DNA of 64,000 nt from Siphonodentalium dalli (Eukaryota > Mollusca > Scaphopoda > Gadilida > Siphonodentaliidae), in NCBI GenBank assembly GCA_032622095.1, contig CP136061.1:4706505-4770504 (forward strand). The letters are read 5' to 3'. Shown in pieces: positions 1-64,000 of the stretch. Position numbers and translations under genes: made by a program. The first letter of the stretch is position 1. Every line of letters begins with the position of its first letter. The notes beneath the pieces were generated by a model. It searched no databases, was not told where the DNA came from, and was given only the letters and a program-made list of their open reading frames with translations.

Positions 1-3000
1 AGGGCGTTAAAAGATGGCTGAGCTACGAAGGATGGATGTATAGACACATCATTAGTACATCATGTAAGGGCGTTAATAGATGGCTGAGCTACGAATGATG
101 GATGTATAGACACAGCATTAATACATCATGTAAGGGCGTTAATAGATGGCTGACCTACGAAGGCAATGGATGTATAAGCACAGCATTAAACATCATGCAA
201 TGGCGTTAATAGATGGTTGAGCTACGAAGACAATGGATGTATAGACACAGCATTAATACATCATGCAAGGGCGTTAATAGATGGCTGAGCTACGAAGACA
301 ATGGATGTATAGACACAGCATTAATACATCATGTAAGGGCGTTAATAGATGGCTGAGCTACGAAGGATGGATGTATAGACACAGCATTAGTACATCATGT
401 AAGGGCGTTAATAGAAGGCTGAGCTACGAAGGATGGATGTATAGACACAGCATTAATACATCATGTAAGGGCGTTTATAGATGGCTGAGCTACGAAGACA
501 ATGGATGTATAGGCACAGCATTAATACATCATGCAAGGGCGTTAATAGATGGCTGAGCTACGAAGACAATGGATGTATATACACAGCATTAATACATCAT
601 GCAAGGGCGTTAATAGATGGCTGAGCTACAAATGCAATGGATGTATAGACACAGCATTAATACATCATGTAAGGGCGTTAATAGATGGTTGAGCTACGAA
701 GGATGGATGTATATACACAGCATTAATACATCATGCAAGGGCGTTAATAGATGGCGGAGCTACGACGATAATGGGTGTATAGACACAGCATTAATACATC
801 ATGCAAGGGCGTTAATAGATGGCTGAGTTACGAAGGATGGATGTATAGACACAGCATTAATACATCATACAAGGTCGTTAACAGATGGCTGAGCTACGAA
901 GGATGGATGTATAGACACAGCATTAATACATCATGCAAGGGCGTTAATAGATGGCTGAGCTACGAATGATGGATGTATAGGCACAGCATTAATACATCAT
1001 GTACGGGCGTTAATATATGGCTGAGCTACGAAGGACGGATGTATAGGCACATCATTAATACATCATGTAAGGGCGTTAATAGATGGCTGAGCTACGAAGA
1101 CAATGGGTGTATAGACACAGCATTAATACATCATGCAAGGGCGTTAATAGATGGCTCCGCTACGAAGACAATGGATGTATAGACACAGCATTAATACATC
1201 ATGCAAGGGCGTTAATAGATGGCTGAGCTATGAAGACAATGGATGAATAGACACAGCATTAATACATCATGTAAGGGCGTTAAAAGATGGCTGAGCTACG
1301 AAGGATGGATGTATAGACACATCATTAGTACATCATGTAAGGGCGTTAATAGATGGCTGAGCTACGAATGATGGATGTATAGACACAGCATTAATACATC
1401 ATGCAATGGCGTTAATAGATGGTTGAGCTACGAAGACAATGGATGTATAGACACAGCATTAATACATCATGCAAGGGCGTTAATAGATGGCTGAGCTACG
1501 AAGACAATGGATGTATAGACACAGCATTAATACATCATGTAAGGGCGTTAATAGATGGCTGAGCTACGAAGGATGGCTGTATAGACACAGCATTAGTACA
1601 TCATGTAAGGGCGTAAATAGATGGCTGAGCTACGAAGGATGGATGTATAGACACATCATTAATACATCATGAAAGGGCGTTTATAGATGGCTGAGCTACG
1701 AAGACAATGGATGTATAGGCACAGCATTAATACATCATGCAAGGGCGTTAATAGATGGCTGAGCTACGAAGACAATGGATGTATATACACAGCATTAATA
1801 CATCATGCAAGGGCGTTACTAGATGGCTGAACTACAAATGCAATGGATGTATAGACACAGCATTAATACATCATGTAAGGGCGTTAATAGATGGTTGAGC
1901 TACGAAGGATGGATGTATAGACACAGCATTAATACATCATGCAAGGGCGTTAATAGATGGCGGAGCTACGAAGATAATGGGTGCATAGACACAGCAGTAA
2001 TACATCATGCAAGGGCGTTAATAGATGGCTGAGTTACGAAGGATGGATGTATAGACACAGCATTAATACATCATACAAGGTCGTTAACAGATGGCTGAGC
2101 TACGAAGGATGGATGTATAGGCACATCATTAATACATCATGTAAGGCCGTTAATAGATGGCTGAGCTACGAAGACAATGGGTGTATAGACACAGCATTAA
2201 TACATCATGTAAGGGCGTTAATAGATGGCTGAGCTACGAAGACAATGGGTGTATAGGTACAGCATTAATACATCATGTAAGGGCGTTAATAGATGGCTGA
2301 GCTACGAAGGCAATGGATGTATAAGCACAGCATTAATACACCATGCAAGGGCGTTAATAGATGGCTGAACTACGGAGACAATGGATGTATAGGCACATCA
2401 TGAATACATCATGCAAGGGCGTTAATAGATGGCTGAGCTACGAAGACATTGGATGTATAGGCTCAGCATTAATACATCATGCAAGGGCGTTAATAGATGG
2501 CTGAGCTACGAAGACAATGGATGTATAGACACAGCATTAATACATCACGCAAGGGCGTTAATAGATGGCTGAGCTACGAAGGCAATGGATGTATAGGCAC
2601 AGCAATAATACATCATGCAAGGGCGTTAATAGATGGCTGAGCTACGAAGACAATGGATGTATAGGCACAGCATTAATACATCATGCAAGGGCGTTAATAG
2701 ATGGCTGAGCTACGAAGACAATGGATGTATAGACACAGCATTAATACATCATGCAAGGGCGTTAATAGATGGCTGAGCTACGAAGACAATGGATGTATAG
2801 ACACAGCATTAATACATCGAGCAAGGGCGTTAATAGATGGCTGAGCTACGAAGACAATGGATGTATAGGCACAGCATTAATACATCATGCAAGGGCGTTA
2901 ATAGATGGCTGAGCTACGAAGACAATGGATGTATAGACACAACATTAATACATCATGCAAGGGCGTTAATAGATGGCTGAGCTACGAAGACAATGGATGT

Positions 3001-3017
3001 ATAGGCACAGCATTAAT
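1..3017. repeat. Satellite array, 66-68 bp monomer, about 45 copies
   Basis: The array begins before the window and stops abruptly at cagcattaatt near 3,017. Every monomer contains gggcgttaatagatggctga, then a variable joint, then atgtatagacacagcatt and aatacatcatg. Two joint variants alternate: gaagacaatgg gives 68 bp and gaaggatgg gives 66 bp. Runs of 66-bp monomers stay in frame and produce spurious repetitive ORFs on the plus strand; the 68-bp monomers break them, so coding is not supported. Distinctive variants recur about 1.2-1.28 kb apart (for example 8 and 1,283; 627 and 1,832), which indicates a higher-order unit of roughly 18-19 monomers. Confidence 0.97.
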
Positions 3018-3138
3018 TGGAAAGTTGTTTGATTTGTTCTCATAGTTTTATATTCCAATCATTATTTGAAGTGGAATTGCTTTTTAGAACAAATCTTAAT
3101 ATTTACCTTCTATGGGTCAAGTATTCGAACTGAAATGA

Positions 3139-3446
3139 TTGATTGACTGATTAGGGTTTTATGTCGCTTTAGCCACTAAGGCCATATCACGACATTGCCA
3201 GTTTTAATGGTGGAGGAAATCCGCACACTTACGGCTAATCTAACAGTGATTTCAATGGCTGATAAACTCGTCGACCATTTGCGGCAAACCACTGGCCATC
3301 GGCAAGTAACTGGCAACTTTCCCAGATAACGATTTCGAGTTACAAAGTCCACGATGGAAACATGTGGATTTGAACCCTGATCGCCAGCGCTGGAAGGCGA
3401 AACGACTTGGAGTTGTACCCCTAACCGATTGAGCCACCGAGGCCCC
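3139..3446 (-). mobile_element. tRNA-derived SINE with perfect 14-bp target site duplication
   Basis: Read on the minus strand, the element starts with a tRNA-like head. It has a box A (tggctcaatcggttag, at 3,436-3,421) and a box B (ggttcaaatcc, at 3,376-3,366). A body follows containing tttcctccaccattaaaact and then a tail of repeated tcaa. The sequence tcgaactgaaatga occurs at 3,125-3,138 and again at 3,447-3,460, immediately outside both ends, which is a clean retroposition duplication. The body matches the SINE-derived pieces in the 0.83-kb repeats at 46-48 and 60-63 kb. A LINE would supply mobility; the element codes for nothing. Confidence 0.9.
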
Positions 3447-3734
3447 TCGAACTGAAATGACAACCATTGGAAAGTATATATATTAGATGGGTGTTAGGTT
3501 GGCAAGTTCGGAATATTCACATGTGTTATGTACCAGATGGAAAATTTCATCTCGGCTTGCAATGTTCGGTCTGGTTGGCGTAAACAATAATTTATTCCAA
3601 ATCAAATTAAGTATATTTCCACTAAACATAAAACAATACATACACAACAGTCTATGCGCGAACGATTGGATAGCGCAAAATACTTAATCGGGTTTCATGA
3701 TTAGATAGCGGTTGGTATTAAATCACAAAACCAC

Positions 3735-4310
3735 GTGGCACGCGCGGAATTGTTGCAAGATAAAATAACACCCGGGAAAAATGAACTAATTCCTTATGTT
3801 ATCACCAAAAATCCGAATCATCCGAATATCGTACAAACAGCTCGTTCGCTAATACCAATGCTACACAAGAGTCCCAAGGTGAGGGATTTAGTTAAGTGTG
3901 ACGATATTTTGATGCGCAAACGGCAACCGAAATATATTCTTAAATTCCTCACAAAGGCACGATTCGACATGGGAAAACCTGCCGAGTACATGGTTACTAA
4001 ATGTGGAGACTCTCATTGTGGGACATGCGCGCACATAACAACTGGGAACAAATCAGACTGATAAATGGAACGATTGTTAAACCAAATGCTGATATGAACT
4101 GCAAATCTCGCAATTTGATATATTGAATCCAGTGCTCTACATGCCGTGAATCTTACACATGTCAAACCGGAAATCAGCTGACAGAACGAATGATAGTTCA
4201 TCGTCAGCAAATCCGTGAAAAAGAACTGCGACAAATTCCCCTCAGTAAGCATTTAGATGTCTGTGGGGGGAGACGGTTCTCTGTCTATCCATTAAGCACA
4301 AGACAGCTTA
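3735..4310 (+). pseudogene. Penelope-like retroelement, decayed C-terminal GIY-YIG endonuclease region
   Basis: The open frame 3,735-4,061 contains ITKNPNHPNI, RKRQPKYILKFLTKARF and then KCGDSHCGTCAHITTG. This is the arrangement that links reverse transcriptase to the GIY-YIG endonuclease in Penelope-like elements. After 4,061 the homology shifts to another frame, where NADMNCKSRNLIY is followed by a stop and then by HRQQIREKELRQIP and LDVCGG. At least one frameshift and one stop therefore inactivate it. The second endonuclease strand reads YTCQTG rather than the usual Y-V/I-GQTG, another sign of decay. Related sequence may extend upstream to about 3,650. No reverse transcriptase domain is visible, so this is a truncated relic. 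Family assignment is from recognised motifs only. Confidence 0.8.
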
Positions 4311-4321
4311 CAACAGAGACT

Positions 4322-4470
4322 TGGAATGGAATCGCATTTTAGAAAACGATTCCGTACGAGACTAAATGTAACCTGATGTCGAAAACGTAATCCACGTGGA
4401 ATGGAATCGCATTTTAGAAAACGATTCCGTACGAGACTAAATGTAACCTGATGTCGAAAACGTAATCCAC
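4322..4470. repeat. 75-bp direct tandem duplication
   Basis: The segment starting tggaatggaatcgcatttta at 4,322 is repeated at 4,397 with a 75-bp period and essentially no differences, so the duplication is recent. It overlaps the extreme 3' end of the Penelope-like homology. Confidence 0.95.
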
Positions 4471-4740
4471 ATAAACCAGTCACGTCACAAACGTGCTTGG
4501 TTACAATTCGCCCCGTTGATTGATGCGAATCATGAAAGGCCCCGGCGTAAATAAATTTATTTTTTTATAAAACGCCTGTTATGGTGATTAAATAACCATA
4601 TATTCTATATATATATTTATATATATTCTGTATTGCCTCCTTTTGAGGAGAGGGATAATTTGTAGAAGGTTATTTACAAATACATTGTACATAAATCAAA
4701 AGATCAAATCACAAGCACATGCACTCAATGTATAAATATA

Positions 4741-4840
4741 GACATGTGACGATATAATGATCACATGCGAATGATGTATAATTGTATATGGACATGTGAC
4801 GATATAATGATCACATGCGAATGATGTATAATTGTATATG
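4741..4840. repeat. 50-bp tandem dimer
   Basis: The 50-bp unit beginning gacatgtgacgatataatga at 4,741 is repeated exactly from 4,791. It lies in AT-rich sequence with no recognisable coding content. Confidence 0.95.
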
Positions 4841-4889
4841 GATATAGTACTCATGTTCTCGAGTGTTGAAGGTATAACTCGTAATATAG

Positions 4890-5490
4890 GCTATTTAGAA
4901 AACAAATTATACATAAAAATGATATTCAAAACGAAGTTACATATATCACACCCGTGTGATCGATGATTGTCGTCACTAAGGAATATCTCACACGCGTGAT
5001 ATTATTATGGTAATCCAATGTTATGTGTGCATAGACTAATTATAATACCACATTATACACATGTTTGGATGCAGAAAAACAAATTTACATATATCGCACC
5101 CGTGTGATCGCTGATGGGCGTCACCAAGGAATATATCACACGCGTGATGTTGTATTGACAATATTCGCCATGTATGGTGTGCTTAGATAATTTAGAAAAC
5201 AGATGATGCACATGTTTGATGCACAAAACAGACGTATATATTCATCACCAGTATAGTCATTGAATGACGGCGTCAACGATGAACACCTCAGATGAGTGAG
5301 GTTGTTATGATAATAGGCAGCATATGCTATTTAGAAAACAAATTATATCTATGTGTTAGGCTGTACAAAAATATTTATATATGTATATCACAACCGTGTG
5401 ATCAAATGAGGGGCATCACTACGGAACATATTACATGCATTAGGTTCTTATGATAATTCAAACGTTTGTCATGTATCCGGACATTGTCAT
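4890..5490. repeat. Diverged tandem repeat, about 145-bp period, four copies
   Basis: The motif acccgtgtgatc, then a cgtcac element about 15 bp later, then cacacgcgtgat recurs near 4,945, 5,097, 5,245 and 5,390. Between copies runs a shared tract with ctatttagaaaacaaatta and acatgtttg. The third and fourth copies are strongly diverged, so this is an old array. The gtgtgatc and cgcgtgat motifs are partly self-complementary. Confidence 0.8.
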
Positions 5491-5744
5491 ATCAGTTGAT
5501 ATATGTGTTTGACACCAGTATGGACATTGTCAGAAGAAAATATGAGGACATCTCGATAATCAGGTTGTGGCATTTCTGAATGGGATTGGTTACTTACGGA
5601 TCCTCGGTCCCAATAATGATTGTTAGAAGTTCATTTTAGATAAGCCGTCATGTAGAGGAAAACTGGCACACCCTTATGATTAAGTATTGCCCCCTGTAAC
5701 TGGTTCCTTAATTTCAGAATTGGGAGGGCTGTACAGCGGAACAT

Positions 5745-7870
5745 TTAATGATCAAGTTCTTTGTCGTATGCTTTGTAACACTGGTAGCATATCAAGGTAT
5801 TTGCGTAGTTTTTGTTTGTTGAGAAGTTTGGCCAAGTGATATAATTTTTCAGCTGCGTTTGGGTGACATTGAAAAAGTCTCCATATTTTCCATCCGGATA
5901 GGGGGTCACGGATAACATGGTTGACAAAACCTCCTGAAATAGTTGCTTTCCACTGTGTGGTGTAAGTTATCTTTACAACACGTTTAACGATTGTCTTCTA
6001 TGACTTGTGATCAGGAAATTTGCCATGAGTAGAAAATCACCAACGTGTACCATGAGTCCATACTGCTCAAGTAAAAGGAAACATCAGAGACAAATCCGGA
6101 AGCTGGGCGACGAAATAGGCGACACAGGTGTCCCTTGAAAATAAATAGTTTAAGTGGAGTGTGATGTCCAGGAGGAAGGTGCGTCAACTACCCGAGAAAG
6201 CACAGTTTGCAAACATGTATTTCTCGTCGAGCAGGAAGTTTTCCTACTAATCCAAGCGCAACATCCGTACTTGTGCGTTTTGGTAATTGCTGCGAGTATT
6301 TTACACTTGTGCACAGAGAACGTTCTATTATGTTAACAGATGATTGGGTTTGAAGTGATCTGATTTCAGTGCGATATAATGATTTGGGCAGGACAACGGT
6401 CATATTGTTCATTGTCAGAGGAGTAGCGTATTTAAGAGAGTAATTGCCAATCATAGAGAAGAAGGTTTTCCTAAGTTATGCTGCGACGTCTGAAGCAAAT
6501 GAGGAGCTACTTCCTAATTGTTCCTGACACAAGCCAATGTGAACTCACCCCTTGTCTTCTTGCAGCGAATCAGGCCCGAGTAGCCAGCGACGATGTTTAC
6601 GATCATATAAGGACCTGGTCTCATTAGAGACGAGTACCTTGCTTTTCACACAGGAAAATCAAAACCTCCAACGAACGCTGTAGTCAAAGCATATATTTAC
6701 AAGAGCGTCCAGTCCTTGCTTTGTTAGAGTAAGAATTGCTATGTCGGCGGTCGTTGGTGTTGCACATGGAACAGAACTAACACTCAGTCCGAACTGTGAC
6801 TTGTTCAGGTCGATCAACAGATTGTTTATGTAGGTAAGGTAACAGAAAGGTGAGAGCACGTCTCCTTGTCTTGTTCCTTGTCCGATGCTGAATTTCGCGG
6901 AGACGTTACCATTATATAGAATAACGCTTTCTATGTCCTCGTGAATATTAAATCTAACAAATTTCCGCGGGAAGCCCATCAGCTCTACTTTGTCGGCAGT
7001 AAACTTACCCATCGGCACTAAACTCATAGCCTACGTCCAAGTTGAAACTACACCCCACTCGCCCCGATATTAAATCTAACAAATTTCCGCGGGAAGCCTA
7101 GTTGCATGAACTGATAGAGGAGTCAAGTATGCCACACGCGGTCGAAGACTTTGTTGGAATCTAAGAACGCAGAAAATATACGAGAATCGTGGTCTTTTGC
7201 GTACGATATGGCCTCTTGCAGAATAAACGAAATCATTATTATTACACCCTAAACCTTTCTGGAAGCCACACTGGAGAGTATGAGATATTTGACCTTATCA
7301 CTGCTAAGAATGCGTTTCAGAAGAATTGTCTCAAAGAGCTTGTAGATGACAGGTAGAAGCGTTATCGCTCTGTAACTTTCTGGTGATGTTGGTAGCTTTG
7401 TGTGCCCTTTATAAAGAGGAATGATCAAGCCTAGTTTCATCTCCGGAGGTATCCAGTCAAATTTGAGAATAGAGTTGAAAAGAATACAAAGACACTGGAT
7501 TAGTCCACCGGAATAGCTTCGAAGATGTTTTTTTTTATATTGAGTCATGCCATGATGCTTTATTGCATTGCAAGCTAACAATTGCGTTCACAATTTCTGT
7601 TATAGATACTGGTTCTCACTCTGGGACCGTGATTCCGCTACTGTCGTCACCAGTACGAATAAAATTGTTTACCTCGTTGCACACATCACTTTCGAATTCC
7701 GGCACATTATGTTTTCGGGGGTGTACAGTTCCGAAAAGTATGATCTCCAGCCAGATAATATTAGCTTCTAAACGGAAATGTTTGAAGAAGTCCTTATACA
7801 AATATGTGTGTGCACATGATACATACATCTCCTTGATCTGCTTAAAGAGGTGCATTTGGACATGAAACGA
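5745..7870 (-). pseudogene. Decayed LINE (non-LTR retrotransposon) ORF2, reverse transcriptase to C-terminus
   Basis: Read from 7,870 down to 5,745, the minus strand gives the usual non-LTR order in several frames. Around 7,610 is EPVSITEIVNAIV. At 7,581-7,249 is the finger/palm block with GLIIPLYKG, SYRAITLLPVIYKLFE and LKRI. At 7,027-6,659 is the palm with GQGTRQGDVLSP, then YINNLL, then an altered catalytic region (TADIAI where most families have ADD), and GLDALVNICFDYSVRWRF. Around 6,650-6,540 is KSKVLVSNETRSLYDRKHR. At 6,454-6,188 is a C-terminal block ending ARREIHVCKLCFLG. Several frameshifts and stops separate these. No endonuclease domain was recognised. The 90-bp insert at 6,977-7,066 interrupts it. 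Similar ORFs are common in molluscan LINEs; the clade is not assigned. Confidence 0.85.
6977..7066. repeat. 90-bp insertion in the LINE, flanked by 32-bp direct repeats and copied from R1
   Basis: The insert is nearly identical to 7,924-8,012 within the R1 repeat copy less than 1 kb away. It is bracketed by identical 32-bp stretches of LINE sequence, 6,945-6,976 and 7,067-7,098, starting atattaaatctaacaaattt. The flanking duplication shows that it was inserted into a pre-existing LINE sequence. Confidence 0.9.
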
Positions 7871-8600
7871 TGACACCCCACACTGTGTCCTCTAGCCACG
7901 CCCCTGACTGACACCTCGTGTCCCATCAGCTCTACGTTGTCGGCAGTAAACTTACCCATCGGCACTAAACTCATAGCCTAATTCCAAGTTGAAACTACAC
8001 CCCACTCGCCCCTTACATTAACTTGCAACTCGCTAACCACCATCCACCTCGTTACCCAATAAACCATCATGTAACTGAGATTGTTCAACAGCGATATGTA
8101 CAGGGAGGTAGCAACATTGGTGTTGTTTTGTGCCCCATCCACCCAAATTCCGCCCAAATGTTCAACATTTTGGAAATATATCTAAACAAAATTTAATTGG
8201 AACTTTCAGACCAAAGAGTTATGACGAATATAACATTATCGATTTTGACGAATATAACTATGTAATTTGTATCATATCAGTTATATTCATAATCCGATCA
8301 GTTCTCGGGAAATGTAATGACTTAATGTTGGATGAATTATGGGTGTTAAAAACAACTGACATGAGAATAACGAATAATTACACCCATATATATGTATCAC
8401 GATCACACTGACACACGTGCACTTGTCATTTGGTCACTTTAGTGAGTTTCAGTGCCAAGTTTCGAGAACATCAAATCACTGTATTTAGCACTTAATCAGT
8501 GTGAACGGTGAATCTGGGTATTTCACGGTAGGAAACTCTATACGTTTTTCGGGATTATATCTGTCTGAATTTAACTATTGAATGTTAATAATGTGATTGT
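7795..8600. repeat. Dispersed repeat R1, copy A
   Basis: This copy matches 30,990-32,100 in the same orientation through several blocks: a single gtgcacatgatacatacatc unit; cggcagtaaacttaccc followed by actcatagcct; gcaactcgctaaccaccatc; ccacccaaattccgcc followed by ggaaatatatctaaac; and cacacgtgcacttgtcat, agaacatcaaatcac and gtgaatctgggtatttcac. There is no coding potential. It carries one unit of the motif that is amplified in copy B. The outer limits are approximate. Confidence 0.85.
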
Positions 8601-8799
8601 GTTTAGTAGATTTGTTGGAATTTTGTTGGTTGATTGGGAAGACAACTTTGCTTTTCAAATTTTTAAAAACTTGAGAGCTCTGTCTATCAGTCTATGAGTA
8701 CAAAATAATTGTTCATAGCACTTTTAGAACTGTAGGTCTAGTTTGTTTTAGTTATATAGTAATTGAAAGCTTTTTTGACATTGATTACAAATGTGAATA

Positions 8800-9240
8800 G
8801 AAATATTAAAGGGGCACACCAGGTTTGATATATTTTTCTTGTACTCTCCATGAGATAAAACTTGTTATGTGTACCAATACCATAGTATGGCACACATAGT
8901 GTCATTGTCTAGATTGGCCACTCGTCGTTCGTCCTTCCATCTGTACGTCCCTCTGTAGACACTTTACGGTTAATGCGATAACTCTAACATTTCCTATTTG
9001 TTCGAAACCAAGTTTTGTACAGTATATAGGTTTCACATCCCAAAATACAGTTCGAGTTCGAATATGGGTTTGATCCAAGATTTGTTTCACAGAGTTATAG
9101 CCCCTTTTACTTATAATTCACCCATGCAGCCATATTAAACTCTCAATTTTTTTTATCTGATTGACAACAAATTTGGTATGTGAGATTGTCAGCCCAAAAT
9201 ACAGATCAAGTTTGAATAAAAAAAATTTATATTGAAATTC
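8800..9240. repeat. Dispersed non-coding repeat of molluscan type
   Basis: The tract has the layout cgttcgtccttccatctgta, then gcgataactctaacattt, then repeated 'aaattggtatgtgag...caaaatacag..caagttcgaat' phrases, then gagttatagcccc. The phrase around caaaatacagttcgagttcg at 9,040 recurs in diverged form at about 9,196 (caaaatacagatcaagtttg). I associate this phrase structure with dispersed repeats in marine mollusc genomes, from general familiarity. No ORF of interest. Confidence 0.55.
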
Positions 9241-9286
9241 CTCTCTCAACTCAACACGCAAAAAATATTAAAAAACTTTTATAATA

Positions 9287-9599
9287 AGGCGACACCAATT
9301 TTTAAGTCTGGTTTACGAACACCTCCTCCAACTTTTTTTCCATTTCATGAAAAAAAATAAAAACTTTTCTCTCCCAAAAATGTTCACACACCTACTGATT
9401 TTCATGTGCTGTCGCATCCGATTCTGCTTATGAGCATTTACAGATCCGTATTTTCATGTATTTCATGACAAGAAATGTCTTGTTTGGTTCAGAATTTCAT
9501 TCAAAAACATTTTTTCACAATTTTTGTAAAATTTCCTCCTGCATCTACTTTTTTTCTCCCCACATGTTCGTAAACCAGACTTAAAAATTGGTGTCGCCT
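9287..9599. mobile_element. MITE, 313 bp, with 34-bp perfect terminal inverted repeats
   Basis: The left end starting aggcgacaccaatttttaag at 9,287-9,320 is the exact reverse complement of 9,566-9,599. The direct repeat aata abuts both ends (9,283-9,286 and 9,600-9,603), a possible 4-bp target duplication, although the flanks are A/T-rich. The interior is T-rich and non-coding. It needs an autonomous partner, which is not in the window. Confidence 0.9.
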
Positions 9600-9603
9600 A
9601 ATA

Positions 9604-10820
9604 AATAAATTATTTAACTAAAACAAAATTTGTCATTGACACTAATTTGTTTTAGTTGTATATCATTAATTAGGTGTGATGTCCTGTTTTGAAGATATGA
9701 AGATTTTATTGCAATAGTTGCATGTAACATAATGATATCAATAAATCGCCATGTGAACATCCAATATCCAGACTATGTGAGTGTACCTTTAATATATGTC
9801 ATTCCAAGCGAAATCTGTCATTAATTGAGTGATGACATATGTTATAAAGCTCTAGGGGTGGTTGTATGAAGGTAAAGATAAACAACCTGCTGGCTGTATA
9901 ATTGTTTATCCTATCTGTCAAATTGATTAATGGCTAAACCATTGGATCTCACAGTGAGAGGTCCTTGTGTTATGAGTTATGAGATTTAAAACGACTCCCC
10001 ACCCCAAATAATTTAACCACTTCTTAAGACAAATTATATAATATGAGCTTTTGATTTTATGTTTAAGTACTGATATATGTATTACTGTGATCATATCTTT
10101 GACCAATTATCAGTTATAGCTGAAGATAATCGCTATCGCCGAGGTATGGGTTAAACATCTGCCGCTCGTGATCGGCCTCTCGTTTTTATATTTGGTTCAA
10201 ATAGGGGCAGAAATATGTGATTTACCCATATGTACCGTTGTAAAATTATTCAATCATGTGAAATTGAAGCAACATGAACATCCATGTTGGTCGGTTGATA
10301 AAGGTTTATCGTTGTTTCAGCTGCTATGCCATATCACACCATCAGTTTTACTGGTTGAATGACCACACTAAAAGTTAATTGGCCCACCCCACCAAACGGG
10401 CGCCCATGTTGGTCAGCTTTGGTTCGTTAATTAAGCTAGCTTATGTTCATATTAGGTTGCCCGTTTAGTTGGCAAGCGACCAGTCCTAAATGTGTAATGC
10501 CAGTGGACGTCATTTATAATTTCCTGTTCTGTTTTAATCGAAGTTAAGCATGTTAACTCCTAAAATTTCGCCAAATTGTCTTTGCTAATGATGTATTTAT
10601 AGACATAAATGCATGGATCATAAATCGATGCTGTTAGATGTAACTAATAACATAGTTATGCTCCACTTCCATTGTCAAAAAAATTGCCGTAAATTGTAAA
10701 ATCTGAGAGCGATTTCCAAATTTCATGGTAAATAGAAATGTGACAAAATCAGACACAGACATTTTGTGAGAATTGGCACCAATGTTCGATATAACATAAT
10801 ACATAATGCATGTCTTGTCG
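9604..10820. other. No gene or repeat recognised
   Basis: AT-rich sequence with only short frames. The 64-codon frame at 10,168-10,362 shows no family signature. Nothing else was supported. Confidence 0.6.
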
Positions 10821-10892
10821 TTGACTATGCCAAAATAGTGGTCCTCGGGGAGGAATAGTCCTCTTCTCGGACCACTATTTTGGCATAGTCAA
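10821..10892. repeat. 72-bp hairpin with 24-bp perfect arms
   Basis: ttgactatgccaaaatagtg at 10,821 and its exact complement ending at 10,892 form 24-bp arms around a 24-bp loop that is itself partly self-complementary (gaggaatagtcctc). It is a possible miniature foldback element; no target duplication was identified. Confidence 0.92.
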
Positions 10893-10920
10893 CTCTAAGA
10901 CATTAATTAGCTTTATAACA

Positions 10921-11010
10921 GCGACTAATGCTATCAATGACTGGTGTGACCATGTAAAATACATGGATTTTACATACATAAATTACATGCATGTGTGTAT
11001 CCACCCTAAC
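10921..11010. repeat. About 85-bp dispersed repeat with a palindromic core, copy 1
   Basis: It contains atgtaaaatacatg then attttacat, then acatgcatgtgtgt. The same series in the same orientation occurs at 12,745-12,832. The core is self-complementary, as in a small MITE remnant. Confidence 0.75.
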
Positions 11011-11379
11011 GCGACAATTGGGTGAGTCATGTTAAAGGTAATTTACAATTAAGAGATTCTTTGCAGCATGCGGATAAAATATTATGGTCATCTGCTTTTG
11101 ATAGTATAATCAGGTCCATAGTATAAGCAGGTACCTGAAGATTTTTTAAATGGCATCTTTCGCGATAGGGACACGGCCTAACTCTGTTCTAGAAGCGTGA
11201 TGTGAGGCGTTTCTATTTAAACATAGAACCCGTTTACAAAACTGTATATGTGTTTGTTCACATGGTATGGCATCTTTGAACGGCAAATTAAGGTCACATC
11301 CATATCATAAAATAGGTTTAATTAGTTAATCAAATAATTTGCATTTAAAGGCGATATGTAACACCTGCGTTGTTTTGGT

Positions 11380-11560
11380 TAAATGTTTTAAAAATAACTT
11401 GGCCTTTGATGCTTATGCGCTCAGATTATCCTGTACTTTTTTTAATTTTTCCATTAGATGTAAAAATTGGTCCTAAATATTTATATTCATCCACTACGTT
11501 TATTGGCATATCATTAATATTAAATGCAATCATTGCCGATGTGCTGACCGCACTGAGTTC
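11380..11560 (-). pseudogene. LINE fragment, thumb region after reverse transcriptase
   Basis: The minus strand reads INDMPINVVDEYKYLGPIF then TSNGKIKKSTG, which is the conserved segment just after the palm in non-LTR reverse transcriptases. It then hits stops. No catalytic residues lie in this piece. It may belong with the minus-strand LINE at 12.8-13.8 kb: the order is right, but about 1.2 kb of unrelated sequence lies between them. Confidence 0.7.
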
Positions 11561-11575
11561 TAGTTCCAATTAAGT

Positions 11576-12744
11576 CGGAATGAAGATAACCGCTATCTTG
11601 GACGAGTCGCCAGGCCACTTAAAATAATTGTTCGTGGGATAACCCATATGGTGGTCGTTCTATTTAAATAATTACCAGTCCTCTCAGCCATGTTTTGTAC
11701 AGAATTCAGGGGGAAATGGTAGCCACCCATCGAGAGGTCACCCTGAGGATTCATATGAAGGATTCATATGTTTGGTGATGATCGGATGAGGGATAAGCAC
11801 TTTAGGGTGTGCTACATGATTTAGTGAAGCAAAGAGTAAAATCCATGATGGCTGCCAGTGGCCATGGGTTTCATCGAAAATCGTTCAAATTTTACAGCTC
11901 CCATCAGGAGATGATCCTAGACCCATGTACTTAATATCGCTGAAATCGGTTAAAGTTTGTTTTAACACCTTTATGTTTTATTTTATTTTATTTTTGTATA
12001 GTCTATTTAAACCTGATACTTTTCATGTCAATGTGCATTGATAGATCCTTGATGAACACATTTAGCAAGCTGACCCATTGGTATCATCCCTCATTAGGAA
12101 CTGATGATGAACTCAAACCCCATACCTATTACATAATTGAAGCATTTTAAAAACATGTTGTTCCATTATTTTGAAGAAAAATGGCTAAAGGGAAAAAGTT
12201 ACGGTGCCATGAACAATTGTGTTAGCCGGGCTGCTGAACCACCCACCCACCCATCCCCGCCTATAGTGTTCGGAAAAAAATTGCAGACCCCCGCCCCGCC
12301 TGGTCCTCTCTTGATATTTATAGCAGTGGTGGATCAGGATGTCCCCGACGCAGGAGCTATATATGATCCCATAATTGGGGCTATATATGATCCAGAAAGC
12401 TACCATGCGGGGTGGCTAACTGAGATATTTAAGTAAAATATTATATTGTACCTTCTTGCCCAGATTATTCCGACCGATACATTCAACTAAGTCCCTTAGC
12501 GATATTTCACGCCAAACAAGGATCATGGTCGAACATGTTCTATATCAAGCCTCTATATATGCCAGACGGGTCGCTTCTGGTGTTCATTCATTAATAAAAT
12601 GCCAGATATCACACAGACTTGACTAATTTCCGCATCCGTAAGAGAACACATGTTTTGGACTGGCCTTAAATGTCCTGTTAGCAGTTTGACTTCGCTTATC
12701 AAGCATTGTTGTCTGGCCTGTTAACAATGAACCGCTCGCGCGCA
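11576..12744. other. Intervening sequence without recognised genes
   Basis: No gene was recognised. There is a short direct repeat of gctatatatgatcc at about 12,356 and 12,381, and a C-rich tract near 12,238-12,300. Frames over this tract look like composition artefacts. Confidence 0.5.
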
Positions 12745-12832
12745 GGTGATTAATGTTGTCAATTATTGGTGTGGCAATGTAAAATACATGTATTTTACAT
12801 ACAGAAATTACACGTATGTGTGTTTCGTCAAC
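12745..12832. repeat. About 85-bp dispersed repeat, copy 2, next to and partly inside LINE sequence
   Basis: It matches 10,921-11,010, with atgtaaaatacatgtatttt and gtatgtgtgt. On the minus strand the LINE reading LYTAFADVDE ends where this repeat begins, so the repeat appears to have interrupted the reverse transcriptase. Confidence 0.75.
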
Positions 12833-13800
12833 ATCAGCAAAAGCCGTATATAAAGGTGGTTTGTTTTCTTTATACCTATTAATGATAGTTCGTAATATAA
12901 AAGCGCTATCAATTGTGCTTGTCACTAGTTGTCAATTGCTTGTCACTAATTAAGTTATTTGCTTCAAGATACGAGTTTATTCGTGTGTGTATAACTTTGT
13001 TGAATAACTTACCAAAATTACTACTTAAAGCGATAGGTCTATAATTGTTAGGGTCATGTCTATTGCCCTTATTATATAGCGTTTTGATTGTTGACTCGCC
13101 CCATGGTAATGACGTGAGTGTAAAACTGTGTTGAACAATTTTGTGACCTCGTCCAACATAAATGGAATTACTCATTTTAATAATTCATTTTAAATGTTAT
13201 CTGGTCCACTAGTTTTGTAATTTTTAAGTTGATACAGGTTATCTAATATTTCGCCTTTAATTATATCATCATTGTTGAAATTTGTCAAAATGGTACTTTG
13301 TTTCACGGATTTTGATTGATTTTCAATTAATTCGATTTTTGGACATAAAAGTTTGTTTGTTTCATTGGATCCACATTATTATATTTTCCCTTCTTCGCTC
13401 GCATATTATTCACGATTCTCTAATATTTCGAGGGTCACTATAATCGAGATTTGATATCGTCAACAATATTTTGATGGGAGATTTCCTTTTTGTCTCCCGT
13501 TTATATACGTTCGTTGCTGTGAAAAATTTCAAAGTCAGAGATCTATCATGTGGTTTTCTGTTCATTTCCTTAATGACATTTTCCATTGCTTTTTTTTAAT
13601 TTTTACATTCCTCATCAAACCATAGTTGAGTCCGTTTACACCTATGTCTATCAAGGGAAACTACTTTTGTTGAGCCATTATTTATTGACTGGAGTATTTC
13701 ATCTAAATTTCGAATCGCCATTTCCGTATCTGTGGGATCTGGCCCATACGAAGACTTTTGGATCTTCATAAGTTTACTTCGCATGTGCGGCTGAAAAAAA
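12833..13800 (-). pseudogene. Second decayed LINE, reverse transcriptase N-terminal half
   Basis: Minus strand, from high to low coordinates. WFDEECK near 13,600 is typical of the linker between endonuclease and reverse transcriptase. Around 13,240 is LDNLYQLKNYKTSGPDNI. At 13,175-12,909 is IKTLYNKGNRHDPNNYRPIA then LSSNFGKLFNKVIHTRINSY, the start of the polymerase. Around 12,925-12,835 is STIDSAFILRTII then LYTAFADVDE, the block containing the first catalytic aspartate. Frameshifts separate the blocks and the downstream palm is lost at the repeat at 12,745. No intact product is possible. Confidence 0.85.
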
Positions 13801-13872
13801 GCTTGCTTTGCTCTTTCGCTATCTTCTTTGTATCATTTCGTATGTGTTAGTTGTTAATGTGCCCACGTCTTG

Positions 13873-13874
<2 letters not shown>

Positions 13875-13918
<44 letters not shown>
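13875..13918. repeat. (TA)n microsatellite
   Basis: About 44 bp of alternating TA followed by ttatatatatc. A shorter TA run lies at about 14,162-14,180. Confidence 0.95.
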
Positions 13919-13919
<1 letters not shown>

Positions 13920-15126
13920 CACCTGGAAATGACACAAGTAAACATATATCCGATTACAGTTTATATGTATAATCTATCAGAGAGCATGCCGTCTATTTAA
14001 GAGTTAACATAATATATTTTACTCACCACGACAGTGATAATTAACAGCAGATGTTTCATTTTGCTTCGACAGTTGAGATACTCAGAGTTTGTATTGGCCC
14101 TTCGTTGTTAGTGCGATACTAAAGACTGTTTACTTCCTCTTTGTGAGTTATATATCTATGCTATATATATATATATATACGTCAGGTTATAGCCTCACTC
14201 TAGTATGCTACCAAAATGTTTAGTATTCTCTCCATTCGTGTTCACTGAGCTATGGTTAAACACCCGGGTATTATTAGATCCAGTGCAGTCATTTTGCACG
14301 CTATTATACACATCTGCATCATAATTACAATATGGGACGTCTAACACGATACTGTAATACTGTAATACTAACGTATTCGTTTAGTCCGTGGGCAAAAATT
14401 CAAAAGGGCTTTTTTTTTTTTATGTCACTCCACATTGTCCGAACAAATGTTTCATTATATCAAAGGTCATCATCTCCTGGATTAGAAAATATTTGTTGCT
14501 AGGCTGGCAAAGTATCAAATCATGGCGAAATTACGGGGGATAACAAATATTTGACAGCGACCATGGTGACATGGAATGATGTACCATTACATCACGATTA
14601 CTCGAAATCCTTCTAAAATATAGTACTTTACGATATAATATATCCTTTCCCGACAAATGACCTTAAATTTTAGAAAAATTGGTTCAAATTGTCGAAATGG
14701 TGAACAAAACGCTCAAATTATATTTGTCCTGACCTTTGAACCTGGGTTTAATGTAACCAATGCATGTAGTGTTGTTTTGAAGTTATACAGAAGACACCAG
14801 CAATGATTATTCTGATGATTCAGTAGATATACAATTTGTAAAGCTATGGATATGAGACATTGTATATATTGGGTCAAACATAACCCTACCTCATAAATTA
14901 CGCAATGGCACGGATTTCGCCAAATATTCGTTTTTGACAAACCTAGCTGGTGCTATTGTGCACAATAAATTAAAAAATTACCGGATATATATCTTCTTTT
15001 TCTGAAATATTACTAAACAAAATGCCGCTATGACAAAAAGCACAAATAAATGCCCCCCAATTATTATCAGTATAAAATGAACAATTCATTGTTTATGTCA
15101 CTCTTTATATATATAATACTAAGGGT
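13919..15126. other. No gene or repeat recognised
   Basis: AT-rich sequence. The 75-codon minus frame at 14,713-14,940 has no recognisable family features. Nothing else was supported. Confidence 0.55.
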
Positions 15127-16772
15127 TGTGACTAATTACTGCCCGGGCAAGCCCGCGGGCAAACCCGGACACGCTCAAGCAAGTGGCCAAACCCGGGCAG
15201 CTCCATGGGCCCGCGGACAGTCTAATGTGATGGCTTATGGTAGTATGATACAAAATAATCATAGCTTATGAACAATTACTGTGTCATCCACCTGCGGTTT
15301 ATAACCCTTTAAATGACGATATTGACTAAAAGAACCCGGTAGAGTCCGGGTACACAGGGTAGCGAGGCACTTACTAAAGGTATGATGTGAAGATTGACTC
15401 GCCATCTCGTTCAAGGCCGGCTTCATTAACCCCTTAAATGACGATATGCACCAGAAGAACACAGGAGTGCCCGGTCAAGCCCGGGCAGCCGCATGGGCAC
15501 ACGTACAACATACTATGATGCCTTATGGTAGTGGGATGCATACTAAGTATAGTTTGCGAACGTTTATTTGCTGTGTCATTTACAGCCGGTGTTATTAACC
15601 CTTTAAATTCAGATATTGACTAAATAGTGGTATAGACTGTTAACCAAATTGTTCACTTTGTGATTAAAGTATGAAATTTTGCACCTACGTACATATTGAT
15701 AAACTTATTGATATTAGGTATGGAACCACGCTGAAATTTGACTTTAACCCCTCTTAATTCACGAATTTAAAGAGTGTTTCATAATTATACAATTTACTAA
15801 ATGTCGCAATTATTCTTACCATGGAATAGGCAATAAAAAATTAGCCAGATATATTGATACAGTTTTAGACGAAAATTAGAACCCCCGTCCAAGATGGCCG
15901 TCAAAATGGCAGCCGTAAATATAAAATTTACAATATTTCACTAATATATTCTATATCAGTTTCCGCCGTTTGCAACTGGTTGATAATTTGACTTTATTTA
16001 GTGATGTTCACGTTAACTGATCATTATAGCAATGAAATATGTCATTCATATGGTTCCATCCTCTTGAAATCCTTAAAAAATCGATTTTTACAGAATTCAA
16101 TATAAATTTTTAGCAAAAAAACATACATTTTTATTCAACAAGAAATGAGCAGAACTGCACAATGTAAGTGATGCATACCATTACTTGTGACAATATTAAC
16201 CCAATATAATCACAATTGTCACATTGGCTAAAAATGGCGGCCAAAATATCGAAAATGGTAAATATGGTCCCAGTGTGCCAAACAATCGCTTGTAAAAAAA
16301 AGTTGTGGTTGATGTATAAAATTGGATAAATACACCGAATACTAACATTTCGGATGTATCTTTAAGTGTTACGATTACATTACCAACATATTGGATTTTC
16401 TCTCGAAATAATAACTTATCATGCTTGAACTATTTGGTATTTATTGATTTAATCAGTCTTAAATGCATCACATGGAGGTGTTTTAGAAAAAAATACCCAA
16501 GATGGCTTGCAAAATATCCACAAAATTTGATAGAAAAGTTCACATATATCCCGAACATTATTCTCTACTCTTCTGTAGAGGTAGAAACTTGTGTTTCACT
16601 TGGCTATCAAACGTGCTGCTTAATCAACTGGCAATTAAATATTCTAATCTCGTTGTCCCTGTACCTTATACCTTGCATCATGTTATAGTGGACTTGTCAT
16701 GCCCCATAATGTACAGGGACAGCAGTAATAGAATGGGCGTATCCGGGCTTGCCCGGGCAGTAATTAGTCACA
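15127..16772. mobile_element. 1.65-kb element bounded by 29-bp inverted repeats (non-autonomous)
   Basis: The 29-bp sequence starting tgtgactaattactgcccgg at 15,127-15,155 is exactly complementary to 16,744-16,772. Inside, a G/C-rich phrase with cccgggcagc, then tatggtagt, then aaccctttaaat occurs twice in diverged form (15,180-15,320 and 15,485-15,610). The rest is AT-rich with repeated 'aagatggc' phrases and no transposase-like frame. No clear target duplication was found, so the exact ends are tentative. Confidence 0.65.
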
Positions 16773-17936
16773 TCGTTCTCCGAAAGCTTTCAGAATGGTG
16801 GGCCCAGTTGTTTCATTCATCGCACGCCCGGTTACAACGGCAGCACCCAAAAAACGTATGAAATTTTGCTTTATCATCAGCAACCGTGACATATACCCTG
16901 AGCCAACATGTGGAAACACCTCCCCATCTGCGGAATTTTGAAGACCCAATTATTATTATAGAGCATGACATTCCACATATTTTAAGCATGTTTGCCATTT
17001 TGTCTAAATTGTACAGTTTGGTTGTGTAGTGGTATGTACACGTAGTTCCCCTAATACTGGGCTATACTAGTGTTACATACATGGAGGTGCAGTTGGTTTC
17101 AATTTGAAGGGGTGTTATCATATAATAGTAATATACAATCAAATCAATCATGGATGTATTATTGTATTGTTCACAAATTTAAATTGAAATGATATTTTTG
17201 TTATATTGTGAAGAGTTTTCTGAGGGTCAACATGGTCTAAATGTCTTGTCTATAGTTATTCACCTGTTTTTGTTCTTTCCCCATACCAACTAATGTACGA
17301 AACTGCAGATGCCATTATCTCGCCGGATTCAACTGTTGTCAGAAACCTGTTTAGTGTTTATTCAATTGTGCATTAACCTAACATAGACTGATAAATCCAT
17401 AACGTGGCCATACATGGTCATACAGCCACATGTGGTATATGTGTGCACTCACACATGACCAAACAGCTATGATTCACCAGGCAGGAACATCAGGAATACT
17501 CATATACTCATGTACACATATGACTATTTAGTCACTACATGTATACATATTCACTATATTAGTGACGTCATTCATGATCATACAGTCTCTCCATGTAAAC
17601 TACTGCTTATCCGTTGCTTAATAATACAACGCAAGAGCAACTCTCTTGACCAATACATGCACTTGTTGCATTTGACATTCTTCTTGGGAAATGGGGGAGG
17701 GCTCTAAAAAGTATAATGAAACTTGCGGGAAAACGGTTCAACAAGAATAATCCGGTTTGCTGACAATTTTCATTTAATGAGGAGGTCAAGTGACCAATAC
17801 GATACGAGGGCGACATGGGGATCCAGTGTGAGTGTTATGTTATGTATTGAGGGCTAATATCGACACTTCTCAGTGGCCACTTCCTCCTGTCGTGCATGGG
17901 TGGTTTTTCTTGAGACCCCGCACTGTTCTGGCCAGT
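16773..17936. other. No gene or repeat recognised
   Basis: No protein family was recognised. Overlapping minus frames at 16,764-16,998 and a minus frame at 17,607-17,816 have no known features. A run of short cat/atg-rich repeats lies at 17,400-17,590. Confidence 0.5.
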
Positions 17937-19291
17937 ACTTCGTCCGGGCTTTGACCTTGAATTGTCCATTTTGAAGGTCAAGTGGGGTCACGATTTGACC
18001 AGTCCAAAACACTGCCCGACAAAAGTACCAGACAAACGTGCCAGTCGAAATATATCCGGTTTTACCCGATTTGACCTTGAATTGATCATTTTGAATGTCA
18101 AGGTCAGGTCGGGGTCACGATTTGACCCATCCAAAACACTCAATGGACAAAAGTAACCCTATGTATAAAATTTCGTCGAAATCCCATCAAAATTGGCGAT
18201 TTTACCTTGAATTGACCCGATTTCAAGGTCAAGGTCACGTCGTACGGGCAAATGAATATGCTTATGAGACTCCCCATACGAAAGTTCCCCCACATACCAA
18301 GTTTCATCGAAATCCCGTGATATTCGGGCGTTTGACCTTGAAATCACCCGATGTCAATATCAAGGTCACGTCGCACGGGCAAATTAATAGGTTTAGGCCA
18401 CTCCCCACCCGAAGGTCCCCCCACATACCAAGTTTCATCGAAATCCCGTTATATTCGGGCGTTTGACCTTGAAATTACCCGATTTCAAGGTCAAGGTTAC
18501 GTCGCACGGGCAAATTAATAGGCCCATGTCACTCCCCGGCCGAAAATACCCACACATACCAAGTTTCATTGAAATCGGCTCGGCCGTCTTTGAGTCCATC
18601 GATTACAGACAGACACACACACAGACACACACACACACAGATCTTCCAAAAATATATAATAGATACTAGCAGGTTAGCCCGCCACTGGCGGCAATAGTCA
18701 GAAACATGACAATTTTAATTTAATTTTTTGTTTTTCAATGTGTTAATTTTTTTTGTTTTTCAATGAGTTAATTGTGCCTTTTTAATTTTTTAATTGAATT
18801 TTTTGTTTTTAAATTTTACCCGATTTTTTTTGGTTTTTCAATGAGTTAATTGTGCCTTTTTAATTTTGTTTTTCAATTTTACCCGATTTTTTTTGTTTTT
18901 CAATGAACCCGTCCATGACACTTCCCGTATTTAGCAAGTTTGAGCTCAATCGGTTCAAGTCAATAAAGGACACACACATATATATGACACTTCCCGTAGG
19001 TAGCAAGTTTGAGCTCAATCGGCATTCCCTGGGATTTCCCAGTCAATATTTAGCAAGTTAGAGCTCAATCGGTTCGAGTCTATAAAGGATACACTCATAT
19101 ATATGACACTTCCCATAGGTAGCAAGTTTGAGCCCAATCGGCATTCCCTGGAATGTCCCAGTCACCAACGCGGCGTAATTTTGGTACATATATAGAGACC
19201 AATTGTCCATCGGCTGTCATGTGTAGTAAAGATGCCGTGGGGATGCCCGTTCCTACACGCGTTTTCGATTCTATGAAGTACCCACATATAT

Positions 19292-19337
<46 letters not shown>

Positions 19338-20068
19338 ATTATATATTTTGGAAGATATGTGTGTCTGGGTGTCTGTCTGTGTGTCTGTCTGTGTGTTCGC
19401 GATGAACTCGAAAACGGCCAACCCGATTTCTATGAAACTTGGTATGTGGGGGTATTTTCGGCCGGGAACGAACATAGGCATATTAAGTTGTCCGTGCGAC
19501 GTGACCTTGACCTTGAAATCGGGTAATTTCAAGGTCAAACGCCCGAATATCACGGGATTTCGATGAAACTTGGTATGTGTGGGTATCTTCGGCCGGGGAG
19601 TGGCATAAACGTATTAATTTGTCCGTGCGACGTGACCTTGACCTTGAAATCGGGTCATTTCAAGGTCAAATGCCAAATATTACGGGATTTCAATGAAACT
19701 TGATATGCGGGGGTACATTCGTATGGGGAGTCTCATAAGCATATTCATTTGACCGTGCGACGTGACCTTGAAATCGGGTCAATTCAAGGTCAAATCGCCA
19801 ATTTTGATGGGATTTTGACGAAATTTGATACATGGGTGTACTTTTGTCAACTGCGTGTTTTGGACGGGTCAAATCGTGACCCCGGCCTGACCTTGACCTT
19901 CAAAATAATAAATTCAAGGTCAAATCGGGTAAAACCGGATGGATTTCGACGGGCACATTTGTCGGGTACTTTTGTTCGGGCAGTGTTTTGGACTGGTCAA
20001 ATCGTTACCTCAACTGACCTTGACCTTAAAAATGGTCAATTCAAGGTCAAAGCCCGGACGAAGTCGGG
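17937..20068. mobile_element. 2.1-kb foldback element with long tandem-repeat arms
   Basis: The left arm (17,937-18,665) starts acttcgtccgggctttgacc, and the right arm (about 19,300-20,068) is its reverse complement, ending ggtcaaagcccggacgaagt. Each arm is built from units with TGACCTTGA, gatttcaaggtcaaggtcac, gtcgcacgggcaaattaata and cataccaagtttcat. Units are separated by roughly 100-140 bp. Arms meet a central segment through acacacac (left) and tatata/gtctgtctg (right) simple repeats. There is no transposase frame; long apparent frames follow the repeat units. Confidence 0.88.
18662..19284. repeat. Central segment of the foldback element, with a 125-bp-class tandem dimer
   Basis: The segment begins tactagcaggttagcccgcc, which also occurs at 21,306. 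It contains T-rich blocks repeating tttttgtttttcaatgagtt, then two copies of a unit with tgacacttcccgta, gagctcaatcgg and gcattccctgg (18,915-19,165). No coding signal was found. Confidence 0.75.
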
Positions 20069-20075
20069 TCACCTT

Positions 20076-20101
20076 CTAGTATATATATATATATATATAT
20101 A
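20076..20101. repeat. (TA)n microsatellite between two foldback elements
   Basis: A short TA run separates the end of the TGACCTTGA foldback from the 0.4-kb hairpin element. Another lies just right of the hairpin at about 20,526-20,541. TA-rich sites are frequent insertion targets. Confidence 0.9.
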
Positions 20102-20497
20102 TATAAGAATAAATTGAAAGCATGGCTTAGAAAAACATTATTGTATTGTAACTAGGCCTTTCACAGCTACTGCTGATCTTCAGGTTACACAATGTATAAT
20201 ATCATAATTTATAATGAATATTAACGTCACTTCCGAATTTTGGTTTCATTGTGACGTCACTTCCCTGGATATTTATTCCTGTGATGGTTTTAAGTTTTTT
20301 ACTCTGAATTTAGTTTAATAGAATAAATATCCAGGGAAGTGACGTCACAATGAAACCAAAATTCGGAAGTGACGTTAATATTCATTATACATTATGATAT
20401 TATACATTGTGTAACCTGAAGATCAGCATTAGCTGTGACAGGCCTAGTTACAATACAATAATGTTTTTCTAAGCCATGCTTTCAATTTATTCTTATA
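20102..20497. mobile_element. 0.4-kb foldback/hairpin element, arms about 180 bp
   Basis: The left arm starts tataagaataaattgaaagc. The right arm is its reverse complement, with only a few mismatches, and ends at 20,497. A loop of about 40 bp lies at 20,280-20,318. Both arms contain ggaagtgacgtca, so a perfect CRE-like tgacgtca lies near the loop on each side. There is no coding capacity. The TA dinucleotides at both ends would suit a TA-target MITE. Confidence 0.93.
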
Positions 20498-21239
20498 TAC
20501 AACTGTACGCATGCATCAAACAACCGCATATATATATATATACGGAAGTCTCAAATTATATAGTAGATTGGTAAATTCCAGTAGCTTTATAACGGTATAT
20601 CTGGGAGAAATCTGATTCTATATTCGTGATTATCTGGGATGATTTCGGTATATACCGAAGGTATATACTGTAGAAAGAAAGCGCGCCACACTCACGTACC
20701 AAGTTTCGTCCCGATCGGTCGAGGTGTTGGTATCTTATGCAAAAGACGAAATTGTGAGTGTTGGTCAATAGTCCCCGTCGTGAACCCCAACGCGACGTAA
20801 ACATGTGTTGCGTTCTAAAAATAGGAAAGCACTCTCTCTCTCTGCATAATAAATTTCGAGCGATGACGTTTGCGTAAATACGAAATTGTGAGTGTTGGTT
20901 TGTAACCGGGATTTATGAGAAGCATTATGTCTATAACTACCCCCCTAAGCCCTGACCTAAGTGTCATACATACTATAAAAATGATGTTGTAAGAGTATGG
21001 CATCCAATAAATCTCCCCGCATAGGAAATGCACTCAATGTTCCCGTATAACTATGCAGATGCTAATAACGTTGAATGGGAAACAGACGCTCTTTATAGCG
21101 ATGCGTCAAAAACAAACGCTCATTAAATAATCACTTGATTAACCCCCGCCGTGCCTTTGCGGTGATTTGGGAGTGGATAAAGGGTGCTCTGAGCTTCTCC
21201 AAAATGCGACCACGGCGGTGACGGTGGGATTTTACACTT
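20498..21239. other. Repeat-like sequence without recognised genes
   Basis: cgaaattgtgagtgttggt occurs at about 20,746 and 20,880, a diverged duplication. Between them lies a ctctctct run. No coding region was recognised. Confidence 0.55.
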
Positions 21240-21560
21240 ACATACGATATTTGAGCTCTATCTGTACACGCGTTTTGGATTCTATGAAGTACCCACATAT
21301 ATAGTATAGACTAGCAGGTTAGCCCGCCAGTGGCGGCAATCGTCAGAAACTGGAAATCGGCTCAGCGGATCCCGAGATATGAGTTCAAGGTCATTTGAAG
21401 GTCAAATGTTACTCCATGTTACTCCTCGGGTCAAACTACGATAACACCCCAAAAATGGTGGAAATCGGCCCAGCGGATTCAGAGATTCGGGTACAAGGTC
21501 ATTTGAAAGGTCAAGGTCACGCCGCACGGGCATCTGGATGTGACGAAATTGCTCAGCGCC
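21240..21560. repeat. Diverged relative of the foldback element's centre
   Basis: It shares cacgcgttttggattctatg and tacccacatatata with 19,256-19,292, and agcaggttagcccgccagtg with 18,667. It also has aggtcatttgaaaggtcaag with gtcacgccgcacgggc, so it is a rearranged fragment of the same family. Confidence 0.75.
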
Positions 21561-21799
21561 TCATACTACCCGTTTCCACCAACAGTAACTATCTTTGTTC
21601 TATATGTACTCAATTTCAGGGATGAAGTTAATTTTTTACGAAAACTATTTTCTTTTTTTTTAGTATCTAGAGTATAGAAAATAACATAACCGGGACGATA
21701 AGCACCAGACACAAGTCGCCATCTTATTTGATATTGAATCTGCTGTCGATTTATTTCATATGGTTCTGGTGTCTTAGAGGGACACCCATAAGTATGTTA

Positions 21800-22125
21800 A
21801 CTTTTCAAATCATGAATGTCTGCGAGAAAATAAATAAATCATTTTTCATTGCATATTTTAGTTTTTCTGCGACCATTTGCTGTACTATTTTTTGGAGGAA
21901 AAGTCATCTTAAAACAATATGTCTGAAAAGTTGAATCAATATTGAATGTTTATGGCTGTCAGATTATCACAAACGTGGTTGAATAATATTTATGTTGTTT
22001 TATGTTCTTTTGGTGGTTCACACAACACACGAATAGTTCTACAAATGGCCACCAAAAACAATCTGAAATATTCAATGAAAATTGTTTTATTTATTTCCTC
22101 GCTGACATTTATGATTTCAGAGAGT
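21800..22125. repeat. Imperfect inverted repeat, arms about 80 bp
   Basis: The segment 21,808-21,885 (tcatgaatgtctgcgagaaa, then ataaataaat) is the diverged reverse complement of 22,035-22,122 (tcctcgctgacatttatgat, and related sequence). The loop is about 150 bp. It is an old foldback element. Confidence 0.75.
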
Positions 22126-22670
22126 AAGTTGAGCGCAAACCCTAGTTGGGTTGATAAGCTAAATAATGCAGTGTTGTTGCAAATATTCAAATGAACAGCC
22201 TTGAATTTAAAAAAAAAAAAATTTAATACAATTTGATTTTACCCAATTAGAATGTATCCATCATTGTGTGAGGTGAACAGGTGCTGTTATAGCATTACAT
22301 TGGTTATAGAGATATAATAATTGTCCTCTTCAAAATAATAGTTTGGAATTGCCATTTTTTGAAAATTCACGAATGGGGCGCCTCCTTAACATCAACATAA
22401 ACTTATAACGCTATAGCTGATATCAAAATGCACACATTCACGTTTGCTCTTTCATGTGAGGCATCTGATGTTATGGCGATGGTTCACAATGTGAATAAGT
22501 ATGTAAAATCAATTAGGTGCTTCAAATAATGCATTTACCACATGCGTGCCAATTCGATGAACACCAATAACCTATATCCCATATGTACGCATATAAAGAT
22601 GTGTTCATGGATCAACGGGGGGAGGTAATACAACATTTGCAGGAATGTATGCCGGGGTGGGTGGGTGTTT
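22126..22670. other. No gene or repeat recognised
   Basis: AT-rich sequence including a run of 13 A at about 22,209. No coding signal was found. Confidence 0.5.
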
Positions 22671-24992
22671 GGTCAAAGAGGCAAAAACAAACGTATTTTT
22701 TACAACCTCATGCAATTGTTTTTACCAAAGACCGTTTGTGCCCGTATTTGACATTTTTAACAGTTTAAAACATATTATATCGGTAAACAAAAACCTAAAA
22801 CATATTATATCAGTAAACAAAAACCACATATTAATGTTACTGGGAGCTCGTATGGACATTAGTGGCTACGCCATGTTGCAGATGGGACGTTGAGGTGAAA
22901 AAAGTTCCTCACAGAAGGTGTATGAACTCTTTGACGGTTCAGCAAACCATAATGTGCATGCTATAGATACATTCAAGGAAATATATTGATGAACCATTCT
23001 TTTTGTCTAACGTTCTGTTGTTTTATTTTTTGTTTGGAAATTGTTGGAATCCAATGGCTCGTTTAAAATGTCGTATGTACGAATGCTCGTGTTATACATC
23101 TGTAACATATGTTCAACCGTTACCAGGAACCACACTGCATGGACCAAAATACCGTTACCAGGAACCACACTGCAAGGTCCAAAATGTATTATGGCCAAAT
23201 GCAAATATTGTGTGGCAAATGATAGCTGGTCGAAGTTAAGGGGTTAATGGACAGACCTGGAACTATGGTGCCGGACATTTGCAGAATAACTCCACATAGG
23301 TTGAATTTAGTGACCTTACAGCGGGATATCATAACTAAATGCACTCTCTGTGGCCTCATTATGCGTATGCCTTCTTCTCTCTGCTAAGTATGTTTATCAA
23401 ATCAACAAGATGTTTAGTTACTTCTAAGAATCTTTTTATTTTCAGTTTAGTTTCTCTATACCCTCCAAATCGGCAGACGATACATTGCATAAGTCTAGGT
23501 CGCCCATATCAGATGAGGCCATGCAGAATGAGGTCCCCGGAGGATGAATTTGGTGACGCTAGCCCGCTGTGTGGGGTGGATTTACTAAATTAATTCTACA
23601 AATGACTGGCACCATAATCTCATGCCTGTTTTATGGAACATTTGATTTGACAGTTGCCAATGGCCAATTCAAAGATGCATTATCCATCGAAACAAAACTT
23701 GTGGATTCAGATAATCAACATGTAACGCATCTGCAGATGTCATGAACTGAAATGACAATTAATTAATCCCGATGAGGCCATAATTTGACCTCGATCCGGT
23801 GGATTATAATAAAACATTTAAACAAATCACTCACCAATATAACGATATAATGTATACATAAACTTGTGGACACCCATTCGGCGTGAAGCACTCCACTCGA
23901 TCTTTCCGACCATTCCATGCGCTTTGTGCCCAACTACTCTCTATGTGTCGACACCATGAACGAAAAGGGGTTGATATGATAACACCACCAGCATCCCATT
24001 GGACGGTGTCAAATGTTCAAATATATAACTATATATTAACTCCCTTAAACCATTTTTTACTAAATATTCATTGACAAGTAGTTCCCTTGTGAAATGTTCA
24101 GATAATAAGTTCGACGAACTACCAAGAACTGATTGTTATTAATTAATATAAATTATTTTGAACTTGTATTTTCATTTTGTATGTCTGTCGTCTGCTTACG
24201 ATTCCTGAACACCCCTCCGAATGAATAATAGACCCTTCGAATGTATACTTGTTATAACCGATGGGATCATCCATTTAGTCTAGAAAGGTTTACACCTGAC
24301 AAACTCATGGACATTATATATGCACCCAGTCCCATACCTTTGGATAAAATTTCCTGTTTCCCCAAGCTTTCTAACAGTTTTGAATGTCCAATTTGACATC
24401 CACAATGGTTTACATTTCCAAACTGATGGCAGTTCCAGCCCAAAAACTTGAACGAAACTATGAAAATATTCGGCTTTTGATCTAAAAGCGAAATTATTTC
24501 ACACGAATTAGTGGTTGGAAATTATATCAGGCATGTCATTTTCAAGTGTTGAACATTTGGAATAGTTGAGACACCCAACTACCTGTCGCAAAATCCCTTT
24601 ATATTGTGTCCCGTGGCTGCATGCAAAATGTTATCAAAGATATATCAAGCAAGTATCAGGTTAGCCAATATATTAACATGTCATAGGAAGTAGCCTGCTA
24701 AATTCGTCACCTGTGTTTTTAGCATTATTTGTCATCGGCATATAATTAGGTTGACGGTCGGGAGGGGGGGGGGGTCGGCTACCCAAAACTGGAAATGGGA
24801 GTTTCGGTCGTTCGAGGTTAATTCTAATCGTATATAGGTTGATTGTTGAACTTATTATCTGAACATTTCCCACCGTTGATGTGAATAATCCGGCAATTTT
24901 ATTTTTTCCTGGTTATCGTCTGTTTTTATAACCTGAACACCCCTCCAAATATAATACTTTTCCAATGTGTTCTTTTATTTCTCCCAAAAGGG
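22671..24992. repeat. 2.3-kb block, copy 1 of a direct segmental duplication
   Basis: It matches 25,958-28,310 almost throughout, with a period of about 3.3 kb. Its start is ggtcaaagaggcaaaaacaa and its end is cccaaaaggg. Internally it has a 33-bp unit (gttaccaggaaccacactgc) present twice, an inverted pair containing aatgttcagataataagttc (24,091 and its complement at about 24,848), and cctgaacacccctcc repeated at about 24,206 and 24,932. A run of G near 24,764 is shorter than in copy 2. No protein family was recognised in either copy, and the short frames are not conserved between them beyond sequence identity. Confidence 0.93.
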
Positions 24993-25957
24993 TGATATTA
25001 ATATTGAACCTGTTAATATTTTACCCGGGTCTCGCGGTTTACCAACACGAGTAGACGTTTGCCCGGAATTGCCATTGGTTTTCTTTGTTATCATATTGAA
25101 TCATATGAAACCAACTCCCGAATCGCATATAATACCAGCCCAGATTTATTGACAGGGCGCCAATTACTAGCGTAACTATAAATCACCGGGGACAGCCCGG
25201 ATCAGCTGGGATCCGAATCAGCCCAGACCAGCCCCATGCTGTATATGCGGGATTTTAAAGATCATCACAGTGCGGGATCGCACGAAAACACACACATGAC
25301 TGAAACGACGATAAACATAAACAAACCAAACCATAATGTAAGCCTGCTTACCGGGTTACCATATGACTGGACCAACGATATACCCCAAACCATAATGTGA
25401 TCCTGCTTACAGGGTGCCATGACAGGACCAACAATATACCCCAAACCATAATGTGGTCCAGCTTACCGGGTACCATATGTCTGGCCCAAGTATATACCCC
25501 AAACAATAAGATGCTGCGTTGTTATCTTGTCCTGATGATGCCGGGGTCAAGGCTGTTAGGAAACTGTCAAATTCCGGAGAGCCCACCCCACGATAGCTTT
25601 ATATATATAGCAGGATCGTTTAATCAGACTTGAAACAAACTAAACATTAATTAGTTGCGAATATTTATGCAGACAATTAACCTTGCTCAACCATTCATGG
25701 CGGGAGATGCACTGGCGCAGCATTAAAGGTCTTGTGCCAGTGCATTATCTTATATTATGCGAGTCTCTCATAGATAGCTTCGCATTTATGAGAGAATGCA
25801 CTGGCTTACATGGTAAAGGTAACATGTGTTATTCCTGTATGAACACCTCAACGGAATCATGGCAATATAAGTTATTTTCATAAATTTGATATCATATAGT
25901 CATAAAACAGCGTCATTCTTATAAAAAATCCCAGGCATATTATTTTATTCGGTGGGT
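24993..25957. other. Spacer between the duplicated blocks
   Basis: Unique relative to the flanking copies. It contains the 62-bp tandem repeat listed separately and short repeats of atgcactggc at about 25,708 and 25,796. No gene was recognised. Confidence 0.6.
25325..25510. repeat. About 62-bp tandem repeat, three copies
   Basis: The unit ccaaaccataatgtgatcct, then gcttac-ggg, then ggaccaa-atatacc recurs at about 25,325, 25,386 and 25,441, with a partial fourth at 25,498. Copies differ by small indels. Confidence 0.85.
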
Positions 25958-28310
25958 GGTCAAAGAGGCAAAAGAGGCAAAAACAAACGTATATTTTACA
26001 ACCTCATGCAATTGTTTTTACCAAAGACCGTTTGTGCCCGTATTTGACATTTTTAACAGTTTAAAACATATTATATCAGTAAACAAAAAACACATATTAA
26101 TGTTACTGGGAGCTCGTATGGACATTAGTGGCTACGCCATGTTGCAGATTGGACGTTGAGGTGAAAAAACTTCCTCACAGAAGGTGTATGAACTCTTTGA
26201 CGGTTCAGCAAACCATAATGTGCATGCTATAGATACATTCAAGGAAATATATTCATGAACCATTCTTTTTGTCTAACGTTCTGTGGTTTATTTTTTGTTT
26301 AGAAATTGTTGGAATCCAATGACTCGTTTAAAATTTCGTATATACGAATGCTCGTGTTATACATCTGTAACAGAGGTTCAACCGTTACCAGGAACCACAC
26401 TGCATGGACCAAAATACCGTTACCAGGAACCACACTGCAAGGTCCAAAATACCGTTACCAGGAACCACACTCCAAGGTCCAAAATGTATTATGGCCAAAT
26501 GCAAATATTGTGTGGCAAATGATAGCTGGTCGAAACTAAGGGGTTAATGGACAGGCCTGGAACTATGGTGCCGGACATTTGCAGAATAACTCCACATAGG
26601 TTGAATTTAGTGATCTTACAGCGGGATATCATAACTAAATGCACTCTCTGTGTCCTCATTATGCGTGTGCCTTCTTCTCTCTGCTAAGTATATTGATCAA
26701 ATCAACAAGATGTTTAGTTACTTCTAAGAATCTTTTTATTTTTAGTTTAATTTCGCTATACCCTCCAAATCGGCAGACGATACATTGCATAAGTCTAGGT
26801 CGCCCATATCAGATGAGGTCATGCAGAATGAGGTCCCCGGAGGATGAATTTGGTGACGCTAGCCCGCTGTGTGGGGTGGATTTTCTAAATTAATTCTACA
26901 AATGACTGGCACCATAATCTCATGCCTGTTTTATGGAACATTTGATTTGACAGTTGCCAATGGCCAATTCAAAGATGCATTATCCATCGAAACAAAACTT
27001 GTGGATTCAGATAATCAACCTGTAACGCATCTGCAAATGTCATGAACTGAAAGGACAATTAACTAATCCCGATGAGGCCATAATTTGACCTCGATCCGGT
27101 GGATTATAATAAAACATTAAAACAAATCACTCACCAATATAATGATATAATGTATACATAAACTTGTGGACACCCATTCGGCGTGAAGGACTCCATCGAT
27201 CTTTCCGACCATTCCATGCGCTTTGTGCCCAACTACTCTCTATGTGTCGACATCATGAACGAAAAGGGGTTGATATGATAACACCACCAGCATCCCATTG
27301 GACGGTGTCAAATATTCAAATATATAACTATATATTAACTCCCTTAAACAATTTTTTACTAAATACTCATTGACAAGTAGTTCCCTTGTGAAATGTTCAG
27401 ATAATAAGTTCGACGAACTACCAAGAACTGATTGTTATTAATTAATATACATTCTTTTGAACTTGTATTTTCATTTTGTATGTCTGTCGTCTGCTTACGA
27501 TTCCTGAACACCCCTCCGAATGAATAATAGACCCTTCCAATGTATACTTGTTATAACCGATGGGGTCATCCATTTAGTCTAGAAAGGTTTACACCTGACA
27601 AACTCATGGACAGTATATATGCACCCAGTCCCATACTTTTGGTTATAATTTCCTGTTTCCCCAAGCTTTCCAACAGTTTTGAATGTCCAATTTGACATCC
27701 ACAATGGTTTACATTTCAAACTGATGGCTGTTCCAGCCCAAGAACTTGAACGAAACTATGAAAATATTCGGCTTTTGATCTAAAAGCGAAATTATTTCAC
27801 ACGAATTAGTGGTTGGAAATTACAGATGATGTTATATCAGGCATGTCATTTTCAAGTGTTGAACATTTGGAATAGTTGAGACACCCAACTACCTGTCGCC
27901 AAATCCCTTTATATTGTGTCCCGTGGCTGCATGCAAAATGTTGTCAAAGATATATCAAGCAAGTATCAGGTTAGCCAATATATTAACATGTCATAGGAAG
28001 TAGCCTGCTAAATTCGTCACCTGTGTTTTTAGTATTATTTGTCATCGGCATATAATTAGGTTGACGGTCGGGGGGGGGGGGGGGGGGGGGGTCGGCTACC
28101 CAAAACTGGAAATGGGAGTTTCGGTCGTTCGAGGTTAATTCTAATCTTATATAGGTTCATTGTTGAACTTATTATCTGAACATTTCCCACCGTTGATGTG
28201 AACAATCCTGAAATTTTATTTTTTTCCTGGCTATCGTCTGTTTTTATAACCTGAACACCCCTCCAAATATAATACTTTTCCAATGTGTTCTTTTATTTCG
28301 CCCAAAAGGG
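25958..28310. repeat. 2.3-kb block, copy 2 of a direct segmental duplication
   Basis: Near-identical to 22,671-24,992. Differences include three rather than two copies of the 33-bp gttaccaggaaccacactgc unit at 26,382-26,490, a 9-bp repeat of caaagaggc at the start, a lost 28-bp repeat near 26,070, a small insertion near 27,830 and a much longer G-run (28,071-28,090). The changes are small relative to length, so the duplication is recent. No coding function was recognised. Confidence 0.93.
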
Positions 28311-30059
28311 CTGCATGGACGACATTTATATATGCACATATTCATTCTCAATATCATTTTCGTTCGTCCTTAACAGGCGCGTCCACATGGCGGGCAATAA
28401 CTTATCAGGTATGCCCCATGTGACATACTTGATCTATGGAAAAAATGAACAGGAAAATATATGATGGAGGCAGTGCACTGGTACATGTTATCGCCTGTGG
28501 GTAACATGTGTTCAGCTTGATTGGTGGTCATCGGTATCCGTTAAATAATTTCTAAGGGATACGCTGAAAACTGTCCACGCACTCGAGTTCAATAGCATCG
28601 CCTGTCGCAACAACTGACTTCGTAATTCCATTTTAGATGAATTGACATCATCGCTGAAGCATTATATGCATATATGTGCGCAGGAACATATATACAGAGG
28701 GTTTCCTTTGACGGATGATGTACATGTGTGATTTCCAACTACAGCCCCTTGAACCAAACCAAGCTCCTAAGACCACATAATTTTATTTGCACCCCATTCC
28801 ATTTTAATTTCCCACCTGGTACCTCACATGCCTTGTTTTATAAATTTAATTTTTATTGGACACCGGGGAGGGAGGGACCTATATAGGAAATTTCAAACCA
28901 ATATTTTGACCAAAAGTAGGAAGGAATGCAAATGTTGGACTAAAACAACAAATTCCGCATACATTACTGGTTGGACAATCAGACTACCAAAACAATTTAA
29001 ACCCATTGCTGTTGTGGGGGATCCCATGTTCCCACATGCACCCCTGTATGTTTGGTAACGTAATATACACCACAGCCACACGAACCAAGCCAATCCCACA
29101 ACTCTAGAAAACTTCACATGGGGTCTCAATAGGGGTGAGGTCATCCGATTCGCCACAAAACCATAATAACTTTTTGTCACCCCCACATGTGCATGTACCA
29201 TGAACTTATAACATAGGCGTTACCTATTTCCAAATAACGTTACCACTTTGTCATTATATAGAAATGTTTTATGCACGAGAGCAGCAACGTGGCTGCAGTT
29301 CGGTGGGTGACTCATCCCACCCGACTACGGTAATACATGTCAACAGTTGGAAATTTCATGTTACGAATTACCAATATGGACTATGGGTTGTTTACCGGAC
29401 GCAATTCACTTGTACCAGCACGACTAATACTGTTATGAATGAGCTCAATCAACACCATCTAGACCGATGCGTGTTCGCGGGCGTAATCTTTGCAGCCAGA
29501 TAATAGCAGGGTACAATTGTACCTGATATATTCTTGGATATATTTTCTTGCAGCTACACGTGGACGCGTCATAATCGCAGGCTGAAATCTTAACCGGGTG
29601 AATGATCATTTTAGAGCTGCCTTTTTACCTCGAGTTCTCTTATTAAGTGCGCCCATTGTACCTTCCCCACATGCTTCGCTGATTACTCATGACTCACGGC
29701 ACTAACTTGTAGAACAAGTTTTCTCACTAGTAATGTACTGTTTCATTGCTATATCACAACGACGGATATTTTAAGACTGGATTTCCTTTCACGATATATC
29801 TTTTATATGTGATAGTATTAATGGAAGTTCAGTCTTTTTGGGATTGGTAATTTTGACGTTCACTCTGCGGCATGTGCGATTTGTGTAACTCATGCAATTT
29901 GGAGACTCACTTAATCCTAATTTCGCTGCACGAGGGGCGGACTTGATTTTGGCAGTAATAATAGATATGTCCAAACAGTCGACATGTCTTACAAACAATT
30001 CACGTATAGCCAGTATGAAAATTCAAATTAAACAACTGAAGAAAGAAAATAATCACACG
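28311..30059. other. No gene or repeat recognised
   Basis: The frame on the minus strand at 29,789-29,998 and the overlapping plus frame at 29,892-30,101 have no recognisable domains. No tandem structure was noted. A host exon cannot be excluded without transcript data. Confidence 0.45.
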
Positions 30060-31030
30060 GACACAGAAATGTGTGTGAACATGATACATACATCCCCTTG
30101 ATCCGGGTGAGCACAAGATACATACGGCGCCTTGATCTGTGTGTGAACATGACACAGTCATGCATCGCCTTTATCTGTGTGTGCACATGGCACATACATC
30201 GCCAAGATATGTGTGTGACCATGATACATACATCGCCTTGATATGTCTGTGGACATGATAATACATCGCCTTGATGTGTGTGTGAACATGATAAATACAT
30301 CGCCTTGAGCTGTGTGTGCACATAATACATACATCGCCTTGATTTGTGTGTGAACATGATACAGACATCACCTTGATATGTGTGTGAACATGATACATAC
30401 ATCGCACTGATATGTCTGTGGACATGATACATACATCGCCTTGATTTGTGTGTGAACATGATACATACATCGCCTTAGTCTGTGTGTGAACATATACACA
30501 CATCGCCTTGATCTGTGTGTACACATGATACACGCATGGCCTCGGTATGTGTGTGTGAACATGATACATACATCGCCTTGATTTGTGTGTGAACATGCCG
30601 CATACATCGCCCTTGATATGTGTGTGCACATGATACACGCATCGCCTTGATTTGTGTGCGCACATGATACACGCATCGCCTTGATTTGTGTGTGAACATG
30701 ATACATACATCGCCTTGATCTGTGTGTGCACATGATACATACATCGCCTTGATTTGTGTGTGAACATGATACACACATCGCCTTGATATGTGTGTAAGCA
30801 TGATACATACATCGCTTGATCTGTGTGTGCACGTGATACATGCATCGCCTTGATTTGTGAACATGATACATACATCGCCTTGATTTGTGTGTGAACATGA
30901 TACATACATCGCATTGAGTTGTGTGTCAACATGATACATATATCGCCTTGATATGTGTGTGAACATGATACATACATCGCCTTGATATGTGTGTGAACTT
31001 GATACATACATCGCCTTGATCTGCGTCGAG
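30060..31030. repeat. Minisatellite, 34-37-bp unit, about 26 copies
   Basis: The unit is tgtgtgtgaacatgatacat followed by acatcgccttgatt/atatg. Most copies are close to 36 bp, so overlapping minus-strand frames stay open for up to 278 codons and read as H-T-x-I-K-A-M-Y-V-S-C-S repeats. These are by-products of the repeat: three frames are open at once and internal units vary by indels. The array joins R1 copy B at 31,030. Confidence 0.96.
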
Positions 31031-32100
31031 AGTTGCATTTGGAAATGCAACAGGGACACTCGAAACCTCTAGCTACGCCCCTGTGTGAGCCATTGTTGGC
31101 GGTAAACTCACCATCAGTCTCAACTCATAGCCTGCGTACAATTTTAAAATACACCCACTCACCACACGCATGTGATTTGCAACTAGCTGACCACCATCTA
31201 TTCCGCGAACCAATGAACCACCATTTAACTGGGATAGATAGATCTTTATTTGCACAATAATATACGATACATTGACAAAGTAGTGAACAAATTTGTATTA
31301 TTGCACAGGAGCAGCATGACCTAGATGGCCGTCTTCCTGCTGCCCCTGAATGATAAGTGCAATATGAATATATGATAGCGTGTATAGAATTTGACACAGA
31401 CTATTTGGTATTTGGATGGCCGGTTGGTGCCTACTAATATTTTATGTGATAATTTTAATCAAAACTGGGGTTGAATTTTGAACAATACTTTACTATAATA
31501 GAGATTTTTTTTTTTTGGACAAGTTTAAGAGTTTGTAAAAAAAATAGTGAGGTTGTTGCGACAGTCCTGTGTCACATTCACAGACAGCACCGTGCATGTG
31601 ACACATGGCTATCTAGGATGTTCAGTGTAATAACTGGAGTGAATAATATTATGAGTTAAAAAGTTAACCTTGGTAGATCATTGAGTCAAATGGGATTGTT
31701 CGTCGGCGATATATACATGTAGGTGGTGTCATTGGTGTTGGTGTGTGTCTCAGCCACCCCAATTCCTCCCAAACGTTCAGCATTTGGAAATATATCTAAA
31801 CCAAGTTTAATTGGAATGTTTAGTCGAAAATAAATTGGAATTCGAATTATTGTTTGATATACAGTTGCTTTCGTATTTCGTAGTCTCAAGAAATGTGTTA
31901 TCCCGATCATACTGATACACGTGCACTTGTCATACAGTAGAGTGAGTTTCTGTGTGTGCCAAATTTCAGGAACATCAAATCACAGTTAAGCAGTGTGCAT
32001 GGTGAATCTGGGTATTTCACTTGTAACAGTAGGACACCCTGGACTTTTTCGAGATTATATCTGTCGGAATTTATCATTTTTTTTAAATTCAAATAGAGCT
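31031..32100. repeat. Dispersed repeat R1, copy B
   Basis: It matches R1 copy A (7,795-8,600) in the same order: ggcggtaaactcacc and actcatagcctgcgtac; gcaactagctgaccaccatc; ccaccccaattcctccc and ggaaatatatctaaacc; cacgtgcacttgtcat and gtgaatctgggtatttcac. The insertion at 31,228-31,680 splits it. Confidence 0.85.
31228..31680. mobile_element. Insertion in R1 copy B, possibly a LINE 3' end (minus strand)
   Basis: Absent from R1 copy A. The left edge is gatagatagatctttatttg; read on the minus strand this is an AATAAA followed by gatctatctatc, as in the short-repeat 3' tails of some non-LTR elements. The rest has no recognised coding sequence. The right boundary is estimated from where R1 homology resumes. 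Confidence 0.45.
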
Positions 32101-32189
32101 TATGTTGGGCAGATTCGAGTTAAGTGTAAACCATATTTTTGCCGTGGTAAGCACAATTTAAGCGATCTGCGGTGTTTATCAGTCTGTTG

Positions 32190-32245
32190 TGGAGATCCGT
32201 GGTCCAGTTGTTAGCATGTCGAAATTGTCTTCACTTTCCAGACAT
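32190..32245 (+). mobile_element. Possible SINE head fragment
   Basis: gatccgtggtccagttgtta resembles the tRNA-like head seen in the 46-48 kb SINE pieces (ccgtggtccagtcggta). No box B or SINE body follows, so this is a weak call. Confidence 0.3.
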
Positions 32246-32845
32246 AAAGATGGGATCGCATGTAGCGATGACACGTGAATTATATGACAACATAGACTCA
32301 TACGATGAATACAGAGGGAAATTTCATAACATAGAATTAAGATCGGACCAAAGAGAAAAGAAAATAAAGACAACGAGAAAGAAGCGCTACCGAAAAGAAC
32401 AAATTGCTATATCTGAACAGAACCCCCAATAACTCGAGCAAAAATATAATATGCCGGAACATAACACATGGGATATTAGTATGCTTGTCAATGGTGTTCC
32501 AGATTACTACAATAATGAAGTCGAATGAAAGTAACGAAAGGGTGCTAAAAATTAAATGTATCCAATGTGTGACATTTGTTCTAAAAAAACAAAGAATTGT
32601 ATTGTAAAACGCAAGAAAACTACTGAAGGTGAGCAAAAGTGGTACATAAATATATGAAAAGTGCATGTTGTCTGATGTCTATAACATAATATACTAGTTC
32701 TTCGTTTGATTTATTCTAATTATCGGGTATTTGTCCACCTAACACCCATGGAAATGCGTTGTTAGCCATGCATGAAGTTTATTCTGAACATGCGACTCAC
32801 ACATGAAAATGTTGAAGTAATCGATCCAATTATATAGCGTATAAA
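32246..32845. other. No gene recognised
   Basis: A plus frame (32,172-32,432) is rich in K/R/E (for example REKKIKTTRKKRYRKEQ), and a minus frame overlaps it. Neither has a recognisable family. AT-rich composition alone can explain them. Confidence 0.4.
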
Positions 32846-33005
32846 TAATTATTGTTAAAGAATGTAAGAAAAAAGTTGTAAAAAATGATAGAATTGTTAA
32901 AGAATATAAGAAACAAATGATAAAAAGTGTTATAGAATGTAAGAAAAAAGTTATAAAAATTGTAATTTTTGTTAAAGAATGTAAGAAAAATTGATAGAAA
33001 ATTCT
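32846..33005. repeat. A-rich tandem repeat
   Basis: The unit gttaaagaatgtaagaaaaa with ataaaaa-tg spacer sequence recurs four times with a variable period of about 35-55 bp. Confidence 0.8.
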
Positions 33006-33690
33006 AAATAATCGTTAGGCCAATGCACTCTCTTATATATGGGAGGCGACCTATGGTCGAATTTCATATATAAGAATATGCATTGCCACAGGGTCTGTGT
33101 TGTTGCCACAGCTCAGCTCCCGGCATGAAAGGGTTAAGTCTAAGTAGTTGTAGCATTGAATGCAATCACCTGGTGGGTCTTGCTGTTTTAGTGATGATGT
33201 TAGTACAGGGCGATGCTGGTCATCACGTGCTCAATCCGCCTCGTATTTACATCGAAACGGCACAGGGAGCATGTGATGAAGACATTCTGATGGAATTACG
33301 TTCTTTTGTTATTATTAAACTATTATTGTTACATAAAAACCCATGTGTCGCAGTACATGATTAAATTCATCCCCGATGAAGGAAATGATGATTTCTATGA
33401 CAAATACACACAATCATTCAAAATATCCACAATGTACGCTTGAAGTAAGCCCAATTTGGTATTCTATGGTCCACACTGATGTTGATACGGACCAGGTTGG
33501 TGCTGGTGAGAATCCACGCTGATGTTGATAAGGATCCATTCTCGTTTTGTTGAAATATTTTGCTTTCATATTACTCAGCTCAAATCATTAACACATCGAT
33601 TTCAAACACTACGGGGAGAGAAAATACACGCCATCGCGAAGTTAGAAACATGTCAGATTAGAATCGAGAATAATGACCCAAATATCTCAT
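33006..33690. other. No gene recognised; short local duplication
   Basis: The plus frame 33,083-33,364 (93 codons) has a hydrophobic stretch (LVGLAVLVMMLV) but no recognised family. A short phrase with ctgatgttgataaggatcc occurs twice near 33,480-33,540. Confidence 0.4.
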
Positions 33691-34180
33691 ATTGGACTAC
33701 CGTGACAATCGTTACATATCCCATTGCCTCTTTCCATATTCCGAAACATTCAAACTTGACCAAATAAAGTGATGTATGGTGGGCCACTCCAATTCGTGTT
33801 AGACTAGAGGCGGCAAAATTATCCCATTGCCGTTTCTCTATTTATCCACCGAGTTTGACCAAATACACGGTGAGTTATGGTGGCCCACCCAATTTCGATC
33901 TAAACAAACCAAAAACTGCACCCTTTGGTCTGCGCTGTTGCCACACGAGGGGGCAGAAAAGGCACTCATTGTCGTTTCGGTATTTATCGACCAATTTTAA
34001 CCAAATAAAAGATGCGGTGTGGTATACATGACATACTACAAAATCCGATAACCAAACACCTCGATCCCGCGCTGTTGCCACCGATTCGGTATTTATGGAC
34101 CGACTGGGCCAAAATTATCGATGCTGTAGGATGGCACACCCCATTTATGTTAGAAAACAGCCATACATGTATCCTTCTAC
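33691..34180. repeat. Diverged tandem repeat, 100-145-bp units, about four copies
   Basis: Each unit has 'ggtatttat-gacc', then 'ttgaccaaata', then 'atg-tggtgggccac'. Units begin near 33,690, 33,776, 33,876 and 34,018. It is an old array, with gctgttgccac shared by two units. Confidence 0.7.
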
Positions 34181-34522
34181 CTATTATATGAGACATTTGT
34201 GTAACAAAATAGTTTGTATCGATACTACTGTTCAATGATCGTGGAATCAAGGCACAATTTTAACATATCATTTTCAGGGCGCATAACAGAACGGTGAGTT
34301 ACCGTAGAACTAATTAAACGGCATGGGACCGTCTGATCACTACCGCCCGATACCGTCAAATCTTACGGTATTGTCTAGCAGTGTATATACTGGATAGTCG
34401 GTATATAGTAAGTGACGATATTCCAATCGTTCAGTTGTCTGTTTTTAATTTAAAACATACATTCTGGTACGTATCTACGTATCACAATGAGACACATAGA
34501 CCGACGTTTTGTATTAGGTTAC

Positions 34523-34980
34523 ACTTTAAAGCGACTCCCATGAATCAAAAAGGCAAACAGCTCATTTTCCCTTTTAGGTTACACTGGTGTAAATGTTTCC
34601 CATAGGCCTCAGTGCTAACGTTTTAGCGTATACTGTTGACAATATAAACATTGGGTCCAAAATTTTCTTTAAATCTGAACAAATGACATTTTGTGAAACT
34701 TTTTGTTGTCCTAACTAGTGTCAGAACCGCATAAAAAAATGCTGTCATATTTTAGACCACACCAAAACATTCAAACTTCACTACAGAGGGTTAATTCCTG
34801 TGCCAATGGCTATTTTACCAGTGGGAAACCATAGGGAAGAGGCGTGATGATTTATTATGCAAAAAGCACACAAGGCTATTGACCAATCAGGGCCCAGTGT
34901 CTATTTTATTCTCTCCTATATATTCCTCCCGCATCCGCTAGAGGTCTCTCCGAACCTTATTTACACCAGTGTAACCTAAA
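34523..34980. mobile_element. MITE-like element, copy 1, 22-bp inner TIRs
   Basis: The sequence tttaggttacactggtgtaa at 34,573-34,594 is the reverse complement of 34,959-34,980 over 22 bp. The first about 50 bp (34,523-34,572, ctttaaagcgactcccatga) is shared with copy 2, so the mobile or duplicated unit includes it. TA at the termini would fit a TA target. The interior has no coding sequence. Confidence 0.8.
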
Positions 34981-35802
34981 GCGATAGCCCGCTTTTCGCT
35001 GAATAATTGTAACTCCCTACATTTCTTCAGAATTGACCATCAATGGAAAAAAATGTGTTAAAAAACAATATCACTTCTGTGGTTCTTTATTTATCACATA
35101 CAATTTAACCCCACCCCTTTAACACATTATTCATAAAAAAAGCACAAATTTCCACCACAGGTCATGTTCAGGCCCCATTTTCATACATATTTTGGGGTCT
35201 GGTGTTGCAAACTTGGCACAGCTATGAAAGACTGTACAAGATCCTTTCCATGAGAGAACTTCTGGTGATGTGAGGTCAATGAGTCCAGATTTGAGCTGAC
35301 TTTATCAGCACATGGAAGACTAAAATATGATATTTTCAGGTCTGCAAGGGTGGTCCAAGATAACTGGATGTGGATGTATATTGAATTAGTTGAACAAAAA
35401 TATGCTCTCTTTGAAATGCTGAAGCATTTTCTTATATGTGTCCAAGTTTCAGTTCTATTAACCTTCAAATGGCCATACCCACCAGTGGAAATGACTAACT
35501 TGTATGATATATATCTGTATATCACTGGCTATAAAATCCAAAATACTTGTCAGATTAGCTTCTTATAACAAGTGGTATGTGTGCCATTGACATGCTCATG
35601 TTATGGGTCATTTCCATTATCAAGTGACTACTAACACCTTGAACAAAATTGAAAATACCTTGAAAAATTGGCAATTTTATAAAAAAATCATACTATTTTT
35701 TGGCTGATGTAAGAGAAAGAAGACACCAGCAGCAAGAATAGCTACACCATACATAAGAGATTCATTGGACTGAAAGACCAGGCTGTTAAAAATGCAATAA
35801 CA
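34981..35802. other. Spacer between MITE-like copies, no gene recognised
   Basis: The minus frame 35,181-35,525 (114 codons) has no recognised domain. Nothing else was supported. Confidence 0.45.
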
Positions 35803-36310
35803 TACTTTAAAGCGACTCCCATGAATCAAAAAGGCAAACAGCTCATTTTCCCTTTTAGGTTACACTGGTGTAAATGTTTTCTATAGGCCTCAGTGCTAAC
35901 GTTTTAGCGTATACTGTTGAAAAAATATAAACATTGGGTCCAAAATTTTCTTTAAATCTGAAAAATTGACATTTTGGGAAATTTTTTGCACAAAAAAATC
36001 AAGTATGTCAGGCAGGGAATTCACCTTTAAATCTTGTGTTTTCCTAACTAGTGTCAGAACCGCATAAAAAAATACTGTCATATTTTAGACCACACCAAAA
36101 AATTCAAACTTCACTACAGAGGGTTAATTCCTGTGCCAATGGCTATTTTACCAGTGGGAAACCATAGGGAAGAGGCGTGATGATTTTTTCATGCAAAAAG
36201 CACACAAGGCTATTGACCAATCAGGGCCCAGTGTCTATTTTATTCTCTCCTATATATTCCTCCCGCATCCGCTAGAGGTCAATCCGAACCTTATTTACAG
36301 CAGTGTAATC
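35803..36310. mobile_element. MITE-like element, copy 2
   Basis: Direct-orientation match to copy 1, about 1.28 kb downstream. It retains about 50 bp (around 35,985-36,040, atcaagtatgtcaggcaggg) that copy 1 lacks. Its right terminus is diverged (ttacagcagtgtaat). Confidence 0.8.
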
Positions 36311-38685
36311 ATTAGATGCCACCGGCGTTAACGCGTCAACGCCTTCGTTCATCGGAGTATTTTTAATGTTAGCGAATAACAATTTATTTGCCCGTGCATC
36401 AAAGCCATAATGCCATGTTCTAACAACCCATTCATTCACGTTCAGCATGGTAGCTTAATACTGAGAAAAGAATGTAATTATAAAGTCGTCCGTGGAGTTG
36501 CTCCATACGTGTACACCAGCCGCTTCAGTGGACTCAGCATGAGTCCATATTTAATGTCCTATAGCTTTATATGGACAGTATTTATGGTAAACAATTTCGT
36601 TCAACATAATATAAATGTTTGGATGCAGTACTAGTAAACATTCCTTTCACTGATACCATGTGTGCGCCTACGTATAAAATTATCACCCCTATGTACGTGG
36701 TATCGCCAAACAAGAGGGTTTCACCAAACCAGACCATGCGGTTGTGATGATCTCCCAGTTAAATGGGGATATCCACTATTCGAAACATAAGTTCGCAATG
36801 CGGAGTGTTTCCTAAATGGGATAGCGACCATACATGTAATTTGATCTCACTCCAATACATTTAATAGCAATTCCGACTCAATTGCGTTAGGTAGTTTGTT
36901 TGAAACATAACTATAGGTCATAGTCTAAGCGGTACTGGGGGTAGGTGTTGCACATCGGGGAAAGTTGTGCGACCACCATTGTTATATGGGAAAATTACTC
37001 TAGTTTTGGAATTCAGAGGGCGCCGAACCGAAACAGGTGACACAATATCGATTTTTGCTATGTTTCATATGGCATCCTACCGCAAACATAGACATGATTT
37101 CAGTGATTGACTGTCAATAGACAACTGGCTAACCGGGCAACAGAATAGGAACCAATGAACACATCTTTATGGAGCAAGTGTTGACACTTCATCAGATTAG
37201 ACATTGTTTTGTTTTGGATTTTGTTCTGATTTTACGACGTCGTGGCAAAGACGGTAACGTTACGCGTCAAAAACCCATAACGATTCAGATAAAGTGTCGT
37301 GCATCAACTCCATTAAAATATAGTTTATGTGACCAATTCTTCAACATTATATAACTTTAAAACTGGTAGGATATTCCCTAAAAAATAGTGTTCAAATCAA
37401 TATTATATCTTTCCAACTGGCGATATAATTGACAAAAAACTTAACCATGACTCCAAGTTTCATAAGTATCCAAATAGAGGGGTACATGTAGGTTGTATCC
37501 AAGAATAAATTTACCGTGCACAGTTTATGGTAACATAATGTGCAAAACCCTCCAGAGACCCAGAAAATATAAGATCTAGGTAAAATCTCAAATTAGGAAG
37601 TTATAAAATCCAAGATTGCGTCCAATATGGCCGCCATTTTTGTTATTGACACTCTGCATATGCATAACAGGTATTTGAGATGGACCAACGCATCGTCAAT
37701 GCTTTATACGTTACGGTATTTTGCATACACTCTGCCTTGTAATATGTATAAGGCATTTATTTGCACAAAAGTGATTTCAAAATGGCGTCCAAAATAATAC
37801 AAAAGATAAAACGATCATCTGAGTTTCAAAAACATGTTCATTTTAAGCGTGTGTAGCTAATTCGTTCGTGTCTATATATGTGATCCAAATTCAATAAAAA
37901 CTATAGGTACTAAGTTAATAAATATTCAAGAATTGCTCGAAGAAGCGACATCAGGCAATGTCAAATTGCCACAATAGGACCGATATCCAACCTGACATTC
38001 ATTTGCGGCAAACTAGTCTAATGTCTGCTGCACCATACGACTACTGACTTCCGCAATAGTATAACACAAATGGAAACCACAATTAGTCGGATTCCTTATG
38101 TCGACAAAAATGGTCGCGCGTTTTCGGAATGTTAAAAGCGATATGAGAACAGTTTCTATACCACCCGTGTGTCTATTTTCAGAATCTACATGTTTCCAGC
38201 TTGATATTTTAGTGGAAACAGGTTTGTGTGAGGCTTTTGTTTTTGTACCCCTCTATTTTTTCCCGTCCACCTGGTAATAAAAACATGCTATTACGCATGG
38301 CAAGTTCGGTAAGTGGCTTTCTTTGTTCTTGGAAATCTAATAACATGAGGCGATCTTGCCAAAAATTACTTAATTACATATCTTAATGTGGAATTTTATC
38401 AAAAATCATCAGACGAATTGCATTTATGACTTCAATTTTCTTTCCCAAATATTAAGGTATATTCTTAAAATCAGCAATATCACATATCGACAAACAAGAA
38501 CAATCTATAAGGATATCTTGATCATATGCCACCAACAAAACTGCGATACATCGATTATTGATAAAGATATCGCAGAAAAGCTAACCCTACCACACCCTCG
38601 CTGATTTCACAAGTCAGATTCCTTTGGTCGATAACAACGGTCGCACCATTTCGGATTGTATAAGACAACATTCGAACGGTTAAAT
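36311..38685. other. No gene or repeat recognised
   Basis: AT-rich sequence with a few phrases of the type 'aatatggccgccattttt' (37,627) that often occur in invertebrate dispersed repeats. Short frames only. Confidence 0.45.
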
Positions 38686-38689
38686 TATC

Positions 38690-39060
38690 AATAGCGTTAC
38701 TACTTTCAGAGTTTACCTGTGTCCAGTTGAAATTGTATTGGAAAAAAGAGTTTTTGGACTGTTTTAAGAATTTAAAGAGCGTTTTCTTATTATACAAATA
38801 GTAATCCTCATAACTAACCTTCTGGTGGACTGTGCGAGTTGAAATTAACAAAAGTATCAAATATGGCGGTCTATTTTCAGAGTCTACTTGTTTTCAGTCT
38901 GATATTTTTGTGCAAACAAATTGTTTCGACGGTTTTTAAAAAACTTTAAAGAGCGTTTCCTGATTATACATATATTAACTAACACGACTAGCCTTTTCAT
39001 GAATTGTGCAAGTTGAAATTGTGCACATATGTCAAGTGTGACTCTGAAATGTATTTTTGA
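38690..39060. repeat. Diverged tandem dimer, about 185 bp
   Basis: ttcagagtttacctg, then ttaaagagcgtttt, then gtgcgagttgaaatt at 38,708-38,842 recur as ttcagagtctacttg, ttaaagagcgtttc and gtgcaagttgaaatt at 38,876-39,022. A third, weaker start lies near 38,177. Confidence 0.75.
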
Positions 39061-39517
39061 GAATGGTGTCGTCAGATAAGTCTCCGCTGGTACAGTACTA
39101 CAGTTGCGAACAAAACTAACGTTGGTCCCTAGAGAGTTTGACAATTTACTCAACTGTTCACAGTGGTGGAACTTAATGGCTATCATATATGCATGGCTCT
39201 TACATGTAATCTACCGTAACTACATGTGATTTACATGATTAACATGCAATATAGTCAGACCACCAGATACAGTAGTATGTATGTGGCTCATAACAATGGT
39301 ATACATCACAACCACGTGCGTCAGTGATAATGTCCACTATTATACAAATGCAATGTCGTTGTAAAATTGATTGATGGTGTTTTTTCATTAATTGACAAAT
39401 CTAATGTTTATTGCCAGGACAAAGTACCGCATAATACGGAGATGTGTGCTAACAAATCTGGGAGTCATATTTATGTAAGTGTCAGTCAAAACTTTCAGGA
39501 AATGAGAATATTTTGTT
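39061..39517. other. No gene or repeat recognised
   Basis: AT-rich sequence, nothing supported. Confidence 0.5.
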
Positions 39518-39655
39518 TTATTTCGTGACCACGAAATACTAATTCGTCGCCACGGAAATAACTAATTCGTGGCAACGAAATAACAAATTCGTGGCCATGA
39601 AATAACTAATTCGTGTTCACGAAATAAATAGTTCGTGGCCACGATATAACTAATT
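39518..39655. repeat. Minisatellite of self-complementary 26-bp units, left array
   Basis: About five copies of aactaattcgtggccacgaa with variants. The core ttcgtggccacgaa is a perfect palindrome. The same motif occurs at 41,904-42,005. Confidence 0.92.
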
Positions 39656-41175
39656 TTGATATACGATACCATTGTTGTGATGGAAGCGAATATAGATGAT
39701 ATGGTCTTAGTTGAGCCACGGCGATTTGATATAAAGGGTGTTGTAGGGTGGCCCCAGTCGACATAAATTTCGACTCAGTATATCATTCCTTGTTTTGATT
39801 GGAAGCGGTACCAGAAACCGCTAACCCCGATTGGCTAACCGATAACAGCTGCGCTTGTCCCGTAAAAATAGCTCAGGTGCCATCAAAAACACGTGTGTAT
39901 ATTGATCTAAATTTAAATACTGGGCGGAACAAAGAGACGCCATATTTTAATTTGAGCATGCGCACACATTGACCAATAAGCTTCCTGTTTAAAATATTTT
40001 TTTTAAAGAAAGACATTTAGGCAAAAAAAAAAAAAAAGGTTTTGGTTCTCAGGCCCCGCCGCATTGAATAAAAAGGGCCGCATTAGGCCTTTTTATTGCA
40101 ATGCCTGATGTTACGACAAAAAAAACATAAGAAAAACAAAATTTGAAAAAAAATAAAAATTGTGTTTGTGGATTTTATCAACATGTCCATAGCAGATTTG
40201 TGTTGAATATTAGTGTGCATTGAGCTCTAACATGTAATGTGTTTAAAAGTGACTTGCAGGCTTACAACATGACGTAGGTGACTGCAATTAAGAAAATGAT
40301 TAGCTGATCCTCATGCTCTTCTTACAATTAGTCATTGTGAACAACTTACACTAATTGTAACTTTATACAATTGAAAGGCACATGACTAAATTCAGGATCA
40401 CATATTAGAATGGGGAGGTATCAGTGTTTTGACAACAATAAAAGTAGTTAATGTCAGGGGCATTATATATTGTTAGGTAATCCCAGTCAAACACTGGTAG
40501 TAGTACTATGTCATTTTTATATAAGACTAAATGAGTTTATATGCATAACAGTTCCCTCTACCTTTCTGGTTATAACTAGACAGAGGAAGTTATCTGTGTA
40601 CATGCTTACTATGCGCAGAAAACAATAAAAAATAAAACTAAAACCCTCCCTCCCTCATTGATTGGAAGAACAAAATTGCCCGAGAACCAAAACACTTTTT
40701 GTTTGCCTTATTCATCGTAAAACACGTTTTCGACGCATTTATTAATCTCATCACAATAGGAAAATAAGTGTTACAGTGGACAAAGACCGACACGATGTGT
40801 TATTGAAGTGTTTTTCGTCTATCTTGAAGTTGAAAGAGACAGTTATTTCAGAGTTGAAAACTGAACAATTACAAGCACGCATTGCTTTCTGTTCTCCGTT
40901 TACAAACATTGATTGACGCTCATAAATTATTCCTTATTTGGAATGTCTGCGACATCAGTATGACGTCACGATATTGGGGGAAGCCCATTGTTCTGGAAAT
41001 GGTTTTTTTACAGGAATTCGTGTCGATGTAATATTATAATTATTACGGAGATGTTTACGTCGACTGGGGTGGCCCGTAAAACAAATTAAGTAATCACCCC
41101 TTTCACCAACCCGATCCAAAGTTGCCGCCGTCCTGATTGTAGGTTACATAGGCACCCACGACATTCAGTATATCT
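39656..41175. other. Interior between two palindromic minisatellites
   Basis: There is a run of 13 A at about 40,025 and no recognised gene. ccccagtcgac at 39,752 and gtcgactgggg at 41,059 are an inverted pair within a longer, mismatched match. This could be the interior of a large TIR element bounded by the 26-bp arrays. Confidence 0.45.
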
Positions 41176-41720
41176 TGGGGTCACCCTACAACACCAATTA
41201 TACCACATAAAACAGTTAAGGGGGCGAGAAATTGTATAGGTGTCATATTTGTGCCCATCTGGGGTGGCTCTTTTGGATCGGGGATGGTGAAAGCGGGTTA
41301 ACATTTAGTTTGTATCAGGGGCCACCCTACAACACACTGTATTCGACCTAAAATGGGGGGGGGGGTGCATGGTACCACATATGGACCACTCTGATCAGTT
41401 ATCATTTTCGCTCGAATGGGGCTGAAGGTGTGAAAAATTAGCTTGCTTTGTGAACCACAGTACAACACCATTTATTTGATCTATATCGTTCAAGTGACCG
41501 AGAAATAATGTGTAGCCCATTTGACCCCTTCTGAGCGGCGACCATTTTGGATCGCGCGGGTATGATTGAAAGGGTGAATATGTATAAGCTTGTTTTGGGC
41601 CCACCCTACAAATCCCCTTATCTGACTTAAATCGGCCAACTTGCCGAGAGTAATGGCATTCCCATTCGATCTCTTGTGGAAAAACTAATGAATATTCATT
41701 TTTGTCTTGGAGCCACCCGA
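41176..41720. repeat. Diverged tandem repeat, about 110-147-bp period, four copies
   Basis: The phrase caccctacaac-cc-ttat, then gacctaaa, then a G-rich tract recurs at about 41,180, 41,323, 41,458 and 41,602. Unit style resembles the 33.7-34.2 kb array (gtggcccacc), so the two may be distant relatives. Confidence 0.7.
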
Positions 41721-41903
41721 CATGTGTTTCCCCGTTCTCTCTAGGCTAGTTTATATTGGACATCCATATTCCCATAGAGCCCGGGTCACACGCCATAATG
41801 GGTTTATATTAGCTTCTCTGCGACCGTACGCATTGTTTCTAAAACATCATCAAGTTAGTGTAACCATACCGTAAAGGTATCTGGATATATGCAAAGGTCA
41901 ATC

Positions 41904-42005
41904 AGTTATTTCGTGGCCACGAATTAGTATTTCGTGACCACTTATTAGTTATTTCTTGGCCACGAATTAGTATTTTGTGGCCACCATATTAGTTATTTCG
42001 TGGCC
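41904..42005. repeat. Minisatellite of self-complementary 26-bp units, right array
   Basis: Four copies of agttatttcgtggccacgaa with variants, the counterpart of the 39,518-39,655 array. Confidence 0.9.
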
Positions 42006-43375
42006 TAACCCAGCCACTGTAGCTTATGGATAATTCTGTTTTAGTATTAAATTTGGAGAAACCCAACCAGCACCAATGTAACTACAACAACTCATCTATG
42101 CCAATGATATGTTTAGCCAAATAGATGTGCATAGGGTGGTATTGTTTAAAAATGTTAAACAATGTTATCATGTCCATGTGTATTGCTAATTTTAAATTAT
42201 GTTCATCTGATGATATAGAAAACACTTTCGCCGTCAACTCGATACCTCCCCCGGGAAACATGTTTCGCATACTAAATTAACATCTCAGTCAACATAACAA
42301 ATCGCTCCCTAAAATACTTTGCCACGAGAATAAAAATAAATTGTCAGTATAAATAGGCAAGACATCTCTGGACACTCTCTAAGAGATAATTTATTTATAA
42401 GAAGATATATATGTGCATTATGTTATTGGTCTTATATATAGTACAACACAGTGAGATACAATTGACACAGTGCGGGGACAATACTGTGTCGAAGAACATA
42501 GTTAAGGGGACCCTTCCATCATCCTTCATAATGTACCATGACTCCATCTGTTGTGAACAAACATTCGGCTTAATGGATCGTTCTCCTCCAATAATATACT
42601 TGACTTGAACCGATCAATACTATGGGCCATGGTATTTCTCCGTAAATGAGATTGTGTCTATAGTTAGATGATATTGGTTATGTTCAAATGGTGACACAGA
42701 TATGAAACTGTACATGTTTGTGCCCCATGGGCAAATGATCATTATAAGATTGAGAAACTTAGTCTAAGAAATTACCAGGAATTCACTGGAAATTGCAATT
42801 ATAGCTTAAAGGTCGTAATTCAACGTTTGCGTTTCCGATACAGTTGATACCCAAATGTGAAACTTGAGATATACATGCTCGTCAAAGTGAACCAGATGTC
42901 TTATTTAAGGTTAGCAACGGTTGCTAATCAAATACCACACTTGTGTACTAATCATTTATTTGTATTGCCTTAATTTAGTCGGTGTCTAATCACATATGGT
43001 GCTGGTTTTGTTAAAAGTTGGGCACATGCATGTCTAAAACTATATATGCAGCCATGTTCTGCATAGGCCACTGATCATTATAAGATCGGGAGACTTTGCC
43101 ACCGGTCCAGATAGCTCATTAGTAACGGTTACTACGTACCTACTCGGAATGTAGGAACATGCAACCATGATTCATACCTATTTTACTAATTAAGCTCTAC
43201 TTTAGTGGAAATTCGAATTTACTGGATTTTCACAGCTATACACGAAGTGTGGAGATAAACTGTGGTCAGAATATTGATGGTGAATGTTGGGTTTTAGTCG
43301 CTGCACTGAAGTTGGACAAATGTAACTGGCGTGGGAAGCGTGAACGCAAACCCTATATATACCGCAATAGTAAAG
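42006..43375. other. No gene or repeat recognised
   Basis: AT-rich sequence. A phrase with atcattataagat recurs at about 42,738 and 43,074. No coding region was recognised. Confidence 0.45.
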
Positions 43376-44539
43376 TTTTATGGTTTATGCCATTATGGCA
43401 AAGGAGATGTCAAGGCCTAGTAACTACTTACTGGGTGGACAGCACCACACCGACCCGCCGGACTAGCAGGAAAATACTAGTATGAGGGATCGACTGGTAA
43501 CCGAGAGTGACCCCTCGGCTATCTACATGTCAACAAAGGATACAGGATAGTATAACGGCCGATCATTCTGTCGTCATATATGAAAATTTTCACGTGATAT
43601 GTGTACAAAACAAATGTATGCATAACATGACGGAAAAGGAACATAGCACCAAGATTTATTAGGGATATGGGAATATCTTATTGTTATGCTGTCCAAATTG
43701 TAGTACAGGTACATGTTACCCCGTACATCGTGATATGAAATTTATGAGGCATGATTCGGGAAGTGATTTAGTTGACGCTCTTCATTTTGCATCAAGTTAT
43801 GGTATTGTGTTATTAGTAGCTGTGTAGCTTAAAAATTATAATTTTTTATCTCATCCACTAAGCTATAATATTTTATAGTGTATATAGTAGTCCCTGAGTT
43901 CCCGCTAATGAGGGGAGCTGGCTATACTAACATAGGGTGATAACAGTCAATGATAAATAGTAGTCAACAATAGGTACAGATATATATATGGTTTATTGTT
44001 TAAATAAAAGTAAAAATACAGTGATTCTGATCTGTGAATGTCGCTAAGCATTTTGAGAGCGCACAGTGAAATGTTTCAGAGAAAGATTTACTACGACCAG
44101 GCCGAAATATGTCACAATTACAAAGTTTGGTATGCCAGAAAATAACAGTAGGCTACGGTGGTCATCGGAAGCGCCCATGAGTTGTATAATGAACGAAATG
44201 AGTCCATTATTATATGATATGGTTTCGACGAGTAAGCGCCTGACCCTAGGTCCTCATGACTCGTCACGAAAAGGTGATTACGACCAGTCACCTTCCCGTC
44301 CACCAAGCCCAAAAACAGGCCAAAATCAACTCTAAGCTGAGGACAACCAGATCAGAATATTAAGAAAAACGCGCGCGATATCAGTGCACTGCACGCGATG
44401 TAGACCGATGCGCGATTAAAAAACAGACGTAATACACATACATAAATATAATTAAATAAAGTGAAGTCAGTGAAGTGGAGATATTTTTTACATGTAGTCA
44501 TTGTGCCATCATGGGCGAAGATATGGGTGGGCAATATGT

Positions 44540-44840
44540 CTATGACAAGACCATTATTAGAGTGGTGGTAATCAAGTAACAACATATGTCGTAACACGTG
44601 GTTATGTTATGAAAATCAGAACGGGGGGGGGTGTAAAGGGCAGTCAATCAAATCATTTGTTATATTTAGAAGCCAGTGGTGTACATGTAAACAATTAACT
44701 GTAACAGTAATGCCGATGGTATGACCATTATTGGAGTGGTGGTAACGAAGTAAGGATATATGTCGTAAACGTGGCTATACACTGTCGCGGTAATGTTGTA
44801 AAATCCTGAATGGGGCGGGGGGGGGGGGGGGGGGGGGGTT
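44540..44840. repeat. Two diverged sub-units ending in G-runs
   Basis: The phrase gaccattattagagtggtgg, then gtcgtaa-acgtgg, then an 8-G run (ends about 44,631) recurs at 44,724 with ggagtggtggtaacgaagta and a long G-run (44,816-44,838). The same pair, with other G-run lengths, lies at 58,208-58,510. Confidence 0.8.
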
Positions 44841-46202
44841 GTAGCCAACCAGATATCTAAGTTGGCAATTTGGTACCAGTTTATATGGTATGGAATTACA
44901 ATTATTGATCAGATATGGATATGCAACAATAATATATACATGTTATTAAACGCAACTATACTGTCACGAAAAGCTTAAGTATATACACATAACTATACAG
45001 TGGGGATAAGGGTGGGATGGGTTATGGAAGGGCCGTGGATTAGTATTGATTTCCATGTAATTTGCGTTGAATGCGGTGCACATTCAATCAAATGGTCTCT
45101 CATCAAATGTTAATAATAACTATATTTAGTTACTTAGGTTTACTCGTTTAATAGAACCGATGTAGACGAGGGTATCTCATATATGAATGAAATTTAAGTG
45201 TAAATTGCGATATTGAATAAATCTAATTCTAAGTTACCTTATGTGAATGCATGCCATAGTATTATATAGACAATGTAGATTCCGTCATCCCTGTCATTCG
45301 AATTATTTCTGTGTATCTATCTTATATACATGTGCACAATATTCAGAAATCAACGAACACACGCAGCCCAACTCCGCGGATCCATGGCAGCAAATGATTT
45401 CAAACGATACTTGTTGACGCACGTAATGACGTAGTTAAACGTAAAGCAAGTCGCGCGATTGAATGACGTCATAGTCAACAGGTGCTTGGCGTGGCAGGGC
45501 TGTATACATATGCCTGTGGGGAGGGGGATCATAGGGGGCTTCAGCAAGGATAGATATCCATGATTGATAGAATTTGTCTGGTCAACAGTACTATTGTGCA
45601 TGCATGGCATTAAATGCATGGTACCATGACTGTACTGTCGTGGTAATAGTTATGAAACGGGAGGGGTAGCTAAAATTTCTTTATAATCTGATAGGTATCA
45701 TGACGTTTAGATCATGATTGATATAAAATATTATCGTTTCAACAGTAATATTATGCATGTATGGCATAGCAAGGTACCATGACTGAACTGTCGTGGTACG
45801 AGTTATGAAACAGGAGGGGGTAGCTAAAATTTCCACACCAGTCCTGACTCAAACACCAAACCAAGGAATAGTAATTGATGTCATGATGAGTGTAGACACG
45901 AAAGTAAGCAAAGAAATGTTTAAAATTTGAACATGTCATGTGCCGTGAATATATCATAGAAAGCTTGTTAAAGGTATATGAAACGCGGACAGTGGGTAAT
46001 ATCCGGGTGGGGTGGGGGTGGCTGTGGATATAGTATCGTTAATTAGATGATAATAATAGTCAACAGTTTCTTATTGGAACAGGGTAATATATATATATTT
46101 GAAATAGGCAATATATTATATAGAGTAATGAAACAATTTTTTAAATGTACAGTATATATAAAATAGGTTGTCGTTTGTTGGAACCCCCCCCCCCCCCCGC
46201 CC

Positions 46203-46350
46203 CCGTGGTCCAGTCGGCCCCCATACGCAGCGGGACTATATATCTAGGCGAAATCAAGACCCGCGCGGTCTTTCCTCCACCCTTAAAATTGACAATGTCG
46301 TGCGTGGCCCAGTGGCTAGAACGACTATGAATCCTAATAAAGCAAATACA
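46203..46350 (+). mobile_element. SINE-derived piece in sub-repeat 1 of unit 1
   Basis: ccgtggtccagtcgg (tRNA-like box A region) is followed, after an internal deletion relative to the neighbours, by cgcggtctttcctccaccct and attgacaatgtcg. The last two align with the body of the SINE at 3,139-3,446. Confidence 0.7.
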
Positions 46351-46996
46351 ATGTTGTTTGTGAATAGGTATTAATAGGTTATCGTTAACAAAACAACTTT
46401 TTCAATGTATATATAGAATAGGTTGTCGTTTGTAAATAGGCATTAATATATTGTTAATATAACGTGTTACAACCAAAATTAATTTCTTTATAATCTGATA
46501 GGTATCATGACGCTTAGATCATGATTGATATAAAATATTATCGTTTCAACAGTAATATTATGCATAGCATGCATGGTACCATGACTGTACTGTCATGGTA
46601 CGAGTTATGAAACAGGAGGGGGTAGCTAAAATTTCCACACCAGTCCTGACTCAAACACCAAACCAAGGAATAGTAATTGATGTCACGATGAGTATAGACA
46701 CGAAAGTCAGCAAAGAAATGTTTATAATTTGAACATGTCATGTGCCGTGAATATATCATAGAAAGCTTTTTTAAAGTATATGAAACGCGGACAGTGGGTA
46801 ATACCCGGGTGGGGTGGGGGTGGTTGTGGATATAGTATCGTAAATTAGATAATCATAGTCAACAGTTTCTTATTGGAACAGGGTAATATATAGATATTTG
46901 AAATAGGCAATATAATTATAGAGTAATGAAACAATTTTTTAAATGTATATATAAAACAGGTTGTCGTTTGTTGGAGTTCCCCCCACCCCCCCCCCC

Positions 46997-47190
46997 CCGT
47001 GGTCCAGTCGGTATATTGCTGAGCAAGTTTGTGAGTTGCTTTCCGGGGATCGGCGGCCCCCATACGCAGCGGGACTATATATCTAGGCGAAATCAAGACC
47101 CGCGCGGTCTTTCCTCCACCCTTAAAATTGACAATGTCGCGCGTGGCCCAGTGGCTAGAACGACTATGAATCCTAATAAAGCAAATACAA
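46997..47190 (+). mobile_element. SINE-derived piece in sub-repeat 2 of unit 1
   Basis: A longer version: after cgtggtccagtcggtatatt it has gagttgctttccggggatcg, absent from the first sub-repeat, and then the tttcctccacccttaaaatt body. It was amplified with the 0.83-kb unit rather than inserted separately. Confidence 0.7.
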
Positions 47191-47825
47191 TGTTGTTTGT
47201 GAATAGGTATTAATAGGTTATCGTTAACAAAACAACTTTTCCAATGTATATATAGAATAGGTTGTCGTTTGTAAATAGGCATTAATATATTGTTAATATA
47301 ACGTGTTACAACCACAATTAATTTCTTTATAATCTGATAGGTATCATGACGCTTAGATCATGATTGATATAAAATATTATCGTTTCAACAGTAATATTAT
47401 GCATAGCATGCATGGTACCATGACTGTACTGTCATGGTACGAGTTATGAAACAGGAGGGGGTAGCTAAAATTTCCACACCAGTCCTGACTCAAATACCAA
47501 ACCAAGGAATAGTAATTGATGTCACGATGAGTATAGACACGAAAGTCAGCTAAGAAATGTTTATAATTTGAACATGTCATGTGCCGTGAATATATCATAG
47601 AAAGCTTTTTAAAAGTATATGAAACGCGGACAGTGGGTAATACCCGGGTGGGGTGGGGGTGGTTGTGGATATAGTATCGTAAATTAGATAATCATAGTCA
47701 ACAGTTTCTTATTGGAACAGGGTAATATATAGATATGTGAAATAGGCAATATATAGAGTAATGAAACAATTTTTTAAATGTATATATAAAATAGGTTGTC
47801 GTTTGTTGGAGTTCCTCCCCCCCCC

Positions 47826-48020
47826 CGTGGTCCAGTCGGTAGATTGCTTGGCAAGTTTGTGAATTGCTTTCCGGGGATCGGCGGCCCCCCATACGGAGCG
47901 GGACTATATATCTAGGCGAAATCAAGACCCGCGCGGTCTTTCCTCCACCCTTAAAATTGACAATGTCGCGCGTGGCCCAGTGGCCGGAACGACTATGAAC
48001 CACAATAAAGCAAACACAAT
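47826..48020 (+). mobile_element. SINE-derived piece in sub-repeat 3 of unit 1
   Basis: Same layout as in sub-repeat 2, with gtagattgcttggcaag and gtggccggaacgac variants that distinguish it. The 62,395-62,590 copy carries the same variants. Confidence 0.7.
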
Positions 48021-48736
48021 GTTGTTTGTGAATAGGTATTAATAGGTTATCGTTAACAAAATAACTTTTTCAATGTATATATAGAATAGGTTGTCGTTTG
48101 TAAATAGGCATTAATATATTGTTAATATAACGTGCTGCAAACACAATTATTTCTTTATAATCTGATAGGCATCATGACGTTTAGATATATAGATCTGGAC
48201 TCCATAGTTTTGACCTTATGATCTTAGACCTGTCAGTAAAGTTAGTTTGTGTTCACAATCGTTTCTGATCCTGCTATATGTGATGTCACAGGTGTTGTTA
48301 GTAAAAAGAGCGTGTCTTTCTGTATAATAAATCATCTCGTTCCCACATGCAGTACGCGCATTATATGATTGTAATATAAAAGAATAGTATATTGGTCGCA
48401 TCATAAACCATGATGTATATGATATTGTAAGTTTGTTCTGGTAAAGTTAAAGTTGCACATATATATATATGTATCTATATATTTTATGTCACAATCATAC
48501 AGCCATTCTATATTGTACACACATCACGTGGAAATGCCAAAAACCGGCTGCCCAAAAGATATAACGTCATGAATATCAGCAAAATAAATTATTAATGTAA
48601 ATAAAAAGAGTCAGTCATTGAACTAAGGGGTTAAATATAACTAAACATAATAAGACTTTATAAAATTAAGCTGTTAAACGTCTGAACCCGAAAGCTATCC
48701 GCAGTAGGCAGCCCTAGCGACGATAAGTATATGTTG

Positions 48737-49717
48737 TATGGTTTATGCCATTATGGCAAAGGAGATGTCAAGGCCTAGTAACTACTTACTGGGTGGACAG
48801 CACCACACCGACCCGCCGGACTAGCAGGAAAATACTAGTATGAGGGATCGACTGGTAACCGAGAGTGACCCCTCGGCTATCTACATGTCAACAAAGGATA
48901 CAGGATAGTATAACGGCCGATCATTCTGTCGTCATATATGAAAATTTTCACGTGATATGTGTACAAAACAAATGTATGCATAACATGACGGAAAAGGAAC
49001 ATAGCACCAAGATTTATTAGGGATATGGGAATATCTTATTGTTATGCTGTCCAAATTGTAGTACAGGTACATGTTACCCCGTACATCGTGATATGAAATT
49101 TATGAGGCATGATTCGGGAAGTGATTTAGTTGACGCTCTTCATTTTGCATCAAGTTATGGTATTGTGTTATTAGTAGCTGTGTAGCTTAAAAATTATAAT
49201 TTTTTATCTCATCCACTAAGCTATAATATTTTATAGTGTATATAGTAGTCCCTGAGTTCCCGCTAATGAGGGGAGCTGGCTATACTAACATAGGGTGATA
49301 ACAGTCAATGATAAATAGTAGTCAACAATAGGTACAGATATATATATGGTTTATTGTTTAAATAAAAGTAAAAATACAGTGATTCTGATCTGTGAATGTC
49401 GCTAAGCATTTTGAGAGCGCACAGTGAAATGTTTCAGAGAAAGATTTACTACGACCAGGCCGAAATATGTCACAATTACAAAGTTTGGTATGCCAGAAAA
49501 TAACAGTAGGCTACGGTGGTCATCGGAAGCGCCCATGAGTTGTATAATGAACGAAATGAGTCCATTATTATATGATATGGTTTCGACGAGTAAGCGCCTG
49601 ACCCTAGGTCCTCATGACTCGTCACGAAAAGGTGATTACGACCAGTCACCTTCCCGTCCACCAAGCCCAAAAACAGGCCAAAATCAACTCTAAGCTGAGG
49701 ACAACCAGATCAGAATA
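48737..49717. repeat. 5.36-kb tandem repeat, unit 2, part before the palindrome
   Basis: Virtually identical to 43,379-44,359. It ends in aaccagatcagaata, the 15 bp repeated at 58,021-58,035 on the other side of the palindromic element. The shadow frames 49,424-49,693 and 49,476-49,670 duplicate those in unit 1. Confidence 0.95.
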
Positions 49718-49860
49718 GCCGTCTCGTTACCTTCACATCTAAAAATAGAATCTTTGGGTCTAAAATTGGTTGTGGGTGTCTCGTTCGCCTCACATCTCAA
49801 AATAGAATCTTTGGGTCTAAAATTGTTTGAGGGTAAATTGTTTGAGGGTAAAATTTTTTG
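49718..49860. repeat. Left subterminal repeats of the palindromic element
   Basis: The 58-bp phrase tctcgtt-cc-cacatct-aaaatagaatctttggg occurs twice in direct orientation at 49,722 and 49,780, followed by short gtttgagggtaaa repeats. The right end (57,880-58,011) mirrors it with one additional gtttgagggtaaa copy. Confidence 0.88.
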
Positions 49861-49865
49861 TACTA

Positions 49866-50045
49866 AAATATTCTCAAAACTTCCAAAATATCAAAACCCA
49901 AAACTTCCAAAATTTCAAAACCCAAAACTTCCAAAATTTCAAAACCCAAAACTTATTTTTCCAAAACAAAAAATTTCAAAACCCCAAAACTTCCAAAAGA
50001 AAAAAATTCAAAACCCCCAAAATTATTTCTCTAAAAAAAAAGTTT
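49866..50045. repeat. A-rich minisatellite in the left arm
   Basis: About 25-bp units of caaaacccaaaacttccaaa. The mirror image lies at 57,665-57,845. It produces frames of repeated QNF/KLPKF peptides that are compositional only. Confidence 0.9.
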
Positions 50046-50670
50046 AAATAAAAAATTTATAACGAGTTTTCGGTTTCTGATAATCTCGATATTAAAATGT
50101 CGAATGTTTATAAATAGCTTTATACCAATTATATGTGTATGGACAGGTCCGAGTCGCTGTAATGTTGGGCATTGTGAGACAGGTGTGTATTATCGTGAAT
50201 TATTGGAAGTATTGAGATGTACTATGTTGAATCACGAGTGGACGAAAAGGGTAATGTGAAATTACAACCCCCAGAATGAATTGTCATATTCGATGGAACA
50301 TATTGTCAAGTATGTACACACGACATTGTGGGTAACAATGTGTCTTTCACACCTTGCTTTACCAAATGAATTCTATTATATTCCCGTTCACAATTATATG
50401 CCATTCAGAAAACATATCGATTTAATGTCTGAGCAGTATTAGTTGTTTAACGGGTTAGTATCAATTAAGGTTGATAAACTGTGTCATTGTTAGCATTAAC
50501 ACGATAATTAGTTATCCAAAACATGCATACATAATACGTCCAGGTCACTCAATAATAGAAATTGCTTCGGTGTCATTGTTATAACAACATTACGTAATAA
50601 CCACTTATCATTCCATTCACACTTACGCTCATTTTGTATACCAAAAATTTCAATATAATGAAGATGACGA
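50046..50670. other. Left-arm segment without recognised gene
   Basis: AT-rich sequence, mirrored at 57,040-57,665. No coding signal was found. Confidence 0.55.
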
Positions 50671-50700
50671 AAAGTTACCTATAATTCTGCTGTGGTTAAG

Positions 50701-50702
50701 CC

Positions 50703-50741
<39 letters not shown>

Positions 50742-50808
50742 GTCACCAAGCGACATAACATCCTGCTTTGATGATCCAATGGCCAATGTCCATGAAGATT
50801 TTATTTCC
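50701..50808 (+). pseudogene. Short fragment of the ATPase gene, inverted within the left arm
   Basis: A CAA run is followed by agtcaccaagcgacataaca and sequence that reads ITSCFDDPMANVHEDFI, the stretch just before the P-loop in the full gene. It is oriented opposite to the main gene of this arm. It is bracketed by direct copies of aaaagttacctataattctg at 50,670 and 50,838. It cannot encode an ATPase because the Walker motifs are absent. Confidence 0.85.
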
Positions 50809-50814
50809 GATGCA

Positions 50815-50890
50815 AGTCATATTTCCGACTAACTCCTGAAAAGTTACCTATAATTCTGCTGTGGTTAAGCAGTCCATTATTTAGGGCATA
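50815..50890. repeat. Distal member of a 70-bp inverted repeat nested in the left arm
   Basis: catatttccgactaactcct through gcagtccattatttag is the reverse complement of 53,728-53,799. The pair encloses the 3-kb gene-bearing core of the left arm. The right arm has the same pair (53,955-54,028 and 56,830-56,900). Confidence 0.9.
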
Positions 50891-51056
50891 CCTGTATGTA
50901 GGCCTACCAGTGGATGAATAGTCTGCCGGAGAAGTACTGTGTAGACAGGTCTTGTCGGTAAGAGAGTCAGACGAGAAGTGAAGGCTCGGCTATTAAAACA
51001 TAGTAATGCGATAGCGAACATCAAACGAGTCTGCGCACGCATATCTGTCAAATGAT

Positions 51057-51148
51057 ACAATGGCAGTCATTGGTCAATTTATCCCCGGTGTCAGCTCAGT
51101 ACAATAGCAGTCATTGGTCAATTTATCCCCGGTGTCAGCTCAGTACAC
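51057..51148. repeat. 44-bp tandem dimer in the left arm
   Basis: agtcattggtcaatttatcc, then ccggtgtcagctcagtaca, occurs twice with a 44-bp period. It is mirrored at about 56,567-56,660. Confidence 0.9.
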
Positions 51149-51183
51149 AATCGGCACGAAGCCGGAGGTCATAATTACTCTTA

Positions 51184-51690
51184 CGAATGAAGAGCGTTGA
51201 ACATATACGAAATTATTACACGAATGAACTGAAATTTATATTTCACATCTTACCAACAACAGATACAGACATAGTCATAGTGTTATACTATCTTACATGT
51301 ACCCATGCTATGACATCATTCGAAGGGGCAATACACTCAAGGAGTTAAAGTGACACGAAACAAGGGACGTGATGTAATATTGGTGTATGAATCTTAAAGG
51401 AACACAAGACACTCTAAAGGGACACTCATTATGAATGATTGTTAACAATACAAGCGCACGAATGAAGAGCGTTGAACATATACGAAATTACTACACGAAT
51501 GAACTGAAATTTATATTTCACATCTTACCAACAACAGATACAGACATAGTCATAGTGTTATATTATCTTACATGTACCCATGCTATGACATACTTAAAGG
51601 GGGATAATGCACACACGGTGTGTGGAATGTTAAAGTGACACGAGGTAAGGGACGTTATGTAATATTGGTGTGTGAATATTAAAGGAGCAT
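51184..51690. repeat. 275-bp direct repeat 3' of the left ATPase gene
   Basis: cgaatgaagagcgttgaaca at 51,184 recurs at 51,459. Each is followed by ttacatgtacccatgctatg, then agtgacacga and then gggacgt-atgtaatattgg. The mirror array lies at 56,030-56,540. Confidence 0.9.
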
Positions 51691-51770
51691 TCTCGCTATA
51701 CAAACCCCCCTCCCCAGTTATAGATATATAACGAAGACGAGAATAACATGTTGATGAAGTTTATTGAAAT

Positions 51771-53300
51771 TTAATCATTGTCTGAATCTTCGACCGTTAG
51801 ATTTACTTCTAAGAGTTTCTTGAATTTTCTCATCGCTTCATCTGCAGCCCATTCATTATTATATCCGCGTTTGGTCAGTTTGACCATTTTCTTCATGATC
51901 GTGTTATGTATGGGTGATGTTTTCAATCGATACTGGTATTCTATTAATCGTCTATAACTTTTGAGAAACAGAACAAACTCTGTGTCGATGGTATCCTCTT
52001 TTCCCGACATGCTCTCATCTCCCGAAATGCTCTCTTCTTCTTTCACATCATTGGTGACGCGTTTCATCATACTTTTGAATGTGTCCATCTCGTTGACACA
52101 TCGCGCAGCTTTCTTAAGACCGAATACCGTTCTACTACCGACGACATTACCATCTTTTGAATCTGATAGCGTTCCTCGTTCATCTTCATCTGTATCTTCT
52201 CCGAAGAGAGTTGTTTTTGTCTCGGACATAGCTCCGTGTTCATCCGGGTCCTCAGTTAATTTTCGTTTTAACTTATTTTCTTGACACCAGTGTCTCTGAA
52301 CATCATAATGATCTGCGAACAAAAGCCCGCATTCATTACAAGGGTACGACATGTCTTCTCGAATGTCTATACGTTTCTTCTTATTAATTTCATCGAGCTC
52401 ACCAGGTGGCCGTATGTCGTTAGTATAGTCATTATGTTGACCCTGGGGCACAATATAATTATATGTTATGCCCTTCTGTTGACCAGGGAGTTCTCTGTCA
52501 TCGTATTTCATCGCATTCTGTTGACCCTGGGTCTCAGTGTCTTTTGTATGTTTTTTCATCCCATTCTGTTCATCTGGGTGTTCTCTGTCTTTTTGGAGAT
52601 TATATTTCATGCCATTCCATTCACCCCTATGTTGGTTCGTGTCCTCTTTTAGTACATTCTGTCGCAGACGTAATGTGTCCGGTGTTGCGGCTTTAAATCC
52701 ACCAGTAGGTAACCGTACGGTTCACTCGTCGCTTCCGAAAACTCTCGAACCATACGCTGAGGACATTCAGGATACATCTGTCTTGATAATGTTGAAATTA
52801 ATCCCTTGTCGATTGGGTTATTGAACAATACCAAATATTGACAATTTCGTCGTTGCGTTGGATCTTTGTTGTAGTAGAAATTCTGGTTCAAACTTATCAA
52901 AGATAAGTTCAAATGGTGACTTCCTTCGGAATGCAAATCATTAACTCTCTGGTCTTTTGATGAAGTTTGCATCAAGTCATCGAGTATAACTAGATTTTTA
53001 TACCGGGGGTTGATAAGCGAATCCAAGTTTGCTGGTATTCCTCGTATAAAGTTGACCTGAGGGGTGACGGTATACTTTAATTCGTCATATAGGGGCTGAC
53101 AATATTTATAAAACCATATTATTCTGTCAGGTGCGGGTGATATTTTTGAGGCAGACTTTTGTAGTAAGGTTTTCACGAAGTATGTCTTACCACAAGATGT
53201 CGGTCCACTTACACATGCCGTGAATGGATGCTTGAAAATAAAATCTTCATGGACATTGGCCATTGGATCATCAAAGCAGGATGTTATGTCGCTTGGTGGC

Positions 53301-53376
<76 letters not shown>

Positions 53377-53390
53377 GGGGGTGATGATAC

Positions 53391-53423
<33 letters not shown>

Positions 53424-53545
53424 GGCTGATTATACTGTTGTTGTTGTTGTTGTTGTTCTGAAGGCGTGTGTTTAACTTTGATATGACGCTTCAAACTATC
53501 TTGCCAAGCATAGACACTTAAGCACTCTTCACATTGATACTTCAT
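51771..53545 (-). pseudogene. Zinc finger-polyQ-ATPase-zinc finger gene, left-arm copy (frameshifted)
   Basis: The start at 53,545 gives MKYQCEECL, a C2H2 finger (C-x2-C-x12-H-x4-H). A very long glutamine tract follows, encoded by a CAA/CAG-type repeat (53,300-53,455), then the ATPase domain with Walker A GPTSCGKT and Walker B VILDDL. The frame shifts near 52,692 through loss of one base in an A-run relative to the right copy, so the first frame ends at 52,649. The rest continues in another frame to 51,771. A 9-bp deletion removes three residues between His and Cys of the second finger, spoiling its spacing. AATAAA lies 6 bp past the stop (51,760-51,765, minus strand). The ATPase resembles packaging ATPases of Polinton/adenovirus-type elements, by motif only. 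Confidence 0.85.
53285..53456. repeat. Trinucleotide (GTT/CAA) repeat encoding polyglutamine, left copy
   Basis: Long GTT runs interrupted by gggggtgatgatac and ggctgattatac blocks. It is longer than in the right copy (54,296-54,403). Frames of pure leucine or valine on the plus strand are artefacts of it. Confidence 0.95.
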
Positions 53546-53817
53546 TTAACTAGTTCAGGCTGTCGTTCACAACGTCTCTTAGTGTTGTTTGTACTGGATA
53601 CAAATTTATCACATTAGCTACAATACAACCTACCTATCCAAATGTCAATGCAATTATGAGTGATTTCAATATGAACACTCTATTATATAGATATGTGTAA
53701 CCTGGTGACTGACATGATGATACAGTTATGCACTAAATAATGGACTGCTTAACCACAGCAGAATTATAGGTAACTTTTCAGGAGTTAGTCGGAAATATGG
53801 CTTGTTGCCATTCATCG

Positions 53818-53893
53818 GAAAGCTCTCGCCGCCGGCGGCGGCGGCGCCGGCGGCGGCGGCGGCGGCACCACCGCCGCAGTAAAATACCGCAAT

Positions 53894-53924
<31 letters not shown>

Positions 53925-53945
53925 GCGAGAGCTTTCCGATGAATG
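53818..53945. repeat. GC-rich hairpin at the palindrome axis
   Basis: ggaaagctctcgccgccggc, then GGC repeats, then a spacer of about 30 bp (caccaccgccgcag, taaaataccgcaatg), then GCC repeats and the complement ending gcgagagctttcc. The whole can fold into a strong stem. It is not perfectly symmetric: run lengths differ between sides. Its base composition is unlike anything else in the window. Confidence 0.93.
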
Positions 53946-54208
53946 GCAACAAGCCATATTTCCGACTAACTCCTGAAAAGTTACCTATAATTCTGCTGTG
54001 GTTAAGCAGTCCATTATTTAGTGCATAACTGTATCATCATGTCAGTCACCAGGTTACACATATCTATATAATAGAGTGTTCATATTGAAATCACTCATAA
54101 TTGCATTGACATTTGGATAGGTAGGTTGTATTGTAGCTAATGTGATAAATTTGTATCCAGTACAAACAACACTAAGAGACGTTGTGAACGACAGCCTGAA
54201 TTAGTTAA

Positions 54209-54368
54209 ATGAAGTATCAATGTGAAGAGTGCTTAAGTGTCTATGCTTGGCAAGATAGTTTGAAGCGTCATATCAAAGTTAAACACACGCCTTCAGAACA
54301 ACAACAACAACAACAACAGTATCATCAGCCATAACAACAACAACAACAACAACAGTATCATCACCCCC

Positions 54369-54405
<37 letters not shown>

Positions 54406-55945
54406 GCCACCAAGCGACATAACATCCTGCTTTGATGATCCAATGGCCAATGTCCATGAAGATTTTATTTTCAAGCATCCATTCACGGCATGTGTAAGTG
54501 GACCGACATCTTGTGGTAAGACATACTTCGTGAAAACCTTACTACAAAAGTCTGCCTCAAAAATATCACCCGCACCTGACAGAATAATATGGTTTTATAA
54601 ATATTGGCAGCCCCTATATGACGAATTAAAGTATACCGTCACCCCTCAGGTCAACTTTATACGAGGAATACCAGCAAACTTGGATTCGCTTATCAACCCC
54701 CGGTATAAAAATCTAGTTATACTCGATGACTTGATGCAAACTTCATCAAAAGACCAGAGAGTTAATGATTTGCATTCCGAAGGAAGTCACCATTTGAACT
54801 TATCTTTGATAAGTTTGAACCAGAATTTCTACTACAACAAAGATCCAACGCAACGACGAAATTGTCAATATTTGGTATTGTTCAATAACCCAATCGACAA
54901 GGGATTAATTTCAACATTATCAAGACAGATGTATCCTGAATGTCCTCAGCGTATGGTTCGAGAGTTTTCGGAAGCGACGAGTGAACCGTACGGTTACCTA
55001 CTGGTGGATTTAAAAGCCGCAACACCGGACACATTACGTCTGCGACAGAATGTACTAAAAGAGGACACGAACCAACATAGGGGTGAATGGAATGGCATGA
55101 AATATAATCTCCAAAAAGACAGAGAACACCCAGATGAACAGAATGGGATGAAAAAACATACAAAAGACACTGAGACCCAGGGTCAACAGAATGCGATGAA
55201 ATACGATGACAGAGAACTCCCTGGTCAACAGAAGGGCATAACATATAATTATATTGTGCCCCAGGGTCAACATAATGACTATACTAACGACATACGGCCA
55301 CCTGGTGAGCTCGATGAAATTAATAAGAAGAAACGTATAGACATTCGAGAAGACATGTCGTACCCTTGTAATGAATGCGGGCTTTTGTTCGCAGATCATT
55401 ATGATGTTCAGAGACACGTAAAAAACTGGTGTCAAGAAAATAAGTTAAAACGAAAATTAACTGAGGACCCGGATGAACACGGAGCTATGTCCGAGACAAA
55501 AACAACTCTCTTCGGAGAAGATACAGATGAAGATGAACGAGGAACGCTATCAGATTCAAAAGATGGTAATGTCGTCGGTAGTAGAACGGTATTCGGTCTT
55601 AAGAAAGCTGCGCGATGTGTCAACGAGATGGACACATTCAAAAGTATGATGAAACGCGTCACCAATGATGTGAAAGAAGAAGAGAGCATTTCGGGAGATG
55701 AGAGCATGTCGGGAAAAGAGGATACCATCGACACAGAGTTTGTTCTGTTTCTCAAAAGTTATAGACGATTAATAGAATACCAGTATCGATTGAAAACATC
55801 ACCCATACATAACACGATCATGAAGAAAATGGTCAAACTGACCAAACGCGGATATAATAATGAATGGGCTGCAGATGAAGCGATGAGAAAATTCAAGAAA
55901 CTCTTAGAAGTAAATCTAACGGTCGAAGATTCAGACAATGATTAA
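54209..55945 (+). pseudogene. Zinc finger-polyQ-ATPase-zinc finger gene, right-arm copy (nonsense codon)
   Basis: ATG at 54,209 opens the same N-terminal C2H2 finger, but TAA at 54,332-54,334 interrupts the glutamine tract (the left copy has CAA). The same frame resumes and runs from a Met at 54,443 to 55,945, 500 codons. In that numbering Walker A GPTSCGKT is at 20-27, Walker B LVILDD at 91-96, and an asparagine/glutamine segment SLISLNQN at 121-128 could be sensor-like. Residues about 215-285 are a Q/G-rich repeat (about 16-residue units). A C2HC finger (C309, C312, H325, C330) follows, and then an acidic, K-rich tail. AATAAA is at 55,951-55,956. The 500-codon frame could still make an ATPase protein lacking finger 1. 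Family by motif: FtsK/HerA- or IVa2-like packaging ATPase; a cellular P-loop protein is the alternative. Confidence 0.85.
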
Positions 55946-55950
55946 ATTTC

Positions 55951-55956
55951 AATAAA
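55951..55956 (+). promoter_or_regulatory. AATAAA polyadenylation signal
   Basis: Begins six bases after the stop of the right-arm gene, a compact arrangement more usual for mobile or viral-type genes than for host genes. The mirror copy is at 51,760-51,765 on the minus strand. Confidence 0.6.
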
Positions 55957-56910
55957 CTTCATCAACATGTTATTCTCGTCTTCGTTATATATCTATAAGT
56001 GGGGAGGGGGGTTTGTATAGCGAGAATGCTCCTTTAATATTCACACACCAATATTACATAACGTCCCTTACCTCGTGTCACTTTAACATTCCACACACCG
56101 TGTGTGCATTATCCCCCTTTAAGTATGTCATAGCATGGGTACATGTAAGATAATATAACACTATGACTATGTCTGTATCTGTTGTTGGTAAGATGTGAAA
56201 TATAAATTTCAGTTCATTCGTGTAGTAATTTCGTATATGTTCAACGCTCTTCATTCGTGCGCTTGTATTGTTAACATTCATTCATAATGAGTGTCCCTTT
56301 AGAGTGTCTTGTGTTCCTTTAAGATTCATACACCAATATTACATCACGTCCCTTGTTTCGTGTCACTTTAACTCCTTGAGTGTATTGCCCCTTCGAATGA
56401 TGTCATAGCATGGGTACATGTAAATTAGTATAACACTATGACTATGTCTGTATCTGTTGTTGGTAAGATGTGAAATATAAATTTCAGTTCATTCGTGTAA
56501 TAATTTCGTATATGTTCAACGCTCTTCATTCGTAAGAGTAATTATGACCTCCGGCTTCGTGCCGATTGTGTACTGAGCTGACACCGGAAATAAATTGACC
56601 AATGACTGCTATTGTACTGAGCTGACACCGGGGATAAATTGACCAATGACTGCCATTGTATCATTTGACAGATATGCGTGCGCAGACTCGTTTGATGTTC
56701 GCTATCGCATTACTATGTTTTAATAGCCGAGCCTTCACTTCTCGTCTGACTCTCTTACCGACAAGACCTGTCTACACAGTACTTCTCCGGCAAACTATTC
56801 ATCCACTGGTAGGCCTACATACAGGTATGCCCTAAATAATGGACTGCTTAACCACAGCAGAATTATAGGTAACTTTTCAGGAGTTAGTCGGAAATATGAC
56901 TTGCATCGGA

Positions 56911-56974
56911 AATAAAATCTTCATGGACATTGGCCATTGGATCATCAAAGCAGGATGTTATGTCGCTTGGTGAC

Positions 56975-57010
<36 letters not shown>

Positions 57011-57011
57011 G
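56911..57011 (-). pseudogene. Short fragment of the ATPase gene, inverted within the right arm
   Basis: Mirror of 50,701-50,808 with a shorter GTT/CAA run. It encodes only the stretch before the P-loop. It is opposite in orientation to the main gene of this arm. Confidence 0.85.
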
Positions 57012-59862
57012 GCTTAACCACAGCAGAATTATAGGTAACTTTTCGTCATCTTCATTATATTGAAATTTTTGGTATACAAAATGAGCGTAAGTGTGAATGG
57101 AATGATAAGTGGTTATTACGTAATGTTGTTATAACAATGACACCGAAGCAATTTCTATTATTGAGTGACCTGGACGTATTATGTATGCATGTTTTGGATA
57201 ACTAATTATCGTGTTAATGCTAACAATGACACAGTTTATCAACCTTAATTGATACTAACCCGTTAAACAACTAATACTGCTCAGACATTAAATCGATATG
57301 TTTTCTGAATGGCATATAATTGTGAACGGGAATATAATAGAATTCATTTGGTAAAGCAAGGTGTGAAAGACACATTGTTACCCACAATGTCGTGTGTACA
57401 TACTTGAAAATATGTTCCATCGAATATGACAATTCATTCTGGGGGTTGTAATTTCACATTACCCTTTTCGTCCACTCGTGATTCAACATAGTACATCTCA
57501 ATACTTCCAATAATTCACGATAATACACACCTGTCTCACAATGCCCAACATTACAGCGACTCGGACCTGTCCATACACATATAATTGGTATAAAGCTATT
57601 TATAAACATTCGACATTTTAATATCGAGATTATCAGAAACCGAAAACTCGTTATAAATTTTTTATTTAAACTTTTTTTTTAGAGAAATAATTTTGGGGGT
57701 TTTGAAATTTTTTGTTTTGGAAGTTTTGGGGTTTTGAAATTTTTTGTTTTGGAAAAATAAGTTTTGGGTTTTGAAATTTTGGAAGTTTTGGGTTTTGAAA
57801 TTTTGGAAGTTTTGGGTTTTGATATTTTGGAAGTTTTGAGAATATTTTAGTACAAAAAATTTTACCCTCAAACAATTTACCCTCAAACAATTTTACCCTC
57901 AAACAATTTTAGACCCAAAGATTCTATTTTGAGATGTGAGGCGAACGAGACACCCACAACCAATTTTAGACCCAAAGATTCTATTTTTAGATGTGAAGGT
58001 AACGAGACGGCTATTCTTCTAACCAGATCAGAATATTAAGAAAAACGCGCGCGATATCAGTGCACTGCACGCGACGTAGACCGATGCGCGATTAAAAAAC
58101 AGACGTAATACACATACATAAATATAATTAAATAAAGTGAAGTCAGTGAAGTGGAGATATTTTTTACATGTAGTCATTGTGCCATCATGGGCGAAGATAT
58201 GGGTGGGCAATATGTCTATGACAAGACCATTATTAGAGTGGTGGTAATCAAGTAACAACATATGTCGTAACACGTGGTTATGTTATGAAAATCAGAACGG
58301 GGGGGGGGGGGGGTAAAGGGCAGTCAATCAAATTATTTGTTATATTTAGAAGCCAGTGGTGTACATGTAAACAATTAACTGTAACAGTAATGCCGATGGT
58401 ATGACCATTATTGGAGTGGTGGTAACGAAGTAAGGATATATGTCGTAAACGTGGCTATACACTGTCGCGGTAATGTTGTAAAATCCTGAATGGGGCGGGG
58501 GGGGGGGGGGTTGTAGCCAACCAGATATCTAAGTTGGCAATTTGGTACCAGTTTATATGGTATGGAATTACAATTATTGATCAGATATGGATATGCAACA
58601 ATAATATATACATGTTATTAAACGCAACTATACTGTCACGAAAAGCTTAGGTATATACACATAACTATACAGTGGGGATAAGGGTGGGATGGGTTATGGA
58701 AGGGCCGTGGATTAGTATTGATTTCCATGTAATTTGCGTTGAATGCGGTGCACATTCAATCAAATGGTCTCTCAAATGTTAATAATAACTATATTTAGTT
58801 ACTTAGGTTTACTCGTTTAATAGAACCGATGTAGACGAGGGTATCTCATATATGAATGAAATTTAAGTGTAAATTGCGATATTGAATAAATCTAATTCTA
58901 AGTTACCTTATGTGAATGCATGCCATAGTATTATATAGACAATGTAGATTCCGTCATCCCTGTCATTCGAATTATTTCTGTGTATCTATCTTATATACAT
59001 GTGCACAATATTCAGAAATCAACGAACACACGCAGCCCAACTCCGCGGATCCATGGCAGCAAATGATTTCAAACGATACTTGTTGACGCACGTAATGACG
59101 TAGTTAAACGTAAAGCAAGTCGCGCGATTGAATGACGTCATAGTCAACAGGTGCTTGGCGTGGCAGGGCTGTATACATATGCCTGTGGGGAGGGGGATCA
59201 TAGGGGGCTTCAGCAAGGATAGATATCCATGATTGATATAATTTGTCTGGTCAACAGTACTATTGTGCATGCATGGCATTAAATGCATGGTACCATGACT
59301 GTACTGTCGTGGTAATAGTTATGAAACGGGAGGGGTAGCTAAAATTTCTTTATAATCTGATAGGTATCATGACGTTTAGATCATGATTGATATAAAATAT
59401 TATCGTTTCAACAGTAATATTATGCATGTATGGCATAGCAAGGTACCATGACTGAACTGTCGTGGTACGAGTTATGAAACAGGAGGGGGTAGCTAAAATT
59501 TCCACACCAGTCCTGACTCAAACACCAAACCAAGGAATAGTAATTGATGTCATGATGAGTGTAGACACGAAAGTAAGCAAAGAAATGTTTAAAATTTGAA
59601 CATGTCATGTGCCGTGAATATATCATAGAAAGCTTGTTAAAGGTATATGAAACGCGGACAGTGGGTAATATCCGGGTGGGGTGGGGGTGGCTGTGGATAT
59701 AGTATCGTTAATTAGATAATAATAGTCAACAGTTTCTTATTGGAACAGGGTAATATATATATATTTGAAATAGGCAATATATTATATAGAGTAATGAAAC
59801 AATTTTTTAAATGTACAGTATATATAAAATAGGTTGTCGTTTGTTGGAACCCCCCCCCGCCC

Positions 59863-60009
59863 CCGTGGTCCAGTCGGCCCCCATACGCAGCGGGACTATA
59901 TATCTAGGCGAAATCAAGACCCGCGCGGTCTTTCCTCCACCCTTAAAATTGACAATGTCGTGCGTGGCCCAGTGGCTAGAACGACTATGAATCCTAATAA
60001 AGCAAATAC
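59863..60009 (+). mobile_element. SINE-derived piece, sub-repeat 1 of unit 2
   Basis: Matches 46,203-46,350, including the internal deletion; the preceding C-run is shorter. Confidence 0.7.
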
Positions 60010-60120
60010 AATGTTGTTTGTGAATAGGTATTAATAGGTTATCGTTAACAAAACAACTTTTTCAATGTATATATAGAATAGGTTGTCGTTTGTAAATAGG
60101 CATTAATATATTGTTAATAT

Positions 60121-61029
60121 ATAGAATACACCCATAGTAGCCGAGAATAACAAATTTTCACCACGAGTGGTATTGTGGTTTTAACCACGAGCCTTTGGCG
60201 AGTGGTTAAAACCACAATTCCACGAGTGGTGAAAATTTTGTATTCTCGGCTACTATGGGTGTATTTTGTTTATACCATAATTATTATTCTTCGGTCGCTT
60301 CGTAAATGTATTGCTACTATGTTGGTGACTGTTAACATGTATGTGCACCGAGTGACCCAAATATGTTAAGCTATCATGAATGTGGGTCACGCGTAGTAAT
60401 ACATATTTCTAGGAAATTCGGTGATTCGCCACTTTCTTGGGCATCAGTCAGCTGATGTGAACACACATTCAGATTTCCCACATTGCAGATACCATTAACA
60501 ATCTATACGTTGTTGTCAAAATGTAGAGCCGTCGTTCGCTTCACACACGGAAAGGCAGACGAACACGTGCGTTTGTTTGTTTACATTTCCAACAGCTATC
60601 GCCGACCTGTATAAAACGTGTACTTTGTCGGTGCATGCACCTATCATAAAACATCATTAAACTAACTTTAATGTGTCATTTTTTGACAAGTAAACCCAGT
60701 AAATGGAATTGGATAGTATATATCTTTGTGTTTAGACCACTTATCGCATTTCAGTGTGTTTTGAGTCGGAAAAATTGTGTATTTACTTCGCGAAGCGGGC
60801 GTGACGAAAAATTGGGCTAAATTTCGACAGCGAGGTCACCAGAGGTCAAATGACGGGTCGTTCTACTATGGGTATAAACTTTTAACACATAAAGTGCCGT
60901 TGAAACATTTACACAACAGTAGAAATTTATACCAATAGTAGGAATCGTTATACCCACAGTAGGGTGTAAAGATGAAATTTACAAAACAGGTGTTATACAC
61001 ACAGTAGCATAGCCAATTATGGTATAAAT
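60121..61029. mobile_element. 909-bp insertion present only in unit 2, TA target duplication
   Basis: Unit 1 reads ttaatataacgtg at the matching site (46,452-46,464). Here 909 bp separate its halves, with TA shared at both edges. One end is a 140-bp hairpin. The interior contains several copies of a motif of the type ctactatgggtataa in both orientations (60,250, 60,862, and related variants at 60,929-61,000), which look like degenerate terminal or transposase-binding motifs. No ORF of note; a non-autonomous element is likely. Confidence 0.85.
60125..60264. repeat. 140-bp hairpin at one end of the 909-bp insertion
   Basis: aatacacccatagtagccga at 60,125 and its complement ending at 60,264 are the outer parts of about 68-bp arms, with only a few mismatches and a negligible loop (gcctttggc). 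ccacgagtgg is a nested palindrome. Confidence 0.95.
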
Positions 61030-61565
61030 AACGTGTTACAACCACAATTAATTTCTTTATAATCTGATAGGTATCATGACGCTTAGATCATGATTGATAT
61101 AAAATATTATCGTTTCAACAGTAATATTATGCATAGCATGCATGGTACCATGACTGTACTGTCATGGTACGAGTTATGAAACAGGAGGGGGTAGCTAAAA
61201 TTTCCACACCAGTCCTGACTCAAACACCAAACCAAGGAACAGTAATTGATGTCACGATGAGTATAGACACGAAAGTCAGCAAAGAAATGTTTATAATTTG
61301 AACATGTCATGTGCCGTGAATATATCATAGAAAGCTTTTTTAAAGTATATGAAACGCGGACAGTGGGTAATACCCGGGTGGGGTGGGGGTGGTTGTGGAT
61401 ATAGTATCGTAAATTAGATAATCATAGTCAACAGTTTCTTATTGGAACAGGGTAATATATAGATATTTGAAATAGGCAATATAATTATAGAGTAATGAAA
61501 CAATTTTTTAAATGTATATATAAAATAGGTTGTCGTTTGTTGGAGTTCCCCCCACCCCCCCCCCC

Positions 61566-61755
61566 CCGTGGTCCAGTCGGTATATTGCTGAGCAAGTTTG
61601 TGAGTTGCTTTCCGGGGATCGGCGGCCCCCATACGCAGCGGGACTATATATCTAGGCGAAATCAAGACCCGCGCGGTCTTTCCTCCACCCTTAAAATTGA
61701 CAATGTCGCGCGTGGCCCAGTGGCTAGAACGACTATGAATCCTAATAAAGCAAAT
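61566..61755 (+). mobile_element. SINE-derived piece, sub-repeat 2 of unit 2
   Basis: Matches 46,997-47,190, including gagttgctttccggggatcg. Confidence 0.7.
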
Positions 61756-62394
61756 ACAATGTTGTTTGTGAATAGGTATTAATAGGTTATCGTTAACAAA
61801 ACAACTTTTTCAATGTATATATAGAATAGGTTGTCGTTTGTAAATAGGCATTAATATATTGTTAATATAACGTGTTACAACCACAATTAATTTCTTTATA
61901 ATCTGATAGGTATCATGACGCTTAGATCATGATTGATATAAAATATTATCGTTTCAACAGTAATATTATGCATAGAATGCATGGTACCATGACTGTACTG
62001 TCATGGTACGAGTTATGAAACAGGAGGGGGTAGCTAAAATTTCCACACCAGTCCTGACTCAAATACCAAACCAAGGAATAGTAATTGATGTCACGATGAG
62101 TATAGACACGAAAGTCAGCAAAGAAATGTTTATAATTTGAACATGTCATGTGCCGTGAATATATCATAGAAAGCTTTTTAAAAGTATATGAAACGCGGAC
62201 AGTGGGTAATACCCGGGTGGGGTGGGGGTGGTTGTGGATATAGTATCGTAAATTAGATAATCATAGTCAACAGTTTCTTATTGGAACAGGGTAATATATA
62301 GATATTTGAAATAGGCAATATATAGAGTAATGAAACAATTTTGTAAATGTATATATAAAATAGGTTGTCGTTTGTTGGAGTTCCTCCCCCCCCC

Positions 62395-62590
62395 CTGGTC
62401 CAGTCGGTAGATTGCTTGGCAAGTTTGTGAATTGCTTTCCGGGGATCGGCGGCCCCCCATACGGAGCGGGACTATATATCTAGGCGAAATCAAGACCCGC
62501 GCGGTCTTTCCTCCACCCTTAAAATTGACAATGTCGCGCGTGGCCCAGTGGCCGGAACGACTATGAACCCTAATAAAGCAAACACAATGT
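62395..62590 (+). mobile_element. SINE-derived piece, sub-repeat 3 of unit 2
   Basis: Matches 47,826-48,020, sharing the gtggccggaacgac variant. Confidence 0.7.
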
Positions 62591-63304
62591 TGTTTGTGAA
62601 TAGGTATTAATAGGTTATCGTTAACAAAATAACTTTTTCAATGTATATATAGAATAGGTTGTCGTTTGTAAATAGGCATTAATATATTGTTAATATAACG
62701 TGCTGCAAACACAATTATTTCTTTATAATCTGATAGGCATCATGACGTTTAGATATATAGATCTGGACTCCATAGTTTTGACCTTATGATCTTAGACCTG
62801 TCAGTAAAGTTAGTTTGTGTTCACAATCGTTTCTGATCCTGCTATATGTGATGTCACAGGTGTTGTTAGTAAAAAGAGCGTGTCTTTCTGTATAATAAAT
62901 CATCTCGTTCCCACATGCAGTACGCGCATTATATGATTGTAATATAAAAGAATAGTATATTGGTCGCATCATAAACCATGATGTATATGATATTGTAAGT
63001 TTGTTCTGGTAAAGTTAAAGTTGCACATATATATATATGTATCTATATATTTTATGTCACAATCATACAGCCATTCTATATTGTACACACATCACGTGGA
63101 AATGCCAACAACCGGCTGCCCAAAAGATATAACGTCATGAATATCAGCAAAATAAATTATTAATGTAAATAAAAAGAGTCAGTCATTGAACTAAGGGGTT
63201 AAATATAACTAAACATAATAAGACTTTATAAAATTAAGCTGTTAAACGTCTGAACCCGAAAGCTATCCGCAGTAGGCAGCCCTAGCGACGATAAGTATAT
63301 GTTT

Positions 63305-64000
63305 TATGGTTTATGCCATTATGGCAAAGGAGATGTCAAGGCCTAGTAACTACTTACTGGGTGGACAGCACCACACCGACCCGCCGGACTAGCAGGAAAA
63401 TACTAGTATGAGGGATCGACTGGTAACCGAGAGTGACCCCTCGGCTATCTACATGTCAACAAAGGATACAGGATAGTATAACGGCCGATCATTCTGTCGT
63501 CATATATGAAAATTTTCACGTGATATGTGTACAAAACAAATGTATGCATAACATGACGGAAAAGGAACATAGCACCAAGATTTATTAGGGATATGGGAAT
63601 ATCTTATTGTTATGCTGTCCAAATTGTAGTACAGGTACATGTTACCCCGTACATCGTGATATGAAATTTATGAGGCATGATTCGGGAAGTGATTTAGTTG
63701 ACGCTCTTCATTTTGCATCAAGTTATGGTATTGTGTTATTAGTAGCTGTGTAGCTTAAAAATTATAATTTTTTATCTCATCCACTAAGCTATAATATTTT
63801 ATAGTGTATATAGTAGTCCCTGAGTTCCCGCTAATGAGGGGAGCTGGCTATACTAACATAGGGTGATAACAGTCAATGATAAATAGTAGTCAACAATAGG
63901 TACAGATATATATATGGTTTATTGTTTAAATAAAAGTAAAAATACAGTGATTCTGATCTGTGAATGTCGCTAAGCATTTTGAGAGCGCACAGTGAAATGT
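63305..64000. repeat. 5.36-kb tandem repeat, unit 3 (truncated by window end)
   Basis: Repeats 43,379-44,074 and 48,737-49,432 with at most a few differences. It shows that the array continues beyond the window. Confidence 0.95.

Follow-up and report, generated by a model that had tools for sequence, protein, structure and literature searches.

What kind of element forms the 8.3-kb palindrome that lies in a host repeat of the scaphopod Siphonodentalium dalli, and how are its two arms kept alike? An earlier note had placed this element at 49718..58011 of the window (the whole 64,000-nt stretch of DNA that was analysed). The size was upheld, but the outer limits were corrected to 49709 and 58020, giving a span of 8312 bp.

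The palindrome and its insertion site

The features are as follows, with the strand given where one applies.

49703..49708: left target site duplication, AACCAG (6 bp), repeated at 58021-58026 and present once in the empty site at 44345-44359
49709..53877: left arm, 4.2 kb, with 99.61% identity to its right counterpart
49709..50168, plus strand: left terminal region, corresponding to the terminal repeat in the approximately 16-kb elements
50669..50897, plus strand: remnants of the gene-upstream region and the polyQ/ATPase start (inverted repeats I1, I2 and I24), in opposite orientation to the left-arm gene
51771..53545, minus strand: left-arm finger-polyQ-ATPase-finger gene (ORFs 52649-53545 and 51771-52721; Pox_A32 match above the cut-off)
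53815-53940: GC-rich axis hairpin
53878..58020: right arm, 4.1 kb, mirror of the left arm
54209..55945, plus strand: right-arm finger-polyQ-ATPase-finger gene (Pox_A32 match; open from 54335)
57561..58020, minus strand: right terminal region, with the end reading AGAAGAATAG
58021..58026: right target site duplication, AACCAG (6 bp), identical to the left hexamer

The arms had been described as mirrored down to a GC-rich hairpin, and this was borne out. Over 4070 aligned positions, 16 mismatches and 6 gap events were found (the last 60 axis columns excluded), and the axis folded at -82.5 kcal/mol, compared with a mean of -44.9 kcal/mol for 200 shuffles, with the core reduced in the window copy. 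The remnants in the left arm also have a right-arm mirror around 56819-57050. No known RNA or tRNA was found in the window.

The host flanks of the element belong to a tandem unit of approximately 5.36 kb, and a second unit carries the vacant site, in agreement with the earlier claim of a host repeat with an empty version nearby. The target duplication of the window copy is best read as 6 bp; readings of 15 bp or 9 bp were dropped, because other copies give 6 bp and the left end triplet is altered, the first triplet being ATC, as in the empty target, in place of AGA. Palindromes are known to arise as artefacts in some long-read libraries, and a foldback read joined into the assembly would be one such case. 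However, the continuous host flanks and the empty unit nearby indicate that the element was inserted as one piece, which is unexpected for such an artefact, and the 6-bp duplications, the unequal arms and 18 further complete copies also speak against it. This explanation was rejected, its probability being negligible, and the palindrome in the window is confirmed as real.

The gene in each arm

Each arm carries one copy of a gene that encodes a C2H2 finger, a polyQ tract, a P-loop ATPase and a second finger. The two inverted genes matched their earlier description, and both are damaged in the window copy as assembled: a 1-base loss near 52691 costs the left-arm gene its frame and a 9-base in-frame loss lies near 52289, while the right-arm gene has a stop at 54332-54334, within the polyQ. 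The product is predicted from its sequence to be a packaging-type ATPase of the FtsK/HerA type, the type outlined for Polinton/Maverick elements, along with a size of 15-20 kb, in PMC4028283. Bivalve relatives of the ATPase are fused to an integrase or an adenovirus-type protease, the latter being joined to one Mytilus relative.

No integrase or protease appears to remain in the outer arm: no such Pfam match was obtained for ten frames from the outer regions and the axis, and among 120 listed relatives no match fell outside the ATPase gene; this candidate was dropped. A genome-wide search for the Peptidase_C5 (adenovirus-type protease) family gave no match, with the controls equally silent. 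The ATPase and its alignment had no relatives among the viral and genome contigs searched. In PHROGs, one protein had no match and the other had six weak matches, all across the polyQ; in a PDB sequence search, only zinc fingers scored below E 0.02, and a Foldseek search with a predicted structure (mean pLDDT 67.6) had nothing with E <= 0.001. Across 19 copies, the arms contained one other frame longer than 200 aa, which has 258 aa and covers the terminal repeat array where each of the two arms of copy L037 ends, and neither a Rep/NS1-like frame nor a second large conserved frame was seen in them.

Copies in the genome and a same-ended 16-kb class

Further copies were obtained with a probe within the ATPase gene; those fetched represent 20 of the 24 additional elements that account for 40 scored matches (920 candidates), and taking the best matches biases the sample towards young copies and an unchanging ATPase. 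The earlier note had raised the prospect of more dimers with the same ends and of single-arm copies ending at the GC hairpin. The former were found: both ends were visible in 18 of the 20 fetched copies, and all 18 were palindromic. None of the 20 was an intact single arm with the hairpin as its end. In the remaining two, L045 and L050, one arm seems to have been shortened; as their two ends were not both visible (the left end of L050 lies outside the fetched stretch), these copies were excluded when ends and arms were counted. Together with the window copy, the palindromes measured 7.9-9.1 kb, started with AGAAGA at 37 of 38 ends and had perfect 6-bp target duplications in 18 of 19 copies; in the nineteenth, L049, the duplication becomes exact when one end is taken to be (AGA)3. 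Among 100 listed ATPase places, 32 were unpaired.

The palindromes fall into at least two sequence groups, and a complete T-shaped core, with a stem of approximately 20 bp and two hairpins of approximately 10 bp each, was found at the axis in 12 of 21 copies examined, in both groups. The inverted repeats of foldback-type elements can grow by repair, and the existence of at least two groups would fit palindromes that formed independently after a normal Polinton had integrated. This alternative, which the earlier note had allowed for, was nevertheless rejected as highly improbable, given that copies at different sites have their own duplications, share the axis core and keep symmetric arms between perfect duplications.

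Arm identity had a median of 99.8% within a copy and 91.4% between copies, and the two arms were sisters in 18 of 19 cases in a midpoint-rooted tree (exception: L032), indicating that the palindrome moves as a unit and that its arms are made equal. Equalisation might instead have taken place after insertion, if gene conversion acted on the two arms in the chromosome. Chromosomal inverted repeats of great length can undergo conversion, and the ATC triplet that the window copy shares with the empty unit suggests that conversion has occurred here to some extent. Against this, the codon differences between arms of the same copy were near-neutral (5 synonymous, 19 nonsynonymous; pN/pS 0.77), which argues that conversion is not efficient, and terminal codes agreed at both ends in all 10 listed elements of a larger class despite an end spacing of 16 kb. 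We consider this alternative unlikely.

This larger class, with the ends of the palindromes and a length of 15.6-17.4 kb (one example being C1:39086975-39103264), was found by overlaying end pairs for 100 end places, the first listed of 1039 and all located on contig C1, with 12 that had no partner omitted. An integrase (RVE family) was detected in 4 of the 10 listed elements, with 149 of 3234 integrase candidates scored (24 on C1, of which 16 were overlaid and 8 lay outside the listed range); none of the 10 had the ATPase motif or the axis core. The 445 terminal bases read from one 16-kb element aligned over their length to 16 of 19 palindromes, and the alignment with the window copy was patchy (arm 4-65 at 87%, 141-400 at 79%). 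Of the smaller listed elements, 10 of 15 between 7.6 and 9.2 kb had two mirrored ATPase motifs and 5 had none. A central axis core was found in two listed 7.8-8.0 kb elements and in 3 of 11 listed 9.4-10.5 kb elements, all without the ATPase motif.

Polinton/Maverick elements are described in PMC8097293 as having 6-bp target duplications and terminal inverted repeats whose end motif is short and tandemly repeated. The 6-bp duplications, the AGAAGA ends and the packaging-type ATPase with integrase- and protease-fused relatives thus point to a Polinton/Maverick derivative, and since the palindromes fall short of 15-20 kb, they are best read as a palindromic, high-copy, non-autonomous variant rather than a full Polinton. 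This derivation, and the likely partner of approximately 16 kb, go beyond the reading of the earlier note.

Proposed replication and comparison with known systems

We think it probable that the element is a palindromic non-autonomous Polinton/Maverick satellite, moved by the 16-kb partner, with its arms equalised during replication. The integrase and a putative protein-primed polymerase of the partner would act on the ends common to both. By protein-primed strand displacement, the displaced palindrome strand would fold into one long hairpin, the open end of which would resemble that of an ordinary duplex. Each cycle would equalise the arms through copying and mismatch repair within this hairpin, and the resulting duplex would integrate in one piece. 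The ATPase is probably kept intact between insertions (codon test, p = 0.058, for copies chosen by the ATPase probe), and the arms would decay independently after insertion.

The earlier note had instead read the palindrome as a head-to-head dimer of an approximately 4.1-kb linear element; the inverted dimer shape and one-piece integration stood, while the axis as a former terminal hairpin stays conjectural. In a version of this reading, a linear monomer of approximately 4.2 kb, closed on one side by a hairpin telomere (now the T-shaped axis), would undergo rolling-hairpin replication, and integration would be restricted to the dimer, as the monomer lacks a second integrase-competent end. The core resembles a parvoviral terminal repeat in shape, and complete copies being dimers would be accounted for. 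However, the lack of a Rep/NS1-like frame, the internal position of the core where present and the lack of an intact monomer among the fetched copies make this version quite improbable.

A bolder and tentative reading, in which we have less than even confidence, is that of a segmented (multipartite) Polinton. In it, the 16-kb integrase-bearing segment would have lost the packaging ATPase to palindromic segments that are separate from it but have its ends, and all segments would replicate in trans and be recognised through these ends. The core-centred elements without the ATPase motif may be palindromic segments with other content; decayed ATPase copies would give the same picture. Polintons with a separate packaging segment would show genome segmentation preserved within host DNA, the helper-satellite relation being readable from the common ends. 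A high-copy family consisting of one long palindrome, with arms equal at each round of movement, challenges the view of palindromes as unstable passengers, and offers a natural test of protein-primed Polinton replication, in which a full palindrome should go through a hairpin.

Polinton/Maverick elements (polintoviruses, adintoviruses) share with this family the 6-bp duplication, the tandem-motif terminal inverted repeats, the packaging ATPase and, in this genome, a same-ended integrase-bearing class. Unlike them, the element measures 8-9 kb, is an inverted repeat throughout, has a T-shaped axis core and carries the ATPase, twice, as the sole gene found. Its end motif is AGA x2, versus AGT x2 or AG x3 in the vertebrate Polintons covered by PMC8097293. 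The titles and abstract openings of the literature searched describe no palindromic or segmented Polinton.

Symmetric defective genomes of adenoviruses are inverted duplications of the left end that depend on a helper and on protein-primed replication. They resemble the present element in the palindrome, in having both termini formed by one and the same viral end and in a helper with protein-primed replication (putative here), but they are defective particles and not an integrated high-copy family with its own gene and axis. The terminal repeat of parvoviruses such as AAV is a T-shaped double hairpin. Foldback (FB) and Galileo elements consist mostly of very long inverted repeats. Parvoviruses, for which rolling-hairpin replication is outlined in PMC11575299, are alike in the double hairpin and in the head-to-head dimer geometry of replicative forms; here, the hairpin is central rather than terminal, no Rep/NS1 was seen, and the ends are open repeats that integrate with 6-bp target duplications. 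FB and Galileo are alike in that very long inverted repeats account for most of their length, as they do for almost all of the present element, which differs from them in its 6-bp duplications, its Polinton-type ATPase and the ends that it has in common with the 16-kb integrase-bearing class.

The palindrome of the window and its host site

The 8.3-kb palindrome with a GC-rich axis described in the earlier note was borne out as an inverted repeat of 8312 bp. Its arms (~4.2 kb) are 99.61% identical over 4070 aligned positions once the 60 columns closest to the axis are left out, and 99.3% identical with the axis loop counted in. The subterminal repeats comprise a 57-bp tandem pair and an AT-rich array of short repeats, and the empty host site, likewise claimed from sequence, was located in another unit of the surrounding tandem array. 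The finger-polyQ-ATPase-finger gene is broken in both arms of this copy, and older remnants in each arm point to an earlier rearrangement. The features of the window are as follows.

1-3017: satellite, 68 bp, ~45 copies, 91% matches
17937-20064: inverted repeat, 0.74-kb arms (88%), 131-bp tandem repeats inside
22675-28310: 2.3-kb stretch in two direct copies, 93.7% identical
30062-31026: minisatellite, 34 bp, 28 copies, minus strand open
43375-64000: host tandem array, nearly identical units of ~5.36 kb, subrepeats of ~0.84 kb
44345-44359: unfilled site
49709-58020: palindrome
50669-50897: remnants of the gene-upstream region and gene start, reversed direction
53815-53940: axis stem, -82.5 kcal/mol (shuffles, -44.9)

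A complete axis core (84-93 nt as cut out, order A-B-C-A'), consisting of a stem of ~20 bp and two hairpins of ~10 bp each, was found in 12 of the 21 copies examined; it was reduced or unrecognised in the others, including the window copy. Three cores folded as DNA gave z values of -9.9 to -12.0. Both sequence groups of the palindrome include copies with the core, so the core-bearing axes descend from a common ancestor.

Copies in the genome and their ends

A 301-bp ATPase probe yielded 920 candidates in the genome. The best 40, which were scored, were near-identical, and 30 of them made up 15 +/- pairs, 14 spaced 1.4-2.0 kb. Twenty further copies were fetched, 18 with both ends visible; together with the window copy, these 19 measure 7.9-9.1 kb. 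Perfect 6-mer target duplications flank 18 of the 19, and that of copy L049 is also perfect if its left end is taken as (AGA)3. AGAAGA starts 37 of the 38 ends, the exception being the left end of the window copy, whose first triplet is the same as in the empty target.

The terminal 30 bases are alike at both ends in 18/19 copies, yet variable across copies. Genome-wide, the terminal pattern had 531 + 508 matches (control, 0). Among the matches listed, 100 places formed 44 +/- pairs and 12 unpaired ends, and in 43 of the 44 pairs the variable code of one end was repeated at the other (two random copies, 0.008). In the terminal repeat (end pairs of contig C1; window 49709-49740), positions 11, 12, 14 and 21-25 use limited letters in many combinations, 37 of them distinct among the 44 listed pairs, with both ends of a copy agreeing. 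Additionally, six same-direction ends with one identical code lie ~5.4 kb apart at C1:159746518-159773483, read as either the element or its site repeated in tandem.

The 16-kb class and gene content

Ten of the 44 listed pairs delimit elements of 15.6-17.4 kb. In the one read at its ends, the 445 bases read match between the two ends with 2 mismatches, and 5 of 6 target-duplication bases are visible on each side, in agreement. These 445 bases align full length (81-92%) to 16/19 palindromes and more patchily to the window copy, L035 and L043. A Polinton-type integrase query gave 3234 candidates, of which the best 149 were scored; 4 of the 16 C1 places overlaid on end pairs lay inside a pair, all in 16-kb elements and 2.7-3.6 kb from one end. 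Integrase matches (363-aa frames) also occur in some inverted pairs 4.7-6 kb apart (for example, C7:20590775/20595505, C3:293381343/293386029 and C6:118372922/118378930), possibly further palindromic elements.

The ATPase codon pattern [DN]PT[QE]RRNC had 979 genome-wide matches, and a narrower form 977 (controls, 0). Overlaying 100 listed places of the narrower form on the 44 listed pairs placed the pattern in 0/10 16-kb elements, where a more divergent ATPase would be missed; the broader pattern adds a single C1 place (93163330), which is outside all ten. Elements of 7.6-9.2 kb held two divergent, symmetric motifs in 10/15, one in 0 and none in 5; those of 9.4-11.1 kb held two in 1/12 and none in 11/12; shorter ones held one in 3/7 and none in 4/7. 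Close pairs were divergent in 33/34, and 32 of the 100 places were unpaired. The axis core sat no more than 250 bp from the centre in 10/15 elements of 7.6-9.2 kb and 3/12 of 9.4-11.1 kb, and was absent from the ten listed 16-kb elements. Two other C1 motif spellings, grouped by letters by ourselves, are partly in divergent pairs (7 at 1.9-2.9 kb, 3 at 1.3-1.6 kb), the remainder being unpaired.

Arm equality, mobility and comparison with Mavericks

Identity between the two arms of a copy is 98.9-99.95% (median 99.8%, 19 copies), against 79.9-99.3% (median 91.4%) among left arms of different copies. In a midpoint-rooted tree of the 38 arms, sister arms were recovered in 18/19 copies, the exception being L032. 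In 13/19 copies, both arms retain an open ATPase frame of 564-589 aa. Codon differences between arms (5 synonymous to 19 nonsynonymous) approach a neutral mix, in contrast to variants common to both arms (3 to 1 columns; p = 0.058); comparisons between copies gave a summed pN/pS of 0.19 to 0.55, and those between arms 0.77. Since only the between-arm differences are near neutral, selection between insertions probably preserves the gene. Part of its low variation reflects the choice of copies, because the probe lies within it.

Within-copy likeness and near-neutral differences together indicate that arms are equal when inserted and decay later. Protein-primed strand displacement of the full palindrome would release a strand able to fold back into a hairpin. 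Copying and repairing this hairpin would equalize the arms, after which an integrase would insert the duplex and create a 6-bp duplication. The main rivals to this mechanism are a rolling-hairpin version with a closed monomer and chromosomal conversion between arms. The best-supported reading is a non-autonomous palindromic Polinton; the 16-kb class shares its ends and carries integrase, and would move it in trans. A bolder reading, with a less than even chance, is a multipartite Polinton in which the packaging gene has come to occupy a segment of its own. Titles and abstract openings in a literature search described no palindromic or segmented Polinton among the matches listed.

According to passages of PMC8097293, vertebrate Mavericks have target duplications of 6 bp, and their ends carry repeats, (AGT)2 or (AG)3 among them, tied to jumping-back in protein-primed replication. 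Because its 6-bp duplications and AGAAGA ends compare with these, the palindrome family is Polinton-derived; the duplications are common to both, whereas AGAAGA takes the place of (AGT)2 or (AG)3 in the palindromes.
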